NCBI RefSeq assembly: GCF_900104305.1
Contig: NZ_FNJC01000004.1
Span: 186,001-250,000, forward strand
DNA length: 64,000 nucleotides
Source: Filomicrobium insigne
GTDB lineage: Bacteria; Pseudomonadota; Alphaproteobacteria; Rhizobiales; Hyphomicrobiaceae
Reading direction: 5' to 3'
A program made the translations under genes and the position numbers. The stretch's first letter is position 1. The number at the start of each line of letters is the position of its first letter. The notes below the pieces were generated by a model. The model ran no database searches. It saw only the letters and a program-made list of their open reading frames with translations, and was not told where the DNA came from. This document shows, piece by piece, positions 1 through 64,000 of the stretch.

Positions 1-51
1 TTACGGCGTTATGGGGGCGTCGAAGAGCGACGCGCCAATTACATATCGTAG
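1..51 (+). CDS. Possible 3' end of an upstream gene (partial)
   Basis: Frame 1 from the window edge is open and ends at a TAG at 49-51, giving a short tail that reads LRRYGGVEERRANYIS. This could be the C-terminus of a gene that starts outside the window. Sixteen codons are too few to identify a family. Positions 52-124, up to the stop codon of the LysR gene, hold nothing I can name. Confidence 0.2.
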   Translation, partial: LRRYGGVEERRANYIS

Positions 52-124
52 GGCAATTTGACTAGAAGAGCCAGAGGTCGGGAGCTTTGTTCGTTGCGCG
101 GTTGATCCTCAGCACATTTAAGAT

Positions 125-1060
125 TCATGCTGCTGGCAGTTCGCCAAAACGTTGCTTTAGTCGATCAGCAAGAAAATTTACGAACGCTCGGACTTTAGCG
201 GAGAGATTGTGACGCGCCGGATAAACGGCGTAGATGTCAGCGTCTGGTTGGGAGTAGCGAGGCAGCACAAGCCGAAGCCGATCCGCCTCCACGTGGCGCA
301 AGATGTCCCACTCCGACCGCAGCATCACTCCATGCCCATCGAGCACCCACTTCAACGCGATCTCGCCGTCATTGCTGCTGAGCGCTCCTCTTACCTTGAT
401 GGTCGCTAAACGGTCGTTTCGCTGTAATTTCCAAAGGTCGTAGGTTTCGTTGTCCTGTCGCAGAACAATGCAGTTGTGGTGCTCAAGGTCCTCGAGGCGC
501 TGAGGTGCACCGTGCTGTTCGAGATAACTCGGCGCAGCGCACATCAGCCGCCGATTGCACTGGAGCTTGCGCGCAATCAAACGCGAATTTGGCTGACTTC
601 CGAAGCGTATTCCGAGATCAAACCGTTCCTCCACGAGATTGAATGGCGCATCGCTGAGGACGAGCTGTATTTCCACGAGCGGGTGGCACTTCGAGAATTC
701 CGAGACGATCGTGGCAACGTGCTCACGTCCGAATCCGAACGTCGCGTTGATGCGCAGCAGGCCTTTCGGGGTCGCGCTCGCGTCGGTCAACGACTCGTTC
801 AGATCATCGATGTCTCGAAGAATCTGGATCGCACGCTCGTAATAGGCTTCGCCTTCGCCCGTCATACTGACGCGCCGCGTGGTGCGATTGAGAAGACGGA
901 CGCCAAGCCGGTCTTCCAGTTTAGCGAGCCGCTTGCTGACCGCAGGCGGCGAGACGCCGAGTTCCAGCGCCGCCGCAGCGAAGCTGCCCTTGCGCGCGAG
1001 GAGAATGAAAAAGGCTAGGTCGGTCTCGGCCGTCATTCGTAACTCCAGGTTCATAATCAA
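125..1060 (-). CDS. LysR family transcriptional regulator
   Basis: This is a 311-residue protein of normal LysR length. The N-terminal winged helix-turn-helix (about residues 10-70) carries the typical segment FAAAALELGVSPPAVSKRLA followed by LEDRLGVRLLNRTTRRV. The remainder is a LysR-type substrate-binding domain. The second Met (MTAETDLAFF, residue 9) is an equally good start and puts the helix-turn-helix at the usual distance from the N-terminus. The gene is divergent from the TctC-TctAB-dehydrogenase-LeuCD operon, the usual position of a LysR activator of a catabolic operon, so it is inferred to respond to the transported acid or an intermediate. I cannot define an operator from the sequence. 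Confidence 0.9.
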   Translation of the reverse strand: MIMNLELRMTAETDLAFFILLARKGSFAAAALELGVSPPAVSKRLAKLEDRLGVRLLNRTTRRVSMTGEGEAYYERAIQILRDIDDLNESLTDASATPKGLLRINATFGFGREHVATIVSEFSKCHPLVEIQLVLSDAPFNLVEERFDLGIRFGSQPNSRLIARKLQCNRRLMCAAPSYLEQHGAPQRLEDLEHHNCIVLRQDNETYDLWKLQRNDRLATIKVRGALSSNDGEIALKWVLDGHGVMLRSEWDILRHVEADRLRLVLPRYSQPDADIYAVYPARHNLSAKVRAFVNFLADRLKQRFGELPAA

Positions 1061-1361
1061 GTGAACCGAATGAAATTATCATCTTTTTAGGCTGCATTAT
1101 TGTTAATCGCATCGCGCGCATCAGGGCGCGGACAACGGGCGAGGGATCGGCGATGTACGCCGGCAGAGACCCGTAAAAGTCGGAGGAAACGTCGGACTTG
1201 GCGAAGGTCACTTCAGGACGTTCTGGAGGCCAACAAGATCCGATTCAGATGATCATGTCCGGCCGTACCGCGGCTGAACTGTGCCAGCACTTGGAGTCGG
1301 TCTCACGGAACCGGACAGCTGCTCGGCCGAACGGTCAATCATGTCTTCAAGGAGGAACCCC
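1061..1361. promoter_or_regulatory. Divergent intergenic region between LysR gene and transporter operon
   Basis: These 301 bases separate two divergent genes and should contain both promoters and the LysR binding site. The part next to the LysR gene is AT-rich (about 1065-1110), unlike its surroundings. A Shine-Dalgarno AAGGAGG at 1349-1355 belongs to the downstream binding-protein gene. I do not see a convincing T-N11-A palindrome that I could assign as the LysR box. Confidence 0.4.
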
Positions 1362-2321
1362 ATGAAAACTCCAACAAGAGCGATTGCTACGGCGATTGCC
1401 TTCGCAACCCTAGGCGTCGGTTCGGTGCTGGCTGCGGACTTTCCGAGCAAGCCGATCGACTACATCATTCCGTTCAATGCTGGCGGCGAGTCCGATATTT
1501 CGGCGCGTTTTCAGCAATCTGTTTGGGAAAAGCATGCCGGCAAGCCGGTGGTGATCCAATATATGGCGGGTGCGGGAGGTGCGCAGGCCTGGTCGAAGCT
1601 GAACGGCATGGAATCCGACGGCCATACGATCATGGGCATCAACCTGCCACATACGGTGTTGCAGCCCATGATCAAGGATGTCGGCTACAAGACCGACGAC
1701 CTGACGCCGGTTCATTATTTCCACTACACGCCAAACGCGATTTTCGTTCCGAAGGACAGCAAGTTCAAAACGCTCAAGGACCTCGTCGAATTCGCGAAGG
1801 CTAACCCCGGCGTCGTAACATTCGCAGGTTCCGGGTCTAACTCCGCAAACCACCTCGCGGCCGCGCAATTCAACGAACTGGCCGGAGTAAAGACGACCTA
1901 TATTCCCTTCAGTGGCACTGGGCCGGCCATCACCGCGCTCGTTGGAAGCCAGACGTTGGCAGGCTTCAACTATGCACCGTCGGGTATCAAGCAAGGTGAT
2001 GCCATCCGGATGCTTGCGGTCGCTTCCGAAGAACGCATGCCGGCTTTCCCCGACGTGCCGACGTTCAAGGAACTGGGCTATGACCTCGTTGGTGGAGCCT
2101 ACCGTGGCGTCTCGGTGCCCAAAGGGGCATCCGACGAGATCCGAAAAAAGGTGTCCGATCTCGTCGCGGCAATCAATGCTGATCCGGAATTTCGCGAGAA
2201 AATGGAAGCCGGCGGATTTGTTCTGACCGATGTCACTTACGACAAGGTCGGGGCGTTCGTCGAAGGCAAGAAGGCAGAATATGCCAAAGCGGCCGAACTG
2301 CTCGGTTTGAAGAAGAAGTAA
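1362..2321 (+). CDS. Tripartite tricarboxylate transporter substrate-binding protein (TctC/Bug family)
   Basis: This periplasmic binding protein of 319 residues belongs to the TctC/Bug family, which captures carboxylates for TctAB-type secondary transporters. The start at 1362 is set by AAGGAGG seven bases upstream and by the signal peptide that follows (MKTPTRAIATAIAFATLGVG, with likely cleavage after VLA-AD). An upstream in-frame start at 1281 has no signal sequence and no ribosome site. Typical family segments are FPSKPIDYIIPFNAGGESDI near the mature N-terminus and a TYIPFSGTGPAITALVG region in the second lobe. It is the first gene of an operon with the membrane component 39 bases downstream. 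The ligand cannot be read from sequence; the neighbouring dehydrogenase and dehydratase suggest a hydroxy-di- or tricarboxylate. Confidence 0.92.
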   Translation: MKTPTRAIATAIAFATLGVGSVLAADFPSKPIDYIIPFNAGGESDISARFQQSVWEKHAGKPVVIQYMAGAGGAQAWSKLNGMESDGHTIMGINLPHTVLQPMIKDVGYKTDDLTPVHYFHYTPNAIFVPKDSKFKTLKDLVEFAKANPGVVTFAGSGSNSANHLAAAQFNELAGVKTTYIPFSGTGPAITALVGSQTLAGFNYAPSGIKQGDAIRMLAVASEERMPAFPDVPTFKELGYDLVGGAYRGVSVPKGASDEIRKKVSDLVAAINADPEFREKMEAGGFVLTDVTYDKVGAFVEGKKAEYAKAAELLGLKKK

Positions 2322-2360
2322 TCCGCACTTCAAGCACCGAGAGGGAAGGACGCCACCGCC

Positions 2361-4379
2361 ATGGAACTCCTGGGGTACCTCATCGATTCGCTTACGCCGT
2401 TCAATCTCCTTCTGGCGCTGGGCGGGGTAATTCTGGGAACAGTCGTCGGCGCTTTGCCGGGGCTGTCGGCAACCATGGCGGTGGCCGTCCTTGTGCCTTT
2501 CACCTTCACGATGAATCCGGCGAGCGCACTGATTGCTCTTGGCGCCATCTACACAGGGGCGATCTATGGGGGCGCGTTCGCCGCGATCCTCGTCAACACG
2601 CCGGGTACGCCGTCGGCGATCGCCACGACCTTTGATGGTTATCCAATGGCCAAGCGCGGCGACGGTGGGCTTGCCATAAGCATCGCGACTATCGCCTCCG
2701 TTGCCGGCGGCATCGTCGGGGCGCTGAGTTTACTGCTCCTGGCTCCGCCACTCGCCCAAGTCGCTCTCAAGTTCGGCCCGCCGGAATACTTCTGGCTTGC
2801 CGTATTCGGGCTCACGCTGATCTCGGTGCTTTCGGTCGGAAATACGATCAAGGGATTGATCGGCGCGAGTATCGGCCTTCTGATGTCCATGATCGGTGTC
2901 GCGGTCGTTGGCGGCGATGTGCGCTACACGCTGGATACCCAGATCCTCCTCGGTGGGATCGACATTACTTCCGGTTTGATCGGGCTGTTCTGTATTCCGG
3001 TGATCATCGACTTGGTGGCAACGCGTGATCCGCATTTGAAGGTTTCGGATGGTGATGGCGGAATTCGCTTGGGAGAAGCGTTCCGAACTACGCTCCGGGA
3101 GAAGTTCAACCTGATCCGTAGTTCTGTCATCGGAACCGTCATTGGAATTCTGCCAGGCGCCGGAGGGTCAATTGCTGGACTCGTCGCATATACCGAAGCG
3201 CGCCGCAGTTCGAAACAATCTTCGGAATACGGGACAGGGCATCCGGGAGGGATCATTGCGACGGAATCCGCCAACAACGCCACCGTCGGCGGCGGCTTCA
3301 TCCCCACGCTGGTGCTGGGTATTCCCGGTACACCTCCTGATGCGATCATTCTCGGAGCGCTTCTCGTTCAAGGCATCAAGATCGGCCCGACGCTTTTCAA
3401 TGATCAGGCTGGGACCGTTTACACGTTCATCTTCGGACTATTGATTGCGACGCTTCTGATGCTGCCGGTCGGTCTTTTGATCGGGCGTTATGCCTATCGT
3501 TCCATCATCTCTATTCCCAAGGCTCTGCTCACTCCGACGATCGCGTTTCTTGTCATCATCGGCAGCTTCGCGATCCATAGCGATATCAGCGACACCTACA
3601 TGATGATTGTGCTTGGCGTGATCGCCTGGGTGCTGGAACGCTTCGGCTTCGCGGCGTCACCGATCGTGTTGGGCTTGATTCTCGGAAAGATTGCAGAGCA
3701 GGGATTCGTACAAAGTTATCTCATTGGCAGTGCGTCTGAGAATGTCTTCGGCATGTTCTTCGGCAGGCCCATCAGCATTGCGTTGATCGTAGCGGCAGCC
3801 CTTACCTTGTTCTATCCGCTGATCGCGGACCATATCATGCCGAAGAAAGCCATGGAGATTGACCTCCCGAGATCAGCGGAAGAAGACGCACGTCCAGTCA
3901 AGCCTCTAAAATACCGCGATTATCCGGGCATGACGATTGCTGGATTGCTCATCGTCATCGGTGTCCTGGCAATCATGGGCACGGCTGACATGAGCCCCCT
4001 GGGCTCGGTGTTTCCGACCACCATTTCCGCAGCAATGATCGCCTTCTGTTTGGTTCTCATCGCAGTGAACTTGCTGCGACCCGCTGCGCCAGCTGACGGT
4101 CTGCCGGATGATCGACCGGTCGCCTCGAAACCATCGACGTGGCGGCGCGTTGCGGTGACCCTCGCACTGGCCGCGTGGGCTGTCGCCATCGACCAGATCG
4201 GCTTCATCGTGGCAAGCCTCGTCGGATTCGTAGTTGTTACCTTCATCTCAAATCACGACAGGATCGGCGTCTTGCGCTGGCTTGCATACCTGATCGTGGC
4301 CTGTGGGATTGTCGCGGGATTTTACCTGCTGATGTCGGAGGTGCTTCTGATCCGGCTTCCCAAGGACGTGCTGTTCTGA
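2361..4379 (+). CDS. Fused TctA-TctB tripartite tricarboxylate transporter membrane protein
   Basis: This is a 672-residue inner-membrane protein. Residues 1 to about 500 are a TctA permease with about 10-12 hydrophobic segments and the two family signatures GALPGLSATMAVAVL near residue 30 and GILPGAGGSIAGLVAY near residue 260. TctA proteins normally end near 500 residues. Here a charged linker (about 500-520) is followed by some 150 residues with four more membrane segments, which matches the small TctB subunit. The separate tctB gene is absent from the operon, so the fusion most likely supplies both functions in one chain. The protein should use an ion gradient to import the ligand delivered by the upstream TctC protein. 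Confidence 0.9.
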   Translation: MELLGYLIDSLTPFNLLLALGGVILGTVVGALPGLSATMAVAVLVPFTFTMNPASALIALGAIYTGAIYGGAFAAILVNTPGTPSAIATTFDGYPMAKRGDGGLAISIATIASVAGGIVGALSLLLLAPPLAQVALKFGPPEYFWLAVFGLTLISVLSVGNTIKGLIGASIGLLMSMIGVAVVGGDVRYTLDTQILLGGIDITSGLIGLFCIPVIIDLVATRDPHLKVSDGDGGIRLGEAFRTTLREKFNLIRSSVIGTVIGILPGAGGSIAGLVAYTEARRSSKQSSEYGTGHPGGIIATESANNATVGGGFIPTLVLGIPGTPPDAIILGALLVQGIKIGPTLFNDQAGTVYTFIFGLLIATLLMLPVGLLIGRYAYRSIISIPKALLTPTIAFLVIIGSFAIHSDISDTYMMIVLGVIAWVLERFGFAASPIVLGLILGKIAEQGFVQSYLIGSASENVFGMFFGRPISIALIVAAALTLFYPLIADHIMPKKAMEIDLPRSAEEDARPVKPLKYRDYPGMTIAGLLIVIGVLAIMGTADMSPLGSVFPTTISAAMIAFCLVLIAVNLLRPAAPADGLPDDRPVASKPSTWRRVAVTLALAAWAVAIDQIGFIVASLVGFVVVTFISNHDRIGVLRWLAYLIVACGIVAGFYLLMSEVLLIRLPKDVLF

Positions 4380-4426
4380 GGTGTGGCTCTATCGACAAAT
4401 CTGCAAGATCAGTATCGGAGAAGAAA

Positions 4427-5503
4427 ATGCGCACGTACAAAATTGCTGCGATTCCAGGCGATGGCATCGGGACAGAAGTCGTCTCGGCGGGAATCGAAGT
4501 CCTTAATGCGCTGGCAATGCGCGACGGCAATTTTGAGTTCTCTTTCGACCATTTCGACTGGGGTGGAGAGCTCTATAAGAAGACCGGTCGCATGATGCCG
4601 GAGGATGGCCGAGACCAGATCCGTGACCATGACGCGATCCTTTTCGGGTCGGCCGGTCACCCAGAGATTCCCGACCACATCACGCTGTGGGGCTTGAGAC
4701 TCAACATCTGCCAACCCTTCGACCAGTACGCCAACGTGCGCCCTACCCGCATTCTGCCGGGGATCAAATCTCCGCTGCGCGGCGTCACTGAGAAGGAGCT
4801 CGACTGGGTCATCATCCGCGAGAACTCAGAGGGCGAATATGCTGGTGTCGGCGGCCGGGTGCATCAAGGTTCGCCGCTGGAAGCGGCGACGGATGTCGCG
4901 ATGTTTACGCGCCCTGGGGTGGAGAGGATTATCCGCTTCGGTTTCAAGCTGGCACAATCACGTCCAGCGAAACATCTCACCGTCGTTACAAAGTCCAACG
5001 CGCAGCGCCACGCTATGGTCATGTGGGACGAGATTGCCGCTGAGGTCGCCAAGGAGTTTCCGGGCGTTACTTGGGACAAGATGCTGGTCGACGCGATGAC
5101 CGTGCGCATGGTGATGCAGCCAGAATCACTCGACACGATCGTGGCGACCAACCTACACGCCGACATCCTGTCGGATCTTGCCGCCGCACTTGCTGGCTCG
5201 CTCGGCATTGCGCCGACGGCGAACCTAAATCCCGAACGGAACTTCCCTTCCATGTTCGAGCCCATCCATGGATCGGCGTTCGACATCACGGGTAAAGGTG
5301 TTGCCAACCCTATTGGGACTTTCTGGACGGCGGTCATGATGTGCGAACATCTCGGCGAGAACGATGCCGCGAACCGCCTGATGAAAGCCGTTGAACGCGT
5401 AACGGCGGACGAGCGTTTCCACACCCCAGACCTCGGCGGTAAGGCCCGGACCGCAGACGTTACGGCGGCGGTGATCGACGCGATCCAGGGGGAAAACGCC
5501 TGA
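4427..5503 (+). CDS. Tartrate/D-malate-type dehydrogenase (isopropylmalate dehydrogenase superfamily)
   Basis: This 358-residue beta-decarboxylating dehydrogenase starts at ATG 4427 with MRTYKIAAIPGDGIGTEV, the N-terminal signature of the superfamily. The open frame extends upstream to 4139 but overlaps the transporter gene and is not coding there. The segment AGHPEIPDHITLWGLRLN, leading into FDQYANVRP, is typical of the tartrate dehydrogenase/DmlA branch rather than LeuB. Metal- and substrate-binding residues are visible in LVDAMTVRMV and in NLHADILSDLAAALAGSLG. The family oxidises a 2-hydroxy acid with NAD+ and often decarboxylates the product. Encoded together with LeuCD-like proteins, it probably acts on the 3-hydroxy-2-substituted acid they produce. 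The exact substrate is unknown; D-malate, tartrate or a 3-alkylmalate are all possible. Confidence 0.88.
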   Translation: MRTYKIAAIPGDGIGTEVVSAGIEVLNALAMRDGNFEFSFDHFDWGGELYKKTGRMMPEDGRDQIRDHDAILFGSAGHPEIPDHITLWGLRLNICQPFDQYANVRPTRILPGIKSPLRGVTEKELDWVIIRENSEGEYAGVGGRVHQGSPLEAATDVAMFTRPGVERIIRFGFKLAQSRPAKHLTVVTKSNAQRHAMVMWDEIAAEVAKEFPGVTWDKMLVDAMTVRMVMQPESLDTIVATNLHADILSDLAAALAGSLGIAPTANLNPERNFPSMFEPIHGSAFDITGKGVANPIGTFWTAVMMCEHLGENDAANRLMKAVERVTADERFHTPDLGGKARTADVTAAVIDAIQGENA

Positions 5504-5529
5504 CATCCGGATCTACAATCGAGGCGGCC

Positions 5530-6951
5530 ATGAAGACACCACGAACGCTCTACGACAAGATCATCGATGCACATACAGTGAGAACGCTCGATGATAAGGG
5601 GCTCATTCTGCTCTACGTCGACCGAACGATTCTCAACGAATACACCAGTCCTCAGGCTTTCACCGGTCTGCGGAAAGCCGGCCGCAAAGTATGGAATCCC
5701 AAGGCCGCTTTGATGGTCGTCGACCACGTTAATTCAACGGCTGCCCATCGCACAGATCGTATGCCGGATGCCGGGGGCCAGCGACAGGTGGAATACTTTG
5801 CTGAGAATGCCCGAGACTTCGGCATCGAGCTATTCGACATTCTGGATAAACGGCAAGGGATCGAGCATGTCGTCGCCCCCGAACAGGGGCTTGTCATGCC
5901 CGGCATGGTGGTCGCCGCCGGAGACAGTCATACTACTACCTACGGCGCGCTCGGCGCGGTTGCATTCGGCATCGGCACCTCCGACATTGAGCATTATCTG
6001 GCGACCCAGACCCTCGTCTATCGTCGTCTAAAGACCATGCGCGTGTCGGTGACTGGTCCCCCGGCGGTCGGCATTACCAGCAAAGATATCGTTATGGAGG
6101 TCATCCGGCGCATCGGTGCAGATGGAGCGACGGGCTACGCCGTGGAATTTGCTGGCGATACCCTTTACGCGATGAGCGTTGAGGCCCGGATGACGGTCTG
6201 TACCATGATCGTTGAAGCAGGAGCGCGTGGCGCTGTGATGGCCCCTGATGAAAAGGTCATCGCGTACATCCGCGGGCGTCCCAGAGCGCCGCGAGGAGCG
6301 ATGTGGGAATCCGCAGTCGAGAGTTGGCATCTGCTGAAGTCCGATGCAGATGCGCGGTTCGATCGGGAGCTGAAAATCGACGCTGCTGACGTTGCCCCCA
6401 TGGTGACGTGGGGCACGAGCCCTGATCAGGCCGCAACCATAACGGATGTCGTACCGCACCCGGAAACGCAGGTCGATGTGACGAGACGTAAGGCGGATTT
6501 GCGCGCGCTCGAATACATGGGCCTGATGCCAGGAACTCCGATCGCTTCCATTCCCATAAGTCACGCCTTCATTGGCTCTTGTACCAACTCGAGGATCGAG
6601 GATTTGCGTGATGCGGCCCAAGTTCTAGATGGGCGGAAGGTGGCTCAGAACGTGCGTGCGATTGTCGTGCCGGGTTCGACCCAGGTCCGTACTCAGGCGG
6701 AAACTGAGGGAATTTCGCAGAAGTTTATCGATGCCGGGTTTGAATGGCGACAATCGGGATGTTCGATGTGTCTTGCCATGAACGACGACGTGCTGAAACC
6801 CGGCGACCGCTGTGCTTCTTCCACAAATCGTAATTTCGAAGGACGTCAGGGGGCCGGCGCGAGGACGCACCTGATGAGCCCCGCGATGGTCGCTGCCGCT
6901 GCCGTCGAGGGGCACATCACCGACGTTCGAAAATTCAGAAGCGGAGCATAA
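5530..6951 (+). CDS. LeuC-like 3-isopropylmalate dehydratase large subunit (aconitase family)
   Basis: This 473-residue protein has the length and motif order of bacterial LeuC. The three cysteines that hold the 4Fe-4S cluster are C351 (in GSCTNSRIEDLRDAA) and C411 and C414 (in SGCSMCLAMN). GDSHTTTYGALGAVAFGIGT and NRNFEGRQGAGARTHL are further active-site segments. It forms a heterodimer with the small subunit encoded three bases downstream and interconverts 2- and 3-hydroxy acids through an unsaturated intermediate. Its place in an operon with a carboxylate transporter and a tartrate-type dehydrogenase, with no leuA or leuB, argues for a catabolic paralogue (citramalate-, dimethylmalate- or similar acid dehydratase) rather than leucine synthesis. 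That role is inference. Confidence 0.87.
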   Translation: MKTPRTLYDKIIDAHTVRTLDDKGLILLYVDRTILNEYTSPQAFTGLRKAGRKVWNPKAALMVVDHVNSTAAHRTDRMPDAGGQRQVEYFAENARDFGIELFDILDKRQGIEHVVAPEQGLVMPGMVVAAGDSHTTTYGALGAVAFGIGTSDIEHYLATQTLVYRRLKTMRVSVTGPPAVGITSKDIVMEVIRRIGADGATGYAVEFAGDTLYAMSVEARMTVCTMIVEAGARGAVMAPDEKVIAYIRGRPRAPRGAMWESAVESWHLLKSDADARFDRELKIDAADVAPMVTWGTSPDQAATITDVVPHPETQVDVTRRKADLRALEYMGLMPGTPIASIPISHAFIGSCTNSRIEDLRDAAQVLDGRKVAQNVRAIVVPGSTQVRTQAETEGISQKFIDAGFEWRQSGCSMCLAMNDDVLKPGDRCASSTNRNFEGRQGAGARTHLMSPAMVAAAAVEGHITDVRKFRSGA

Positions 6952-6954
6952 ACT

Positions 6955-7563
6955 ATGGAGCCCTTTCACACTGTAACGGGGCCAGCAGCTCCGCTTTTGG
7001 CGCCAAACATCGACACCGATATTATCATGCCGAAGACGTTCTTGAAGGGGGTGGATCGCGAAGGGCTCGACGTCGGTGCGTTCAATTTGCTTCGCTTCGC
7101 GGACGGCAAACCAAACCCGGATTTTGTTCTGAACAAGCCCGGCTACGAAGGATGCCGGTTCCTTGTTGTGGGGCCTAACTTCGGGTGCGGCTCGAGCCGC
7201 GAGCATGCTGTGTGGGGATTGTCGCAGCTTGGCATCCGAGCGCTTATCGGAACAACGTTCGCTGGCATTTTTAATGACAATTGCAAAAACAATGGCCTCC
7301 TGACGATTGTCCTACCTCCGGAAACCGTTGCAATGCTCGCTCACTATGCAAGCAATCCCGAGCGGAACACGTTCACCATCGATCTCGCACAGCAAACGAT
7401 CTTTCTCGATGCCACCAGCGAGGAGATTATGTTCGACATCGATGCTACGCGGAAGGACATGCTGATCAAAGGCCTGGATCCGGTGGGCGTAACGCTCGAA
7501 CACGCGGACGAGATTCGAGCATTCGAAGCGCTCCACAAGGAGAATCAGCCCTGGTTCTTTTAA
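6955..7563 (+). CDS. LeuD-like 3-isopropylmalate dehydratase small subunit
   Basis: This 202-residue swivel-domain subunit pairs with the preceding LeuC-like protein. The N-terminal region contains APNIDTDIIMPKTFLKGVDR, and the substrate-contacting loop NFGCGSSREHAVWGLSQLGI is intact. Length and ending (NQPWFF) are as in full-length LeuD. The start codon lies three bases after the large-subunit stop, so the two are translationally coupled. It appears to be the last gene of the operon; the next gene, on the other strand, ends about 175 bases further on. Confidence 0.88.
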   Translation: MEPFHTVTGPAAPLLAPNIDTDIIMPKTFLKGVDREGLDVGAFNLLRFADGKPNPDFVLNKPGYEGCRFLVVGPNFGCGSSREHAVWGLSQLGIRALIGTTFAGIFNDNCKNNGLLTIVLPPETVAMLAHYASNPERNTFTIDLAQQTIFLDATSEEIMFDIDATRKDMLIKGLDPVGVTLEHADEIRAFEALHKENQPWFF

Positions 7564-7738
7564 AAAAATCGAACGATTTGCTCTTGATCACCGCCTGATG
7601 AAGGGGGCCACGTTGGCCGATGAGAAAAATGCATCGGAATCGCCGAGCTCGAACCGTGGCGTTCGCCGAGTGCCTGGGAATGCAATCTCGATGTGAGAGC
7701 GAATTGTCTTGAGCACGATAAGGATCTCAGAGGTCGAT

Positions 7739-8197
7739 TTATTGCGCGCGGGCAATGGACGCATCGTAGATGCGGACATAGCTGACGAGCCCCATTTCGT
7801 CCGTCTTTTGTCCCACGTCGAGGCGGCCTACGATGCGAATTGGACCGTCAATGTATTCGGTCGAGTTTGAGAGAAAGACGGGCATGAAAGCAGCCCAGTC
7901 AAAGCTCGACGTGTGAAAGGGACAGAGAGCGGTCGGCTCACGGATCAGCATGAAATGCATGCCATCACGCGGAAGGATGCCGTCCATGAATCCGAGAATT
8001 TCAACTGTATTGCCGTGAAGAGCCTGGATGGATTCGGAGAGGTTAAACTCAGGCTTCATCCCCGGGCCGACCTGATACGTCTCGCCGACGAAAAAGTCGG
8101 TAAATTTAACACGTGTCATCGCAGCCGATGATTTGCTCGTCATGGTCGCTCCCATCATTAGGGCAGATACGAAAAATACGATGATTTGGTTTTTCAT
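7739..8197 (-). CDS. Small secreted protein, possibly DUF3299-like
   Basis: This is a 152-residue protein with a signal peptide (MKNQIIVFFVSALMMGATMT, then charged and polar sequence after SSAA). The mature part contains VEILGFMDGILPRDGMHFML, then REPTALCPFH, and near the end a segment resembling an OB-fold strand (GPIRIVGRLDVGQKTDEMG). The GFM...CPF pattern resembles small periplasmic proteins of the DUF3299 type found beside MacB/LolCDE-like ABC exporters. It lies six bases downstream of the FtsX-like permease gene on the same strand, so it is probably the third gene of that exporter operon. No function can be assigned. Confidence 0.65.
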   Translation of the reverse strand: MKNQIIVFFVSALMMGATMTSKSSAAMTRVKFTDFFVGETYQVGPGMKPEFNLSESIQALHGNTVEILGFMDGILPRDGMHFMLIREPTALCPFHTSSFDWAAFMPVFLSNSTEYIDGPIRIVGRLDVGQKTDEMGLVSYVRIYDASIARAQ

Positions 8198-8203
8198 AGT
8201 GCC

Positions 8204-9436
8204 TCATGTCATGGCTGCGAGGCCTTTGGCGACGTCCTCGCGCAAGGCCAAAAGCGCTGGGATGAATCCGGCGAGCAATCCGAGTGCCATAGCGACAGCG
8301 ATAGCCGAGATCTCTGCCAAGCCGGCTTGGCCAATGGTCAACAGGTAGCCGTTGGATTGTTCCAGTTGCCACGCTATGGCGACGGCCATTAACCGACCGA
8401 ATGCGACACCGATGACGGCGCCAAGGCCGGCGATGAATAGTCCCTCAATGGCCATGACGCCCAACACAGTTGCGCGCGAAGCTCCAATGGCCCGCAACGT
8501 GGCGATCTGTCGGCGTCGTTCGACCGCTGCAGCAAAGAGAGAGATCATAATACCGAGGCAAGCTATGAGCGCTGCGAGCCATGCGATGGATGTGACGAGC
8601 GATTGTCCTCGTTGCAGGTAGCCGAGCACTTGGGTCGCTGTGCGCCCCGGAAAGATCGGCTGTACATCCATGCGCTGTGCCATGAGAGCATTGAGGCGCG
8701 CCACGTCGGCATACCCGCGGCCTTCGATGAGCACGGCTGTAATCTGACGGCCTTCATGATCGTGTGCGTCTGACGACGCGTCGTGAAACTGGCCGTGAAT
8801 TCGCCAACTGGTATCTAGCGTTGTGAAAATCGCACGATCTGTCGGTGCGCGTGTTTCTTCGAGAAGGCCCACCACGGTATAAGGTTGCGCTTTGTGATGG
8901 TCGGAGAGATCTTCCGGCAATTCGACGAAACCGTGCGCGGCTGTGAACGTGTCGCCTATTGTGAGCCCGGTCGCTCGCGCGACGGCCGCTCCAAGGGAGG
9001 CTTCAAACGCGTGTTCCGGCCATCTGCCTTTTAGGAGGGTTTGTTGAGAACTGCGCCGGTTTCGTCTGATAAGATGGAGATAATCGGGTGTCGTTCCGAC
9101 GATCAAATGGCTTTTGAAGCTGTCTCCGAAGTTGAACGGAACAGCGAGCGTTACGCCTTGATCGGCGTGCACCTGTTCATAGATCTCAATGGGGATGTTG
9201 CCTGTTGGGGCTTCGGCAAAGAACAGCGTCGATAGGACAGCCTGTATCTGGCTCCCTTTCGCGGCAAGCAATAACTGATATCCTCCCGCTGTTTCGCTCG
9301 CGCTTTGCCGTGCGGCTTTGGACAGCGTGGTGGTGGCGACGACAATCGAGATGCCGAGAGCAACGGCCAGCGCCGTAAGCCCGTTGAGCAAAGGGCGGGC
9401 ACGCAGGTAGCTCAACGCCAACCAGACAGAGGTCAT
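8204..9436 (-). CDS. FtsX/MacB-family ABC transporter permease
   Basis: This 410-residue protein has one membrane segment near the N-terminus (about residues 15-40), a large periplasmic domain (about 45-270), and three C-terminal segments with the FtsX-domain signature (about 280-400, including EEL-like helix ERRRQIATLRAIGASRATVL). This is the four-helix layout of LolC/LolE/MacB-type mechanotransmission permeases, which move lipoproteins, peptides or lipids out of the inner membrane rather than importing solutes. Its start overlaps the stop of the ATPase gene by four bases, a tightly coupled pair. The substrate is unknown. Confidence 0.88.
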   Translation of the reverse strand: MTSVWLALSYLRARPLLNGLTALAVALGISIVVATTTLSKAARQSASETAGGYQLLLAAKGSQIQAVLSTLFFAEAPTGNIPIEIYEQVHADQGVTLAVPFNFGDSFKSHLIVGTTPDYLHLIRRNRRSSQQTLLKGRWPEHAFEASLGAAVARATGLTIGDTFTAAHGFVELPEDLSDHHKAQPYTVVGLLEETRAPTDRAIFTTLDTSWRIHGQFHDASSDAHDHEGRQITAVLIEGRGYADVARLNALMAQRMDVQPIFPGRTATQVLGYLQRGQSLVTSIAWLAALIACLGIMISLFAAAVERRRQIATLRAIGASRATVLGVMAIEGLFIAGLGAVIGVAFGRLMAVAIAWQLEQSNGYLLTIGQAGLAEISAIAVAMALGLLAGFIPALLALREDVAKGLAAMT

Positions 9437-10173
9437 GAACTCACCTCCATGGCTCTGTTGATGGCTGACATTGTGAGCGTGTGATCGAGTTCCGTCAGCA
9501 CCGCGGGATCATGGGTGGCGACCACCAAGGTTGCGCTGTTTTCTTTGGCAACCGCGATCAACAACCGCACGATGCTTAATCCTAGTCCCGGCTCAAGGCT
9601 GGCTGTTGGTTCGTCTGCAAGCAGCAGACGAGGATGCCCGGCAATGGCACGCGCAATCCCAACCCGCTGCATTTGTCCGAACGAAAGCTGATTCGGCTTT
9701 TGTCGGGCCTTAGTGCCAAGTCCCACGCGATCCAGAAGCTCTTGTGCTCGTGCGCGGCGGAGCGAGGCGGGCATCGAGCCCGAAAGCCGCATCGGAAGTT
9801 CAACGTTTCCAAGAGCACTCAACGCAGGAATGAGATTGAAGCCTTGGAAAACGTAACCAATTTTCTTGGCCCGGAATCTATCCAGCGCGCCTTGCCCTAG
9901 CCCCGTCAGTTCCTCTCCATCCACGCGGATGCTGCCGACAGTGGGTCTAAGAAGGCCGGCACACAGATTTAGCAGCGTGCTCTTTCCGCAGCCGGAGGGA
10001 CCGGACAACCCGATCGAGAGGCCTGCAGGCAGAGCCAGCTCATCGATATCAAGAACCGTGAACGACATCTCACCTGTCCGGTAACTTATCTTGAGCCCAG
10101 ACATCTCAACGATCGGTGCTGGACCTCCGTTTTGAGAGAGGTCCAGCACGCGGGTTTGCGCTGTATCTGGCAC
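9433..10173 (-). CDS. LolD/MacB-type ABC transporter ATP-binding protein
   Basis: This 246-residue ATPase has Walker A GPSGCGKST (about residue 60), a Q-loop (YVFQGFNLIPALSALGNVEL), Walker B LLLADEPTASLEP and the switch histidine in VVATHDPAVL. The signature motif reads LSFGQMQRVGIARA instead of the usual LSGGQ, a conservative change seen in some working ATPases. It powers the FtsX-like permease encoded next to it. The upstream alkaline-phosphatase gene ends only eight bases before this start on the same strand, so transcription may continue through from that gene. Confidence 0.9.
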   Translation of the reverse strand: MPDTAQTRVLDLSQNGGPAPIVEMSGLKISYRTGEMSFTVLDIDELALPAGLSIGLSGPSGCGKSTLLNLCAGLLRPTVGSIRVDGEELTGLGQGALDRFRAKKIGYVFQGFNLIPALSALGNVELPMRLSGSMPASLRRARAQELLDRVGLGTKARQKPNQLSFGQMQRVGIARAIAGHPRLLLADEPTASLEPGLGLSIVRLLIAVAKENSATLVVATHDPAVLTELDHTLTMSAINRAMEVSS

Positions 10174-10181
10174 AGGATTGC

Positions 10182-11858
10182 CTACTGCAACGCTTCTGAC
10201 AGCACGCGTCCTTCGCAGCCATTTGGCGGGCGAACGTTGAGGATGAAGGCCAGCGTACGCGCCAGATCAACGGTTTCCGAGTCGCCGTACTTTCCAGCCT
10301 TTATCCATTTCGGGCCGTACATGACGAGCGGCACGTTGGTGTCGTAGGACCAGGGCGATCCGTGGGTTGAAGCGTAGGCCGTAGGCTTGGCGAACAAATA
10401 CCAGTTGGGCTTGTTCATGATGACGATGTCGCCGCTGATCTGCTGGTGCCAAGCGAGCGTTACTTGCTTGGCAAGCTTCGTGTTCGGCATACGGCCTTCT
10501 TCGAGTTGCGTGCGGGTGAATACAGCCTCCACGCCTGGATAGCTGCGCAGAAATCTCTGTGCCGTATTCTCGACAGCCTCGCGGTCAAGGTTCTTGCTGT
10601 CGACCAGGTCGTAGTCGAGGTAGAGGTTCGGATTCCACCAGGTCATGATGTACTTGCCCTCTCCATACTTCTCGGAGAGCGCAGTGTTGGTGGCTTCGAT
10701 CAACTTCTCTGGATCGATGCGACCAGCATCGAGATTCCTACTTGCGCTGAATTCCGGAATGTTCATGAAGCCGTGGTCTGCGGACAGCGTGATAATCACG
10801 TTGTCTAGACCCACTTCCTGGTCAAGGAATTCGAATAGCTCGGCGAAGACGCGATCTAGACGAACGGTCTGATCGTGTGACTGCCGGCTCTCCGGACCGA
10901 ACAGGTGGTTGGCATAGTCGTGGCTGGTCCAGCTCAATGCGAGCAAATCAGGAACGCCGGCGGGGTTGTTGCCGAGGTTCTCTCCCTTGATCGCGGCCTT
11001 GGCGAAATCCAGCATGAGGTTGTCACCGTATGGCGACCAGATCATCGCGTCGTAGTAGCTCTTGCTGGGTTCGTTCGCTCCGCCGCTGATCGGATGGGGA
11101 AACTTCGTGCCGAGCCCTTTGTAATTCGTCGACCATGGCCGGTCATCGGGAGCTGACCTTGCGTAGGCTTCTTCCGGCAACAGGAGTGTCCACTGCTGGC
11201 CGAAGTATTTGTCCTGCGGCTTATCCTTGTAATAGGCTTTCCACCACTCTGGATAATCCGGCATATAGTAATTTGAGGTGATGAAGCGGCCGGTTTTTGT
11301 GCTGTGCATGTATGCCGTGCCGTTTTGACCGGCGAGGCCAATCGCGCTGCGGTCCTTGCCTGCGATTGCGATCACTTTCGATTGGCTATTTGCGTATTTC
11401 AGTTCGTCACCGACTGCCGTCACTTTGATGTTGAACGGAGATGTTCCTGCGTGCTTGGACGTTTCTTCGTCCAGGTATTTGTAGCGGTTATCTTGTGTCG
11501 AATAGACCCGCTCCCGTGTCTTTCGGTCAATCCAATCATTCCCAATTACGCCGTGCTTGTAGGGGTGCGCACACGACAACAGCGTCGCGTGCCCCACGCC
11601 GGTATAGGTGGTGGCGTGGCTATAGTGGTTGTTGCCGTACCACGCGCCCTTGTCGAGAAGCAGCCGAAAACCGTCCTTGCCGTATTGATCGTAATATTTG
11701 ACGAGCTGCTCCTGCGGAAATCCGTCGACCGCCATGAAAACGATTAGCTTTGGCGGAGCCTCGCCAGCAGTTTCAGTAGCATAGGCTTTGGTGGTTCCGG
11801 TCGTGCAAAGTAACAAAGCACTTGCGCCTAAACCCAGAAGAATATCGGTAAATTTCAT
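10182..11858 (-). CDS. PafA-like alkaline phosphatase / type I phosphodiesterase superfamily protein
   Basis: This 558-residue secreted enzyme starts at MKFTDILLGLG, seven codons inside the open frame, which puts the signal peptide at the N-terminus. The metal-site pattern of the alkaline-phosphatase superfamily is visible: an Asp in FMAVDGFPQEQL, the candidate nucleophile Thr in YSHATTYTGVGHAT, a D/H pair in SWTSHDYANHLFGPES, another in LSADHGFM, and the final His in STHGSPWS. The layout resembles PafA, a calcium-dependent phosphatase that releases phosphate from organic phosphoesters in the periplasm. It lies upstream of the ABC exporter genes on the same strand and divergent from a PhnD/histidine-kinase sensory set. 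Substrate range is inferred from the family. Confidence 0.85.
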   Translation of the reverse strand: MKFTDILLGLGASALLLCTTGTTKAYATETAGEAPPKLIVFMAVDGFPQEQLVKYYDQYGKDGFRLLLDKGAWYGNNHYSHATTYTGVGHATLLSCAHPYKHGVIGNDWIDRKTRERVYSTQDNRYKYLDEETSKHAGTSPFNIKVTAVGDELKYANSQSKVIAIAGKDRSAIGLAGQNGTAYMHSTKTGRFITSNYYMPDYPEWWKAYYKDKPQDKYFGQQWTLLLPEEAYARSAPDDRPWSTNYKGLGTKFPHPISGGANEPSKSYYDAMIWSPYGDNLMLDFAKAAIKGENLGNNPAGVPDLLALSWTSHDYANHLFGPESRQSHDQTVRLDRVFAELFEFLDQEVGLDNVIITLSADHGFMNIPEFSASRNLDAGRIDPEKLIEATNTALSEKYGEGKYIMTWWNPNLYLDYDLVDSKNLDREAVENTAQRFLRSYPGVEAVFTRTQLEEGRMPNTKLAKQVTLAWHQQISGDIVIMNKPNWYLFAKPTAYASTHGSPWSYDTNVPLVMYGPKWIKAGKYGDSETVDLARTLAFILNVRPPNGCEGRVLSEALQ

Positions 11859-12376
11859 TGAGCACTTTCCTCCCGACATGCGTTGCTTGCGACGGTTTTT
11901 GCGAGCGCGCTATTTTGATTGTTGGCGTCAGCGCATAGCGGACTGAGTGTTATTTCCCGCCCTTTTGCTGGCGCTTGGAACTCGGCCGAATTGTCCTTGC
12001 TTGCTTGAGGACTGCGCAGCGTCATTGAGCAACACGTGCGCAGTGACGTGGTTGCCGTCTGCATGTTTTCAGTTCGGTGCGGGGGGTGTCTAACCGGCAT
12101 GCGAGATAGTGCGGCCTATCTCGAATGGCAGGGGTCTAAGACGTTCGCCTAACCAAAAGGCATATGTCTTTTGGCTAGCATCCCAGAGGTCATCGTCTTC
12201 TTTCGCCGTTCCGGAGGCGTCTTGCAATGCAACATGCTTTTTGTGTGCAATGGTGCGTGCGCAGGCTTAAGCTTGGCGCGCACTAAGGCCCGCATTGCGG
12301 GGGCGCACGTGTCCGATATGATCTCTTATCTTCTGGAGTACATCGCTGCCTGTGCAGATTCCAGGGGCTCTACGCC
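11859..12376. other. 518-base divergent intergenic region with a hairpin
   Basis: This region separates the phosphatase gene from the response-regulator gene and should carry both promoters. Open frames inside it (for example 12171-12380 on plus and 11855-12100 on minus) have no codon pattern or homology I recognise. The one clear structure is an inverted repeat at 12153-12174. Confidence 0.4.
12153..12174. promoter_or_regulatory. Inverted repeat CCAAAAG-N8-CTTTTGG
   Basis: A perfect 7-base inverted repeat with an 8-base AT-rich loop lies 203 bases upstream of the response-regulator start. Its symmetry and spacing would suit a dimeric regulator, but it could equally be a small RNA hairpin. 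No T-run follows, so it is not a normal terminator. Confidence 0.3.
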
Positions 12377-13045
12377 ATGAACATCCTCGTTGCCGACGAT
12401 CATCCTCTCTACCGTGAGGCCCTTGCCTCTATATTGGATGGCCTTGGACCGAATATCCGTATTTTTCAGGCCGAAACGTTCGACGAAGTGATCGACTGTG
12501 TCTCGACCATCAACGTTGATCTCGATCTGATTTTGCTCGACCTGTACATGGGGAGCGGTGATTGGCATTCGGTCGTCGAGAAGCTCCACGTTTGCCGTCC
12601 AACTACCCCTGTCATCGTTATTTCCGGGTCCGACTCGCGAGTGGATGCCGAGCGCGCGATGAAGGCAGGGTGTTACGGTTACATCCCAAAATCGATGAAG
12701 AAGGATGAGATGCTTAGCGCCATCAGGCTCATCCTGACAGGACGGGTCTGCATTCAGCCGCGCAATGACGGACGCCCAACCAACCAATCCGATCCTCCAG
12801 CGATTAAGCCCGATTCAGAAGACGCTCGTATTGCGCTGCTCACCAGCAGACAGCGAGATGTGTTGGCCGAGATCGGAACCGGAAAATCCAATAAGCTCAT
12901 TGCTCGTTCGCTCGGGATGACCGAGGGAACCGTAAAGCTGCACGTCGCGGCTATATTGAAATGTCTTGGGACGGAAAACAGAACGCAGGCCGCCCTCGTC
13001 GCTCATCAACTCAACGCGGCTCCGCATGGATCGGAAAGCAAATGA
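12377..13045 (+). CDS. NarL/LuxR-type response regulator
   Basis: This 222-residue protein has an N-terminal receiver domain with acidic residues in VADDHPLY, the phosphoacceptor D55 in ILLDLYMGSGDW, and the conserved Lys in YGYIPKSMKKDEM. The C-terminal LuxR helix-turn-helix (about residues 152-215) reads LTSRQRDVLAEIGTGKSNKL, then IARSLGMTEGTVKLHVAAIL. It is followed by a PhnD-like binding protein and a hybrid histidine kinase on the same strand, so it is the natural output of that kinase. Targets are unknown; the divergent phosphatase gene is a candidate. Confidence 0.92.
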   Translation: MNILVADDHPLYREALASILDGLGPNIRIFQAETFDEVIDCVSTINVDLDLILLDLYMGSGDWHSVVEKLHVCRPTTPVIVISGSDSRVDAERAMKAGCYGYIPKSMKKDEMLSAIRLILTGRVCIQPRNDGRPTNQSDPPAIKPDSEDARIALLTSRQRDVLAEIGTGKSNKLIARSLGMTEGTVKLHVAAILKCLGTENRTQAALVAHQLNAAPHGSESK

Positions 13046-13073
13046 GTGATGCACGCTCCCATTTTGAAAACTG

Positions 13074-14045
13074 GTGATGGGGCGTAGGCCCATGCAAAGA
13101 GGCGATGTCGCTGAAGGTGTTCCGTTTGGTCGTATTCCACGTGGCTGGATACGCAAACTGAAGCATTTTTTCGGGATACTGCTTCTGTTTGCGCAGATCG
13201 ATGTGGTTAGCGCCGGCGATATCTCTGGTCTGCCTCATTATCGGTTCGGCGTTACACCATGGCAGCATGGTCAGTCCAACGACGATATTCGTGTGCTTTA
13301 CAAGCCATTGCTTGAATGGCTTGGGCAAAGGGTAGGTGCTGAATTCGTGATCGTCGGTGCTGCTGGCTATGGCGAGACCATTGAGCTTCTGGCCAATGAA
13401 TCCATTGATCTCGCGGCAATATCACCAGTGCCCTTTGTCCTAGCTAAGCAGCGAAACCCGCGTGTCGCGATGCTTGTGACTGAACTCAGTTGGGACTTCG
13501 GAAACCAGAAAAAGAGCCCGTCATATGAAGGGTTTATTATCACGCGCTCTGATCGAGATGACATAACGGGTCTGGAGTCTTTACGGGGCAGCCGCTTCGG
13601 GTTTGTCCGGAAGCAATCGACGAGCGGATATGTCTATCCGGTGGCCTACTTCATCCGCCACGGCATCGACTATAAGGCCTTCTTTAGCCGGGTGTACTTT
13701 CTGGGCAGCCAGCCGAGAGTCACCGATGCCGTTGCCAGCGGCAGCATCGATGCCGGCGCCACGTGGGACTACAATCTTAAGCAGGCCATCAGCAAGCACG
13801 GTCCGATCTTCAAGATCGTGGCCAAGACAGGAACGATCCCCAATCTTGGAATTGCCGCCAACACGACTGTGCCAGAGGCAATGCAGAACAAGATTCGCAA
13901 CGCGTTGCTCGTGGCAAATGAAGTACTTTTCCGAGGGCTCCCGGCTGCGGGATACGTTGTCAAGGACGACTCCTATTACGATCCCGTCCGCGATGTCGTT
14001 CAGCTTGTAGCAAGAGCGCCTGGCTTGATTGGTGAGGAGAAGTAG
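13074..14045 (+). CDS. PhnD-like periplasmic phosphate/phosphonate-binding protein
   Basis: This 323-residue protein has an N-terminal hydrophobic segment (FFGILLLFAQIDVVSAG) that acts as a signal peptide; the true start may lie a few codons inside the frame. The mature part follows the PhnD pattern: YRFGVTPWQHGQSNDDIR, LLEWLGQRVGAEF, then GSRFGFVRKQSTSGYVYP (the ligand loop) and VASGSIDAGATWDYN. PhnD-type proteins bind phosphonates, phosphite or related anions for ABC importers. No PhnCE genes are present. Instead the gene sits between a response regulator and a hybrid kinase and ends eight bases before the kinase, so it most likely serves as the soluble sensor that loads the kinase periplasmic domain. 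The ligand is not proven. Confidence 0.85.
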   Translation: MMGRRPMQRGDVAEGVPFGRIPRGWIRKLKHFFGILLLFAQIDVVSAGDISGLPHYRFGVTPWQHGQSNDDIRVLYKPLLEWLGQRVGAEFVIVGAAGYGETIELLANESIDLAAISPVPFVLAKQRNPRVAMLVTELSWDFGNQKKSPSYEGFIITRSDRDDITGLESLRGSRFGFVRKQSTSGYVYPVAYFIRHGIDYKAFFSRVYFLGSQPRVTDAVASGSIDAGATWDYNLKQAISKHGPIFKIVAKTGTIPNLGIAANTTVPEAMQNKIRNALLVANEVLFRGLPAAGYVVKDDSYYDPVRDVVQLVARAPGLIGEEK

Positions 14046-14053
14046 AGCGTGAG

Positions 14054-16393
14054 ATGCTGAATTCACCGATGGAAGCTTCATATTTGCGAAGCCCGACCGG
14101 CCAAGCTTCGGTGAGACGGCGCAAGCCAGCAATCGGTCTTGCCGCTAAGGTGCTCGCGCCCATAACGGGGCTCACTCTTCTCGCTGCCACCCTGGGGGGA
14201 CTGATCCTCAACGAGGAGTACAAGGTTTATCAATCAAGCGTCGCTCAGAAGAAAGCAGAGCTGACTTGGCGCGTACGCACACTCTATGAAGGGAACCGCT
14301 CCAAGCTGCTGGATGTCGCGAAGTTACTGGCGAACAACCCAAGTGTGCAAAATGGCCTGTTGATCGGAGATCAGTACAACCCGCTGAACACGATCATGAA
14401 TTTTCTCGGTCATTCCAGCATCGACATCATCAACCTCTACGATCTCGACGGTCGTGCGTTCGCCCGCGCACAGTCACCGAGTTACTTTGGCGACTATGAT
14501 GAATTTGCGCCTATCGTCCGTGAGATCGTAGCGGGTATGGCCAGTGAAGAGCCCAAGACGGTTTCAGGTATAGCGCCATATAAGGACGGATTGGCGCTTG
14601 TCGCGATCCGTGTCACGCAGGGCGTGAGTGGGGCAACAGGTGTCGTTGTCGTAGGTCAACGACTGTCACCGCAATTCCTGCAGTCCTTCGCTCCTGCCAA
14701 CCACACGTCTGCCGCGCTATATCAAAGCGGCAAATCCTTCATGTGGACGGATGACGTCAGCGCTTTCCCCGCGGATGAGGGCGCTCATACCGCTTACACA
14801 GAACGTGCTGTTGCCGGGGGGGCGCCATATCGTATTGAACTCGTGACGAACGATCTTGCGCTTTTCGGCCCGTTCTGGGGTGCGCGTGCCAGTATTCTTT
14901 CAATTGCAGCCATTGCTGCGGCCGCTTCCGTCATTGTCACATTTATTTTCATGTTCATGACGGTCGTGCGCCCCGTCCGACATTTGATCGCTGTTGCCGA
15001 GAAACAAGTCTCGGGAGATCTGACTGCGCGCGTGCATTTGCGTAGTCAGGATGAGCTTGGACGGTTGGGGGATATCTTAAATCTTTTAACCGGAAACCTG
15101 AGGGCCTCTCTGGCGGAACGCGACCGGACCAACGAACAACTTGAGGCGCGTGTGGAGAGGCGCACCGAGCAGCTGCAGCGCGAGCTTGTCGAACGCGAGC
15201 GCGCTCAGGCTGAACTCGTTCGAGCTAAAGAGGAGGCGGAAGCGGCGAATGCGTCGAAGTCGCGTTTTCTTGCCGCCGCGAGTCATGATCTTCGCCAGCC
15301 GGTGCATGCGATGACCCTATTTGTCTCGAACTTGGTGCAACAGGTTGAATCGCCCAAAGCCAAGCAGACGGTCATCAACGTCAATGCTTGCGTCGAGACG
15401 CTTTGCGAAATGTTTGAAAATATTCTCGATGTTTCAAAGTTGGCATCTGGCGTCATCAAACCGGAGACCGAAGAATTTCCCGTCTCGCGATTGCTCGACC
15501 GTCTACAACGTGAATTCGAGGGGCTCGCCGCGGAAAAGGGCGTAGATCTTAAATCGATCCGTTCGACGCTCCTGGTGAGGAGCGATCCAGCTCTCCTTTA
15601 TCGCATACTCAGCAATTTGCTTTCCAACGCGATCAAGAACACGAAAGAGGGGCGCGTCCTGATCGGGTGTCGTTCGCGAGGTGATTCCGTCGAGATACAG
15701 ATCTGGGATACCGGAATAGGCATTCCTCAATCCGAGATCGTGCACATTTTCGAAGAGTTCTACCGAGGCGCCAACAAGCCGGACCATAGGGGTGGAGTTG
15801 GTTTCGGCTCCGGACTGGGCCTTGGACTTTCAATCGTGGAACACACCGCCAGGCTCCTCAATCATGCCGTGCACGTTGCTTCAGTACCCAACAAGCACAC
15901 GCGATTTTCCATCACGCTTCCGCGCGCGGCCGGCACGCCTCCGGCCCGTCAAAACCCGACGGCAAATAAACATCTTGATGTGGCTGGAGCTTTGGTGCTC
16001 GTCGTCGATGACGACGTTCTTGCTCTCAAGGCAGTCCAATCGACGTTGGAAGATTGGGGATGCACGGTCATCACCGCTCAAACATCGGACGACGCATTGG
16101 CCATCCTTGCAGCAGGTGATCCACTACAGGCGATCATCGTCGATTACCTGCTACAGAATGATGACACCGGAGTGAATTTGTTACGCAAAATGGAGGATGA
16201 ACTGGGTCTCCGTATTCCGGCGATCATTCTGTCTGGAGTCTCAAGCCGACTCCTGGAGCAAGAGGCCGAACGAAACGGCTACAAACTTCTCTACAAACCC
16301 ACTCAGCCCTTGCGCCTTCGACAAGCCCTGGCGTCATCGGTTCTTGCCGGACATACGGTCGCCGATATGCCCGTGCGCAGAGCCGTTGACTGA
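14054..16393 (+). CDS. Hybrid sensor histidine kinase with receiver domain
   Basis: This 779-residue inner-membrane kinase has two membrane segments (about residues 30-52 and 283-308) around a periplasmic domain of some 230 residues. It is followed by HAMP, a coiled coil (about 355-400), HisKA with the phospho-acceptor H411 in ASHDLRQPVHAMTLFV, and a HATPase domain with an N-box LLSNAIKNT and G-boxes DTGIGIP and GSGLGLGLSIVEH. A C-terminal receiver has phosphoacceptor D697 in IIVDYLLQND. The periplasmic part resembles Cache-type sensors. With the PhnD-like protein directly upstream and a LuxR-type regulator at the head of the operon it forms a three-component signalling unit. The hybrid receiver may store phosphate or act as a phosphatase branch, since no separate Hpt protein is encoded here. 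Confidence 0.92.
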   Translation: MLNSPMEASYLRSPTGQASVRRRKPAIGLAAKVLAPITGLTLLAATLGGLILNEEYKVYQSSVAQKKAELTWRVRTLYEGNRSKLLDVAKLLANNPSVQNGLLIGDQYNPLNTIMNFLGHSSIDIINLYDLDGRAFARAQSPSYFGDYDEFAPIVREIVAGMASEEPKTVSGIAPYKDGLALVAIRVTQGVSGATGVVVVGQRLSPQFLQSFAPANHTSAALYQSGKSFMWTDDVSAFPADEGAHTAYTERAVAGGAPYRIELVTNDLALFGPFWGARASILSIAAIAAAASVIVTFIFMFMTVVRPVRHLIAVAEKQVSGDLTARVHLRSQDELGRLGDILNLLTGNLRASLAERDRTNEQLEARVERRTEQLQRELVERERAQAELVRAKEEAEAANASKSRFLAAASHDLRQPVHAMTLFVSNLVQQVESPKAKQTVINVNACVETLCEMFENILDVSKLASGVIKPETEEFPVSRLLDRLQREFEGLAAEKGVDLKSIRSTLLVRSDPALLYRILSNLLSNAIKNTKEGRVLIGCRSRGDSVEIQIWDTGIGIPQSEIVHIFEEFYRGANKPDHRGGVGFGSGLGLGLSIVEHTARLLNHAVHVASVPNKHTRFSITLPRAAGTPPARQNPTANKHLDVAGALVLVVDDDVLALKAVQSTLEDWGCTVITAQTSDDALAILAAGDPLQAIIVDYLLQNDDTGVNLLRKMEDELGLRIPAIILSGVSSRLLEQEAERNGYKLLYKPTQPLRLRQALASSVLAGHTVADMPVRRAVD

Positions 16394-16425
16394 GACGCTA
16401 CCCTTTTTGGCAACCTAACTACGCC

Positions 16426-18021
16426 TTAGTGACCGTGGGTGACCGAGGTCAGATGAGCGCTAATGCGCTTTAGGTCTCTGAGGAGGTCTAGATGCAAGGA
16501 GCTCGTCCGAACGCTTTCGGTGCGGCCTTCGCGTAGACGTTCGAGATGGGAGCTTTCGGAGAAGCGACTGTATTGCTTCACCTCCACGTCAACGTCTCGA
16601 AGTTTCTGCGCTATCGAACGGTCTGAGGAGACGAGAAGACCGCGCGCTAACTTCAGTTCCTCGATGACCAATCCATAGAGGTTTGAAATTTCGTCGAGCC
16701 CTTCGTCCGACAATGTGAGACGCCTTTTGTTTTTGCGGCGGATCGCGTGCGCGATATTGGTGCTTACGATATCGCCGATGTGCTCCATGTTTATTACGAA
16801 CAGCGAAATCTCGTAGCGCTTCCGTTCTTCTTCGTCCGTCAATTCCTCACGACCGAGCCGAGCCAAGTAAAGCTTTATCTCATTTTGCAGTTGGTCGATT
16901 TGATCATCCATTTTGACCATTTCAGCTCTGCGGTTCTCATCGCCTGAGTTGAAGGCCTTCAGGCCAGTTTGAAGCATAGCTTCGATCATCTCCGCGACAG
17001 TCAGAGCCTCTTGTGCCGCGCACGCCAGGGCCAAAGGAGGCACCGATAGTGACGCGTTATCAAGGTGCCGAGCGGTGCTTGTCTCTGTCGGATCGACTGG
17101 GAGGAGCCAAGCGAGTCCGCGGCCAATCAACTGCACGAGAGGTAGTGTCACGACAGCGAGGAGCAAATTGAAGATGACATGGAAATTTATGATGGCTTGG
17201 CCAGCAGAGCCGGAAATCGGGTTAAGCCACGACAAGAGCGGATGAATAAACGGCAGCATTGCGAGGCCTCCCATGCCGCGCACCAAAAGATTGCCGAGTG
17301 TCACCCGTTGTGCCGCTGGCCCGAGAGGGAGCGATGTCAGGAAGGGAGGCAACGCGCCGCCAACGTTTGCACCGAGTACCATCCAGGCTGCCAGGTCCGT
17401 AGACAGCACCCCAGTCGCATTCAAGGACATCAGCACAAGCACTGTCGCGAGACTTGAAGCGAAGATGGCAGCAATTGCTGCGCCCAGAACGAGCGCGAGG
17501 AAGGGCGCGCGCTCAAGTAGTGACATAACCAAAGCCAGAGCCGGGGAATGACCCATCGGCTCAGTCGCGCTGGCAAGTAGTCGGAGGGACAGCAACATTA
17601 GGCCCAAACCGATCGCAGTACGTCCGAGCGCCCGGCGGCGCGAATTATCCGTTGAAAGGAAGGCGGTAACCCCGATTATGAGCAGTACGGACGCAAGCCA
17701 GTGAAGATTTAAAGCTAAAATCTTTGCGGCGATGCTCGTGCTTACATTAGCGCCGAGCATTACTGCTTGAGCCATCGCCGTGGTGATGAGTTCCTTGCCT
17801 GCAAAGGCAGCGACAATCATTGCAGTCGCTGTACTGCTCTGCATCGCAAAGGTCGTGGCAAGTCCTGTTGCAAACGCAAACACGGTGTTACCCGTGCTAC
17901 GGGCAAGCCCATGGTGAAGCCTCGCTCCAAACGCTCGCGAAATTCCGGTCCGCACCATTCGGACGCCCCATATCAGCAGGGCGCACGCTCCCAATATGTC
18001 TAACAGAACCAGTTCAGGCAT
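16426..18021 (-). CDS. Na/Pi cotransporter family protein (NptA/YjbB-like) with PhoU-like tail
   Basis: This 531-residue protein carries two Na/Pi-cotransport repeats within its first roughly 320 residues. Signature segments are ATTFAMQSSTATAMIVAAFAG and ASSLATVLVLMSLNATGVLS, each with the QSS/SS pattern around the transport site. The C-terminal 200 residues are charged helices of the PhoU type. The family moves phosphate in or out with sodium; YjbB in E. coli is thought to export excess phosphate. It converges with the hybrid kinase gene, with 32 bases between stops. Together with the phosphatase and PhnD sensor it strengthens the phosphorus theme of the region. Confidence 0.9.
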   Translation of the reverse strand: MPELVLLDILGACALLIWGVRMVRTGISRAFGARLHHGLARSTGNTVFAFATGLATTFAMQSSTATAMIVAAFAGKELITTAMAQAVMLGANVSTSIAAKILALNLHWLASVLLIIGVTAFLSTDNSRRRALGRTAIGLGLMLLSLRLLASATEPMGHSPALALVMSLLERAPFLALVLGAAIAAIFASSLATVLVLMSLNATGVLSTDLAAWMVLGANVGGALPPFLTSLPLGPAAQRVTLGNLLVRGMGGLAMLPFIHPLLSWLNPISGSAGQAIINFHVIFNLLLAVVTLPLVQLIGRGLAWLLPVDPTETSTARHLDNASLSVPPLALACAAQEALTVAEMIEAMLQTGLKAFNSGDENRRAEMVKMDDQIDQLQNEIKLYLARLGREELTDEEERKRYEISLFVINMEHIGDIVSTNIAHAIRRKNKRRLTLSDEGLDEISNLYGLVIEELKLARGLLVSSDRSIAQKLRDVDVEVKQYSRFSESSHLERLREGRTESVRTSSLHLDLLRDLKRISAHLTSVTHGH

Positions 18022-18411
18022 GGCTTAGCCTCCACCGGCAGCCAATATATAACTAACTTGAACTGAGGAGTAATGAATATGTTCCCTTTTAAAGCGGAAC
18101 GGCGCGCGTTTACACACGGGTCTCAGTGGATTTTGTGTCTGCAGAGTGTCAATCGGCCTGTGGCAGGTGCGCGGGCTATGCCGTCGCGCTACACCTCATA
18201 AATGTCGTAGAGAATTGGTGTCCGTGAACTCAGAACAGGTCAGCCTTATTTATGCTAACGAAGGTGGATGATAGAATTCAGCGCGGAGTTCTCGCGTTGC
18301 GAGTTACCGCACGGGTGTCTCTCTGTACGCCGCATATTCGAACGCGCCTCTGACCTGACGTTGGGTGCGCAAATCCACCATGCTCCTCCTCCTATTCTTT
18401 GGTTGATTGCT
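18022..18411. other. 390-base intergenic region
   Basis: This stretch lies between the divergent Na/Pi cotransporter and EamA genes. The open frame of the EamA gene extends up to 18268, but that part lacks membrane character. I see no hairpin, repeat or RNA that I can support. Confidence 0.3.
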
Positions 18412-19362
18412 ATGTCGTATCCTGAGCCTGCGGGCCCGCCTGCTCGCAAGTTTTATGATGTCGTCAAGTTCGCGATCTCTCGCGTTTGGCACTCGCCGTA
18501 TATTCTGTTGGCCCTTGCCGTGCTCTTTTGGTCCGGAAATTTCATCGTCGGTCGGGCGACTACCGGCATCGTGCCGCCTATTGCTCTTGCATTCTGGCGT
18601 TGGACGCTTGGGCTTATACTTGTCGTCGCTGTTGGCGCGCCACAAATTCGACGCGACTGGCCTATGCTCAAGAAGCACTGGCCTATCCTGCTGCTGCTCG
18701 GTGGTTTCGGTATCGCCGCCTTTAATACGCTGGTTTACGTTGGTTTGCAGACGACGACGGCCGTCAACGCGTTGCTTCTGCAGTCGGCGATGCCCGTCAT
18801 CATTCTGGCCGCCGTATTTCTCCTTTACGGAGAGCGGGCCAGCGTCCGGCAGGCGTTGGGCGTATTGATTTCGATCTGCGGCGTCGCAGTTATCGCGGCA
18901 AGGGGAGATTGGGGCGCGCTAGCGGCTCTGTCGCTCAATTCGGGCGATGTGTGGGTGCTTGCGGCGGTCGCCGCCTACGCGATGTATTCGGCGCTGCTGC
19001 GTAAGCGCCCCGCCGTCCATCCGCTGAGCTTTCTCGCGGCGACATTTGCGATTGGGGCAGCCATGCTGCTGCCACTTTACGTTTACGAGCACCTGACGGT
19101 TGCACGGGTAGAGCCTGTTTGGGCAGCTTCCCTCGCCGTTGCGTACGTAGCGGTTTTTCCCGGCTTCCTGTCTTACTTATTTTTCAACCGCGGCGTGGAG
19201 TTGGCAGGCGCCAATATGGCCGGGCACTTCGTGCATCTCATGCCGATCTTCGGCAGCGGCCTCGCCATCCTTCTGCTTGGAGAGCGTTTTGCTTCCTTCC
19301 ATCTCGTCGGCGCCACGCTTATTGGTATCGGATTGGGGCTGGCCACCATACGACGCTCATAG
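18412..19362 (+). CDS. EamA/DMT family transporter
   Basis: This is a 316-residue membrane protein if it starts at ATG 18412 (MSYPEPAGPPARKFYD). It has ten predicted membrane segments arranged as two EamA repeats. The first begins ILLALAVLFWSGNFIVGRAT, and the second ends in GERFASFHLVGATLIGIGLG. The family exports metabolites and amino acids. An upstream ATG at 18268 would add 48 residues without homology-like features, so I prefer the internal start although its ribosome site is weak. It has no co-directional neighbour, so substrate cannot be inferred. Confidence 0.87.
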   Translation: MSYPEPAGPPARKFYDVVKFAISRVWHSPYILLALAVLFWSGNFIVGRATTGIVPPIALAFWRWTLGLILVVAVGAPQIRRDWPMLKKHWPILLLLGGFGIAAFNTLVYVGLQTTTAVNALLLQSAMPVIILAAVFLLYGERASVRQALGVLISICGVAVIAARGDWGALAALSLNSGDVWVLAAVAAYAMYSALLRKRPAVHPLSFLAATFAIGAAMLLPLYVYEHLTVARVEPVWAASLAVAYVAVFPGFLSYLFFNRGVELAGANMAGHFVHLMPIFGSGLAILLLGERFASFHLVGATLIGIGLGLATIRRS

Positions 19363-19546
19363 TTTCCTGCGGATTGCAGCTAGGCTCAAGCGCGCCGCCA
19401 TCTTGACGTCCGACAAAACCTGCTCAGTTTCCGTGTTCGTGCAGTGACGTAAACGGGGGAACCCTGCGCTTCTGAGCGCAGGGCGCAATGAGTTGTGAGG
19501 GAAGGCAGTGAACAGGCGTTCGTTGCCCGTATCCTGCAACCGCTCA

Positions 19547-19813
19547 TCAACGGGTATCTTCTGAGATTTTTTCCCAGAAGTCGCTTTCGCAGGCTTTCGC
19601 GTATTGGTTTGCGGAGATGCTGCCGTCCTTTGTATCACCGACAGTGATACCTCTAATATTCATATCGTCTCTGAATTTCCTGGCTTCGTCGCCTTTCAGA
19701 TAACCGTCCGAGTTCAAATCATATGCGTTCCAGGTTTTGTCGCAGTCTTCTTCAGCGTAGACAGGATGGAATGTCAGAGCTGCTAGGGTGGCCGCAAGGA
19801 TAAATGTCCTCAT
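19547..19813 (-). CDS. Small periplasmic EF-hand protein
   Basis: This is an 88-residue protein with a clear signal peptide (MRTFILAATLAALTFHPVYA) and a mature part that begins EEDCDKTW. One EF-hand-like loop, YDLNSDGYLKGDEARKF, has Asp, Asn, Asp, a glycine and a final Glu in the expected positions; a second, weaker one is TVGDTKDGSISANQYAKA. Two cysteines may form a disulphide. The open frame extends far upstream on this strand (to 20026), but the signal peptide fixes the start at 19813. It probably binds calcium in the periplasm; role unknown. Confidence 0.75.
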   Translation of the reverse strand: MRTFILAATLAALTFHPVYAEEDCDKTWNAYDLNSDGYLKGDEARKFRDDMNIRGITVGDTKDGSISANQYAKACESDFWEKISEDTR

Positions 19814-20203
19814 TTTATGAACTCCGAAAAATACAAAAAAGGTCAGGGCAATGAGTTCGTGAAACGGGGGAGGGTTCACGAACGTGCTAATGATGTAGTT
19901 CATACAACGCGTTGTCACCATAGCTTCAACCAAGTTATTCCGGTAATTGCTTGAAGCGGTTAACGCGCCGTTTTCTTCGCGGTGGGCGTTTGACCTTACG
20001 TCTCGCACGAAGATCGGGGACGCCAACTGGTGTGATTGGCGAGGGCGTGCAACAGTTGCCCAAGTTTAGCGGTTTATGTTGGGTCGGATACTTGATGTAC
20101 TCAGTTTGCGGTGCTCAACGGGCGCGCGTGAGCGCTTAGATGCGGAAGGTGCGACGTCACTGTAGCGACACCAAATTCGGTCGAGGCACGATATCTGCCG
20201 GAA
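19814..20203. other. 390-base intergenic region upstream of the OPT transporter
   Basis: No convincing gene lies here. The 62-codon frame at 19951-20139 is arginine-rich and unlike a protein. From 20132 the OPT reading frame is open and encodes a plausible N-terminal extension without a normal start codon, so the last 70 bases may be coding. Confidence 0.35.
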
Positions 20204-21937
20204 TTGACTGTCCGAGCCGTGATGACTGGCATGGTGATCGGCGCGCTTCTCACGCCGTGCAATGTCTATAGTGGTTTGAAAATCGGCTGGACATTCAACA
20301 TGTCCGTCGCTGCGGGGTTGATTGGTTTCGCATTTTGGACCGCTGCTGAACGGTCCGGTTTTGGACGCCCGTGGGGGCTTCGCGAAAATAACATCAACCA
20401 GACGGCGGCTTCGGCTGCAGCTTCGATTATTGCTGCGGGTCTCGCAGCTCCTATTCCTGCCCTCGCGCTTCTCACGGGACAGACGCTCTCGTTTTATGTG
20501 CTTAGCTTCTGGTTGATTGTCGTGAGCCTTCTTGGGATCGTCGTTGCTGCCGGGCTTCGCAATCAGCTTCTTTTGCGCGAACGTTTGCCGTTTCCTTCCG
20601 GTGTCGTTACGGCCGAGACGATGGGGGAGATTCACAAGGGCGGAGAGGAAGCTCATGCCCGATTGCGATTGCTGTCATTCACTGCTGCTCTGAGCGCGAG
20701 CCTAAAGCTGCTTGTTACGTGGCTGAATGTTGGTCCGTTGGCGCCGGGCTTACAAGCAACGATGACCACGGAGAGTGGCAGGAACATTTCTGTCTCGGCG
20801 TCTAACCTCGGCCTAGCGCTTGACCCATCGCTGTTGATGGTGGGGTTTGGCGCCATTGCCGGGCTTCGCATCGGTGTTTCGATGCTTCTCGGTGCGGTGA
20901 TTGCGTGGGGAGGTCTCGCCCCGTTGGCTCTGAGCTACGGCTGGGTCCAACCTGCCGATGGTGATGCGGTGTGGTTTGCTCCGCTCGTTGAGTGGCTTTT
21001 GTGGCCTGGTGCGACGTTGATGGTGACAGCGTCCCTGACCGCATTCGGCCTCTCGATGATACGGATGGCCTTGCAGCAGCGGGCGCAACGTATGGACGAT
21101 TTCGCGGTCCAGGAACGGCCGATCAATATGCGTGTATTGTTGGCCGCGTTTGTTGTGGTGCTGGGATTGTCGGTGACGGCCCAGAGCACAATATTTTCCA
21201 TCGGCTTGTTCGAGGCCGTCATTGCTGTCCTTCTGAGTTATGTTTTGGCGGTTGTGGCGGCACGCGTTTCGGGGGAAACCGCCATCACGCCGATCGGGGC
21301 GCTGGGAAAGATCACTCAGCTCACGTTCGGCGCGATTTCTCCAGGGAATGTTACAGCGAACCTCATGACAGCCAACGTCACGGGTGGGGCAGCGGGGCAA
21401 TGCGCCGATCTCATGCATGATCTGCGTACGGGCCAACTCATTGGGGCGACACCTTCATTTCAGATTGTCGCTCAAATTTTTGGAGTGTTGGCCGGAGCGT
21501 TTGTGGCCGCGCTCACATACCTTGTGTTGATCCCAGATCCACAGGCTCAACTTATTACGGCAGAGTGGCCAGCGCCCGCGGTCGCGACTTGGAAGGCTGT
21601 TGCGGAGGTTCTCGGCGAAGGCCTTGAGGCGATGCCGCCTGGCGCGATTTCAGCGATTGTCATTGCGGCGATTGTCGGTATTGGCCTCGCTGTGGCCGAG
21701 GCTTTCGCCTCAGAAACTTGGCAACGCGTTATCCCGAGCGCTTCCGCGATTGGACTCGCATTTGTTATCCCGGCATGGAATGCGTTTTCGTTGTTTTTGG
21801 GTGCTGCAGCCGCTGCCGTTATTGCGCGGCTTTATCCCGAGTGGTCTAAGCGGCGCATCGTTGTTGTCGCGGCTGGATTTATCGTCGGCGAGAGCCTTGC
21901 CGGCGTTATAGGGGCTTTGGTGAGCCTCGCGGGATGA
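20204..21937 (+). CDS. OPT family oligopeptide transporter, start unclear
   Basis: This 577-residue protein has about 14-16 membrane segments. The N-terminal block TPCNVYSGLKIGWTFNMSVA and the later segments PFPSGVVTAETMGEIHKG and GKITQLTFGAISPGNVTANL are typical of bacterial OPT/YSL-like transporters, which import small peptides or metal chelates with protons. The first possible starts are TTG 20204, GTG 20219 and ATG 20222. The codons just upstream of 20204 encode RYLPE, completing a PELT.RAV motif that I expect to be conserved in the family. The frame is open back to a stop at 20129 but holds no ATG, GTG or TTG there. A frameshift, an unusual start or a shortened N-terminus are possible. 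Confidence 0.85.
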   Translation: MTVRAVMTGMVIGALLTPCNVYSGLKIGWTFNMSVAAGLIGFAFWTAAERSGFGRPWGLRENNINQTAASAAASIIAAGLAAPIPALALLTGQTLSFYVLSFWLIVVSLLGIVVAAGLRNQLLLRERLPFPSGVVTAETMGEIHKGGEEAHARLRLLSFTAALSASLKLLVTWLNVGPLAPGLQATMTTESGRNISVSASNLGLALDPSLLMVGFGAIAGLRIGVSMLLGAVIAWGGLAPLALSYGWVQPADGDAVWFAPLVEWLLWPGATLMVTASLTAFGLSMIRMALQQRAQRMDDFAVQERPINMRVLLAAFVVVLGLSVTAQSTIFSIGLFEAVIAVLLSYVLAVVAARVSGETAITPIGALGKITQLTFGAISPGNVTANLMTANVTGGAAGQCADLMHDLRTGQLIGATPSFQIVAQIFGVLAGAFVAALTYLVLIPDPQAQLITAEWPAPAVATWKAVAEVLGEGLEAMPPGAISAIVIAAIVGIGLAVAEAFASETWQRVIPSASAIGLAFVIPAWNAFSLFLGAAAAAVIARLYPEWSKRRIVVVAAGFIVGESLAGVIGALVSLAG

Positions 21938-22077
21938 TATGCAAGTTCCGGTGGCACTTGCTTCCATTCCTCTGAGAATTCTGTCCCGAGACAAGTTTTT
22001 CGTCGACGTATATTCATCGTGCATTTGCTGCGTTAGGGTGCAATGCAAAGCCTTCATAATTTAAAAAACGGGAAACG

Positions 22078-22752
22078 ATGGAGAGAACGCCAATGAGCCG
22101 TCTTTTCGGGCCACAGCATCGCGCGCTTCAAGACGAATTCCAAAGCCGCCAATTGGCCGACCGTATTGAGCTGGTTGCAGCCAGGACAGAAATGGACGAT
22201 CTGACGAAGGCTTTCATTGAAAGCCGTGACATGTTTTTCCTGTCAACGCTTGACCACGGCGGACGACCTACCGTGTCTTACAAAGGGGGCGATCCTGGTT
22301 TGGTCAGGGTGATTGATCCCACGACCGTTGTCTTTCCTAACTACGACGGCAACGGCATGTATTATTCGATGGGCAATCTGAACATGAACCCAGAGATCGG
22401 TATGCTGTTTATTGCGTTCGACAAACCGAACCGTTTGCGTCTGCAGGGGCGGGCGGAGCTCGTCCGTAGCGGACCGCTTCTGGAGATGTTCAATGAAGCC
22501 GATCTGGCTGTCCGCGTTTCCATTTCCGAGATCTGGACCAATTGTCCACGCTACGTGCATCGCTACGAGAAGGTGAAGTCTTCGCGTTATGTGCCGCGTG
22601 ATGGCGTTGAGACCCCGCTGTGTGGATGGAAGCGGATCGACGAGATCCAGGACGTGTTGCGTCCTGCTGAGACTGCGGCGGTTGAAAAAGAGGGACAAAT
22701 CACGGCCGAGGATTGGATGGAACGCGTGATCAAAGGTGATGAGAGCGCGTAA
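22078..22752 (+). CDS. Pyridoxamine 5'-phosphate oxidase family protein
   Basis: This 224-residue protein has the split-barrel flavin-binding fold: SRDMFFLSTLDHGGRPTVSY followed by KGGDPGLVRVIDPTTVVFPN and GNLNMNPEIGMLFIAF, with RLRLQGRAEL as the last barrel strand. The family binds FMN or F420 and includes many reductases of unknown substrate beside true PdxH. ATG 22093 (MSRLFGPQH) is an alternative start five codons inside. It stands alone between the OPT gene and the convergent APC permease gene. Confidence 0.85.
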   Translation: MERTPMSRLFGPQHRALQDEFQSRQLADRIELVAARTEMDDLTKAFIESRDMFFLSTLDHGGRPTVSYKGGDPGLVRVIDPTTVVFPNYDGNGMYYSMGNLNMNPEIGMLFIAFDKPNRLRLQGRAELVRSGPLLEMFNEADLAVRVSISEIWTNCPRYVHRYEKVKSSRYVPRDGVETPLCGWKRIDEIQDVLRPAETAAVEKEGQITAEDWMERVIKGDESA

Positions 22753-22819
22753 AGGGCTTGCGATGTCCGGCTGACACGTTTCAGTGGGATTAAGCTGTGA
22801 CGTGGAGGAACGCGGTGGT

Positions 22820-24241
22820 TCAGTTGCGCGGACCTAACTCCGCGATATCGTCGGGTTCCAAGATTTCCGGTTGCAGCCCGATTGTGCGGTTGATCCATAC
22901 GGTTACGAACCACAGTGCGATGCCAATGCCAATAAGAACGGCGGCAATGAGGTATTGATCTGGGTTGCGACCGGTCCACGGCCCGATGAGGAAGCCGCAG
23001 GACAACATGCCAAGTATGGGCACTATCGTTGGAGCCCGGAAATGTCGGTGGTCTACGTTCTCCTTGCGGAGGATTAGTACGGCTACGTTGACGACGGTGA
23101 ATACACACAGAAGCAGGAGTGCTGTGGTTCCGCCGAGTGCTGGTATTTCACCGACAAACGTAATAAGGGCGAAGGCCAGTAGCGTTGTGAAGGCGATGGC
23201 GACATAGGGTGTTCGGCGCTCTGCGTGGACTTTTCCCAGAACGGGAGGCAACACGTGTTCCCGGCTCATGCCGTAGATGAGGCGGCTCGCCATCATCATG
23301 TTGATCAACGCGGTATTGGCGACCGCGAACATGGTGATCAGACCGAAGATCTCGATAGGAAAGCTGGGCGCTCCCGCTTGCACGACCTGCAAGAGCGGTG
23401 TCTCGCCCTGACTTAGTTGCTCGGGTGGAACGAGCGTAATCGCAGATATGGATACGAGGACGTAGATAATTGCTGTGAGGAGTAATCCCATCAGCAGAAT
23501 TCTGGGAAATATGTGGCTCGGGTCCTTGGTTTCCTCGGCCATGTTGACGGAATCTTCGAAACCGACCATGGCGAAGAATGCCAGCGTGGTGGCGGCGATT
23601 ACCGGCCAAATAAAGCTGCCGTCTTCGGAGGTTTTGAACTCCATGGCACGGGAGACATCTCCCTGGCCCGCTCCGATCGCCCACAAGCCGATTGTGATGA
23701 TGATGAGCAGTCCTGTGAGTTCTATGACTGTCAGTGCAACATTGACCTTTAAACTCTCACCCACACCACGGAAGTTGATGAGGGCGATAGCCAGCATAAA
23801 TGCCAGCCCAACTAGCGTGATACCGGCTCCCTGATCGAGGCCTAATCCAAATGCGTTCGAGAGGTTGGCGGCGAAAGCACGTGATGCTGTCGATGCAGAG
23901 GTTATGCCGGAGCACGTGACGGCAAAGGCTACGATAAACGTGACGAAGTGGATGCCGAATGCGCGGTGAGCGTATAGTGCAGCCCCGGCCGCCCGCGGAT
24001 ACTTCGTGACGAGTTCGAGATAGCTAAACGCGGTGAGCAGCGCGACGGCGAAGGCAACGAGAAACGGGAGCCAAACAACGCCGCCGACGTGTTCGGCAAT
24101 TTGTCCTGTAAGGGCATAGATGCCTGTGCCGAGAATGTCGCCAATGATGAACAATAAGAGCAACCACGGCCCCATCACCCGCTTTAATGTGGGGCCCGCT
24201 GCTTCAGCGGAGTGGCCGGCTGGCTTGGCGAGGTCCGTCAT
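22820..24241 (-). CDS. APC family amino acid permease
   Basis: This 473-residue protein has 12 predicted membrane helices. Helix 1 carries GPWLLLLFIIGDILGTGIYA, with the unwound GTGIY substrate site common to APC transporters, and helix 6 carries FFAMVGFEDSVNMAEETKDP. It should import amino acids with protons or exchange them. It converges with the flavin oxidoreductase gene and has its own upstream region of about 170 bases before the beta-lyase gene. The specific amino acid is not evident. Confidence 0.9.
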   Translation of the reverse strand: MTDLAKPAGHSAEAAGPTLKRVMGPWLLLLFIIGDILGTGIYALTGQIAEHVGGVVWLPFLVAFAVALLTAFSYLELVTKYPRAAGAALYAHRAFGIHFVTFIVAFAVTCSGITSASTASRAFAANLSNAFGLGLDQGAGITLVGLAFMLAIALINFRGVGESLKVNVALTVIELTGLLIIITIGLWAIGAGQGDVSRAMEFKTSEDGSFIWPVIAATTLAFFAMVGFEDSVNMAEETKDPSHIFPRILLMGLLLTAIIYVLVSISAITLVPPEQLSQGETPLLQVVQAGAPSFPIEIFGLITMFAVANTALINMMMASRLIYGMSREHVLPPVLGKVHAERRTPYVAIAFTTLLAFALITFVGEIPALGGTTALLLLCVFTVVNVAVLILRKENVDHRHFRAPTIVPILGMLSCGFLIGPWTGRNPDQYLIAAVLIGIGIALWFVTVWINRTIGLQPEILEPDDIAELGPRN

Positions 24242-24410
24242 GAGCTATCCCTCAAAACCATCTCTCGTGCCCGGATCGCCCGGCTGCCGCGAACCGGTTG
24301 TCTGGGGTAATAGTCTAAATTGCTAGAGTAATTCTCCGCCGGTCAAGCGGTTGCATGCTTCGTTGAGCAAACGATGTTGGATGATCTGTGAGAAGGGCTT
24401 GTTCGGGCAG

Positions 24411-25604
24411 CTAGGACTGTCGGGCCGCATTAAATCTCGCGAAGCCTGCTTCGAGATCGGTTTTGAGATCGTCGACGTCTTCCAGACCAATGTGGAAGCG
24501 CAGGGCCTGCCCATCATATTCCCACTTCGTAGCAGTGCGATACGATCTCGGGTCGAAAGGAAGGATGAGGCTTTCATAGCCGCCCCAGGAATACCCCATT
24601 CCGAAAAATTCGAGGCTATCAACGAAGGCTGCCACGGCTTCCCTAGGTGCGGGGCTTAGCACTGCGGAAAAGAGGCCGGAGGCACCGGTAAAATCGCGTT
24701 TCCAAATCGCGTGACCGGGATCGTTCGGGAGACCTGGATGCAGAACGCGTTCGATCTCGGGGCGTGCCTCCAGCCATGAGGCGATCTCAAGAGCCGAACG
24801 AAAGTGCCGTTCGAGGCGCAAGGGGAGTGTGCGCAAGCCGCGCAGACCAAGGTAGGTTTCTTCCGAACCGGGGCAAACGCCAAGCGCGCCGTGCATGCGC
24901 AGTACTTGAGGCTTGGCGCGTGTATTGGTGGTTATCGCACCGAGCATCGCGTCGGCATGCCCGACGATGTATTTGGTTGCGGCTTGTATCGATACGTCCG
25001 CACCGTGGGCCAACGCGTCGAAATAGAGTGGGCTCGCCCAGGTGTTGTCGGTTACGTGCCAAAGGTTGTGCGTGCGCGCTATTTCGGAGATTGCCGGGAT
25101 GTCCTGAACCTCGAAGGTTTGCGATCCTGGGCTTTCCGTGAAAACGACGCGGGTCTGCGGGGTGATGAGCGCAGCAAGGTCGGATCCAATGCACGGATCG
25201 TAGTAGGTTGTTGTCACTCCCAGGCGGGCCAGAACCGTGTCACAGAAATGGCGCGTGGGTTGGTAGACACTATCCGTTATAAGGACGTGGTCACCGGCTT
25301 CGACAAAAGCCAACAGACTGGTGGTGACAGCCTGAAGCCCCGACGCGGTAAGAAAGGTCGCATCCCCGCCTTCAAGCTTGCAGATAGCCTCTTGAAGTGC
25401 GGACACTGTCGGCGTGCCACGGCGACCGTAGGTGTAAGGCTGATCGCGCGCCATCAAAGCATCCAGCGTTGGAAAGACCACGGTGGAGCCCCGATACACG
25501 GGCGGATTCACAAAGCCGTAGCTGGCAGATGGATCGCGTCCGGAATGTACTGCCTCGGTTGACGATTTGTGACGCGTGGATGCAGGTTTGGTTGGTTTTG
25601 ACAT
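24411..25604 (-). CDS. metC: Cystathionine beta-lyase (MetC-like PLP enzyme)
   Basis: This 397-residue Cys/Met-metabolism PLP enzyme starts at MSKPTKPASTRHKSSTEAV; the open frame reaches 19 codons further. The PLP lysine lies in SIQAATKYIVGHADAMLGA, and the cofactor loops TASGLQAVTTSLLAF and WHVTDNTWASPLYFD are intact. The C-terminal GMGYSWGGYESLILP is characteristic of beta-lyases. It splits cystathionine to homocysteine, ammonia and pyruvate in methionine synthesis. It is divergent from an AapJ-like gene. In rhizobia I recall metC being the divergent neighbour of aapJQMP, which supports the assignment. Confidence 0.88.
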   Translation of the reverse strand: MSKPTKPASTRHKSSTEAVHSGRDPSASYGFVNPPVYRGSTVVFPTLDALMARDQPYTYGRRGTPTVSALQEAICKLEGGDATFLTASGLQAVTTSLLAFVEAGDHVLITDSVYQPTRHFCDTVLARLGVTTTYYDPCIGSDLAALITPQTRVVFTESPGSQTFEVQDIPAISEIARTHNLWHVTDNTWASPLYFDALAHGADVSIQAATKYIVGHADAMLGAITTNTRAKPQVLRMHGALGVCPGSEETYLGLRGLRTLPLRLERHFRSALEIASWLEARPEIERVLHPGLPNDPGHAIWKRDFTGASGLFSAVLSPAPREAVAAFVDSLEFFGMGYSWGGYESLILPFDPRSYRTATKWEYDGQALRFHIGLEDVDDLKTDLEAGFARFNAARQS

Positions 25605-25915
25605 GGGCTCTTCGATCATGAGGTATGTCCAGCCAGTGAACCAGCACGCGTCAAAGGTCAAGGCTTGACCTTAGCTGGGCAACGGTAGAAGACGTTGACG
25701 GGGGAGAGCCCGTGAGGTGCGGGCTTGGGACGTTTGGTTTGAGGTGCGAAGCAATTCTGCATTTTCACCCGAGGGTCCGAATTGAAGTTTGAACCGGCTC
25801 ACCTTAGTGCGCGGGGGGCGCATTGAGGGGATGCGGAGACGTTTGAGTGCACGTGCCACGGGTAGGTGCTGTTCGCGTCTGTCGTAGCGCCGGTGATGTT
25901 CTGGGGAACTTGCAT

Positions 25916-26962
25916 TTGACAAGTTGGGTATTGGCTCAGTTGTCCCGCGCCTTTTACGCGGCCTTGACGTTGGGAGTGCTTGCGGCTTCGCCAGGCGCTG
26001 TGGTGAACGCGGCGACGACGCTCGATGCCGTCAAGGCGCGTGGTCACGTTGTCTGCGGCGTGCGCGCTGATGTGGTTGGATTTTCGCAAGTCGACGCCCG
26101 CGGCAGATGGTCTGGGTTAGAGGTTGATTTCTGTCGCGCGCTTGCTGCCGCGGCGCTGGGCTCGAAGGATGCCATCGAATTTTGGGCTGTTTCCAATTCT
26201 GAGCGCTATCGTCTGTTGTCCCGAGGGGAGATAGATGTGCTGGCGGGCGGTGCTGATTTTACGCTGAGCCGGGACACGGAACTGGGTGTACGCTTTGTCG
26301 ATACGCTCTTTCATGACGGCACCATGTTTATGGTGCGCCGCTCGCAAAATATCTTCAGCGCTCTTGAGTTATCAGGTGCATCCGTCTGTGTGCTTGAAGG
26401 AGCTCGCGGGAAAGCAGAGGTCGCTGAATTTTTCGAGATGCGCGGCATGCGCTATCAACCCGTTGCTTCAAGCAGTTGGACGGATGTCGTCAACGCTTAC
26501 CTTTCTGGTTCGTGCAACGCGATTGCTGGCGAAATGTCCATCTTGGCTGCGGCTCGGATGAAGTTTCCAGTCCCACAAGAGCACGCGATCCTGCCAGACT
26601 CCATTTCCAAGGAGCCGATTGGGCCAGCGGTGCGACAGGGAGATGAAAGATGGTTCAGTATCGTGCGCTGGACCTTAATGGCATTGATCCGCGCGGAAGA
26701 ATTGGGCGTTACAAGCAAGAACGCAGAAGCTAAGCTTTCCAGTACGCGCCCAAGCGTGCGACGTTTGCTGGGGGTGAACTTCAATTTCGGCCAGGCGATG
26801 GGGCTTAACGCGGACTGGGCCTATCAAGCTATCCTGCAGGTCGGAAACTACGGGGAATTGTTTGAGCGTAATCTCGGGAGCCGGTCGCCTCTGCGTTTGG
26901 AGCGTGGACTTAACAAGCTCTGGGCAGAGGGCGGTCTTATGTATGCTATGCCGTTGAGGTAG
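25916..26962 (+). CDS. AapJ-like amino acid ABC transporter substrate-binding protein, orphan
   Basis: This is a secreted protein of about 348 residues. The start is uncertain: TTG 25916 follows GGGGAA at 25903-25908 and gives a normal signal peptide ending in VVNA, while the frame is open from 25847. HVVCGVRADVVGFSQVDARG followed by WSGLEVDFCRALAAA is the hallmark of AapJ/BztA general L-amino-acid binding proteins, including the paired cysteines. It binds amino acids in the periplasm. The aapQ, aapM and aapP genes that normally follow are absent. Instead a TPR-like gene begins 19 bases downstream. It may work with a permease encoded elsewhere or have become a sensor. Confidence 0.83.
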   Translation: MTSWVLAQLSRAFYAALTLGVLAASPGAVVNAATTLDAVKARGHVVCGVRADVVGFSQVDARGRWSGLEVDFCRALAAAALGSKDAIEFWAVSNSERYRLLSRGEIDVLAGGADFTLSRDTELGVRFVDTLFHDGTMFMVRRSQNIFSALELSGASVCVLEGARGKAEVAEFFEMRGMRYQPVASSSWTDVVNAYLSGSCNAIAGEMSILAAARMKFPVPQEHAILPDSISKEPIGPAVRQGDERWFSIVRWTLMALIRAEELGVTSKNAEAKLSSTRPSVRRLLGVNFNFGQAMGLNADWAYQAILQVGNYGELFERNLGSRSPLRLERGLNKLWAEGGLMYAMPLR

Positions 26963-26980
26963 GCGTTTGGGAGACGAGGG

Positions 26981-27667
26981 ATGAACCCTCTTGTGTCGAT
27001 CGACGGGCCCGTCGGATGGGCAATTGTCGCATCGCCGCTCGCCGTATTGGCGATCATTGCGCTCACCTCCCTATGGGCAGGTTGGAGCGGACGAAAGGAC
27101 GCTTCTATCGATTTTGATTCACACGAACGACACGCTGTCGCGCCGTTGACCTCGCCCGTTGCGGAGACAGTTAAGCGGGTTGCGGACTTTGCTCCTAAGC
27201 CGGGCGCAGCTTCCGCAGGGACAGACGCTGTCGTGTCTGAGCCCGAGGCGTCCGATGTGGCGGGTGTGGGCGGCGCAGCTGTTGATCATGCCGCGCCTCA
27301 GCGTAACCAAGTTCAAGCTGATATTGCCGCGGCTGAGCGCGTCGGTGATCCGGGGCCGTTGGCAGCGCTTTATCTCTCCCTCGCTCTGTTGGATCGGGAG
27401 GCAGGAGATGAAGCGGGTGCAGCGGCTTCTTTGCGGCAATCAGTCGTTTTTGCAAGCCAAGCCAACAATCCAGGGGTCCACGCCCGGGCACGTTTGGAGC
27501 TTGGCGATATTGCGCACCGTGCCGGGGATCTGACCATGGCGTGTGAGCATTGGCAAATGGCGCGCAGCCTTTTTGAGCTTGCCGAGTTGGCCGATGAGAA
27601 GGTGGACGTGGATGCGCGCATGCAGCGGAATGGCTGCCCTACAGATTGGGTCCTGACTGACTTCTGA
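26981..27667 (+). CDS. Membrane-anchored TPR-like protein of unknown function
   Basis: This 228-residue protein has one membrane segment near the N-terminus (about residues 11-33, WAIVASPLAVLAIIALTSLW), a proline- and alanine-rich charged linker (about 35-110) and a helical C-terminal half. The helices look like TPR repeats: AERVGDPGPLAALYLSLALL and LDREAGDEAGAAASLRQSVV, then ARARLELGDIAHRAGDLTMA. I do not recognise a named family. It follows the AapJ-like gene by 19 bases on the same strand, so the two are probably co-transcribed. Confidence 0.7.
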   Translation: MNPLVSIDGPVGWAIVASPLAVLAIIALTSLWAGWSGRKDASIDFDSHERHAVAPLTSPVAETVKRVADFAPKPGAASAGTDAVVSEPEASDVAGVGGAAVDHAAPQRNQVQADIAAAERVGDPGPLAALYLSLALLDREAGDEAGAAASLRQSVVFASQANNPGVHARARLELGDIAHRAGDLTMACEHWQMARSLFELAELADEKVDVDARMQRNGCPTDWVLTDF

Positions 27668-27713
27668 GAGGGTGCTGTGGGCCCTAGGGTAAGCTGGTAG
27701 AGCGGCTTTCCGG

Positions 27714-28730
27714 TTACTGCATCAGGACTTCGATGCGCGCCATCTGTCCATCTTCGACCTGAAATTGTTGCTCGAAGATACGGCCGGCGTGATTTGCCGT
27801 AACTTTATAGGTTCCAGGCGCAAGGATATGGGTTGGAAGAGCGCCGACGCTGCGCTTGATGACTTCGCCTTCCGGGGTTGCGATCGTCCATTGTGTGGCA
27901 GGCTGAGCTTCGCCGCCTGGACGCGTTACCAGACCTAGCGTCACCTTTGCTGCGGCGTGGGATAGGGTGGCTTCCGTCAGTTTTCCCGCCTCCACGGTCA
28001 CATCTGTTGCGATAACGGCGTTGCTGTCTCCGTACGTCGAAATAATGTGATAAATGCCGGCATTGAGACGGATGATGACGTTGGGTGTTGCTCCGCTCAT
28101 GACGAGGTTTCGTTCGCCAAGCTGGTTTCGTTCGCCCTCATATATATCGAAGGACACAGTATTTTCCGTGGCGTTTTTGTCGGCGACGCGCGCTTGAACT
28201 CGCAGTCCACCTGCGTTGATGATGAACCTCTCAGTGGCGGTATCGCCTCCTTTGAAGGTCAGATTCCGAGTTAAATTCGCTCGACCGAAGGCTGCGTTTA
28301 CGATGTACTTTCCAGGTTTGAGCTGAAGCGACGGTCTGGCGGTGCGGTGCGTTTCAATCAGTTTCGGAGACACTTGCCAGTCGCCCGGGTCTTCGAATAT
28401 GCGCCACGTTACGCCTTTGTCGATGTACTGCCCGTCGGCCGTTAACATCGCGACGAAGCGGACCTGTGCGACGTTATCTAAAGCATCGTTTTCGTCGTTC
28501 GAGGCTTCCGCCGGCGCCGGTGCGCTGCGCTTGATGATCGTTGTGTTTGTCGAAGATTGATCGGCCGGATCTGGTTGGTCGACGCTGATACCTGCGCCCC
28601 ATTCATTGGGCTGCTCCATGGAAGGAGCGTTTTGCGCCAACGCCTGTGAACTGGCGGCGATGGCGCTGATAACGGCAGCGCCGCCCCACTTGCGGGCGGT
28701 GAGGAGGATGTGGCGGAGAGAGTTCGTCAT
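27714..28730 (-). CDS. Secreted protein with repeated carboxypeptidase-regulatory-like modules
   Basis: This 338-residue protein has a signal peptide (about residues 1-32, ending SSQALAQ), a short low-complexity stretch and then three similar beta-sandwich modules. Each contains a W.I/F strand and an L.PGKY.V or LAPGTYKVTA turn: WRIFEDPGDWQVSPKL, LKPGKYIVNAAFGRANLTR, LNAGIYHIISTYGD, TQWTIATPEGEVIKRS and LAPGTYKVTANHAGRI. These modules are shared with the VWA protein encoded just upstream on the same strand, so the two form a related pair. It is probably a periplasmic or surface protein; its role is unknown. Confidence 0.7.
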   Translation of the reverse strand: MTNSLRHILLTARKWGGAAVISAIAASSQALAQNAPSMEQPNEWGAGISVDQPDPADQSSTNTTIIKRSAPAPAEASNDENDALDNVAQVRFVAMLTADGQYIDKGVTWRIFEDPGDWQVSPKLIETHRTARPSLQLKPGKYIVNAAFGRANLTRNLTFKGGDTATERFIINAGGLRVQARVADKNATENTVSFDIYEGERNQLGERNLVMSGATPNVIIRLNAGIYHIISTYGDSNAVIATDVTVEAGKLTEATLSHAAAKVTLGLVTRPGGEAQPATQWTIATPEGEVIKRSVGALPTHILAPGTYKVTANHAGRIFEQQFQVEDGQMARIEVLMQ

Positions 28731-28829
28731 AACGGTGGTCCGGGTTCGTCCGCGGATAAGCTGTTGCGGCTATAATAGTGCATACAGGCGGAAATCGGGA
28801 CGCGGCAACTTTCGACAGTGGGGTCTTTG

Positions 28830-30833
28830 TTATTGCTCACTTAGTTTCGCGATAAGCGATTGGCCGTTGGCCAGTTCCACTGTGCCCTTCAATGTGCGGT
28901 CCCGGAGTTCGCAGCGTACCTCGTAGCGGCCCGGTGCCAAAAGCGCGCGTGGCGTATGTTGACTAGTGCGCCAGACGATCTGGCCGGAGACTGAGCGGAT
29001 TTCCCAGAAACGGTTTGTTGCTACGACTCCGGCGCCTTCAGCTATACGGAGCCGCAACTCGGCAGCTTGTGCCGCCAATGTGACGGATTTGTTCGTTCCG
29101 GGGGCGAGTTCGATGTCCTGCGTTACACTGACGTTGCGTGCGCCAATTTCAGCGACAATCCGGTAGCGTCCGGGCGGAAGGGTGAACTGTGGTGTCCGTT
29201 CCCAGCTCATTGCGACCTCTTGTGCGTAAGGTCCCTGCGAGAGAACTCGGTATACGATTGGGAATTCGCCGTTGCTAGGTTCCAGCGAGACATTTGCGAC
29301 AACCTGCAAGCGTGCAGCATCTAAGATAATTGCGCGCTCCACAGTGCTCCCTGCACCAACGGCGATCTGGTCATACTTCTCGTAGAGACCGGAGCGGACC
29401 TTGACGTAATACGTCCCTGCCGGAACGGCCAGGATCGGTGAACTGGCCGCCGTGCGCAGCACCTCGCGACGGCCGCCGGGTGTATTGGGGTCATCGACGG
29501 ATAAGTAATACGTCAAGTTGTCCGTTACCGGGGCCCCGCTGGCAGAAACCGCGCTTAGATGAAGCTGGCCTGCGCTTAGGTCCAGATTCACCGCTTCTAT
29601 CTCGGCAGTTTTAATGGCGATGTCCCGTGTCACCCGACTTAATCCGCTCTCTGCCGTGATGCGATAATAGCCTGCGGGCAGCACAAATTCGCTCGATGGA
29701 GAAGGAATGACCATCAGCGGAGATGTTTTTGCTGCGCCGTTTGCTGCCGGCTCTGAGAGCCCCGCGACGCTTACGAGCACTGGAATCTTGGAAGTTTGAT
29801 TGTTGCCAATTCGGGTTGCGACACGGGCGATACCTGCGGAAAAGCTGATCGTTACAGCTGTTGGTCCCTTTTCAGCGACTTCAGCGGTTTGGGTTGCCTT
29901 TGCCCGACCGAGGGCGGCTTCTACGATATATTTGCCTGCTGGTAACGGCACCGCGAATTGCGTTTCCAAAATGTCGAGAACGGGCTTCGATTTGTCATCT
30001 TCGCGAAAAATGCGCCAGTGGACGGGCTTGTCGACAGCTTGCGTGTCACCCAAAGTGGCTGAGACGACCAAATGCGGCGGGGCATCGGCGGGTATTTCCG
30101 GCAGCTTTTGCTTGGGTGTTTCTGGCTCTGCCCCCTTGCGTCGTGCGGGCGAGGGCGCGGGAACTCCGCTCGTCATAGCTAACGCTATGGCCTGATCAAT
30201 CGCGCCACGCACTTCGGACAACGAGCGTACCGGGAAAACTTTGCCGCCCGTTGCTTCTGGAATACATGAAACTGCCGCCGTTTCGGTCGCATCGAGACCG
30301 AGAGAGACGAGATGAATGGGCATGCCGGGGTGGGCCGCCGCAATTCTTTGTGCAATCGTACAAGTATCCTGGCGGCAGTTGTCCGGACCGTCGTGTATCA
30401 CGACCAGACTGGCACGGCGTCCAGGTTCAACTTCCTCTGCAGCACGCGACAGGGCATCGGCCAGAGGGCCCTTGCCACGCGGATTGAGACTGTTGATAGG
30501 TGCGATTGTCCGGTCTCTCGGACGAACGTCGGGCGGCAAAACCACATCGACCCCGTTACAGCCCCGGCCGAAGGTAACGAGCCCGGTTCGGGCGTTGAGA
30601 TCCAGGGCCGGCAGCGCTTGGAGGAGAGCGTCACGTGCAGCGGCGTATTTGGCCTGCGATCCGCCAGGCAGCTGTCCCCACATTGATCCGGAACTGTCGA
30701 AAAGGATGATCAGCGTCGGGCCCGCGTCCGTTGTCTCGGCTGCGGTGACGGTTTGCCGAGCTGCAAATACTGCCAGAAGCAGCATGAGCAGGATGGAACG
30801 CCCTAGGGCTATGGAGAATCGCGCAGGTCTCAT
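28830..30833 (-). CDS. Secreted VWA-domain protein with repeated beta-sandwich modules
   Basis: This 667-residue protein has a signal peptide (residues 1 to about 31) and a von Willebrand A domain at about 35-215. The metal-ion site motif is intact: TLIILFDSSGSMWGQ (DxSxS), with VTFGRGCNG and VVIHDGPDNCRQD as later elements. A proline-rich linker is followed by four or five repeats with the pattern W/Y.I..., L.AGYYRI.AE.G or VPAGTYYVKVRSG. The same modules make up the neighbouring 27714-28730 protein. VWA domains bind partners through a divalent metal, so this may be a scaffold in the envelope. Co-transcription with the smaller protein, 99 bases downstream, is likely. Confidence 0.82.
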   Translation of the reverse strand: MRPARFSIALGRSILLMLLLAVFAARQTVTAAETTDAGPTLIILFDSSGSMWGQLPGGSQAKYAAARDALLQALPALDLNARTGLVTFGRGCNGVDVVLPPDVRPRDRTIAPINSLNPRGKGPLADALSRAAEEVEPGRRASLVVIHDGPDNCRQDTCTIAQRIAAAHPGMPIHLVSLGLDATETAAVSCIPEATGGKVFPVRSLSEVRGAIDQAIALAMTSGVPAPSPARRKGAEPETPKQKLPEIPADAPPHLVVSATLGDTQAVDKPVHWRIFREDDKSKPVLDILETQFAVPLPAGKYIVEAALGRAKATQTAEVAEKGPTAVTISFSAGIARVATRIGNNQTSKIPVLVSVAGLSEPAANGAAKTSPLMVIPSPSSEFVLPAGYYRITAESGLSRVTRDIAIKTAEIEAVNLDLSAGQLHLSAVSASGAPVTDNLTYYLSVDDPNTPGGRREVLRTAASSPILAVPAGTYYVKVRSGLYEKYDQIAVGAGSTVERAIILDAARLQVVANVSLEPSNGEFPIVYRVLSQGPYAQEVAMSWERTPQFTLPPGRYRIVAEIGARNVSVTQDIELAPGTNKSVTLAAQAAELRLRIAEGAGVVATNRFWEIRSVSGQIVWRTSQHTPRALLAPGRYEVRCELRDRTLKGTVELANGQSLIAKLSEQ

Positions 30834-30940
30834 GGCGGAGATTGTAGCGGTTCGCGTTTGCGGAAGCGAGACAGCCCATTTAGGAGAGCATGCTCAAGGT
30901 AGAGCTTTGTCGCATCGATACGTTCAAGGACAAATACACA

Positions 30941-31528
30941 ATGACGATAACACCGGATGCCGAGTTGCTGAATTTTTTGCGGACGCGCCGTTCAGCGAAG
31001 CCGGCAATGTTGATGGAACCCGGCCCCAGTGATGCGCAGCTTACGCAGATTCTGGAAATTGGCGCGCGGGTGCCGGATCACAAGAAATTGGCACCATGGC
31101 GTTTTATCGTTTTTGCCGGTGGTGCGCGCGGACAGGCGGGAGATGTGTTCGCGCAAGCATGTGTCGCGGAAGAAAGCGAGCCGCCGAGCGAAACTCGTAT
31201 TATCTTTGAGCGGCAGCGCTTTGAACGGGCGCCCGTCGTGATTGCCGTCGTGTCCCGAGCCCAGAATATACCTGCTGTGCCGGAATGGGAGCAGGTTCTG
31301 TCGGCTGGAGCTTCCGCCTACAACTTATGCCTTGCCGCAAATGCCATGGGATTTGCGACAGCATGGATTACGGAGTGGGTTGCTTACAGCCCCATGGTCC
31401 GTGAGGCTTTTGGCATCGGGGCGGATGAGCGGATCGCCGGCTTCGTCTATATCGGCACCGCACAAGAGCGTCAGGCAGATCGTGATCGCCCGCTGCTGAG
31501 CGAACACGTTACGTACTGGCGCGCCTGA
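30941..31528 (+). CDS. Nitroreductase family protein (YdjA-like)
   Basis: This 195-residue protein begins at MTITPDAELLNFLRTRRSAK; the frame extends 17 codons further upstream, but AAGGA at 30926-30930 and the position of the FMN-binding RRSAK element favour this start. Other family elements are GARVPDHKKLAPWRF and ANAMGFATAWITEWVAYSP, and the terminal region ends in DRPLLSEHVTYW. These enzymes bind FMN and reduce nitro or quinone compounds with NAD(P)H; the YdjA subgroup has unknown natural substrates. It is divergent from the VWA gene. Confidence 0.87.
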   Translation: MTITPDAELLNFLRTRRSAKPAMLMEPGPSDAQLTQILEIGARVPDHKKLAPWRFIVFAGGARGQAGDVFAQACVAEESEPPSETRIIFERQRFERAPVVIAVVSRAQNIPAVPEWEQVLSAGASAYNLCLAANAMGFATAWITEWVAYSPMVREAFGIGADERIAGFVYIGTAQERQADRDRPLLSEHVTYWRA

Positions 31529-31576
31529 TGGTGAGATGGGACGGGCCTCGTCGGGAATGAGCGAGGCCTCCTGTCG

Positions 31577-32359
31577 TCAATATCGGAATTGTTCAGCCAG
31601 AATTCGTTCGTCGAGGTCGTGGCCGGGATCGAACATCATCAGCAACTCGACATGATGCGCTTGTTCGATCTCGACGCGTTGGACGTCGCGAGTTTCGAAA
31701 TGGTCGGCGACCGCACTGACCGGGCGTTTGTTTGGCTCAACAACTTCGATGACGATACGGGCGCTATTGGGCAGAAGGGCCCCGCGCCAGCGACGCGGTC
31801 GGAACGGACTGATCGGCGTTAACGCCAGCAAAGGCGCATTGATCGGCAAGATCGGGCCATAGGCTGACAGGTTGTAGGCTGTCGATCCGGCTGGCGTTGC
31901 AATCAGTACGCCATCACAGATCAATTCCTGCATGCGTACTTTACCGTCGACCGAAATGCGCAACTTGGCGGCCTGGTGTGTTTGACGGAAGAGGGAGACC
32001 TCATTGATTGCTAAGCTTTTGTGAGCTTTGCCGTTGCAATCGTAGGCGTGCATTGCGAGTGGGTGAATGCGTGAAATGCGCGCCGTGCGCAGCCGATCGG
32101 GAAGGTCGTCTTCCTGATATTCGTTCATCAGGAAACCAACCGAACCGCGATTCATACCGTAGATTGGAATGCGGCTGTTCATGTAGCGGTGCAGCGTTTG
32201 TAGCATCAAGCCGTCGCCTCCGAGGGCGACGATGGCGTCTGCGTCAGTCGGCGGCGAGTTGCCGTAGCGGTGAGCGAGCCGACGTAACGCATCGCGGGCC
32301 TCCGGCACACCAGAGGCGACGAAGGCAATACGTTCGAAGGTTTTGGCAGATTTGGACAT
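31577..32359 (-). CDS. nadK: NAD kinase
   Basis: This 260-residue protein has the NAD-kinase motif [20 protein letters not shown] (GGDG), then [16 protein letters not shown], and the NE/D motif [18 protein letters not shown]. The [16 protein letters not shown] block forms the NAD pocket. It phosphorylates NAD to NADP in the cytoplasm and is normally essential. Length matches short alphaproteobacterial NadK. It is divergent from cutA, with 59 bases between starts. Confidence 0.93.
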
Positions 32360-32418
32360 CAGTCTGCTCGCGTAGGCCCCGATCAGATGGTTAAAAGAGG
32401 CAAGGAGGCTCGGTTGAG

Positions 32419-32748
32419 ATGAGCGAGGTTGAAAAGATGGTCATGATCTACTCGACCTTTCCCGATACGGCTACCGCGAAGGACGTTGGCGGAAAGCTCG
32501 TCGATCATGGACTAGCGGCCTGCGTCAACATAATACCGCAGATGACGTCCATTTATCGTTGGGAGGGGACGCTTACGACCGATTCCGAAGCGATTATGCT
32601 GATAAAAACACGGGCAGCATTGGCGGCGAAGGTGATTGCGGCTGTTGAGGTCGAGCATCCTTATGACACCCCCGCACTCCTGGTGTTCGAAGTCACGCAT
32701 GGTGCACAGGGATATTTGGATTGGCTTGCGTCGCAGACGCAAGCCTAG
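32419..32748 (+). CDS. cutA: Divalent-cation tolerance protein CutA
   Basis: This 109-residue protein of the trimeric CutA1 family shows [20 protein letters not shown], then [20 protein letters not shown] and [14 protein letters not shown], all diagnostic. CutA is linked to copper and divalent-metal tolerance, although its biochemical role is unsettled. A GGAGG lies about 14 bases before ATG 32419; an internal Met at residue 7 (MVMIYSTF) is a possible start as well. Confidence 0.93.
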
Positions 32749-32782
32749 TTGATGCTTGTTGCTGGGAAACCACACGCGAGTT

Positions 32783-33844
32783 TTAGAAAACGTCGCCGAA
32801 GGCTTGACGCATCAGCCGCTTTTGGCGGGTCTCCTTACTATAGCGCCGTCGGCTCGAGTGTTTTTTCGTGACGGTCACCGGCCGCTCGATCTCCACCGGC
32901 TGGTCGACGGGGTCTGCTACTGCGACTGCTGTCGCGGTACGTAGCTCAGGCCCACTGTCTTTTGGTGCCGGCATGATCTGGGGGAGTGCTGCACCACCGT
33001 CTGCGACTCCCTGCGTGACTGTTCCGCTGATTGGTCCTCCGACTGACATACGACCAGGAGGAGCTTCACGTGCTTCTGAGACGGATACCAGAGGTGGCAA
33101 ATTGTTATAGCCGCTTGTCTCCACGTCGGCCTGCCATCCTGTTGTTGTCGAACGCTGCGCTAAACGTGGCGGGGCGAAAAGATTCGGACTGCTGTGCGAC
33201 GTGTCCTGAGCGAATACCGTGTTGGGGACGCACTGGCCGTTCGCATTTTCAACCAGACCAGGGTCGCAACCTTCAGCGCATGTGTTTGCTGGATGGGCCT
33301 TTAACAGCGCGAGAAGTATTTCGTTGGGTTCTTCGATCGGGAGGGACGCGTTCACCTTGCGGACGAAGGCTTGCATGGCTCGTTTCGATGCTGGGCCCCA
33401 ATCGCCGTCGAGATAGCCGTAATAACATCCGACACGCTTTAGTTCTTCTTGTACTTCGACAATACGCGTGAAACGCGCGTGCGGCGATGAATGGATTGCG
33501 TATGTCGTGCCGGTTTCTATCAATGTCGCCGGCGTAGTGGCCGCGATTCCTGTTGCGGGGCGGACAAGATTGCGGCGTGCGACCACAGTCGGTGGACCGT
33601 TATTTTCTGCAGAGATTACGCCGTGCTCTGCTGCGTCGTTCGAGCTTTGCGCAAACAAGGGCGAAGACGGCGAAAAGGAGCGCAGTTGGCGTTGAGCAGG
33701 CGCGCCCGTGCTGGAGGAGACGGGCGTTATAATTCTCGAGAGCTGACCGAGACGGACGTGGTCTTCCATCGCGTCAGGGAAAAATGAGTAGGCGCCAATG
33801 CCTAGCCCCGCTGCCAGCAAGAATAACCCAAACAGACTACGCAT
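32783..33844 (-). CDS. Envelope protein with a peptidoglycan-binding domain
   Basis: This 353-residue protein has an N-terminal signal or anchor segment (MRSLFGLFLLAAGLGIGAYSFF). After a disordered stretch comes a PG_binding_1-type helix bundle (about residues 125-170): IVEVQEELKRVGCYYGYLDG then DWGPASKRAMQAFV. A short cysteine motif follows, CAEGCDPGLVENANGQCVP. The C-terminal 130 residues are proline- and serine-rich and end in a basic tail (KKHSSRRRYSKETRQKRL). It probably sits in the periplasm on the cell wall; function unknown. Confidence 0.72.
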   Translation of the reverse strand: MRSLFGLFLLAAGLGIGAYSFFPDAMEDHVRLGQLSRIITPVSSSTGAPAQRQLRSFSPSSPLFAQSSNDAAEHGVISAENNGPPTVVARRNLVRPATGIAATTPATLIETGTTYAIHSSPHARFTRIVEVQEELKRVGCYYGYLDGDWGPASKRAMQAFVRKVNASLPIEEPNEILLALLKAHPANTCAEGCDPGLVENANGQCVPNTVFAQDTSHSSPNLFAPPRLAQRSTTTGWQADVETSGYNNLPPLVSVSEAREAPPGRMSVGGPISGTVTQGVADGGAALPQIMPAPKDSGPELRTATAVAVADPVDQPVEIERPVTVTKKHSSRRRYSKETRQKRLMRQAFGDVF

Positions 33845-34640
33845 AACTAAGAACCCTGTACTGTGCGCCCGGTCGCTCCAGGTGAACGTGCGCGCGCCGT
33901 CGCGGTTCCGAATCCAACCGCTGCCTAAACCTCCTCAAATTCCCCGGACGTGATCCGCTTCAGAATAGTGCGTTCCCTGCCTGTTCGCTAGTCCTGATTG
34001 ACTGGGCGGGGCGCAGATTGGGTCACGAATTGCTGAGCGATTGAGGCAGATGAAATTGCAGGCGGGGGGATTGCGTACCGAGATCAGCCCTCTTGTTGCA
34101 TGCTTGCTACATTGGGGCCTTGTGGGCAGTGTGCTTCACCAAGTGTGGATGAATGGTGAGTCTTTTGGTGCTCTGTTGTTGATAGTTTGCTGGTGGGCCA
34201 GAGAATTGCGAAATTGGTGAATTTTGCGTGGTCGTTTGGCTCGCCATCTACGAAGCTGATTCTCTTAACAATAAGCTACGAATCGCGTAGTCCTCGGCGG
34301 AGAGGGGCATTCGTATTGCGTTAATTTCAAGTATCTCCCGCTCAGTTGAAAAACGTTCCACAGGTTGAATCAAGCGGCGATCGCTCCTGTGGATTGATGA
34401 TCAAGAGAGGGAGTGTCCAGGTTCTAGTGCGTCTGCAAAGTCACGCTTCGATCTGCCTGCCGGTCACTATTTGGGGATGGTGCCGGGCGCTCACGGAAAG
34501 ATCTGATGCGCGGTGATGTTTTTGACGCCGGTTCCGCGTGTTTCTGGATTGCCTGCAAGCCTCTTCTGCAGGACGCGTGCACGAGGCTGGATAGTTATTG
34601 TTTCGCGTCACACGCCAGCCCTACTGAGGGAAAGAGGGCT
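33845..34640. other. About 800-base region with no firm gene
   Basis: This stretch lies between the divergent peptidoglycan-binding gene and the membrane/winged-helix gene. Apart from one 56-codon candidate frame at 34050-34220 I see no gene. The open frame of the downstream gene runs back to 34506, but the ribosome site and membrane segment favour a start at 34641. No RNA or repeat is evident. Confidence 0.35.
34050..34220 (+). CDS. Candidate 56-residue small membrane protein
   Basis: An ATG frame encodes MKLQAGGLRTEISPLVACLL and continues to a second hydrophobic stretch (FGALLLIVCWWA) before RELRNW and a stop. The two hydrophobic segments and charged tail would suit a small hairpin membrane protein. 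A weak GAGG lies just before the ATG. I do not recognise the sequence, and a frame this short can arise by chance. Confidence 0.2.
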   Translation: MKLQAGGLRTEISPLVACLLHWGLVGSVLHQVWMNGESFGALLLIVCWWARELRNW

Positions 34641-35861
34641 ATGAGGCATGCTCTAGGGGTATTAGGAATTCTTGCCGCCGGTGTATTGTTGGCGGTATCA
34701 GCCGCCATGAATTGGCGGTTTGGCTTGAGTCTCGGTAGGACCGAGCTTGATGGCCAGATATATGGAGCGGCCAGCGCCGCCGCAGACTGTCTAAAGGCGC
34801 TGGTGCCATTTTTTCTGTTCGCCGCAATAAAAAACAAGGCGTGGAGCCAGGCGGCCGCGTCGCTCGTCGTGTGGACTGTCGTCACGGCGTATTCGCTCAC
34901 TTCGGCGTTTGGTCATGCTGCTCTTAACCGCTTCGATGTTGCGGGTGAGCGCGCTCACGAGAAAACGCTGTATGAAAATTTGAGCGCTGATCTCGCGCGT
35001 GCCAAGGAGCAGCTCGGCTGGGTGCCGCAGCATCGCCCCGCTGGAACGATTCAGGCCGAGATTGATGCTGCGAAGAATGAGCGACGTTGGGCTTCGACCA
35101 GTGGCTGTACGGATGTTACGGCTTCTAAGAGTCGAACCTTCTGTGAGGGCTATCACGCTCTTGTCTCGGAGTTGGCTTCAGCCGAGCAGGCATCTGTGCT
35201 TGAGACTCGCATTGCTGAAGTGCAAACCCAGCTTGGGAAGGTAGATAGCTCAAAGGCAATGACAGAGGCGGATCCGCAGGCTGCGGTGATTGCTAAGATT
35301 ACGGGTTTCGATGTCGATAAGATCCAGCTTGCGATGACCTTGTTCATTGCTCTGCTGCTTGAGATCGGTTCCGGTTTCGGTATGTACATTGCCTTTAGTC
35401 AGTGGCGTCTCTACGAACGCCAAAGCCCGGCCGCGCCAATCTTGGCATCGGCCAGCACCGCCGCGGCAGCGGTGGCGGTCCCGAACCCAGCTGTGGTTCC
35501 GGTGCCCGTTGCGATTGAAAAGCCGCGTTCCGGCGCAAACGACAACATCAACAAGTCGATTGTGCCTCAGAGACTCGTTGCTCCAGAAAACGATGTGGAG
35601 CGCTTTTATAAGGAACGGATAGAAACACAGGATGGATCGAGCCTTACTGCAACTGCACTTTATGAAGACTACTGTGCTTGGTGTGAAGAACAGCAAAAGG
35701 AGCCTCTAGCACTTCCAACTTTCGGCCGAGATTTTGGAGAGTTGGGTATTCAGAAAGCGAAGATTGCAGGACGAGTCCGGTATATTGGTATCGCGTTACG
35801 CTCCGGAGCAGCGCTCGAGGAGGTTAAGAATACGCCGGCCTTCAAGGTACAGGCAGCCTGA
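34641..35861 (+). CDS. Multi-pass membrane protein with coiled coil and C-terminal primase-type winged helix
   Basis: This 406-residue protein starts at MRHALGVLGILAAGV after GAGGGAAAGAGG. Membrane segments are seen at about residues 4-24, 48-62 and 70-90, and a fourth at about 228-252 (IQLAMTLFIALLLEIGSGFG). Between the third and fourth lies a charged, probably coiled-coil region of some 130 residues with two cysteines. After a linker, residues 328-395 read VERFYKERIETQDGSSLTAT, ALYEDYCAWCEEQQKEPL and LPTFGRDFGELGIQKAKIAG. That pattern resembles the winged-helix domain at the C-terminus of phage and plasmid D5-type primases. I know no characterised protein with this domain set. It is followed by two strong terminators. 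Confidence 0.72.
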   Translation: MRHALGVLGILAAGVLLAVSAAMNWRFGLSLGRTELDGQIYGAASAAADCLKALVPFFLFAAIKNKAWSQAAASLVVWTVVTAYSLTSAFGHAALNRFDVAGERAHEKTLYENLSADLARAKEQLGWVPQHRPAGTIQAEIDAAKNERRWASTSGCTDVTASKSRTFCEGYHALVSELASAEQASVLETRIAEVQTQLGKVDSSKAMTEADPQAAVIAKITGFDVDKIQLAMTLFIALLLEIGSGFGMYIAFSQWRLYERQSPAAPILASASTAAAAVAVPNPAVVPVPVAIEKPRSGANDNINKSIVPQRLVAPENDVERFYKERIETQDGSSLTATALYEDYCAWCEEQQKEPLALPTFGRDFGELGIQKAKIAGRVRYIGIALRSGAALEEVKNTPAFKVQAA

Positions 35862-35879
35862 GATCCAGGCATTCGGAGG

Positions 35880-35907
35880 GGCCCCGCAAGGGGCCTTTTC
35901 TTTTTTT
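35880..35907 (+). terminator. Rho-independent terminator
   Basis: A GC-rich stem GGCCCC / GGGGCC (35880-35885 and 35890-35895) with a GCAA loop is followed directly by TTTTCTTTTTTT. It lies 18 bases after the stop of the membrane/winged-helix gene and clearly ends its transcript. Confidence 0.9.
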
Positions 35908-35928
35908 ACGAACGATCTTCAAGTTGCG

Positions 35929-35960
35929 AAAAAAGGGCAGTCCTGGGACTGCCCTTTTTT
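35929..35960. terminator. Bidirectional rho-independent terminator
   Basis: A perfect 9-base stem (GGGCAGTCC at 35935-35943, GGACTGCCC at 35946-35954) is flanked by AAAAAA on the left and TTTTTT on the right, so it works on both strands. It lies between convergent genes and can end the oligopeptidase B transcript as well as act as a back-up for the plus-strand gene. Confidence 0.9.
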
Positions 35961-36003
35961 GTGGTTTGGATGGCTGCCGCTTTCGCGCATGAGCGCCTGA
36001 AAT

Positions 36004-38121
36004 TTAGCTGACGGCGGTTTCGGTTTTGCCGGCGATCAACAATGCGAACGCATAATCGTGGGCTGATTCTTTGAGTGCCGTGAAACGACCTGATGCTCCA
36101 CTATGGCCAGCCTCCATGTTGATACGTAATAGGACCAGCTTGTCGGATGTATTGTGTTCCCGCAGCCTTGCGATCCATTTGGCAGGCTCCCAGTACGTGA
36201 CGCGAGGATCTGTCAGTCCGGTATAGGCGAGGATGTGTGGATAGGGCTGGTCCTTCACGTTGTCGTAGGGGCTGTAGGAGCGGATGATTTCGAACTGCTC
36301 AGGGCTTTTCAGCGGATTGCCCCATTCCAGCCATTCAGGCGGGGTGAGCGGAAGTGTTGCGTCGAGCATCGTGTTTAGAACGTCGACAAAGGGCACGTCG
36401 GCGATAATGCCGAGAAACAGGTCTGGTGCCATGTTTGCGACGGCTCCCATGAGCATGCCTCCGGCGGACCCGCCGTTGGCAACTATGCGTCCGCGTTTGG
36501 TGAAGCCCTCACTGACCAAATGCTCTCCGGCCGCGATGAAATCCTTGAAGGTATTTGTCTTCTTTTCGAGCTTTCCGTCCGTGTACCAGCGATAGCCTTT
36601 TTCCTTGCCCCCACGAATATGGGCGATGGCATAGACAAAGCCTCGATCAACAAGTGACAAGCGCGTCGTGGAGAACGACGCCGGGATCGAAATCCCGTAA
36701 GAGCCATAGCCGTACAGAAGTGCGGGCGCGGAGCCGTCAAGCGGGGTGTCCTTGTGATACAGGAGGGAGACTGGAACTGTTTCCCCATTGGCAGTTGGCG
36801 CTTGCAGGCGTCGTGTCACGTAGTTGGCAGGGTTGTGGCCGCTGGGCACTTCCTGGCGTTTGCGCAATGTGCGTGCGCGGCTTTCCATATCGTAGTCATA
36901 GACCTCGGCGGGGGTGGTCATGGAGGAATACGTAAAGCGGATTGCCGTTGTGTCGTATTCGTAGCCGTGTGACAGGCCGAGCGCGTAGGCTTCTTCATCG
37001 AACGATATTTCATGCTCTGAGCTATCGTCGAATTTGGAGATGACGATACGCGGCAGGCCGTCTTCCCGTTCAAGCCGGACCAGATGATTTTTGTAGGCAA
37101 CGGCCTCGATGATAAGGCGCCCAGGGCGATGCGGGATGATTTCGCGCCAGTTCTCTTGCCCAGGATTGTTGACGGGAGCCTCAACGATCCGGAAGTCTAC
37201 CGCGTCGCCCGAATTGGTCAGGATTACAAGCGCATCATTGTGGTGCTCGATGCTATATTCATGGCCGGCTTGACGGGGAGCAACCAAGCGCGGTTCTGTG
37301 CTGGGATTGTCGGCGTCGATTAGGTAGACTTCGCTCGTTTGGTGATCGTGTGCGTCGATCAGAATGAAACGGGAAGACTGGGTCTTGCCGATTCCGACAT
37401 AAAAGGCGCTGTCTGGCTCATGGTAGACTCGTACGTCGTCCGTGTGGGGTGTCCCTATAACGTGGCGGTAGACGGACAACGGACGGTGATTTTCATCAAG
37501 GCGCACATAGACGATCGTGTTGGAGTCGTTTATCCAAACGAAATCGCCTCGCGTGTCGGGAATCACGTCTTCAAGATCTTGGCCCGTATCGAGGTCGCGA
37601 ATACGGATCGTGTAAAGTTCCGAGCCCTTCTCGTCGACAGCATAGGCAAGGCGTTTGTGATCGGGGCTATGCTGGCTTCCGCCTAAACTCCAGTACGGCT
37701 TATCTTTCGCGAGCTCGTTTCCATCCAGCAGGATAGTGACGTCGCCGCCCTCACGGGGCTGGCGGCAAAGTTGCGGATATTGTCCCCCTGTGACGAAACG
37801 GTATGAGTAAGCCCATGATCCGTCGGGTGTGGGAACAGTGCTGTCATCCTCCTTGATCCGAGCCTTCATTTCGTCAAACAGCTCGGATTGTAACGTAGCG
37901 GTACTCGCAAGCGCGGCGTTGGTGTATTCGTTTTCGGCTTCGAGATGAGCTCGAATGGCGGAATCGAGCCTATCTGGTGCCCGCATCACTTCCTGCCAGT
38001 TTTCTGCCCGCAACCACGAATACTCGTCCTCGATCGTGATCCCGTGATGGGTAGCGGCAGTTGATTTGCGTGTGGCGCGCGGCGGCTTAATGCCGGTGGG
38101 CCGGAGGGAGTGAGCGGTCAT
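36004..38121 (-). CDS. ptrB: Oligopeptidase B (prolyl oligopeptidase family, S9A)
   Basis: This 705-residue cytoplasmic serine peptidase cleaves short peptides after Arg or Lys. The N-terminal beta-propeller covers about residues 75-420. The catalytic domain has the nucleophile Ser near residue 552 in NGGSAGGMLMG, the Asp in YTGLTDPRVTYWEPAKW and the His in NMEAGHSGASGRF. DEYSWLRAENWQEV near the N-terminus is a family signature. Length matches E. coli PtrB. It converges with the membrane/winged-helix gene across a two-way terminator. Confidence 0.93.
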   Translation of the reverse strand: MTAHSLRPTGIKPPRATRKSTAATHHGITIEDEYSWLRAENWQEVMRAPDRLDSAIRAHLEAENEYTNAALASTATLQSELFDEMKARIKEDDSTVPTPDGSWAYSYRFVTGGQYPQLCRQPREGGDVTILLDGNELAKDKPYWSLGGSQHSPDHKRLAYAVDEKGSELYTIRIRDLDTGQDLEDVIPDTRGDFVWINDSNTIVYVRLDENHRPLSVYRHVIGTPHTDDVRVYHEPDSAFYVGIGKTQSSRFILIDAHDHQTSEVYLIDADNPSTEPRLVAPRQAGHEYSIEHHNDALVILTNSGDAVDFRIVEAPVNNPGQENWREIIPHRPGRLIIEAVAYKNHLVRLEREDGLPRIVISKFDDSSEHEISFDEEAYALGLSHGYEYDTTAIRFTYSSMTTPAEVYDYDMESRARTLRKRQEVPSGHNPANYVTRRLQAPTANGETVPVSLLYHKDTPLDGSAPALLYGYGSYGISIPASFSTTRLSLVDRGFVYAIAHIRGGKEKGYRWYTDGKLEKKTNTFKDFIAAGEHLVSEGFTKRGRIVANGGSAGGMLMGAVANMAPDLFLGIIADVPFVDVLNTMLDATLPLTPPEWLEWGNPLKSPEQFEIIRSYSPYDNVKDQPYPHILAYTGLTDPRVTYWEPAKWIARLREHNTSDKLVLLRINMEAGHSGASGRFTALKESAHDYAFALLIAGKTETAVS

Positions 38122-38631
38122 GTTGGATGGCTCCGGTACGTGCTTTGTCGGATGCGGGTTAGCCGGTTGTTGTAACGGGGCGTAGCGGTTTGGGCCAGGG
38201 TGGGCGACGGAATTGAGCGAGTTGATATCCGACCACGAGGGTTTCGAAAGAGGGAAATTAAGTTTTCGACGATTGTGGCTAAGTATTTGATGTTAACTTG
38301 GTGGCGCAATGTCGCGCCTGGCTGAGGGCAACGTCAGTCATGAAAAACGGGGCAGTGTTGATGAATTCGTGAGGGGAGATTCACTGGTTTTGTAGTTCTC
38401 AGGTCATCGACGACTTGGTTTTTAGTTGACAATGGGGTTCCGCTATGACCAAGAAGGTGGCTCTTGGGATCTGTCGCGGAGACGCTCCAATTCTAGAACT
38501 CTTATAGAGTCTGTTTAGGCATTGCTAGCGTCTTAACGACAAAGACTGGCGAGATTTGTGGTATTGACTTGAAGTAAATTGCCGGGACGGCGCGCGAACT
38601 GTTCGCCTAACCCGCAATAGAGAGGACTGTT
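38122..38631. other. 510-base upstream region of mucR
   Basis: This AT-richer region separates the divergent ptrB and mucR genes. A long leader is usual for mucR, which binds AT-rich sites and represses itself in related bacteria. An AGAGAGGA Shine-Dalgarno at 38618-38625 sets the mucR start. I see no hairpin or protein frame worth reporting. Confidence 0.4.
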
Positions 38632-39039
38632 ATGGAGAACTCTTCGCAGCCGGAACTCGTCGAACTGACCGCAAGAATCGTTTCGGCGTTCGTGAGCAAC
38701 AATACCGTGGTCGCCACCGATGTCCCGCATTTGATCAGCGAGACGCACTTGGCTTTGAGCCGTGCTTCGGGTGGCGTGACCCCTCCGGAGCGGGAAGAGC
38801 TGCGACCCAAGGTGCCGGTCAAGAAGTCTGTTATGCCGGATCACATCATTTGTTTGGAAGACGGCAAGAAATTCAAATCCCTCAAGCGGCATTTGCGAAC
38901 CCACTACAATCTGTCGCCGGAGGAATATCGCGAGAAGTGGGGTTTGCCGCACGATTATCCGATGGTCGCGCCGAACTACGCAAAGGCGCGCTCGGATCTG
39001 GCCAAGAAGATGGGTCTGGGCACGCGTCGCGAGAAGTAA
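38632..39039 (+). CDS. mucR: MucR/Ros family zinc-finger transcriptional regulator
   Basis: This 135-residue protein is the MucR/Ros type of prokaryotic zinc-finger regulator. The DNA-binding block reads MPDHIICLEDGKKFKSLKRH then LRTHYNLSPEEYREKWGLP and DYPMVAPNYAKARSDLAKKM. The first metal ligand Cys is present, but the second is Asp (C-L-E-D), followed by His residues in KRHLRTHY. Such variants are known among MucR proteins. The N-terminal helices should form higher oligomers. MucR is a heterochromatin-like repressor of surface polysaccharide, motility and virulence genes and represses itself. Confidence 0.93.
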   Translation: MENSSQPELVELTARIVSAFVSNNTVVATDVPHLISETHLALSRASGGVTPPEREELRPKVPVKKSVMPDHIICLEDGKKFKSLKRHLRTHYNLSPEEYREKWGLPHDYPMVAPNYAKARSDLAKKMGLGTRREK

Positions 39040-39079
39040 ACTGCAATATTGCGCGGGCCTTTAGAGTCCGCGATGCAAG

Positions 39080-39436
39080 TTAACGATCAGGAAGCGGTCT
39101 CGTGTTGAAGCGGGGCCGTTTTTCTTTGGTCTGAGGTCGTTGCCTGAGGTTGGCCGCATTATGCGCGGCGGCGAGGGTGCGATAGGCCGCGAGTAGTTCG
39201 GCATGCCGCGCTAAGTCATAAGCCCAGTGGCCGGCTATCCCGCGCTGCCGTTCAGCCCGAAGTGCTTTGCGAAGCTGGCGAAGCAATCGATCCATTGCCG
39301 CTGGGTCGTCGCCACTTGCGACGTCATAAGGCCAGACGGCGATGAGGCGCCGTAAACTCTCAAGAGTGCCCTGGACGATAGACGGGTTAGCTCGAGGGTG
39401 GACGGCGTGGATCGGGGGCGCTGTGTTGGGTGGCAT
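39080..39436 (-). CDS. Conserved hypothetical protein
   Basis: This 118-residue protein starts at MPPNTAPPIHAVHPRANPS; the frame extends 32 codons further without protein character. The middle is helical, RRLIAVWPYDVASGDDPAAM then DRLLRQLRKALRAERQRG, followed by GHWAYDLARHAELLAAYRTL. The tail is basic. I do not recognise a named family. It lies between mucR and a stand-alone DnaA domain gene, a neighbourhood that I recall as conserved in Hyphomicrobiales. Confidence 0.55.
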   Translation of the reverse strand: MPPNTAPPIHAVHPRANPSIVQGTLESLRRLIAVWPYDVASGDDPAAMDRLLRQLRKALRAERQRGIAGHWAYDLARHAELLAAYRTLAAAHNAANLRQRPQTKEKRPRFNTRPLPDR

Positions 39437-39655
39437 TTTCAACTTTTCGGCTTTTGGAGCAGAGCTGAAATTGTCACCGATCCGTTGATGAGTGTGGACT
39501 AATATAACGGAATTACATGCGCTCCTGTGCATAGATTATGTTTTCTTATGTGAATACATGTGATTTTTCGACTTATCCCCATCACCTAGATATCCTCTAG
39601 GCTGTATATATCACATCAATTGGCCCGATTACTTCAAGGTTTCCGAGTCATTACC

Positions 39656-40081
39656 ATGGTGATGAACAGTATGATGGATGTTGGGTTTCATTACTTGCCG
39701 TCACTTGTTGAGAGCGGAGCTCCCCCGCCGGGGCCAGCGCCTTACTGCGAGGCTGTCATGAAGACCCGGCGATGCGTCATCGAAGTCGCGGTGAGCCAAG
39801 TGTTCGGCGTTGCGCTTTCCGATCTGCGAGGTGTTACGCGTGGCCGCGCGAAAGTGGCGCTGGCGCGTCAGGTGGCGATGTATCTGGCTCACGTGGTTTG
39901 CGGCATGAGCCTCACGCAGGTGGGGCGAACTTTTGAGCGCGACCGCACGACCGTTGCCCATGCGTGCGGGCTGGTTGAGGATCGCCGTGACGATCCGAGC
40001 TTCGATCGCATCCTGGAGCTTCTGGAGCGTGTCACCGTTGCCGTGACGTCGCCGCGATTTGATCCTGTCGTGAATCTTTGA
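39656..40081 (+). CDS. Stand-alone DnaA domain IV-like DNA-binding protein
   Basis: This is a protein of about 141 residues (start at ATG 39656 or 39662; TTG 39620 is possible). The C-terminal half matches the DNA-binding domain of the replication initiator DnaA: ALARQVAMYLAHVVCGMSLT, then QVGRTFERDRTTVAHACGLV. The RDRTTVAHA segment corresponds to the DnaA signature that reads the DnaA box. There is no AAA+ domain, so it is neither DnaA nor Hda. It probably binds DnaA-box-like sites as a transcription factor. DUF6456 follows 29 bases downstream. Confidence 0.82.
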   Translation: MVMNSMMDVGFHYLPSLVESGAPPPGPAPYCEAVMKTRRCVIEVAVSQVFGVALSDLRGVTRGRAKVALARQVAMYLAHVVCGMSLTQVGRTFERDRTTVAHACGLVEDRRDDPSFDRILELLERVTVAVTSPRFDPVVNL

Positions 40082-40110
40082 CCTCCTTTCGTCAGTAAAA
40101 AGAGGTGCTG

Positions 40111-40950
40111 ATGGCTGAGAATGCCAGAGAGCTTCCGCGTGATGCCTCGACGCGCCGAGCGCTGAAAAAGCTTTCATTGCGGACTGCGCTCGCAGAGGAA
40201 ACGGATGATGGGGGCGTCACCATCCTCGCGGAGCGGGACGGTCAGGATGGTCTGACGGCTTGCGGCGAGATCCAACCGGATCTGTGGGCGGACTTCGTTC
40301 GTCGCGGCTGGGTTGTCCGCGAGACGGAGGGACGATGGCGCCTTGCCAATGCCGGCCGCATTCATCTCAAGAGGCTTATGAGCCGGGGAGAGGGGCTCTC
40401 TAATCTGACAGCTGCTTCGCATCTACCGAAGACTTCGGGGGGAGGGCGCGACCAGCCGAAGATGAACTTGGCGGAAAGTCCGCTGGCGTGGCTGCGCCGG
40501 CGCACCGACCGGCACGGGCAACCGTTGATTTCTCAGGCGCAGTTTGAAGCGGGTGAGCGTCTGCGGGCAGATTTTGAACGTGGGAGTATGGGCGCTCGGG
40601 TTACGGCCAACTGGAGCAGTACCGGTGGTGTGACGCCGGGTTCGGTTGGGCCTGACCGAGAGATCGCGTTGCGCGGGCATGCGCTTGCCGCGCGCGAGCG
40701 TGTTCGGGCGGCGTTAGCGGCAGCAGGGCCGGAGCTTTCTGGAATTCTGGTTGACGTTTGTTGTCACCTGAAGGGGCTGGCCGATGTCGAGCGTGGTGCG
40801 GGGTGGCCGCAACGTACGGCGAAAGTGGTGCTGCTGCTCGCACTGACGACGCTTGCGCGGCATTACGGAATGATCGGCCAAGCGGATACGCACGCGGGCG
40901 GCGACCGCATCCGGCACTGGGGTGCGGCTGACTTCCGACCCGAGGGGTGA
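40111..40950 (+). CDS. DUF6456 domain protein
   Basis: This 279-residue protein starts at ATG 40111 after AAGAGG. The N-terminal third looks like a winged helix (AFV-like WADFVRRGWVVRETEGRWRL, NAGRIHLKRL). The C-terminal half contains NLAESPLAWLRRRTDRHGQP, then LISQAQFEAGERLRADFERG and ARERVRAALAAAGPELSGIL, the pattern of DUF6456 proteins in alphaproteobacteria. These are thought to bind DNA, but no function is established. It is probably co-transcribed with the DnaA-like gene. Confidence 0.75.
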   Translation: MAENARELPRDASTRRALKKLSLRTALAEETDDGGVTILAERDGQDGLTACGEIQPDLWADFVRRGWVVRETEGRWRLANAGRIHLKRLMSRGEGLSNLTAASHLPKTSGGGRDQPKMNLAESPLAWLRRRTDRHGQPLISQAQFEAGERLRADFERGSMGARVTANWSSTGGVTPGSVGPDREIALRGHALAARERVRAALAAAGPELSGILVDVCCHLKGLADVERGAGWPQRTAKVVLLLALTTLARHYGMIGQADTHAGGDRIRHWGAADFRPEG

Positions 40951-40978
40951 CGTTGCGGGGTAGGAGGGTCTTACCGTG

Positions 40979-41389
40979 TTATGTGCTGGCGGCGGCGAGT
41001 TGGGCGTCGGCGCGGATGCGCTCCACCATGGATGAGAAGCCGTTGGAGCGCTGCGGGGTGAGGTGTTCCTTCAACCCTAAGTCGGCGAAGACCGCGCGGG
41101 CATCAGTTTTCAGAATGTGGTCCGGGGTCTGGTTCTGATAGATAGCGAACAGGATCGCGATGAGGCCGCGCACGATATGCGCATCGCTGTCGCCGACGAT
41201 CTGCAGGCGGCCATCTTCCGTCTTGGTTGCGAGCCAGACCTGGCTGGCGCAGCCGCGGACCTTGTTTGTGTCCGTCTTCAACTCCGGGTTCATTTCCGGC
41301 AACGCCTTGCCCAGCTCGATGACGTAGCGGTAGCGGTCTTCCCAATCGTCGAGGAGGGCAAAGTCGTCACTGATTTCGGCAAGGGTCAT
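40979..41389 (-). CDS. sufE: SufE family protein
   Basis: This 136-residue protein starts at MTLAEISDDFALLDDWEDRY, four codons inside the frame. The sulphur-accepting cysteine lies in NKVRGCASQVWLAT, and the surrounding fold elements (GLIAILFAIYQNQTPDHIL, LGLKEHLTPQRSNGF) are complete. SufE takes persulphide sulphur from the cysteine desulphurase SufS and passes it on for iron-sulphur cluster assembly. The suf operon itself is not in the window. Confidence 0.92.
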   Translation of the reverse strand: MTLAEISDDFALLDDWEDRYRYVIELGKALPEMNPELKTDTNKVRGCASQVWLATKTEDGRLQIVGDSDAHIVRGLIAILFAIYQNQTPDHILKTDARAVFADLGLKEHLTPQRSNGFSSMVERIRADAQLAAAST

Positions 41390-41610
41390 GGGTCTTATCA
41401 AAATTTCCGGGTGATTTCAGGTCTACGGCGCGGCGATGTCCGCGACAGACGCGCCGTGCGGTGTTCATGCTTTAGATAATGTGTTTGGGCGGGCGGGGCA
41501 ATGAAACGCCCGTTTTACCGTCCCTTCAGCATTCCAGCAGGATTTTCAGGGCCCGTTTTCCGGGCTGAAGTCCCACTCTCGACCTTTTTTCAAAAAAAAT
41601 TTCGCCGGGA

Positions 41611-41637
41611 TGTCGATCTGGCCGTTTCTCGTTCGTC
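41611..41637 (+). promoter_or_regulatory. ECF42-type promoter, TGTCGA-N17-CGTC
   Basis: A -35 element TGTCGA (41611-41616) and a -10 element CGTC (41634-41637) are separated by 17 bases, 52 bases upstream of the DGPF gene start. TGTCGA with CGTC or CGAC is the motif I recall for ECF42 sigma factors. The spacer also matches that of the second copy at 50839 at most positions, including CTCGTT directly before the -10. Confidence 0.75.
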
Positions 41638-41688
41638 GTATGAGCAGGACGGCCAGTGGGGCCTCCTTGGATCACAGGAGACGAGACA

Positions 41689-42111
41689 ATGCGTGTGATG
41701 GTTTTTGTGAAGGCGACGACGGACAGCGAAGAAGGCGTCATGCCTCCGGCGGAATTGCTCGTCGAGATGGGTAAGTACAACGAAGAGTTGGTCAATGCCG
41801 GCATCATGCTGGCGGGGGATGGTCTCAAGCCGTCCTCGCAGGGCAAGCGCGTCGCGTTTGACGGGCCGGGGCGCACCGTGATTGACGGGCCGTTCGCGGA
41901 GACCCGCGAGTTGGTTGCCGGGTACTGGATGTGGGAAGTCAAGGACATGGCCGAGGCCGTGGAGTGGGTGAAGCGCTGCCCCAACCCGATGATGGGTCCG
42001 AGCGAGATCGAGATCCGCCCGGTTTACGAGATGGCCGACTTCAACGAGATCATGACGCCCGAAGCGGAGGCGGTGCACGACCGGGTTCGCGACAAGCTGG
42101 AGGGCAAGTGA
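41689..42111 (+). CDS. YCII/DGPF domain protein
   Basis: This 140-residue protein starts at MRVMVFVKATTDSEEGVMPP, fixed by AGGAGA upstream. It belongs to the YCII-related fold, with the DGPF motif in TVIDGPFAETRELVAGYWMW. DGPF proteins are small dimeric proteins of unknown activity, often encoded beside ECF42 sigma factors. This gene has its own ECF42-type promoter and is followed by a VOC-family gene, another usual partner. A strong GC hairpin follows the stop. Confidence 0.9.
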   Translation: MRVMVFVKATTDSEEGVMPPAELLVEMGKYNEELVNAGIMLAGDGLKPSSQGKRVAFDGPGRTVIDGPFAETRELVAGYWMWEVKDMAEAVEWVKRCPNPMMGPSEIEIRPVYEMADFNEIMTPEAEAVHDRVRDKLEGK

Positions 42112-42129
42112 GGCGGATGTGATCTGCGC

Positions 42130-42150
42130 GCGCGGCCGGAGAGGCCGCGC
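42130..42150 (+). terminator. Terminator-like hairpin
   Basis: An 8-base GC stem, GCGCGGCC (42130-42137) and GGCCGCGC (42143-42150), with a GGAGA loop lies 19 bases after the DGPF gene. Only a short T-stretch follows, so it may weaken rather than stop transcription into the VOC gene. Confidence 0.5.
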
Positions 42151-42190
42151 TCGCTTTCAGACAACAGACAATCTAGTTCTTTGTTTTGTC

Positions 42191-42236
42191 GTGCTTCTTT
42201 TCGGAAAAACCGGTTCCCACTTTTCTAGGCAAGCAC
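42191..42236. repeat. CCGG-centred palindromic repeat, copy 1
   Basis: This element is bounded by GTGCTT and AAGCAC and centred on AACCGGTT (42208-42215), followed by CCCACTTTTC. A nearly identical 34-35-base core recurs at 44699-44732. I recall such CCGGTTCCCACTTTTC elements as widespread short interspersed repeats in Hyphomicrobiales genomes. Confidence 0.8.
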
Positions 42237-42254
42237 TCTAAAGGGATGCCCGAA

Positions 42255-42665
42255 ATGCCCAAGATGATCTTCCTCAATCTGCCGGTGAAAGACCTCGCCG
42301 CCGCGACCCGCTTTTATGAAGCGATCGGATGCACGAAGAACGACCAGTTCAGCGATGAGAACGCGTCGTCCATGATGTGGTCGGACGCAATTGTGTTTCA
42401 TCTGCTGACGCACGACTATTTCTCGACGTTCGCGCATAAGCCGATTGCCGATGCGCACAGGAGTGTCGGCATGCTGATCGCCTTGTCGTGTGGCCGGCGC
42501 TCGGATGTGGACGAGATGGTGGACGCTGCCGCGGCGGCGGGTGGCACGGCCGATCCGCGTGAGCGTCAGGACATGGGCTTCATGTACGTGCGCAGCTTTG
42601 TCGATCCCGATGGGCACGTGTTCGAGCCGGCCTGGATGGATATGTCGGCGATGGGTGGGGCGTGA
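42255..42665 (+). CDS. VOC family (glyoxalase/dioxygenase-fold) protein
   Basis: This 136-residue protein starts MPKMIFLNLPVKDLAAATRF; ATG 42246 is a possible start nine bases earlier, but AAGGG at 42241-42245 is better spaced for 42255. It has the paired beta-alpha-beta-beta-beta modules of the vicinal-oxygen-chelate fold, ending in MYVRSFVDPDGHVFEPAWMD, whose Glu is a typical metal ligand. Members include glyoxalases and PhnB-like proteins. PhnB-like VOC genes commonly accompany DGPF and ECF42 genes, so it may belong to the same regulon by read-through. Confidence 0.87.
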   Translation: MPKMIFLNLPVKDLAAATRFYEAIGCTKNDQFSDENASSMMWSDAIVFHLLTHDYFSTFAHKPIADAHRSVGMLIALSCGRRSDVDEMVDAAAAAGGTADPRERQDMGFMYVRSFVDPDGHVFEPAWMDMSAMGGA

Positions 42666-42864
42666 GGAGGGGAGCGCGGAGCGGGCGCGCGGTTGCGATG
42701 GCCGCGCCTCGTGCTGCCTGTGCACTTGAGCCGAGCAAAATTCCTCAACAGAAATAATTCATCCGAGCACGCCCTAGTTTGACCGCGCCGTGCGAATCGG
42801 TGCGCTTTCAATTGCTCCAATATGTTTTGGCCCGGCGCTGGAAAAGCGCCGAGGGGAGGGATTT

Positions 42865-43266
42865 ATGAAGCGCATTATTTCAATCGTTATTGTCGGGACA
42901 GTAGTTGCAGCATGTGCGGGGCCGAAACTCGTACCCGTTCGCATGGATGGTCAGAGAATTACAGAAAGCCCAGTGTTGGCACATGGCTACGAAGCAGATC
43001 ACACCATCTGTCGAGGTGAGACGCAGAAGGCCAACCTATCCAAGACCAAGCATTACTATGGTGGTGTTGCCGGAATTGCCGAAAGCCTCGATCAAGCGCA
43101 AGCGGCGGGCGATGTCTATGCCGGCTGCATGGCGCAAAGAGGCTATGCCATGGTCAAGGAAGAGGAGGCGGAAGCCAAGCGAGCCCAGTACAGCGCGGTC
43201 GCTAGCTCTGTGGCTGGGGCCTCTCCGTTGGCGACGGGTTCAGTCACTAAGCAAGCTGGGCGTTGA
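42865..43266 (+). CDS. Small lipoprotein of unknown function
   Basis: This 133-residue protein has a lipoprotein signal (MKRIISIVIVGTVVAACAGP) with the lipobox VAAC, so Cys17 is probably lipidated. GAGGGGAGGG precedes the start. The mature part contains AHGYEADHTICRGETQKANL and later AAGDVYAGCMAQRGYAMVKE, with the C..G/CM.QRGY ending typical of small conserved envelope lipoproteins. Function unknown. Confidence 0.75.
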   Translation: MKRIISIVIVGTVVAACAGPKLVPVRMDGQRITESPVLAHGYEADHTICRGETQKANLSKTKHYYGGVAGIAESLDQAQAAGDVYAGCMAQRGYAMVKEEEAEAKRAQYSAVASSVAGASPLATGSVTKQAGR

Positions 43267-43303
43267 ATTTAAGAGCGGTCTCCCAGCATTTGTGCGTCAT
43301 TAG

Positions 43304-44365
43304 ACGTTTCGGGTTCGTGCGGACGCTCAGCATCTCGACACCCTTATTTCCGATCCGAATGCCGTCTATGATGTGGAGGTAAACCTAGACGATAGAAGTC
43401 GCGGATTTAAATGGTTTTTTTCGTTTTTTGTGACATTCGCGGCTGACACAAAGGGCGGCCCAGCAGAAGATGCTATCCTGCTCTTAGATGAGCCTGGTCT
43501 ATATCTTCACGCGGCCTCTCAAGGTGATTTATTAAAGTACCTCACCGGAGATATTCCAAACCAAGTAATCTATACGACTCACTCTCCATTTATGGTGCCA
43601 ACAGACAATTTGGATGCAGTCAGAACCGTCAAAATCGCTGCTGACACAGGCACGACTGTTACAAACGATCCAACCGGTGATGCTCGTACTCTGTTCCCCT
43701 TGCAGACGGCCCTTGGCTATACCTTGGCTCAAAGTCTCTTTGTAGGTCCGGCGAATCTCGTCGTTGAGGGAGTTACCGATTTTTGGATTGTTTCGGCAGT
43801 GTCGGAGTATTTGCGTGACAAGAATCGACCGGCGCTCCCTCCGGAAGTTGCGCTAACCCCAGCGGGAGGAGCTCAGAAGATTTCGTATATGGTCGCTCTT
43901 CTGGCATCTCAGCAGCTAAACGTGCTTGTGCTGCTTGATGATGAGAAACAGGCTCGCAACACGAGCGAGGAATTGGTTAAGGGCAAATTGATCCGGCAGG
44001 ACAGCGTCATCTTCACAACGGAGCTGTATTCATCAGATGCGCCGGCAGAAGCAGATATTGAAGACCTGCTAAACCCGAGTGTCTATGAGGCTTTGGTGCG
44101 CGAGGCTTACAAGTCAGAATTGAAGGGAACTACACTTGCCTTGAACTCAAACATTCCGCGAATCGTGAAGCGCTTTGAGACGGCATTTTCGACCGTGGGC
44201 AAGGAGTTTAACAAGACGCGTGCTGCACGGCTTTTCTTGAGCAAAATGGCGGTGGATCCAGAGGAGGTCATGCCAAGTGAATCTGCCGACAGATTTCAAC
44301 GGCTTTTTGAGCTGGTTGCAGAACGTTTTCAGCGGCAGAAGTCCCGTGAGAACAAATTCGGCTGA
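43304..44365 (+). pseudogene. N-terminally truncated AAA/TOPRIM (OLD-like) ATPase remnant
   Basis: This frame encodes about 330-353 residues corresponding to the second half of an AAA-type ATPase with a TOPRIM domain. Walker B (DAILLLDEPGLYLHA) and the following YTTHSPFMVP switch are present, then the TOPRIM start NLVVEGVTDFWIV and LVLLDDEKQA. Walker A and everything before it are missing. Codons between the stop at 43301 and the first GTG (43373) still look like family sequence (AVYDVEVNLDDRSRGFKWFF), so the gene was cut rather than started here. OLD-like proteins are nucleases of phage defence or DNA repair; this copy should be inactive. Confidence 0.75.
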
Positions 44366-44480
44366 TTGACAACGCAGTAGCCGAATTTAATCAGTCAGCC
44401 CTGCTCCGGCTTTGTCACCATCCAAATACCAAACAATCCGTATACACCTCTACCTTTAGCCACATCTCCAGGAGACCACG

Positions 44481-44940
44481 ATGAGTACGCGCGCGATGCT
44501 TTGGGTGGGGTGGGGGCTGTCCGGTCTTTTCGCCCTGTTTATGCTGGGGGCGTCCGTCACGCCGAAGCTGGCGCAGATGCCGATTGCGGAAGAGACGATG
44601 GCGCAGCTCGGCAGGCCTCCGGGCTACGCGTTCATGATCGGGACCATCGAGCTTGTTTGCGTCGTGCTCTACCTCATCCCGCGGACCGGTTTTTTCCGTG
44701 CTTCTTATCGGAAAACCGGTTCCCACTTTTCCGGAAGCCTCTCGTGTGCTCGGCACGGTGCTGATGATGGGGCTGCTCGGCGGCGCGATGGCGACGCAGA
44801 TCCGCGCGGAGAGCCCGCTCTTCAGCCACTTTTTTAGTGTTTAACTGGCTGTTCAGCCTGTCTATCTGGGGCTGGTCATGTGGGGCGGACTGTGGCTGCG
44901 CGATGCGCGGGTGCGGGCGGTGTTTCCGTTTATGAGGTAG
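44481..44940 (+). pseudogene. DoxX-like membrane protein, disrupted by a repeat element
   Basis: The first 72 codons encode a DoxX-like start: MSTRAMLWVGWGLSGLFALF, then PIAEETMAQLGRPPGYAFMI and ELVCVVLYLIPRT. A palindromic repeat (about 44690-44740) then interrupts the gene. Its end resumes in the +1 frame with VLGTVLMMGLLGGAMATQIR and AESPLFSH, followed by an in-frame TAA at 44842 and then PVYLGLVMWGGLWLRDARVR to a stop at 44940. Rejoined, it would be a four-helix protein of about 130 residues. DoxX genes are common partners of ECF42 and DGPF genes, so it may once have belonged to that set. Confidence 0.8.
44699..44732. repeat. CCGG-centred palindromic repeat, copy 2, inside the DoxX pseudogene
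   Basis: The sequence GTGCTTCTTATCGGAAAA continues through AACCGGTT (44714-44721) to CCCACTTTTC. It differs from copy 1 by one substitution and one missing A over this stretch. Its presence shifts the reading frame of the DoxX-like gene. Confidence 0.85.
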
Positions 44941-44954
44941 GCGTGCCTTCTCGT

Positions 44955-45681
44955 GTCGTCCCGGCACTTGCTGGCGGGACCCAAGGTGCTACTGGGGCTT
45001 CCGTTCGCCGGTTGTGCTCCACTGCTGCCGCCGCGCACGCTGAACCTTGGATCCCGTGGACATTTTCTTTTGCCGCGCCTCCGGCACGAGCCACGGGATG
45101 ACACATTCCCTACCGTCATCCCGGCATTTATTGCCGGGATCCAACTCTCGGCTGGGGAGGCCGCTGTGCTGTTGTGCTTCACCCTTGCGTCGGCGACGGC
45201 TGAGCCTTGGATCCCGCGAACACTTGTTTGCCGCGCCTCCGGCACGAGTCCCGGGATGACATGTTGTCGGGGTTCCGAGTGCAACATCCGCCAGACCCTC
45301 TACCGTCGTCCCGGCACAGGTCACGGGATGACACATTCCCTACCGTCATCCCGGCATTTATTGCCGGGATCCAACTCTCGGCTGGGGAGGCCGCTGTGCT
45401 GTTGTGCTTCACCCTTGCGTCGGCGACGGCTGAGCCTTGGATCCCGCGAACACTTGTTTGCCGCGCCTCCGGCACGAGTCCCGGGATGACATGTTGTCGA
45501 AGTTCCGAGCGCAACTGCCGTACATCCCCTACCGTCGTCCCGGCACTTGTTGCCGGTGGCGTGGCTGGAACGAAGTTACCGGGACCCAACTCTCGGCTGG
45601 GGTGTCCGTTCGCTGGTTGTGCTCCACCGCTACCACGGAGCCTGCTGGACCTTGGATACCGGGGACGAGCCCCGGTATGAC
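44955..45681. repeat. Array of large GTCATCCCGG / CCGGGATGAC hairpin repeats
   Basis: Five units begin with GTCATCCCGG or GTCGTCCCGG and end with its reverse complement: 44955-45102, 45115-45260, a short form 45305-45332, 45345-45490 and 45534-45681. Full units are about 147 bases long and each can fold into one long hairpin. Inner sequence is shared (ACTCTCGGCTGGGG, CCTTGGATCCCG, GCCGCGCCTCCGGCACGAG). Open frames across the array on both strands are by-products. This is a known kind of intergenic repeat in alphaproteobacteria. Confidence 0.88.
45092..45499 (+). repeat. Perfect 178-bp direct duplication within the hairpin array
   Basis: Bases 45092-45269 are identical to 45322-45499, an offset of 230 bases. 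Identity breaks at 45270/45500 (G versus A). It covers a whole hairpin unit plus the 5' spacer and indicates a very recent tandem duplication, with the short unit 45305-45332 lying at the join. Confidence 0.88.
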
Positions 45682-45692
45682 ATATGGTTCGG

Positions 45693-45977
45693 TTAGGGCG
45701 TATCGGAATGGCCGAGGCTGCGGTCGGGAGCGATCAGATCGCGGACGCGCTGCTTGAGTTCCTTCGTCTCCGGAAAGCGGCCTTCCGCCTTTCGTGACCA
45801 GATGACGTCGCCGTCAAGACGCACCTCGAAGACACCGCCGGTCGTGTCCGGCGTGAGGGTCACGGAGCCCAGGTCTTCGGCGAACGTGGTCAGAAGCTCC
45901 TGCGCCATCCAGGAGGCGCGCAGGCCCCAGCCGCATAACCGGCAGTAGGTGATTTCAACGTGTGGGCTTGCGGGCAT
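45693..45977 (-). CDS. SelT/SelW/SelH (Rdx) family redox protein
   Basis: This 94-residue protein has the thioredoxin-like Rdx fold with a CxxC motif near the N-terminus (VEITYCRLCGWGLRASWM), then the GGVFEVRLDGDVIWSRKAEG strand pair and the FPETKELKQRVRDLI helix. Bacterial members use cysteine in place of selenocysteine and have unknown redox partners. The start is ten bases from the stop of the GNAT gene on the same strand, so the two are probably co-transcribed. Confidence 0.9.
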   Translation of the reverse strand: MPASPHVEITYCRLCGWGLRASWMAQELLTTFAEDLGSVTLTPDTTGGVFEVRLDGDVIWSRKAEGRFPETKELKQRVRDLIAPDRSLGHSDTP

Positions 45978-45986
45978 GGTGACACC

Positions 45987-46481
45987 TCATTCGGACCCGG
46001 CTGTTCCCGGGCTTGGCTTTTTCTCCACCGCGATGTCGAAGTGCAGGACGTCCTCGCGGATGCCGAGTTTTGTGTAAAGCGCGATGGCCGGGGCGTCGAT
46101 ATGGTCGGCCTGGACGTAGATGACCCAAGCGGCGCGTTCGGCGGCGTGGGTGCGCAGGTGTTCAATGAGAGCGGTGGCGATGCCCCGGCGGCGATGGGCT
46201 TCGTGGACGGCGAGATCGTAAATGTAGAGCTCGCGGCGCGCCTGCTCGAACTTTTCGAGTTCGTAGCCGACGAGGGCGCCAACGACGTCTTCGCCGGCAA
46301 GTGCGACGAGGGCCACGACATGCTCCTTGGCGAGCAGGGTCGTGACGTAGGTATCGTCTGGTGGTGCGGCGCCATAGGTGTCGGGCTCCGCGAAGGCCTC
46401 GCCGAACAAGGCGTTCATCTTGCGGAAGAGGGGGAGATCGGCGGGGCCGAGGCGGCGGATGGCGGCGGGCTCAGATGACAT
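45987..46481 (-). CDS. GNAT acetyltransferase resembling AAC(3)-I
   Basis: This 164-residue acetyltransferase has the acetyl-CoA loop VHEAHRRRGIATALIEHL and the pattern NALFGEAFAEPDTYGAAPP, ELEKFEQARRELYIYDLAV and AIALYTKLGIREDVLHFDI, which closely follow the AAC(3)-I group of aminoglycoside N-acetyltransferases. Such chromosomal relatives occur in environmental bacteria, and their natural substrates are often unknown, so resistance cannot be claimed from sequence. It precedes the Rdx gene on the same strand. Confidence 0.85.
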   Translation of the reverse strand: MSSEPAAIRRLGPADLPLFRKMNALFGEAFAEPDTYGAAPPDDTYVTTLLAKEHVVALVALAGEDVVGALVGYELEKFEQARRELYIYDLAVHEAHRRRGIATALIEHLRTHAAERAAWVIYVQADHIDAPAIALYTKLGIREDVLHFDIAVEKKPSPGTAGSE

Positions 46482-46522
46482 GCGCCTAGCTGTAACACGG
46501 CGGCGCGGGAGGGCAACGCGGA

Positions 46523-46987
46523 TCAGAAGACCGGCTTGATCTTGTCCAGGGCGGCGATGCCGGTGTCGGCATCCGCCTTCGTCACCCAGTGATGGGTGAT
46601 GACGTGGTAGCCGTCCTGTTGGATCGAGAGATACTGGGTCGCGCCCGGACGGAAGATCTCTGTCATTGAAGGCCCGTCCGGATTAAAGACCGCGTTGGGA
46701 TTGCTGATTACCAGTTGACGCTGGCCGGAGTCGACGGTGAAGCGTGTGTGCCCGCAGTATTCGATTTTGCCGACTTCCTTGCCGTCGACCCTGATCGTCG
46801 GCGTGTAGGTCATGATCTTGCCGCCGGTGAGGTAGTTGATCGGCGCGCATTGGAAGTAGGCGACGACCGTCGTCCGCCCGCCTTGGAGTTTTGCGAGTTC
46901 ATCTGCCGTGAGCTTGGGCTGCTGTGCGCAGCCGGCAACGGTGAATGCGATGAGAACGACTGCGGCGAAACTCTTTCGGAAAAGCAT
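46523..46987 (-). CDS. Lipoprotein of unknown function
   Basis: This 154-residue protein has a lipoprotein signal, MLFRKSFAAVVLIAFTVAGC, with the modified Cys at residue 20. The mature part (QQPKLTADELAKLQGGRTTV then beta-rich sequence, IRVDGKEVGKIEYCGHTRFT) looks like a small beta-sandwich similar to DUF2846-type lipoproteins, but I am not certain of the family. It stands alone between the GNAT and TetR genes. Confidence 0.72.
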   Translation of the reverse strand: MLFRKSFAAVVLIAFTVAGCAQQPKLTADELAKLQGGRTTVVAYFQCAPINYLTGGKIMTYTPTIRVDGKEVGKIEYCGHTRFTVDSGQRQLVISNPNAVFNPDGPSMTEIFRPGATQYLSIQQDGYHVITHHWVTKADADTGIAALDKIKPVF

Positions 46988-47123
46988 AACCTGGAAATCC
47001 TCCGGACGCTGACGAACATATCTTCCTTGGGCGGAGGACTTGCTTCCGGCAATAGGATCTGTGCCAGGTTGCCGTTTCTGACTGTGGGCAAGTGGCTGGG
47101 GCGCAACGTGATGCGTTGAGCTT

Positions 47124-47753
47124 TTACCGCTTGCCGTAGGATGCCATGAACGTGCGCACGGCGATGCCGATCACGTGGGCGATGCGTTCGTCGCTTGGTG
47201 CGGGGGCGGCGGCGAACAGGACCGGCTTGAACATCGTCGACTGGCAGGAATCCAGGAACTGCGCGGCGGCAACCTCGCAGTCGTCAATGGCGACGACACC
47301 GGCTTTCACCTGAGCCTCAAGGTATTGCGAGAGGCGCTGGATCCCATATTGGGGGCCGAACTCGTAGAACTTGCGGCCGATTTCCGGCATGCGCTCGGCG
47401 ATGCCGATGACAGTGCGCAGTGCTGACATGGCGGAGGGCTGGCAGAGGAAGCGGACGTAGGCGTCGCCGAGGCGCGTGAGAACGGCTTCGACGTTGTGAT
47501 CGCTGGCATCCAGGGCGAAGACCTGCTGCGCCTGGCCAGCGCGCTCGTCCTCGACGATGGCTTCGAACAAGCTCTCCTTATTTTCGAAGTAGACATAGAG
47601 CGTGCCCTTCGACACGCCCGCGACGCGCGCGATTTCGCCCATGCTGGCCGCATCGAAGCCGTGGGTCAGGAAGAGCTGTCGCGCGCCTTCCATGATCTGC
47701 CGTCGCTTGGCGCTTTCTTCGACGGCCGGTGCGTCGGTGACCTTGCTCGACAT
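47124..47753 (-). CDS. TetR family repressor of the adjacent efflux operon
   Basis: This 209-residue regulator has the TetR helix-turn-helix at about residues 15-60: RQIMEGARQLFLTHGFDAAS and MGEIARVAGVSKGTLYVYFE. The C-terminal ligand domain resembles the AefR/TetR_C group. It is divergent from the HlyD-DHA2 efflux genes. Two copies of the same 19-base palindrome lie 29 bases from its own start and 25 bases from the efflux start, so it most likely represses both itself and the pump, with release by a pump substrate. Confidence 0.92.
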   Translation of the reverse strand: MSSKVTDAPAVEESAKRRQIMEGARQLFLTHGFDAASMGEIARVAGVSKGTLYVYFENKESLFEAIVEDERAGQAQQVFALDASDHNVEAVLTRLGDAYVRFLCQPSAMSALRTVIGIAERMPEIGRKFYEFGPQYGIQRLSQYLEAQVKAGVVAIDDCEVAAAQFLDSCQSTMFKPVLFAAAPAPSDERIAHVIGIAVRTFMASYGKR

Positions 47754-47781
47754 TTTGTGATCGCTCCGGAGGTGAGTGTGA

Positions 47782-47800
47782 TGACCGAACCGTTCAGTCA
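47782..47800. promoter_or_regulatory. TetR operator, copy 1
   Basis: TGACCGAACCGTTCAGTCA is a nearly perfect palindrome 29 bases before the TetR start. It is the exact reverse complement of copy 2 at 47839-47857. Confidence 0.85.
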
Positions 47801-47838
47801 GTATTGACGTAGGCGTATAAGATGGCTAAGTCAAGCCA

Positions 47839-47857
47839 TGACTGAACGGTTCGGTCA
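47839..47857. promoter_or_regulatory. TetR operator, copy 2
   Basis: TGACTGAACGGTTCGGTCA lies 25 bases before the HlyD start and is the exact reverse complement of copy 1. The pair spans the divergent promoters of the repressor and the efflux operon. Confidence 0.85.
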
Positions 47858-47881
47858 ATCATGATTTAAGCAGACGAATAT

Positions 47882-49180
47882 ATGCTAAAGGTTCGTGATA
47901 ACAATGAGCTAAAGTCTTTCGAGGACGGCGATGTGCCGGTCTCGGAGCCGGATTTCACGCCTTCGTCCCTGACTGTCGAAGCGAAGGGGCCGCGTGTTGT
48001 GCCCCCGCCTGCAGACCCTGAGAGCCGCGAGGCGGAGAAGGCGCCTCAAGATGCGCCGGGGGCGAAGCCCGACGCGGAGGCTTCTCCGCCTGCGCCAGCC
48101 AAGCGGCATCGGCTGCGGCGGCTTGTGATTGTTGCGGTTGCGTTGATCGCGCTGGGCGCTGGCGGCTGGTATGGACATTACTGGTGGACGACGGGCCGTT
48201 TCCTCGTTTCGACCGATGACGCTTATGTGGGCGCGCACACGGCGACGCTGGCGGCCAAGGTTTCAGGCTACATTTCTTCCATTGATGTTCGCGATAACCA
48301 GGAGGTGCATCCGGGTGAGGTGATCGCGCGTATCGATGACGGTGACTACAAGCTGGCGGTTCAGTCCGCCCGCGATAACGTGGCGATCCAGCAAGCTGCG
48401 ATCGCGCGGATCGGCAAGCAAGTGGACGCCCAGGACGCAGCAGTTTCACAGGCCAAGGCTCAGCTTATTTCCGCCAACGCCGCAGCCAAACAAGCCGAAC
48501 TTGAATTGGTGCGTCAGCAGCAACTCGCAAATCGTGATTATGCCAGCCGGCAGGCGCTGGAGCAGGCGCAGGCGAACCGTGATCAGACGGCGGCGGCTGT
48601 GGAAGGGGCGAAGGCCGGTGTGACGGCGGCGGAGACCAATGTGGCTGTGCTCAAGGCGCAGCAGCAGGAAGCCGAGCGGACACTCAAGCAACAGCAGACC
48701 GCACTGGCCAAGGCTGAGCGGGATCTGTCCTTCACTGTAATTCGCGCGCCGATTGATGGCGTGATCGGAAACCGCGCCATGCAGGTGGGCGACTACGTGC
48801 AGCCGGGGCAGCGTCTCGCGGCGCTGGTGCCACTGGATGACGTCTATATCGATGCGAATTTCAAGGAGACGCAGCTTGCCGATCTGCGTCCGGGGCAGCC
48901 GGTCACCGTGTCAGTGGACGCGCTTCCTGATCATGACCTCAAGGGCAGCGTTGTGAGTGTGGCGCCGGCTTCAGGCTCGGTCTTCTCCCTACTGCCGCCG
49001 GATAATGCGACAGGCAACTTCACCAAAATCGTACAGCGCATCCCGGTGCGGATCCGTGTGCCGGTCTCGGACAAGAAGCATGAGCTTTTGCGGCCCGGTA
49101 TGTCGGTCGTCGTAACGGTGGATGCGAAGCCAGGCGCGACCGAGGGGGCCTCTGTCGCTGCAGTTCAAAGCGTCAAGTAA
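47882..49180 (+). CDS. HlyD/EmrA-type membrane fusion protein
   Basis: This 432-residue periplasmic adaptor has an acidic and proline-rich cytoplasmic N-terminus, one membrane helix (about residues 82-101, RLVIVAVALIALGAGGWYGH) and a long periplasmic part. Biotinyl-lipoyl halves are seen in VSGYISSIDVRDNQEVHPGE and FTVIRAPIDGVIGNRAMQVG, around a glutamine-rich coiled-coil hairpin (about 165-280). It links the MFS pump encoded 25 bases downstream to an outer-membrane channel, as EmrA does for EmrB. Confidence 0.92.
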   Translation: MLKVRDNNELKSFEDGDVPVSEPDFTPSSLTVEAKGPRVVPPPADPESREAEKAPQDAPGAKPDAEASPPAPAKRHRLRRLVIVAVALIALGAGGWYGHYWWTTGRFLVSTDDAYVGAHTATLAAKVSGYISSIDVRDNQEVHPGEVIARIDDGDYKLAVQSARDNVAIQQAAIARIGKQVDAQDAAVSQAKAQLISANAAAKQAELELVRQQQLANRDYASRQALEQAQANRDQTAAAVEGAKAGVTAAETNVAVLKAQQQEAERTLKQQQTALAKAERDLSFTVIRAPIDGVIGNRAMQVGDYVQPGQRLAALVPLDDVYIDANFKETQLADLRPGQPVTVSVDALPDHDLKGSVVSVAPASGSVFSLLPPDNATGNFTKIVQRIPVRIRVPVSDKKHELLRPGMSVVVTVDAKPGATEGASVAAVQSVK

Positions 49181-49205
49181 GTGTGAGAGATAAGCGAGCC
49201 ATGCC

Positions 49206-50777
49206 ATGGCCGATACGAACGGAATATCTTCAGAGATTGCTGACGATCGCATAGATCCGCGCCGGCTCATCGCGTTCCTGACAATGGTATTCGGGATGTT
49301 CATGGCGATCCTGGACATCCAGATCGTTTCGGCGTCGCTGACGGAGATCCAGGCTGGTCTCGCAGCGAGCAGTAATGAGATCACCTGGGTTCAGACAGCG
49401 TACCTCATCGCCGAAGTGGTGATGATCCCGTTGTCGGGGTTCCTGTCTCGCGCGCTGGGGACGCGCATCCTGTTCGCCGTTTCTGCGGGAGGCTTTGCGG
49501 CTGCCAGCCTCATGTGCGGGCTTTCGACCTCTATCAACGAGATGATCATATGGCGCGCCATTCAGGGGTTCATCGGCGGCGGTATGATCCCGACGGTTTT
49601 CGCCTCAGCCTACCTGATTTTTCCGCGGTCGCGCATGAATGTGATTGTACCGTTGATCGGGTTGGTTGCGACATTGGCACCGACGATCGGTCCGACGGTG
49701 GGAGGTTACCTCACCAATATCCTGTCATGGCACTGGTTGTTCTTCATCAACGTTATTCCGGGTATCTGTGTGGCGATCGCCGCATTGGCTCTCATTGATT
49801 TCGATGAGCCCGATTTCAGTCTCTTCAATACTTTCGACTGGTTTGGCTTGTTGTTTATGGCTGGGTTCCTAGGCGGCCTCCAATATGTTCTGGAAGAGGG
49901 GCCGCGCAATGACTGGTTCGGTGACGATGCCGTTCTCGTTATGGCGTGGGTTTCCGGGCTTTCGGCGATTGCGTTCTTTGTGCGGGTTTTGACAGCGCGC
50001 ACGCCCATCGTCGATCTGTCGTCCTTCCAAAACCGCAACTTCGCAGTGGGCTCGCTCTTCTCGTTTGTGCTTGGCATCGGTCTTTATGGGTTGACGTATC
50101 TCTATCCCATCTACCTCGGCCAGATCCGTGGGTATGACGCACTCATGATTGGCGAGACGATGTTTGTGTCCGGTTTGGCCATGTTCCTCACTGCTCCGGT
50201 GGCCGGGCGGTTGATGCCGGTAGTCGACAAGCGCTTGATGCTGATGGTGGGCTTTCTGTTTTTCGCGGTTGGCACGTGGTGGATGACGTATCTGACCAGC
50301 GATTGGGATTTCTATGAGCTTTTATGGCCGCAGATCTTCCGTGGCGTTGGGCTGATGCTGTCAATCATTCCGATCAACGACATCGCGCTTGGCACTCTGC
50401 CGCCTGAGCGGGTGAAGAATGCTTCGGGCCTGTTCAACTTGATGCGCAACCTTGGTGGTGCCGTAGGTCTTGCGGGACTGACGACGGTCTTGAATGATCG
50501 CACGGATCTCCACTTGGCGCGTTTGCACGAGTCGATCACCTGGTCGCGGCCAGTCGTAGAAGAGACGCTCAACATGCTGACGGAGCGTTTTCACTCTTTC
50601 GGTAGCGATGCGCATGCCATGGCGCTCAAGCAGCTGATGCAGATCACGCATCAGCAAGGTGTCGTCATGGCCTTTTCCGATGTGTTTTTGCTGCTGACGC
50701 TGCTCTTTGCCGGCCTCGCGTTGCTTTCGCTTCTGGTCAGCAAGCCGAAGGCGGCTGCCGGTGGCGCGGCACATTAA
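49206..50777 (+). CDS. DHA2 family MFS efflux transporter (EmrB-like)
   Basis: This 523-residue protein has 14 predicted membrane helices, the DHA2 number. Signature elements are FMAILDIQIVSASLTEIQAG in helix 1, then ITWVQTAYLIAEVVMIPLSG, and motif C-like GLVATLAPTIGPTVGGYL in helix 5. It exports hydrophobic drugs or other compounds with protons through the HlyD adaptor. The operon is controlled by the divergent TetR gene. Specificity is unknown. Confidence 0.92.
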   Translation: MADTNGISSEIADDRIDPRRLIAFLTMVFGMFMAILDIQIVSASLTEIQAGLAASSNEITWVQTAYLIAEVVMIPLSGFLSRALGTRILFAVSAGGFAAASLMCGLSTSINEMIIWRAIQGFIGGGMIPTVFASAYLIFPRSRMNVIVPLIGLVATLAPTIGPTVGGYLTNILSWHWLFFINVIPGICVAIAALALIDFDEPDFSLFNTFDWFGLLFMAGFLGGLQYVLEEGPRNDWFGDDAVLVMAWVSGLSAIAFFVRVLTARTPIVDLSSFQNRNFAVGSLFSFVLGIGLYGLTYLYPIYLGQIRGYDALMIGETMFVSGLAMFLTAPVAGRLMPVVDKRLMLMVGFLFFAVGTWWMTYLTSDWDFYELLWPQIFRGVGLMLSIIPINDIALGTLPPERVKNASGLFNLMRNLGGAVGLAGLTTVLNDRTDLHLARLHESITWSRPVVEETLNMLTERFHSFGSDAHAMALKQLMQITHQQGVVMAFSDVFLLLTLLFAGLALLSLLVSKPKAAAGGAAH

Positions 50778-50779
50778 GC

Positions 50780-50802
50780 ACGGTGGGTGGGCACTCCACC
50801 GT
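50780..50802 (+). terminator. Hairpin after the efflux operon
   Basis: ACGGTGG (50780-50786) and CCACCGT (50796-50802) form a perfect 7-base stem right after the efflux stop codon. The bases that follow are A rather than T, so it is not a classical rho-independent terminator on this strand. It may still protect or shorten the 3' end. Confidence 0.4.
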
Positions 50803-50838
50803 CGGAAAAAAAATCGCTCGAGGAAAAAACATCCATCG

Positions 50839-50865
50839 TGTCGATCCGGGTGTTGCTCGTTCGAC
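50839..50865 (+). promoter_or_regulatory. ECF42-type promoter, TGTCGA-N17-CGAC
   Basis: TGTCGA (50839-50844) and CGAC (50862-50865) are 17 bases apart, 82 bases before the DGPF gene that precedes the sigma-factor gene. The whole element closely matches the one at 41611-41637, including a shared CTCGTT before the -10. It suggests that the sigma factor drives its own operon. Confidence 0.8.
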
Positions 50866-50946
50866 GTTACGGCAGAGCCGGCCTAATTCTCCCGCGTTAA
50901 AACCGCAAATGTCGGCTCATAACCGGATGCAGAAGGATGAGTGACG

Positions 50947-51300
50947 ATGAAATTCCTATCGATGGTCAAGTCTGCGGAGCACCAAGGGCCGCCGCCCATG
51001 GTGCTGATGGAAGCGGTCGGTGGTCTCGTAGAGGAGGCGACGAAGGCGGGTATCGTCATCAATGTGGGTGGGCTAATGCCGAGCCAGATGGGCGCTCGTG
51101 TCCGTCTCTCCAATGGCAAATTGAGTGTGACCGATGGCCCATTTGCAGAGGCCAGAGAGGTTATTGGGGGATATGCCATGTTTGAGTTGAAGAGCAAGGA
51201 AGAGGCGATTGATTGGGCCAAACGCCTTCTGGCTCTGCATCTGGAGCATTGGCCGGAACGGGAAGGTGAGTGTGAAATTCGCCAAATTGCCTCGGAATAG
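50947..51300 (+). CDS. YCII/DGPF domain protein, sigma-linked
   Basis: This 117-residue protein starts at MKFLSMVKSAEHQGPPPMVL (ATG 50947; a GTG lies two codons upstream). AGAAGGA lies 10-16 bases before it. It carries the DGPF motif in VTDGPFAEAREVIGGYAMFE and has the YCII fold. It lies 66 bases upstream of the ECF42 sigma-factor gene on the same strand. DGPF proteins are the typical partners of ECF42 sigma factors; whether they sense a signal or act as enzymes is not known. Confidence 0.9.
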   Translation: MKFLSMVKSAEHQGPPPMVLMEAVGGLVEEATKAGIVINVGGLMPSQMGARVRLSNGKLSVTDGPFAEAREVIGGYAMFELKSKEEAIDWAKRLLALHLEHWPEREGECEIRQIASE

Positions 51301-51366
51301 GGAAACCTCTTCAGTCCATTAGGCGAAAAGTTGCCTGGATGCGGTGAGTTGCGATAGTCGGTAGCC

Positions 51367-52629
51367 ATGACTGCTACCGACGTTCAAGCGAGCATTGACG
51401 CCATCTGGCGTATCGAGCAGGCCCGGCTTATTGCCGGGCTCGTGCGGATTGTGCGCGATGTGGATCGTGCAGAAGAGCTGGCTCAGGAAGCGCTTGTGGC
51501 CGCGCTGGTGGAATGGCCGAAAACCGGTGTGCCCGTAAAGCCCGGAGCGTGGTTGATGGCTGCAGCGAAACGCCGAGCCATCGACGGATTTCGCCGCGAC
51601 AAGATGCTGGAGCGCAAACATGCGGAGATTGGACGAGATCAGGAGAACGTTCGCGACACGAGCATAGAAAAGATCGAGACCGCCATGGACGATGATCTTG
51701 GCGATGAACTCTTAGGGCTGATCTTCACCGCATGCCACCCGATTTTATCGGCTCAGGCGCGCGCGGCTCTCACGCTGCGGCTGATCGGCGGGCTTTCGAC
51801 GGATGAGATTGCCCGTGCCTTCCTTTCGAGTGAAGCGACTGTGGCGCAGCGGATCGTCCGGGCGAAGAAGACGATCGGGAAGGCGGGTCTAACTTTTGAG
51901 GTGCCGCGCGGGGCGGCCCTTCAGGAACGGCTGGCTTCGGTCTTGGAGGTTATCTACCTCATTTTCAATGAGGGTTATGCGGCGACCGCCGGGGAGGATT
52001 TGATCCGTCCGGCCTTGTGTACGGAGGCTCAGCGTCTTGGCCGTATCCTTGCCGCCGCTCTTTCAAATGAGGCGGAAGTCTTCGGTCTGCTTGCTCTTAT
52101 GGAAATTCAGGCATCGCGTCTGGGAGCCCGCACAGCGACGGATGGTTCGCTTCTGACATTGAATGAACAGAACCGCGCGCGCTGGGATCAACTTTTGATC
52201 CGGCGAGGGCTCGCTGCATTGGAGCGCGCTCAGGCGCTTGGAGGTGCACATTCGCCCTATACGCTGCAGGCAGCGCTTGCCGCTTGTCATGCGCGGGCTC
52301 GTAGGGTTGAGGAGACCGACTGGGAGCGGATTTGCTCACTTTACGACACGCTGCGTGAGGTCATGCCATCACCCGTGGTCGATCTGAATAGGGCGGTTGC
52401 GCATAGCATGGCGTTTGGCCCTGAGGCCGGATTGGTGCTGCTGGATGCGATTGAACAGGCGGAGGCGTTGGGTGGCTATGCCCCTTTGCCGGCGGCCCGG
52501 GGTGACTTTCTCTTCCGTGCGGGGCGGTTAGGAGAGGCCAAGACCGAATTTGAGCGCGCTGCGGTTCTGACCCGCAATTCCCGCGAGAAGGCGTTCCTTC
52601 TCGCGCGTGCGCGCTCTTGCGAGCGATGA
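51367..52629 (+). CDS. ECF42-type RNA polymerase sigma factor with C-terminal TPR-like extension
   Basis: This 420-residue protein has sigma region 2 (ARLIAGLVRIVRDVDRAEEL, WPKTGVPVKPGAWLMAAAKR then RAIDGFRRDKMLERK) and region 4 (TLRLIGGLSTDEIARAFLSS, EATVAQRIVRAKKTIGKAG). It then continues for more than 200 residues, where typical ECF factors stop near 190. The extension is helical and TPR-like (LLALMEIQASRLGARTATDG; ARGDFLFRAGRLGEAKTEF). This layout and the DGPF neighbour fit ECF42 (DUF6596). No anti-sigma gene is present, so control presumably acts through the extension. Confidence 0.92.
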   Translation: MTATDVQASIDAIWRIEQARLIAGLVRIVRDVDRAEELAQEALVAALVEWPKTGVPVKPGAWLMAAAKRRAIDGFRRDKMLERKHAEIGRDQENVRDTSIEKIETAMDDDLGDELLGLIFTACHPILSAQARAALTLRLIGGLSTDEIARAFLSSEATVAQRIVRAKKTIGKAGLTFEVPRGAALQERLASVLEVIYLIFNEGYAATAGEDLIRPALCTEAQRLGRILAAALSNEAEVFGLLALMEIQASRLGARTATDGSLLTLNEQNRARWDQLLIRRGLAALERAQALGGAHSPYTLQAALAACHARARRVEETDWERICSLYDTLREVMPSPVVDLNRAVAHSMAFGPEAGLVLLDAIEQAEALGGYAPLPAARGDFLFRAGRLGEAKTEFERAAVLTRNSREKAFLLARARSCER

Positions 52630-52642
52630 CCTCTCTCGGCGT

Positions 52643-52999
52643 CTAGTTTGTGAGCTCGTGGCCCCGCCAGGCCGGAAGGCGGTCGCTGGGGGTCAGCGTG
52701 CCTCGCTCAAGAGAAGATATAGCGTAGTGATCAAGCTGGCCATCTTCCGGCATACGGCCCAGGTTGCTGGCGGCAAGATTGCGGCGAACCGCGCCTTCCA
52801 TCATGGCCAAGGCCTGCCCGCCTTTAACGTACACGTTATCCCACGTGGACATGGCCTGATCGCACAGATGCGGGTCGCGCACGCAAGTCTGTGACGTCCA
52901 ATCGTAAGCCTCACCGACGCGCTCCAATAGCCGTTCGCGATCAATGCCGTCGCGCGGCACGAAGATCACGATCAGAGCCAGGATCAGCAGTAGTCTCAT
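52643..52999 (-). CDS. DUF5330-like small envelope protein
   Basis: This 118-residue protein has an N-terminal hydrophobic signal or anchor (MRLLLILALIVIFVPRDGID), then helices with two cysteines (YDWTSQTCVRDPHLCDQAMS). This pattern resembles the DUF5330 family of alphaproteobacteria. It converges with the sigma-factor gene, with 13 bases between stops. Function unknown. Confidence 0.7.
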   Translation of the reverse strand: MRLLLILALIVIFVPRDGIDRERLLERVGEAYDWTSQTCVRDPHLCDQAMSTWDNVYVKGGQALAMMEGAVRRNLAASNLGRMPEDGQLDHYAISSLERGTLTPSDRLPAWRGHELTN

Positions 53000-53321
53000 G
53001 GGGAACTCCCCCTCCAGTCTACAAATTTACTCGTCTCGAACGCCGCGAAATCCGGTCAGGGTCTCAAGGCTCCCCTGGTGAGGGCGGCAGTGAGATGCGG
53101 GCGTCGTTCGTCAGCTTGTACAATAGCGGAGGAAAGCTGCAGAACCGCTCGCGAGGGCGATGCAATTTGTGTTGAATTGCAAAGCTTTGATTATGCTTCT
53201 GTTAACGGATATGCGTTCGCGATCTAGCTCAGCAGCTCGCTGGTTAACGTCGCCTTCACAGGCTCCCCAATAGTCTGCCGTGAAAGAGATTTGAGCGTAG
53301 AATTGATCGCTGGAGGGGGTA
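53000..53321. other. 322-base intergenic region
   Basis: This region lies between two divergent genes. A GGAGGGGG run at 53312-53319 is the ribosome site for the GTG start at 53322. I see no other structure that I can support. Confidence 0.35.
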
Positions 53322-54005
53322 GTGCCGGCAAATATGGTCAAGATTGGGTTACTCGTGTTTGTCGTGTTGGCCGCGACGGTGACCGCCAACGTGATGGCGT
53401 TGCAACCTATTGGCCGGCGAGCAATCGGTCCGGCTACCAAAGCAGCTGCCCCTGTTGAGACGGCTACGGTGCCGGAGAAGGCTGATGTGTCCAAGGCGGA
53501 ACCGGCGGTATTGAACGGCGAGAAAGCACCGGATCTTGAAGGTGCGGTACGCCGCGAATTGGGACTGCGTGGGTATGCGCCTGGTGAGGGGGATTTTTCC
53601 GGCCTTGAAGCACGTGCAGCTATCTTGGCCTTTGAGAGCGATGCGGGGTTGCCTCTGACCGGACGTGTACGTTCGGAGCTTCTGCAGCAGCTCTTGTTCG
53701 GTGTCGCGAGAAACGCTCCTATGGTAGATGCGATGCCTGCCTCTGCCGAGGTCTCGCGAGATGCGCGCGAGGTTATCGCGGCGGCGCAGCGGTCGCTTGC
53801 GTTACTCGGTTATAAACTCGAAGCAAACGGTCTTCCCAGCCTTGAGACCCAAAAAGCTATCCGTGAATTTGAGGCCTACTATAAGCTCCCTGTAACGGGC
53901 CGAGTTTCGGGACGGCTTATGGCGCAACTTGCTCAGGTTAGTAAGCTCGATCACGGATCGGTGGCTGTAGACAAGCTGCGGGCTCGTGTCGCCTCGCAGC
54001 ACTAG
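53322..54005 (+). CDS. Peptidoglycan-binding domain protein
   Basis: This 227-residue protein begins at GTG 53322, where GGAGGGGG lies at the right distance; ATG 53334 is less well placed. A membrane segment covers about residues 5-24 (MVKIGLLVFVVLAATVTANV). Two PG_binding_1-type units follow: LEGAVRRELGLRGYAPGEGD with LEARAAILAFESDAGLPLTG, and AAQRSLALLGYKLEANGLPS with LETQKAIREFEAYYKLPVTG. It is an inner-membrane-anchored, wall-binding protein of unknown role. The DUF1491 gene follows 26 bases downstream. Confidence 0.82.
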   Translation: MPANMVKIGLLVFVVLAATVTANVMALQPIGRRAIGPATKAAAPVETATVPEKADVSKAEPAVLNGEKAPDLEGAVRRELGLRGYAPGEGDFSGLEARAAILAFESDAGLPLTGRVRSELLQQLLFGVARNAPMVDAMPASAEVSRDAREVIAAAQRSLALLGYKLEANGLPSLETQKAIREFEAYYKLPVTGRVSGRLMAQLAQVSKLDHGSVAVDKLRARVASQH

Positions 54006-54031
54006 CGCGGGGGGCCTAGTTTGGCGGCGCG

Positions 54032-54379
54032 ATGCGATTAAAATCTGAAATCTGGGTGAAGGCCTATATCCGGCGCTGCGGAGCTTCCGGGGGGGCGGCA
54101 TTTGTCGTCCGGCGGGGTGATGACGCTGCAGGGAGTATTTTTATTCGCATCAATCGTCTCGACGGGACATCGACGTTATTTGGTCCGGCTGCTGCAGGGT
54201 TAGAGACAGCAGAGATTGAACGCCGATGGTCCCTCCGGCTGGGTCAGGATCCCAAACCAGACGAGGATATCGACGCGTACGTAGCACGTGAAATCAGCTT
54301 CGATCCGGACATTTGGGTTATTGAGGTTGAGGATCGTGAGGGGCGACATTTTCTCGAAGATTGGCTTGCTGAAGATTGA
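54032..54379 (+). CDS. DUF1491 family protein
   Basis: This 115-residue protein matches the DUF1491 pattern: MRLKSEIWVKAYIRRCGASG, then AAFVVRRGDDAAGSIFIRIN and IWVIEVEDREGRHFLEDWL. The family is restricted to alphaproteobacteria and has no known function. It is probably co-transcribed with the upstream wall-binding gene, and the two are neighbours in related genomes as far as I recall. Confidence 0.87.
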   Translation: MRLKSEIWVKAYIRRCGASGGAAFVVRRGDDAAGSIFIRINRLDGTSTLFGPAAAGLETAEIERRWSLRLGQDPKPDEDIDAYVAREISFDPDIWVIEVEDREGRHFLEDWLAED

Positions 54380-54542
54380 TTGTCGTCGGTGTGTGTTACG
54401 CTTAAGCTTCGGTTAAGGGAATCATTGCCCTAATCTTCGAAAGTGGGAGCATCCTGGTGGTGCGACAAGCCCGGAAGCACCCTGTGCGACGTAGCGATGG
54501 CGTGTTCTATCGCTCGTGTGGCGACTAATTCCGGGGGGTGCT

Positions 54543-54734
54543 ATGGGCACCGTGATCGAGTTTCCAAAGGCGAGGACTGTACGAACCGACAGCATAGATC
54601 TGGATGATTTATGCACGACCGGTGAAGTAGTGCTCTTCACAGGCGTTAGATACGCAGAGTTGGAAGCACAGAATAAAGCTGTCCATGAGGACGGTTCCAA
54701 CGCTTGTAGTAATGAGAAAGACGCGACGGCCTAA
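54543..54734 (+). CDS. Small conserved protein of unknown function
   Basis: This 63-residue protein starts MGTVIEFPKARTVRTDSIDL after CCGGGGGG. The VIEFPKAR opening is a short motif I have seen at the N-terminus of several small alphaproteobacterial proteins. The rest is acidic (DLDDLCTTGEVVLFTGVRYA). Nothing further can be said; the reading is moderately supported by ribosome site and composition. Confidence 0.55.
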   Translation: MGTVIEFPKARTVRTDSIDLDDLCTTGEVVLFTGVRYAELEAQNKAVHEDGSNACSNEKDATA

Positions 54735-54759
54735 ACCGGGGCCGTTTGCTTGGCTGATT

Positions 54760-55350
54760 TTAGAACGGCTCCCAGCTGCAGCGGGCGCGACGTAGGTCGG
54801 CTTCGATAAGGTGGTTGTAAGCCTCACCTTTATCCGGTGCTCTGATGATGGCTATTCCGCGCGAGCTTTCCACGGTTTGCGTGCGCGCTGTAGGGCGAGG
54901 TCTGCCAAGGGCCTCGGGAGACATTCCAAAAAAGCGGTCTTCAGTGGGCACGATACGAAGGCGCAGCGTGGTGCTGCGGTCATCTCGGCCCGTGGCAGAA
55001 TAGACGTTGTCACCGTCGGGTGTGTGCAAAGCGAGGGACCACCCGCGCCCAGGTAGCACGGCTGTAACCGTGACCGGACCCGCCGTGGCATCGTAGCGGC
55101 ACATGGCGTAACGAACGTCGGGCGTCAGGAACGGCAGCGGCTGCGCTTCAGGTGTTACAGGTGGAAGTATCTTTATCTTGTTGACTGGTAGAACGGGCTC
55201 CAGCCGGGCGTAGGCTGTCGAGACGTTGAAGAGAGGTGCCGTCAAGGTTGCGATGATGTGCAGAATGCCTATGGCGCACAGAGCGGCCAAAATCACGCGC
55301 AGATTGGGGCGCCCGAGCTTTGCCAATCTTTTCAGAATGCGCATGATCAT
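54760..55350 (-). CDS. DUF1254-type membrane protein
   Basis: This 196-residue protein has one membrane helix (about residues 18-40, LRVILAALCAIGILHIIATL) and a periplasmic domain with DVRYAMCRYDATAGPVTVTA and WSLALHTPDGDNVYSATGRD, in line with the short DUF1254 proteins of Hyphomicrobiales. Its start overlaps the stop of the DUF1214 gene by four bases (ATGA), so the two are translated together. DUF1254 and DUF1214 usually occur as a pair; function unknown. Confidence 0.8.
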   Translation of the reverse strand: MIMRILKRLAKLGRPNLRVILAALCAIGILHIIATLTAPLFNVSTAYARLEPVLPVNKIKILPPVTPEAQPLPFLTPDVRYAMCRYDATAGPVTVTAVLPGRGWSLALHTPDGDNVYSATGRDDRSTTLRLRIVPTEDRFFGMSPEALGRPRPTARTQTVESSRGIAIIRAPDKGEAYNHLIEADLRRARCSWEPF

Positions 55351-55970
55351 CGGCAGGCCATGCGCTTAATTGAGGGAAGGGTAAGGTCGGCGGCTTCTCC
55401 GTCTACAATGGACGTGGCGCCTTCCACGACAGCCAGAATAAGTGTCAGGCGGCCACCGCCACCGGTTGGAAGCCAGTTTCCTGGCCGTGCATCACGGGCC
55501 AATGTTACGGTGAAGGTATTGTCAGGCCCCACGGCTACGGTATCGCTTGTGAAGGAATAACGCGCTGCGGGGTTCGGGATCAGGCGGCCGTTATCGTCGA
55601 AGACAGTGATACTCCACCAGCGGGCGTCTATCTCTTGTCCCTTGATGCTGTATTCGCATGAAGAATGCAGGCGCATCCCGTCACTGTCATGGCTGGCGAC
55701 GTAGGTGCCTGCGAGTTCGGTCGACAAGTTTAGCGTGCCGGATCGTGCGAAGTGGGCTCGTGTGTACGGATCTGCATCAGCGCGGCCTTCAGCCGTCCAC
55801 GTGACCCAGGGCCCTACGCTTCGCGTGGTCAGGTTCGAGCCGGCGCTCACCATGTACCAGCTCGACGTCAGCCCACCGATCAGGACTATGCCGATGAACA
55901 TCGCCCAGTCCGACAGTTTGTTGATGACTGTCAGCGTGGTCTTCTTGATCTTGTGAAGGGCGAACGGCAT
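55347..55970 (-). CDS. DUF1214 domain protein
   Basis: This 207-residue protein has one membrane helix (about residues 20-42, WAMFIGIVLIGGLTSSWYMV) and a periplasmic DUF1214 domain: IDARWWSITVFDDNGRLIPN, ARYSFTSDTVAVGPDNTFTV and PGNWLPTGGGGRLTLILAVV. Such domains bind a still unknown ligand. It is the first gene of the DUF1214-DUF1254 pair. Confidence 0.88.
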   Translation of the reverse strand: MPFALHKIKKTTLTVINKLSDWAMFIGIVLIGGLTSSWYMVSAGSNLTTRSVGPWVTWTAEGRADADPYTRAHFARSGTLNLSTELAGTYVASHDSDGMRLHSSCEYSIKGQEIDARWWSITVFDDNGRLIPNPAARYSFTSDTVAVGPDNTFTVTLARDARPGNWLPTGGGGRLTLILAVVEGATSIVDGEAADLTLPSIKRMACR

Positions 55971-56076
55971 GTGGGCTCGGAGGTGGGGCTAAGCGTTGTG
56001 TGCGTGGCTCGAAGTGTGACGCGGGTTGCTCGTGAAGTGTTTTATCAGGCCTCTCTGGCTCGTTCGATTTTATATT

Positions 56077-58299
56077 TCATGGCCGGGACCTCAACGGAGC
56101 CCCCGCCTCGGCGCGTCGCCCGAGGTCAGATTTTGGCTGGGCTTCTTTTTCGCCGGGAGGACCCTCCGCAGGCTCCTGGCCACTGGCTTTGCGCATTGCT
56201 GTGCTTACCTGCTTCAGTACGTCCCGTGTTTTGCCCGGCATGAGGCTCGCCGTGTTGGACGGCTTCTGGGCATCACTGTTTGCAAAGCTGCCCTCAGCGC
56301 TGGCGAGTTCAGCCAAACGTTGGCGTTCAGCCACTTGAACTGGGTGGGGCCGCAGACCAGGAATTGTCGGGATATTCATGTCTGTATGGGCCACCGACAT
56401 GTAGGCGTGCCACGTTTCTGCAGGAAGGCTGCCGCCGGTGACGCGGTTTGTCGGGCGGAAATCGTCGTTACCCAGCCATACACCGGTGACGTATTTTCCG
56501 GTGAAGCCCATGAACCAAGCATCGCGATAGCTTGAGCTCGTGCCCGTCTTACCGACCGCGTTTGTGAAATCGAGGCGTGCGCGTCCACCGGTTCCGGCTT
56601 CGACGACCTCTTGCAACATTCGATTCAAGTCTTCCGCAACTGACTGTTCAATGACGCGCGGCGGTTCGGGTTCGTCGCGTTCGCGCGAGTAAACGAGTTC
56701 GCCGCGTGAGTTGACGATTTCTAAAATACCGTAGGGCCGGACTAAGCGTCCGCCATTGGCAAAAGTGGCGTAGCCGCCCGTGTGTTCTAGTACCGTTACG
56801 CCGCCATCGCCGAGCGCCATCGAGCAACTTTTGGTAACGCCCGTAACACCGAGGCGGTTTACAACTTCAAGAAGATTGTCGCGGCCGAACTTCAGCGACA
56901 GATCGACGGCGGTGGTGTTGTAAGATTTTGCCAGGGCGTAGGACAGGGGAACGCGCCGACCGCTACCATATCCGCCGCTGTAGTTTTTCGGTGTCCAGTT
57001 TCCGCAGCTGCGGGAGCTGTCGCGAACCATTGTGTTGGGTTTGTAGCCGTTTTCCAGTGCTAGCAAATAGACATAAGGCTTGAAGGATGAGCCGGGTTGG
57101 CGACGTGCGGCTGTTGCACGATTGAACTGGCTTGCGCCGTAATCTACGCCACCAACAATGGCGCGGACTGCTCCATCCGTTTCCATCGAGACTAGGGCGC
57201 CGGACTTGACCCGATTGTGCCTGCCTTCGCGGCGGATCGTGGAGGTCAGAGCCTCTTCCGCAGCGCGTTGCAAATTGAGATCCACTGTCGTGCGGGCCGT
57301 CAGGACAAATTCACCTTTGCCCTTGGCTATGCGCTGAACTTCTTCGAAGGCCCAGTCGAGGAACCAGTCCGGGCTCGAAGGATCGTTGTGTTCAACGATC
57401 TTCGCGGGATGAAGCCGAGCATCGTAAACTTGGCCCGCCGTGTAGAAGCCGGCTTCCACCAAATTTGAAAGGACCTCGTTGGTGCGCGCGCGCGATGCAG
57501 CCAGGTTGATGTGTGGCGCGTAGCTGGTCGGAGCTTTGAACAGACCACCGAGGAGAGCAGCCTCGGCCAAGTTTACGTCACGGACGGATTTGCCGAAGTA
57601 AAATTGCGAGGCGGCTTCCACGCCGAAAGCACCACCGCCCATGTAAGCTCGATCGAGATAGAGCTTGAGAATTTCGCGTTTGGTGAAGCGGGATTCCAAT
57701 AGGAACGCGAGGAACACTTCCTTCAGTTTGCGCTGGATTGAGCGTTCCGGCGAAAGAAAGAGGTTTTTGGCGAGCTGCTGCGTAAGCGTCGAACCGCCCT
57801 GTACGACGGCGTCCGCACGCAGGTTTTCGATCAGCGCGCGGAGAGTGCCCTGGAAGTCGACACCGAAATGCTCGAAGAAGCGCCGGTCTTCCGTCGCCAA
57901 GGTTGCCTTGATGACCGGGTCTGGGATTTCTTCGAGTGGAACTGCGTCATTGTGCAGGATGCCGCGCTTGCCGATTTCGTTGCCATCTCGGTCGAGGAAC
58001 TTTACGGAGTATTGGCCGGTGAGGAAGCTTTCCTCACTAAATTCCATGAAGGCCGGGAGAGCCAGAGCGTAAAGTAGAATAAAACCGCCGGTTGCCAGGG
58101 TCAGGCACTCGCAGGCCAATTCGTTGAAGAGGCGTTTCCATCCCGTAAGCCGGAAGCGCGCAAAGAAGCTCGACGCCGAATTCCAGGAATCGCAAATGCG
58201 GACCCAGGTTTCGGACATCATCGAATCGATCTTCGAATCGATGCTGAGCCAATCTATGATGCGGTCGCGTCCGCCCTGCTTGAAAAACCAGTCGCTCAC
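56077..58299 (-). CDS. Class A penicillin-binding protein 1A
   Basis: This 740-residue bifunctional cell-wall synthase has a cytoplasmic N-terminus of about 75 residues, one membrane helix and a GT51 glycosyltransferase domain (catalytic Glu in TEDRRFFEHFGVDF near residue 140; GGSTLTQQLAKNLFLSPERS). The transpeptidase domain has SxxK in RQPGSSFKPYVYL near residue 405, SxN in AKSYNTTAVD and KTGT in GKTGTSSSYRDAWFMGF near 586. It polymerises and crosslinks peptidoglycan in the periplasm. The C-terminal 90 residues are low in complexity. No gene shares its operon. Confidence 0.93.
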   Translation of the reverse strand: MSDWFFKQGGRDRIIDWLSIDSKIDSMMSETWVRICDSWNSASSFFARFRLTGWKRLFNELACECLTLATGGFILLYALALPAFMEFSEESFLTGQYSVKFLDRDGNEIGKRGILHNDAVPLEEIPDPVIKATLATEDRRFFEHFGVDFQGTLRALIENLRADAVVQGGSTLTQQLAKNLFLSPERSIQRKLKEVFLAFLLESRFTKREILKLYLDRAYMGGGAFGVEAASQFYFGKSVRDVNLAEAALLGGLFKAPTSYAPHINLAASRARTNEVLSNLVEAGFYTAGQVYDARLHPAKIVEHNDPSSPDWFLDWAFEEVQRIAKGKGEFVLTARTTVDLNLQRAAEEALTSTIRREGRHNRVKSGALVSMETDGAVRAIVGGVDYGASQFNRATAARRQPGSSFKPYVYLLALENGYKPNTMVRDSSRSCGNWTPKNYSGGYGSGRRVPLSYALAKSYNTTAVDLSLKFGRDNLLEVVNRLGVTGVTKSCSMALGDGGVTVLEHTGGYATFANGGRLVRPYGILEIVNSRGELVYSRERDEPEPPRVIEQSVAEDLNRMLQEVVEAGTGGRARLDFTNAVGKTGTSSSYRDAWFMGFTGKYVTGVWLGNDDFRPTNRVTGGSLPAETWHAYMSVAHTDMNIPTIPGLRPHPVQVAERQRLAELASAEGSFANSDAQKPSNTASLMPGKTRDVLKQVSTAMRKASGQEPAEGPPGEKEAQPKSDLGRRAEAGAPLRSRP

Positions 58300-58479
58300 G
58301 GCATGTTGCCCTGTCGATTTGACGGTGCGTAGTTTGGTACTGATCGCACTGAATTAACTCAGCTCGACGCAAGGTGCCAGAGCCAGCTATCAAGTTTGCG
58401 CAATAAGAGGTCGCAAATATGGTTCGGCACCCGGTATGCCAGGCGAGCATAGCGGATGCTGAGGCAATAAGGAGACAAG

Positions 58480-58926
58480 ATGTCAGAGCCGTTCTGGCGC
58501 ACGAAATCGCTTGAAGAATTGTCTCAGGACGAATGGGAGGCTTTGTGCGATGGCTGTGGACGCTGCTGCCTTCTTAAGCTTGAGGACGAGGATACCGGCG
58601 AGGTACACCTCACGCGATTGTCATGCCGCCTGCTTGATGTCGGCAACTGCAGGTGTGCGGATTATGAGCGTCGACATGACGCCGTGCACGATTGCATTTC
58701 GATTTCACCGGAAATGATCCGCAAGCTGGATTGGCTTCCGGGAAGTTGCGCCTATCGGCGGGTTGCGGAGGGACGCGACTTGGCTTGGTGGCATCCCTTG
58801 GTTTCGGGGACGATTGAGACGGTGCATCAGGCTGGAATTTCGGTGCGCGGTTGGGCGCGCCCAGAAGGTACGGTCAACGCCTACAGCATGCACAGGTATA
58901 TTATCGCGGATTTTGAAGAAGAATGA
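58480..58926 (+). CDS. YcgN family cysteine cluster protein
   Basis: This 148-residue protein belongs to UPF0260/YcgN. Cysteines lie in [39 protein letters not shown] and VHDCISI, with a further one in [20 protein letters not shown]. The pattern implies a metal or iron-sulphur site. GGAGACAAG precedes the ATG. No function is established for the family. It lies just upstream of the phage-type cluster but is a common chromosomal gene and not part of it. Confidence 0.92.
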
Positions 58927-59065
58927 ATTTCGATACTTATCCCCACCGTCGCGCTGCTCGAATAGTATTTGGGTATGGCTGGTAAAGGGTCTCGAGATCC
59001 TTACGGCGATCATAGAAAGATCGTTCCGGCCGAAATATAATATCACTGACCATTGAAGAGGCTCG

Positions 59066-59617
59066 ATGCCCATCGCAGACGCGAATTGGGCCGAGATCAG
59101 GCGTGCCTACGAGGCTGGACTGGAAACAGTGGCGGCGCTCGCGACACGGTGTGCGGTTTCGGCAGATAGGATCTACAGACGCGCCCGGAAGGAAGGCTGG
59201 ACGCGCCGGTCATCGCGGCGTGTGAAACAGGCCAAGGGCAAACGCGCTGCGGGCAAAGTTTGTGGAGCTAAGCCGCGCGGCCGTGACGATCGCAAAATCA
59301 GTCACGTGGCAATGATCCAGCGGCTTTATCGGGCCATTGACGAAAACCTTAAACGATTGGAGGCCCGGATGGGCTCTGGACGAGAAGTCTCCGCGGCGGA
59401 AAGCGCGCGAGAGACGCGGGAACTTGGGGTGATGATTCGAAGCTTCGAAAAGGTGACGGCGTTTGCAACCGACATCGAACGTAGCCGTAAACCCGCCGCA
59501 CCGGAGCGTATCAGTTCCGCCGATGCGGAGCGCATGCGCGAAGAGATTGCGAAGCGCCTTGAACGCCTCAATGGAGCGGGGAACCCTGGAGCGGGATCTC
59601 GGCCTCCTAAGCGATGA
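59066..59617 (+). CDS. Small terminase-like DNA-packaging protein
   Basis: This 183-residue basic protein starts MPIADANWAEIRRAYEAGLE. The N-terminal helix-turn-helix (TVAALATRCAVSADRIYRRA, then RKEGWTRRS) is typical of small terminase or phage packaging proteins and of GTA gene 1-like proteins. A helical middle follows (IQRLYRAIDENLKRLEARMG). It overlaps the large terminase gene by 47 bases. It should bind DNA and hand it to the packaging motor. Assignment rests mainly on gene order plus the helix-turn-helix. Confidence 0.72.
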   Translation: MPIADANWAEIRRAYEAGLETVAALATRCAVSADRIYRRARKEGWTRRSSRRVKQAKGKRAAGKVCGAKPRGRDDRKISHVAMIQRLYRAIDENLKRLEARMGSGREVSAAESARETRELGVMIRSFEKVTAFATDIERSRKPAAPERISSADAERMREEIAKRLERLNGAGNPGAGSRPPKR

Positions 59618-60875
59618 TCAGGTCGCGGTACTCCACCGCGATTGGCAAGTCTGGGCGCGTGATGATCAACTTCCACCTGTAGTTGGGGAAGATGGAGTGC
59701 CTTGGCGCGTCTGGCTTATTCTTGGTGGGCGCGGGGCGGGCAAGACGCGGGCAGGTGCTGAGTGGGTGAGGGCAAAAGCGCTGGGGCTTGGTCCGGTGGG
59801 ATCGAAGCCTGCGCAACGCATTGCTTTGGTCGGTGAGACAATCGGCGAAGTTCGCAATGTCATGGTCGAAGGCGTTTCGGGAATACTTTCGGTTCATGGG
59901 GCCGGGGAGCGGCCAAGTTTTGAAACGTCGAGGCTACAACTTACTTGGTCGAACGGTGCTGTGGCGCAGATGTTTTCGGCCGAAAATCCTGAGGGGCTAC
60001 GTGGGCCGCAGTTCGATGCGGCGTGGTGTGACGAAATCGCGAAGTGGCGGACTGCGGACGAAACCTGGGACATGCTGCAATTCGGCCTACGTCTTGGTGA
60101 GCGACCACAGGTGGTGGCGACCACGACGCCGCGGCGTGTGCCAATTTTGGAACGGCTGATGGAGGATGCGTCGACAGTTGTCAGCCGCTCGACCACTGCG
60201 GACAACGCGGGCAATCTCGCGCCCTCGTTTGTTGCAGAGATGATGCGTCGCTACGGCGGAAGCGTTCTCGGGCGGCAGGAGCTGTTTGGAGAGATCATCG
60301 CGGACGACGGCGGAGGACTATGGCGCCGCGATTGGATTGAGGAACAGAGAGTTGCCAGTCCGCCACCGTTGAAAAGGATCGTCGTCGCGGTTGATCCGCC
60401 GGTTACGGCGACCGTTCAGTCGGATGCCTGCGGAATCGTGGTTGCGGGAGAAGGATTGGATCGGCGCTATTACGTGCTTGCCGATCGCAGTATTCAAGGA
60501 CGCGAGCCTGCGGTCTGGGCACGGGCAGCAATTGCCGCGAAGAAGGACTTCGACGCAGATCGCGTGGTGGCGGAGGTCAATCAGGGCGGGGATTTGGTGG
60601 CGAGCGTACTCCGTCACGTTGATCCGCAATGCCCTGTCCGCAAGGTGCGTGCGACGCGCGGCAAATGGCTTCGCGCTGAGCCCGTGGCTGCTCTTTATGC
60701 CGAAGGCCGCGTTGCCCACGTTGGGGCGTTGACTGCGTTGGAAGACGAAATGTGTCTGTTTGGGACGAATGCCTGGGGGCGTGGTCGCAGTCCTGATCGG
60801 CTTGATGCCCTGGTGTGGGCGTTGAGCGACCTGATGGAACCTGAGACAGCAGGGCCAGCGGTTCGACTGCTTTGA
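59571..60875 (+). CDS. Large terminase subunit (GTA/HK97-type)
   Basis: This 434-residue packaging ATPase starts at MERGTLERDLGLLSDDQVAV (ATG 59571); the open frame goes back to 59463, inside the previous gene. Walker A reads LILGGRGAGKTRAGAEW near residue 55 and Walker B PQFDAAWCDEIAKW. The C-terminal nuclease domain includes VAVDPPVTATVQSDACGIVV and ADRVVAEVNQGGDLVASVLR. The DNF-like protein is typical in length for the GTA large terminase. It cuts and packages DNA into heads with the portal encoded 30 bases downstream. Confidence 0.92.
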   Translation: MERGTLERDLGLLSDDQVAVLHRDWQVWARDDQLPPVVGEDGVPWRVWLILGGRGAGKTRAGAEWVRAKALGLGPVGSKPAQRIALVGETIGEVRNVMVEGVSGILSVHGAGERPSFETSRLQLTWSNGAVAQMFSAENPEGLRGPQFDAAWCDEIAKWRTADETWDMLQFGLRLGERPQVVATTTPRRVPILERLMEDASTVVSRSTTADNAGNLAPSFVAEMMRRYGGSVLGRQELFGEIIADDGGGLWRRDWIEEQRVASPPPLKRIVVAVDPPVTATVQSDACGIVVAGEGLDRRYYVLADRSIQGREPAVWARAAIAAKKDFDADRVVAEVNQGGDLVASVLRHVDPQCPVRKVRATRGKWLRAEPVAALYAEGRVAHVGALTALEDEMCLFGTNAWGRGRSPDRLDALVWALSDLMEPETAGPAVRLL

Positions 60876-60905
60876 CGTTCTAATTTTCGAAACACAAACC
60901 GATGG

Positions 60906-62120
60906 ATGGTTCGCATGGCGCGCATGATGCAGGCGCTGGCGCGATGGCTGTTGCCCAGTCTGCGGTCAGATCCTGGCGCGGCGAAGGCTAGTGCGACTGG
61001 TGCGCTGATCGCGGTTGGCGGCCCGGGGCGTGCCGTGTGGAGTCCGCGGGATTATGCAACCTTTGCTCGCGAGGGCTATGGACAGAACGCGATCGTCTAT
61101 CGATCGGTCCGCATGATCGCCGAAGCTGCTGCCTCCGTTCCGTTGCTGCTTTACGACGGCGACATCGAGCTTAGCGAACATCCGCTGCTGGATTTGATTG
61201 CGAGACCGGGGCTTGAGCAGACCGGTGTCGATTTGTTCGAGTCCTGGTACGGACACTTGTTGGTGGCCGGCAACGTGTATGCCGAAGCGGTCGCGGTCGG
61301 GCGTGAGATCCGCGAGCTGTTTGTGTTGCGGCCTGATCGCATGAAGGTCGTGCCCGGTAGTGATGGGTGGCCGGAAGCCTATGAATACACTGCGGACGGG
61401 CGAACGGTTCGATTTCAGCAGGATTTGGAGGGCGGCATACGTCCCATTCTGCATGTCAGGTTGTTCCATCCGACGAACGATCATTATGGGATGAGCCCAA
61501 TTGAGGCGGCTGCCTCCGCGATCGATATTCATAACGAGGCGGCAAAGTGGAACAAGGCGCTCTTGGACAATGCCGCACGACCTTCCGGTGCGCTCATCTA
61601 CGCGGCGCGCGACGGTCATCTGACGGGCGAACAATATGATCGTCTCAAGGCTGAGTTCGAGGGTGGGTTTCAAGGCGCCAGCCATGCCGGGCGGCCTCTG
61701 CTACTCGAGGGCGGGCTTGACTGGAAACCGCTCAGCCTTAGCCCGAAGGAGATGGATTTCATCGAGGCGAAGAACGCGGCTGCGCGTGAAATCGCCCTTG
61801 CGCTGGGTGTGCCGCCGATGCTGCTCGGTATTCCTGGCGACAATACCTACTCAAACTATCAGGAAGCCAACCGGTCGTTCTGGCGGCAGACGGTGTTGCC
61901 CATGGTGCACCGGACCGCGAAGGCCATGTCAGCGTGGTTAGGTCCTTCCTTCGGAGGCGGGCTCGAGTTGCGCCCTGATCTCGATCAGATCGAAGCATTG
62001 TCGACTGAGCGTGAAGCTCTGTGGTCACGCGTGGAGGGAGCAAGTTTTCTCACGCGTGACGAAAAGCGCGCAGCGGTTGGCTACGGGACGGCCCCTGATG
62101 GTGACGGCGCGTATGAGTGA
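60906..62120 (+). CDS. HK97-family portal protein
   Basis: This 404-residue protein has portal signatures: ARE GYGQNAIVYRSVRMIAEA, SWYGHLLVAGNVYAEAVAVG and LFHPTNDHYGMSPIEAAASA, followed by VPPMLLGIPGDNTYSNYQEA. It forms the dodecameric ring through which DNA enters the head. ATG 60915 is an alternative start. Its stop overlaps the protease start (ATGAGTGA), so translation is coupled. Confidence 0.92.
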   Translation: MVRMARMMQALARWLLPSLRSDPGAAKASATGALIAVGGPGRAVWSPRDYATFAREGYGQNAIVYRSVRMIAEAAASVPLLLYDGDIELSEHPLLDLIARPGLEQTGVDLFESWYGHLLVAGNVYAEAVAVGREIRELFVLRPDRMKVVPGSDGWPEAYEYTADGRTVRFQQDLEGGIRPILHVRLFHPTNDHYGMSPIEAAASAIDIHNEAAKWNKALLDNAARPSGALIYAARDGHLTGEQYDRLKAEFEGGFQGASHAGRPLLLEGGLDWKPLSLSPKEMDFIEAKNAAAREIALALGVPPMLLGIPGDNTYSNYQEANRSFWRQTVLPMVHRTAKAMSAWLGPSFGGGLELRPDLDQIEALSTEREALWSRVEGASFLTRDEKRAAVGYGTAPDGDGAYE

Positions 62121-62811
62121 AGCTGGACAAGTTCGGGAGGCTGGCTTGGAAGCGAAATTCTTGTCGCTCGATTTCAAGGGCGTCGATGCCCAAGGGTGTT
62201 TTTCCGGATATGCGAGCCTGTTCGAGCGGGAGGATCTCGGTCGCGATGTGATTGCCGTCGGCGCCTTTGCTGAGAGCTTGCGTCAGAAGGGGGCGGGGGG
62301 CGTCAAGCTGCTGTTTCAGCACGATGCTAATCAACCCATCGGGATCTGGACAGAGCTGCGCGAGGATGCCCGTGGGCTTTTTGCCAAAGGGCAGCTCACG
62401 GACGAGGTCGCGCGGGCGCGCGAGGTCGCGTCGTTGATGCGTGCGGGTGCACTGGACGGCTTGTCTATTGGGTTTCGTGCACTCAAGGCACGTCGTGATC
62501 CACGCAATGGGATACGCCGTATCGAGAAGGTCGACCTTTGGGAGATATCGGTGGTCACGTTTCCGATGCTTCCGGAGGCGCGGGTTTCACGCGTTAAAGC
62601 CGGATCGCTACCGGTGGGTGATCCTACGGAACGAGATTTCGAACGTTGGCTCACGCGGGATGCTGGGCTCACGCGTTCAGAAGCGCGCGCGCTCATGCGT
62701 AGCGGCTTCACAGGTTTCCGATCCTTGCGGGATGCGGGCGGAGGCTGTCGCGAAGGCCAGCGGCTCACTGAACGGATCAGTGCTGCCGCGCGTCTTTTGA
62801 GGACCAACTGA
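62113..62811 (+). CDS. HK97-family prohead protease
   Basis: This 232-residue protein starts at ATG 62113, overlapping the portal stop by eight bases; the open frame upstream to 62011 lies inside the portal gene. The start ATG 62098 (MVTARMSEAG) is possible. The S78 protease domain begins LEAKFLSLDFKGVDAQGCFS; the catalytic His lies in LLFQHDANQPIGIW and the Ser in ALDGLSIGFRALKARR. It matures the capsid by cleaving its delta domain. The C-terminus includes a DxGLTRSEARALMR helix. Confidence 0.9.
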   Translation: MSEAGQVREAGLEAKFLSLDFKGVDAQGCFSGYASLFEREDLGRDVIAVGAFAESLRQKGAGGVKLLFQHDANQPIGIWTELREDARGLFAKGQLTDEVARAREVASLMRAGALDGLSIGFRALKARRDPRNGIRRIEKVDLWEISVVTFPMLPEARVSRVKAGSLPVGDPTERDFERWLTRDAGLTRSEARALMRSGFTGFRSLRDAGGGCREGQRLTERISAAARLLRTN

Positions 62812-62837
62812 CCGGATCGAGCAGGAAGAAAGTAACC

Positions 62838-64000
62838 ATGTTTACGACACATGATATTGAACGGAAGGGAACGGATGACATCTCCATTGCTTTCGATGAC
62901 TTTATGCAGGCGTTTGAAGCTTTCAAGGCTGCCAACGATGAGCGTCTGGAGAGCATCGAGAAACGCGTTTCGGCGGATGTCGTCACCACTGACAAGCTTG
63001 AACGCATCAACCGTGCGCTCGATGATTTGACGCTGAAGTCGCGACGTCCTCTGCTCGGTGCATCGGGTGGCGTTGCCCGTTCGTCGCTCTCCATCGAGCA
63101 CAGGAACGCTTTCGATACCTACGTACGGAAGGGGGAAAGCGGCACACTTCGAGAGCTTGAAGGCAAGGCGCTTTCCGTGGGGTCTGATCCGGATGGTGGG
63201 TATCTTGTGCCGGAGGAAACGGAAGCGGCGGTCAACCGCGCGCTGAAAGATATCTCTCCTATCCGGGCGATCTCCGGTGTGAGGCAGGTTTCCGGCTCCA
63301 TTTACAAGCGACCGTTTGCTGTATCGGGTCCGGATACGGGCTGGATCGGGGAGACCGCAGCGCGCGTTGAGACGGCGACGCCAACGCTTGCAGAGCTGTC
63401 GTTTCCCACGATGGAACTTTACGCAATGCCTGCGGCGACTTCGAGCTTGCTCGATGACAGTGCCGTCGACATCGATGCCTGGCTGGCGGAAGAAGTGCGT
63501 ATCGCCTTTGCGGAACAGGAAGGCCAAGCCTTTGTCGCCGGCGATGGTGTGAATAAGCCGAAAGGATTTCTCAGCTATACGACCGTCGACAACGCTGCGT
63601 GGGAATGGGGCAAGGTCGGTGTTTTGACGACGGGTGTTGCCGGAGACTTTGCTGCGTCTAATCCTGGCGACATTCTGATTGATCTCATTTACGCGGTGCG
63701 TTCGGGTTATCGGGCGAATGCTCACTTCGTCATGAACCGGTCAACGCAGGCGGAGATCCGAAAGCTCAAAGACAACGATGGTCATTACCTGTGGCAGCCG
63801 GGCGCGCGACCTGGTGAAGCTCCTTCCTTGTTGGGCTTCCCCGTGGCAGAGGCGGAGGACATGCCGGATATCGCGGCGGATGCGCTTGCCGTGGCCTTCG
63901 GCGATTTCAGGCGCGGCTATCTGATCGTGGACCGACTGGGTATTCGCGTGCTGCGAGACCCTTATTCCGCGAAGCCCTACGTGTTGTTTTATACGACGAA
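62838..64000 (+). CDS. HK97-family major capsid protein (3' end outside window)
   Basis: An open frame of 387 codons runs from ATG 62838 to the window edge. The first 70 residues are charged and helical (MFTTHDIERKGTDDISIAFD, then LESIEKR), which fits the scaffold-like delta domain removed by the protease. The capsid domain follows: SVGSDPDGGYLVPEETEAAV, ISPIRAISGVRQVSGSIYKR and FPTMELYAMPAATSSLLDDS, with the late block AVAFGDFRRGYLIVDRLGIR. HK97-type capsid proteins of GTAs are about 390-420 residues, so only the last few residues should be missing. Spacing of 26 bases from the protease gene fits one operon. Confidence 0.93.
   Translation, partial: MFTTHDIERKGTDDISIAFDDFMQAFEAFKAANDERLESIEKRVSADVVTTDKLERINRALDDLTLKSRRPLLGASGGVARSSLSIEHRNAFDTYVRKGESGTLRELEGKALSVGSDPDGGYLVPEETEAAVNRALKDISPIRAISGVRQVSGSIYKRPFAVSGPDTGWIGETAARVETATPTLAELSFPTMELYAMPAATSSLLDDSAVDIDAWLAEEVRIAFAEQEGQAFVAGDGVNKPKGFLSYTTVDNAAWEWGKVGVLTTGVAGDFAASNPGDILIDLIYAVRSGYRANAHFVMNRSTQAEIRKLKDNDGHYLWQPGARPGEAPSLLGFPVAEAEDMPDIAADALAVAFGDFRRGYLIVDRLGIRVLRDPYSAKPYVLFYTT

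Follow-up and report, generated by a model that had tools for sequence, protein, structure and literature searches.

In the 64,000-nucleotide stretch of Filomicrobium insigne DNA analysed here (hereafter, the window), two DGPF genes, d1 and d2, are each preceded by one of two matching promoters, P1 and P2, through which an ECF42-type sigma factor very probably turns both of them on. We estimate the probability that these parts constitute a horizontally acquired, split ECF42 module, in which the sigma factor reads both P1 and P2, at roughly 0.87. The small DGPF regulon is a well-formed, ordinary member of a known system. The original prediction of a two-promoter ECF42/DGPF regulon is supported by comparison: there is one ECF42-type sigma factor, and there are two DGPF genes, both with the element.

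Two promoter elements and the genes behind them

P1 (41611..41637, plus strand; TGTCGA-N17-CGTC) has the sequence TGTCGATCTGGCCGTTTCTCGTTCGTC and scores 36.6 with the matrix described below, and P2 (50839..50865, plus strand; TGTCGA-N17-CGAC) has the sequence TGTCGATCCGGGTGTTGCTCGTTCGAC and scores 33.9. Both had been predicted at these positions with a 17-base spacer, and both match exactly, at 41611 and 50839. The extended −10 sequence of P1 is CTCGTTCGTC, followed by GT. Just 5′ of its −35 box, an A8T3 tract (41592..41602, plus strand), recognised by sequence reading and from the promoter logo, occupies the position of the logo's A/T-rich conserved block.

The start of P1 lies 78 bases before the ATG (41689) of d1 (41689..42111, plus strand), which encodes a YCII/DGPF protein of 140 aa (PF03795, 64.9 bits), and the start of P2 lies 108 bases before the ATG (50947) of d2 (50947..51300, plus strand; 117 aa; PF03795, 41.1 bits). 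Both scores exceed the curated PF03795 cut-off of 24 bits, and a profile search of the 3.85-Mb genome found no PF03795 (YCII/DGPF) genes other than d1 and d2. The prediction of a DGPF gene after each element, with an ECF42-type sigma factor after d2, is thus borne out by two PF03795 assignments and by the domains described in the next section. A VOC (glyoxalase-like) gene (42255..42665, plus strand; PF00903) begins 143 bp 3′ of d1. The sequence between them contains a hairpin, with a z of only −0.94, that might lower read-through. None of the four matches to the loose two-box pattern (N16–18) in the window represents a promoter of the VOC gene's own.

The expected likeness of P1 and P2 in boxes, spacing and most spacer bases was confirmed by pairwise comparison, in which 22 of 27 positions are identical. 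The shared spacer bases, including CTCGTT, are indeed present in both elements, but they belong to the group consensus and are not peculiar to this pair. Could the likeness stem from a recent local duplication of d1 and d2, leaving a promoter copy without present function? The two genes belong to one family, lie 9 kb apart and share 41% identity over 93 aa, as such an event might leave them. However, d2 falls in a 22-row clade with support of 100/99 that leaves out d1 (in a tree from few columns), pairwise identity in the flanks falls to 17/60 upstream and 18/53 downstream of the motif, and both elements fit the consensus of unrelated loci. We therefore consider this explanation very improbable. 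d1 and d2 are old paralogues in separate clades, with no recent duplication, and the identity ends at the motif. This upholds the earlier view that common descent of the surrounding sequence is a poor account of the match.

The sigma factor

The gene following d2 (51367..52629, plus strand) encodes a 420-aa ECF42-type sigma factor, as judged from Pfam, a structural model and Foldseek. Its sigma2 (PF04542, 33.3 bits) and sigma4 (PF08281, 41.1 bits) domains match ECF structures in profile comparison, and PF20239 (DUF6596) was found at residues 188–288 with 119.4 bits; a profile search revealed only one such DUF6596 ECF sigma gene in the genome. In the model (mean pLDDT 88), residues 182 to 417 are mostly helical, and the leading Foldseek matches of this C-terminal extension are TPR proteins (8chy, E 8.6e-4; 2pl2, TMt 0.71), at modest E-values; no TPR Pfam family reached 0.001 in the extension. 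The protein and its surroundings thus have four traits of the ECF42 group: ECF sigma2 and sigma4 domains, a TPR-like extension of about 200 aa, an adjoining YCII/DGPF gene (d2) and the TGTCGA / CGWC motif of the group's target promoters. Among the scanned proteins nearby, no anti-sigma Pfam family was detected; those encoded at 42865–43266, 46523–46987 and 52643–52999 match no Pfam family.

The full elements are rare in the genome within the patterns searched

By themselves, the two boxes tell little. With a spacer of N16–18, the loose pattern is found four times in the window, where 1.5 would be expected, and 6 of 100 shuffles reach this number. Genome-wide, it has 159 sites against 69 in the reversed control. 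At exactly N17, the bare motif occurs at 28 genomic sites against 20 in the control, which is near chance. Taken by itself, the genome-wide search for bare boxes that had been proposed as a check would argue against a regulon at N17. As a target finder, the bare boxes are too frequent to serve.

We used a relatives-only matrix, 27 bases wide and built on the promoters of 56 relatives, whose training set scores from 18.7 to 36.6 (median 31.5). With this matrix, P1 comes first and P2 second among the genome's 28 N17 sites; the best of the other 26 scores 18.8, 15 bits below P2. A composite of P1 and P2 with up to three mismatches also finds only these two places, and none in the control, although this result is circular in that the pattern was built from both. 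The pattern TGTCGA-N15-TTCGWC with up to one mismatch has 52 genomic sites against 30 in the control, the best after P1 and P2 scoring 26.7.

Three further sites were considered as targets and rejected. First, the 26.7 site (C10:140705), which has one −35 mismatch, lies on the same strand inside a frame that by eye is mutS-like; high scores can therefore occur in coding sequence. Second, the 18.8 site (C7:295126) is antisense inside a permease-like frame (again by eye). Third, the only other exact TGTCGA-N15-TTCGWC site (C9:720004), 235 bp before a small same-strand ORF, has a weak score of 11.7. The other N17 and one-mismatch sites, judged by score alone, reach at most 17.0.

A chance coincidence of short boxes would be in keeping with the abundance of the bare motif (159 against 69; 28 against 20 at N17) and with the one coding site at 26.7, but it is scarcely credible in view of the 15-bit gap that the full-length matrix places between P1/P2 and the other N17 sites, of the usual distance at which both stand before the genome's only two DGPF genes, and of the frequency of the motif before DGPF genes at related ECF42 loci. 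The full elements P1 and P2 are not chance.

The same promoter at related ECF42 loci

At related ECF42 loci, the motif precedes 58 of 92 DGPF genes and is missing from the other 34. Shuffles give 0.2 on average, and 4 of the 1291 ORFs taken as a control have it. The clusters of these relatives are compact, usually in the order promoter-DGPF-sigma: the motif stands before the first same-strand DGPF gene ahead of sigma in 53 of 66 loci and before 4 of 16 later DGPF genes, these loci having partly trained the matrix. On 29 further DGPF loci, the matrix matched 20, against 6 of 1160 control stretches; three of the 29, all of them matches, overlap training loci, and without them the count is 17 of 26. 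A YCII match is present somewhere in 72 of 80 related loci, and the order YCII-VOC-sigma in 7 of 80. The nearest relatives of d1 adjoin ECF42 genes.

A strict form of the element was found in 4 of 8 genomes having an ECF42 of at least 60% identity, against 1 of 51 others (p 0.0007, or 0.004 without the F. insigne genome itself), the 60% line being drawn after looking at the sigma search results. The other four of these eight are thus without it, and one same-family genome (G033) carries it ahead of a DGPF gene although no ECF42 was detected in that genome. The assignment of the motif to the ECF42 type is upheld by the occurrence of the same promoter before DGPF genes at ECF42 loci, and it fits the sites reported for Sinorhizobium meliloti RpoE10 (PMC6180224).

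A separate sigma promoter was set aside: no motif lies within 170 bp of the sigma gene in any of the 66 related loci, on which the matrix was partly trained. This stands notwithstanding G012, in which an extra site about 550 bases before sigma hints that some relatives may read sigma from a separate promoter.

A split cluster in an acquired-looking segment

All PF03795 genes and the PF20239 gene of the genome fall in an 11.2-kb segment (41402..52642), overlooked in the original prediction, between sufE on its left (40979–41401, minus strand) and a small host gene on its right (52643–52999, minus strand). Same-genus genomes do not have the segment at this position: beside sufE, another gene takes its place in all five testable cases, and the sigma factor was found in none of eight such genomes, five of them at least 90% complete. 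The segment looks horizontally acquired, and this pattern would point to a gain here and not a loss elsewhere. There is no tRNA in the window. A known plasmid as its carrier was rejected, no record covering 80% of the segment; among the matches listed (10 of 17), only the emrB part is covered.

Between the VOC gene and P2 lie about 8.1 kb of passenger genes (42666..50777), identified by Pfam and partly by eye: a lipoprotein-like gene (by eye), an AAA-type remnant, a broken DoxX, Rdx, GNAT, a second lipoprotein-like gene (by eye), TetR, an HlyD/EmrA-type gene and EmrB, so that emrAB is among the passengers splitting the cluster. The 9 kb between P1 and P2 reflect the splitting, within this acquired-looking segment, of a cluster that is normally compact. 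In two compact clusters (G015 and G048), as here, a d1-type and a d2-type YCII gene each have their own site and sigma is on the same strand; unlike here, they have no 8-kb interruption, they have a third YCII gene, and no VOC match appears in the stretch compared.

The split raises the alternative that only P2 is in use and that P1 is a relic, d1 and VOC being silent or read by another promoter. The passenger genes between VOC and P2 are compatible with this, as is the usual cluster, in which only the first DGPF gene has a site (53/66 first, 4/16 later). We nevertheless find it distinctly unlikely, in that P1 outscores P2 and has the logo's A/T tract, the d1 frame is intact, and in G015 and G048 the d1-type and the d2-type gene are each preceded by a site.

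Proposed mechanism and known systems

In the split module that we favour, the sigma factor (51367–52629) would recognise both P1 (41611) and P2 (50839). P2 would drive d2 and, since the interval from d2 to sigma contains no motif, most likely sigma as well, perhaps giving self-activation by positive feedback; P1 would drive d1 as the output gene and probably also the VOC gene that follows it. Activity is presumably gated by the C-terminal DUF6596/TPR extension. A sensor role for this extension is a published ECF42 proposal (PMC8999054, PMC9023288); in PMC8999054, its interaction partner is described as unidentified, and it is reported as essential in Streptomyces venezuelae. Our literature search, outside of which the main ECF42 papers lay, found no paper that mentions ECF42 or ECF sigma factors together with DGPF; YCII and extracytoplasmic function occur together in two.

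As described in PMC6180224, S. meliloti RpoE10 (ECF42) resembles the present case in its TPR-type C-terminal extension, in the YCII gene that precedes sigma, in TGTCG...CGTC motifs and in targets away from the sigma locus, and no anti-sigma factor is identifiable for it. Operons bearing such motifs, glyoxalase-like genes among them, were raised by RpoE10; here, too, a glyoxalase-like gene is a probable target. It differs in that the targets found for it are not YCII genes, whereas both predicted targets here are, and in that two of its tabulated sites start with TGTCGG. The predicted P2 feedback may fail, because overexpressed RpoE10 is reported not to have raised its own upstream YCII gene, the YCII-rpoE10 operon showing no response (PMC6180224). 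The S. venezuelae ECF42 factors Sven_0747, Sven_4377 and Sven_7131 likewise have a TPR-rich extension of about 200 residues and a YCII neighbour, but three are named there against one here, and the cluster here is split by passenger genes (PMC8999054).

We also speculate, as a long shot, that d2, made with sigma from P2, binds the TPR extension as an anti-sigma substitute or co-activator in the feedback loop, with d1 and VOC under P1 forming the enzymatic output. A part for the YCII neighbour in ECF42 regulation has already been suggested (PMC8999054); the new element would be the division between the d1 and d2 clades. If such divided roles are true, the cluster split would naturally set the regulatory DGPF protein apart from the effector one.

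For target finding in a genome, the two bare boxes are too loose, and an extended motif (A/T tract, TGTCGAT, YSGTTCGWCGT) performs better. The genome offers a simple ECF42 case, with one ECF42, two DGPF genes and two full-consensus promoters; the patterns searched show no further strong site except in coding sequence. Because all of its parts lie together in a single segment, undetected in the same-genus genomes, the regulon could be deleted whole.

Two elements, two YCII genes and one sigma factor

The two forward-strand elements of the original prediction, P1 (TGTCGA-N17-CGTC, 41611-41637) and P2 (TGTCGA-N17-CGAC, 50839-50865), lie in the window where it had placed them, both with 17-base spacers. 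They agree, as claimed, over most of their bases (22/27), and identity falls to 17/60 in the flanks before the element and 18/53 after it. Each precedes a forward-strand gene that does match the YCII/DGPF profile PF03795, namely d1 (41689-42111) and d2 (50947-51300), with 78 and 108 bases, respectively, from element start to start codon. After d2, the gene at 51367-52629 encodes an ECF sigma factor whose sigma2 and sigma4 domains are joined by a C-terminal DUF6596 extension. Across all 10 contigs of the genome (3,847,194 bases), PF03795 matches only d1 and d2, and PF20239 matches only this sigma factor.

The name ECF42 rests here on domains, neighbourhood and motif. A mostly helical structure model of the sigma factor, built from a 41-sequence alignment, had a mean pLDDT of 88.2 and a pTM of 0.72, with low confidence at residues 87-107. 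TPR proteins led its Foldseek matches and ECF sigma-H ranked 31 and 46, at modest E-values. A profile search matched ECF structures across the first 173 residues, and in the extension gave one weak match, 6b85 at 379-408, and nothing else. According to two reports, ECF42 factors need their TPR extension for activity, the extension may have a further protein as its binding partner, and the YCII neighbour is suggested to take part in their action (PMC8999054, PMC9023288).

An extended promoter consensus

The two boxes by themselves are poor evidence for ECF42 targets. The window holds four matches against 1.5 expected, and the genome holds 159 with N16-18 spacers against 69 control matches; by the genome-wide frequency check that the original prediction had proposed, the exact N17 form is near chance (28 versus 20). 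The full-length element gives another picture. In the top 80 ECF42-type loci, out of at least 589 from relatives, 102 YCII matches are spread over 72 loci. Ten of these were dropped for an E-value above 1e-20 or for less than 100 bases of upstream sequence; of the 92 YCII genes kept, 58 carry TGTCGA-N16-18-CGWC within 160 bases upstream, compared with a mean of 0.2 and a maximum of 2 in 50 shuffles, and with 4/1291 other ORFs of those loci.

In a matrix built from the 56 N17 sites at these YCII genes, an A/T block lies about 10-18 bases upstream of the -35 box, TGTCGA is followed by T, and the -10 region reads YSGTTCGWCGT; site selection forces conservation of the two boxes, and the remaining columns were free. 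P1 and P2 conform to this logo. The CTCGTT that they were said to share is present in both, but it follows the relatives' logo and is not specific to the pair. P1 reaches 36.6 and P2 reaches 33.9, on a scale where the training sites run from 18.7 to 36.6 with a median of 31.5; the highest score among the genome's 26 remaining N17 sites is 18.8. Among 52 genome sites within one mismatch of TGTCGA-N15-TTCGWC, the next best, at 26.7, lies within a mutS-like frame. It is the extended consensus, not the two boxes, that identifies the predicted targets.

A second set comprised 29 other DGPF loci of the order, the best-ranked loci found with d2, our own locus excluded. A matrix site above 18 occurs within 170 bases in 20/29 (6/1160 control stretches); three of these positives (L201, L202 and L213) overlap training loci, leaving 17/26. 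The strict 28-base element occurs in 5/59 relative genomes, at seven sites versus one with the reversed control. It is present in 4/8 genomes whose ECF42 reaches 60% identity, a line chosen after the identities were known, and in 1/51 others, some carrying more distant homologues of 34-48% identity (p = 0.0007; 0.004 without our own genome). Six of the seven sites lie upstream of YCII genes; the seventh (G048, L234, C6:143689-143716), away from that genome's sigma locus, precedes an ORF resembling, by eye, a dihydrofolate-reductase-type protein. In G033 (L231, C72:30453-30480), the element precedes a YCII gene in a genome in which no ECF42 was found, and may be an orphan target or reflect an assembly gap. 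That the pair of motifs in the window is a coincidence, as the counts of bare boxes might suggest, is very improbable, if marginally less so once the coding site at 26.7 and the overlap with training loci are counted.

A cluster apparently split by passenger genes

How are such genes usually arranged? Of 66 loci where a YCII gene lies on the same strand no more than 2.6 kb upstream of the sigma gene, 53 have a site at the first such gene, and 4/16 later YCII genes have one; part of the matrix training came from these loci. The matrix found no site within 170 bases upstream of the sigma gene itself in these 66 loci; G012 has an additional site about 550 bases upstream. Because 7 of the best 80 loci (of at least 589) have the order YCII-VOC-sigma with a homologue of the glyoxalase-like VOC gene after d1 (42255..42665), this gene fits the cluster type. 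Two genomes (G015 and G048) carry d1-type and d2-type YCII genes, one site each, and then the sigma gene, and a tree of few columns, with many forks open, places d1 and d2 in separate clades. Together with the tree, these layouts suggest that the window holds a cluster of this type, interrupted by about 8.1 kb of passenger genes. These comprise two genes judged lipoprotein-like by eye, the remnant of an AAA-type gene, a broken DoxX gene, Rdx, GNAT and tetR-emrA-emrB. Such a split would allow P1 to be an unused remnant, with only P2 in use; we consider this unlikely, although the coding site at 26.7 and the overlap with training loci raise its probability slightly. In G014, a d1-type gene (L161, ~5502-6091) lies in two frames near its start and may be broken or misassembled.

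The DoxX-like gene (44481-44837) stops matching its profile after position 58 of 103, at a 34-base element (44691-44724) with a 79% copy between d1 and VOC (42184-42217). A repeat cluster with GTCATCCCGGCA-type ends (44955-45690) includes a 210-base unit repeated 230 bases on at 96% identity. The AAA-type protein (43373-44365), matched only at the profile end and near cut-offs, looks truncated at its start. Between tetR and emrA, two 19-base arms (47782-47800 and 47839-47857) form a perfect inverted repeat, probably the TetR operator, so emrAB is likely under its own control.

The apparently split cluster lies between sufE (40979-41401) and a small gene (52643-52999), 11,241 bases apart. Seven same-genus genomes have sufE, and in two (L154 and L157) the contig ends on the relevant side. 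In three others (L155, L156 and L158), a homologue of the small gene, recognised by eye only in L155, and the PG-binding gene after it adjoin sufE; in L159 and L160, a peptidase gene (36004-38121 in the window) sits there instead. All five testable genomes thus lack the segment at this position. The sigma gene was found in 0/8 same-genus genomes (5/8 at least 90% complete), with a weak YCII match in one, and neither sufE nor the small gene lies near relatives' ECF42 loci in the stretches compared. Gain by the F. insigne genome is the simpler reading, with loss elsewhere the alternative.

Expected regulation

The S. meliloti ECF42 factor RpoE10 is reported to have raised two operons with such motifs, glyoxalase-like genes included (PMC6180224). 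As judged from sequence, P2 may also feed back on the sigma gene; this is weakened because, in the same source, RpoE10 did not raise its own YCII-rpoE10 operon, whose motif is said to overlap the transcription start (PMC6180224). By sequence, the original prediction had correctly spotted an ordinary, clean ECF42 regulon. Our analysis adds that an extended consensus picks out its candidate targets, and that the regulon sits in an apparently acquired segment, within which a normally compact cluster is split.
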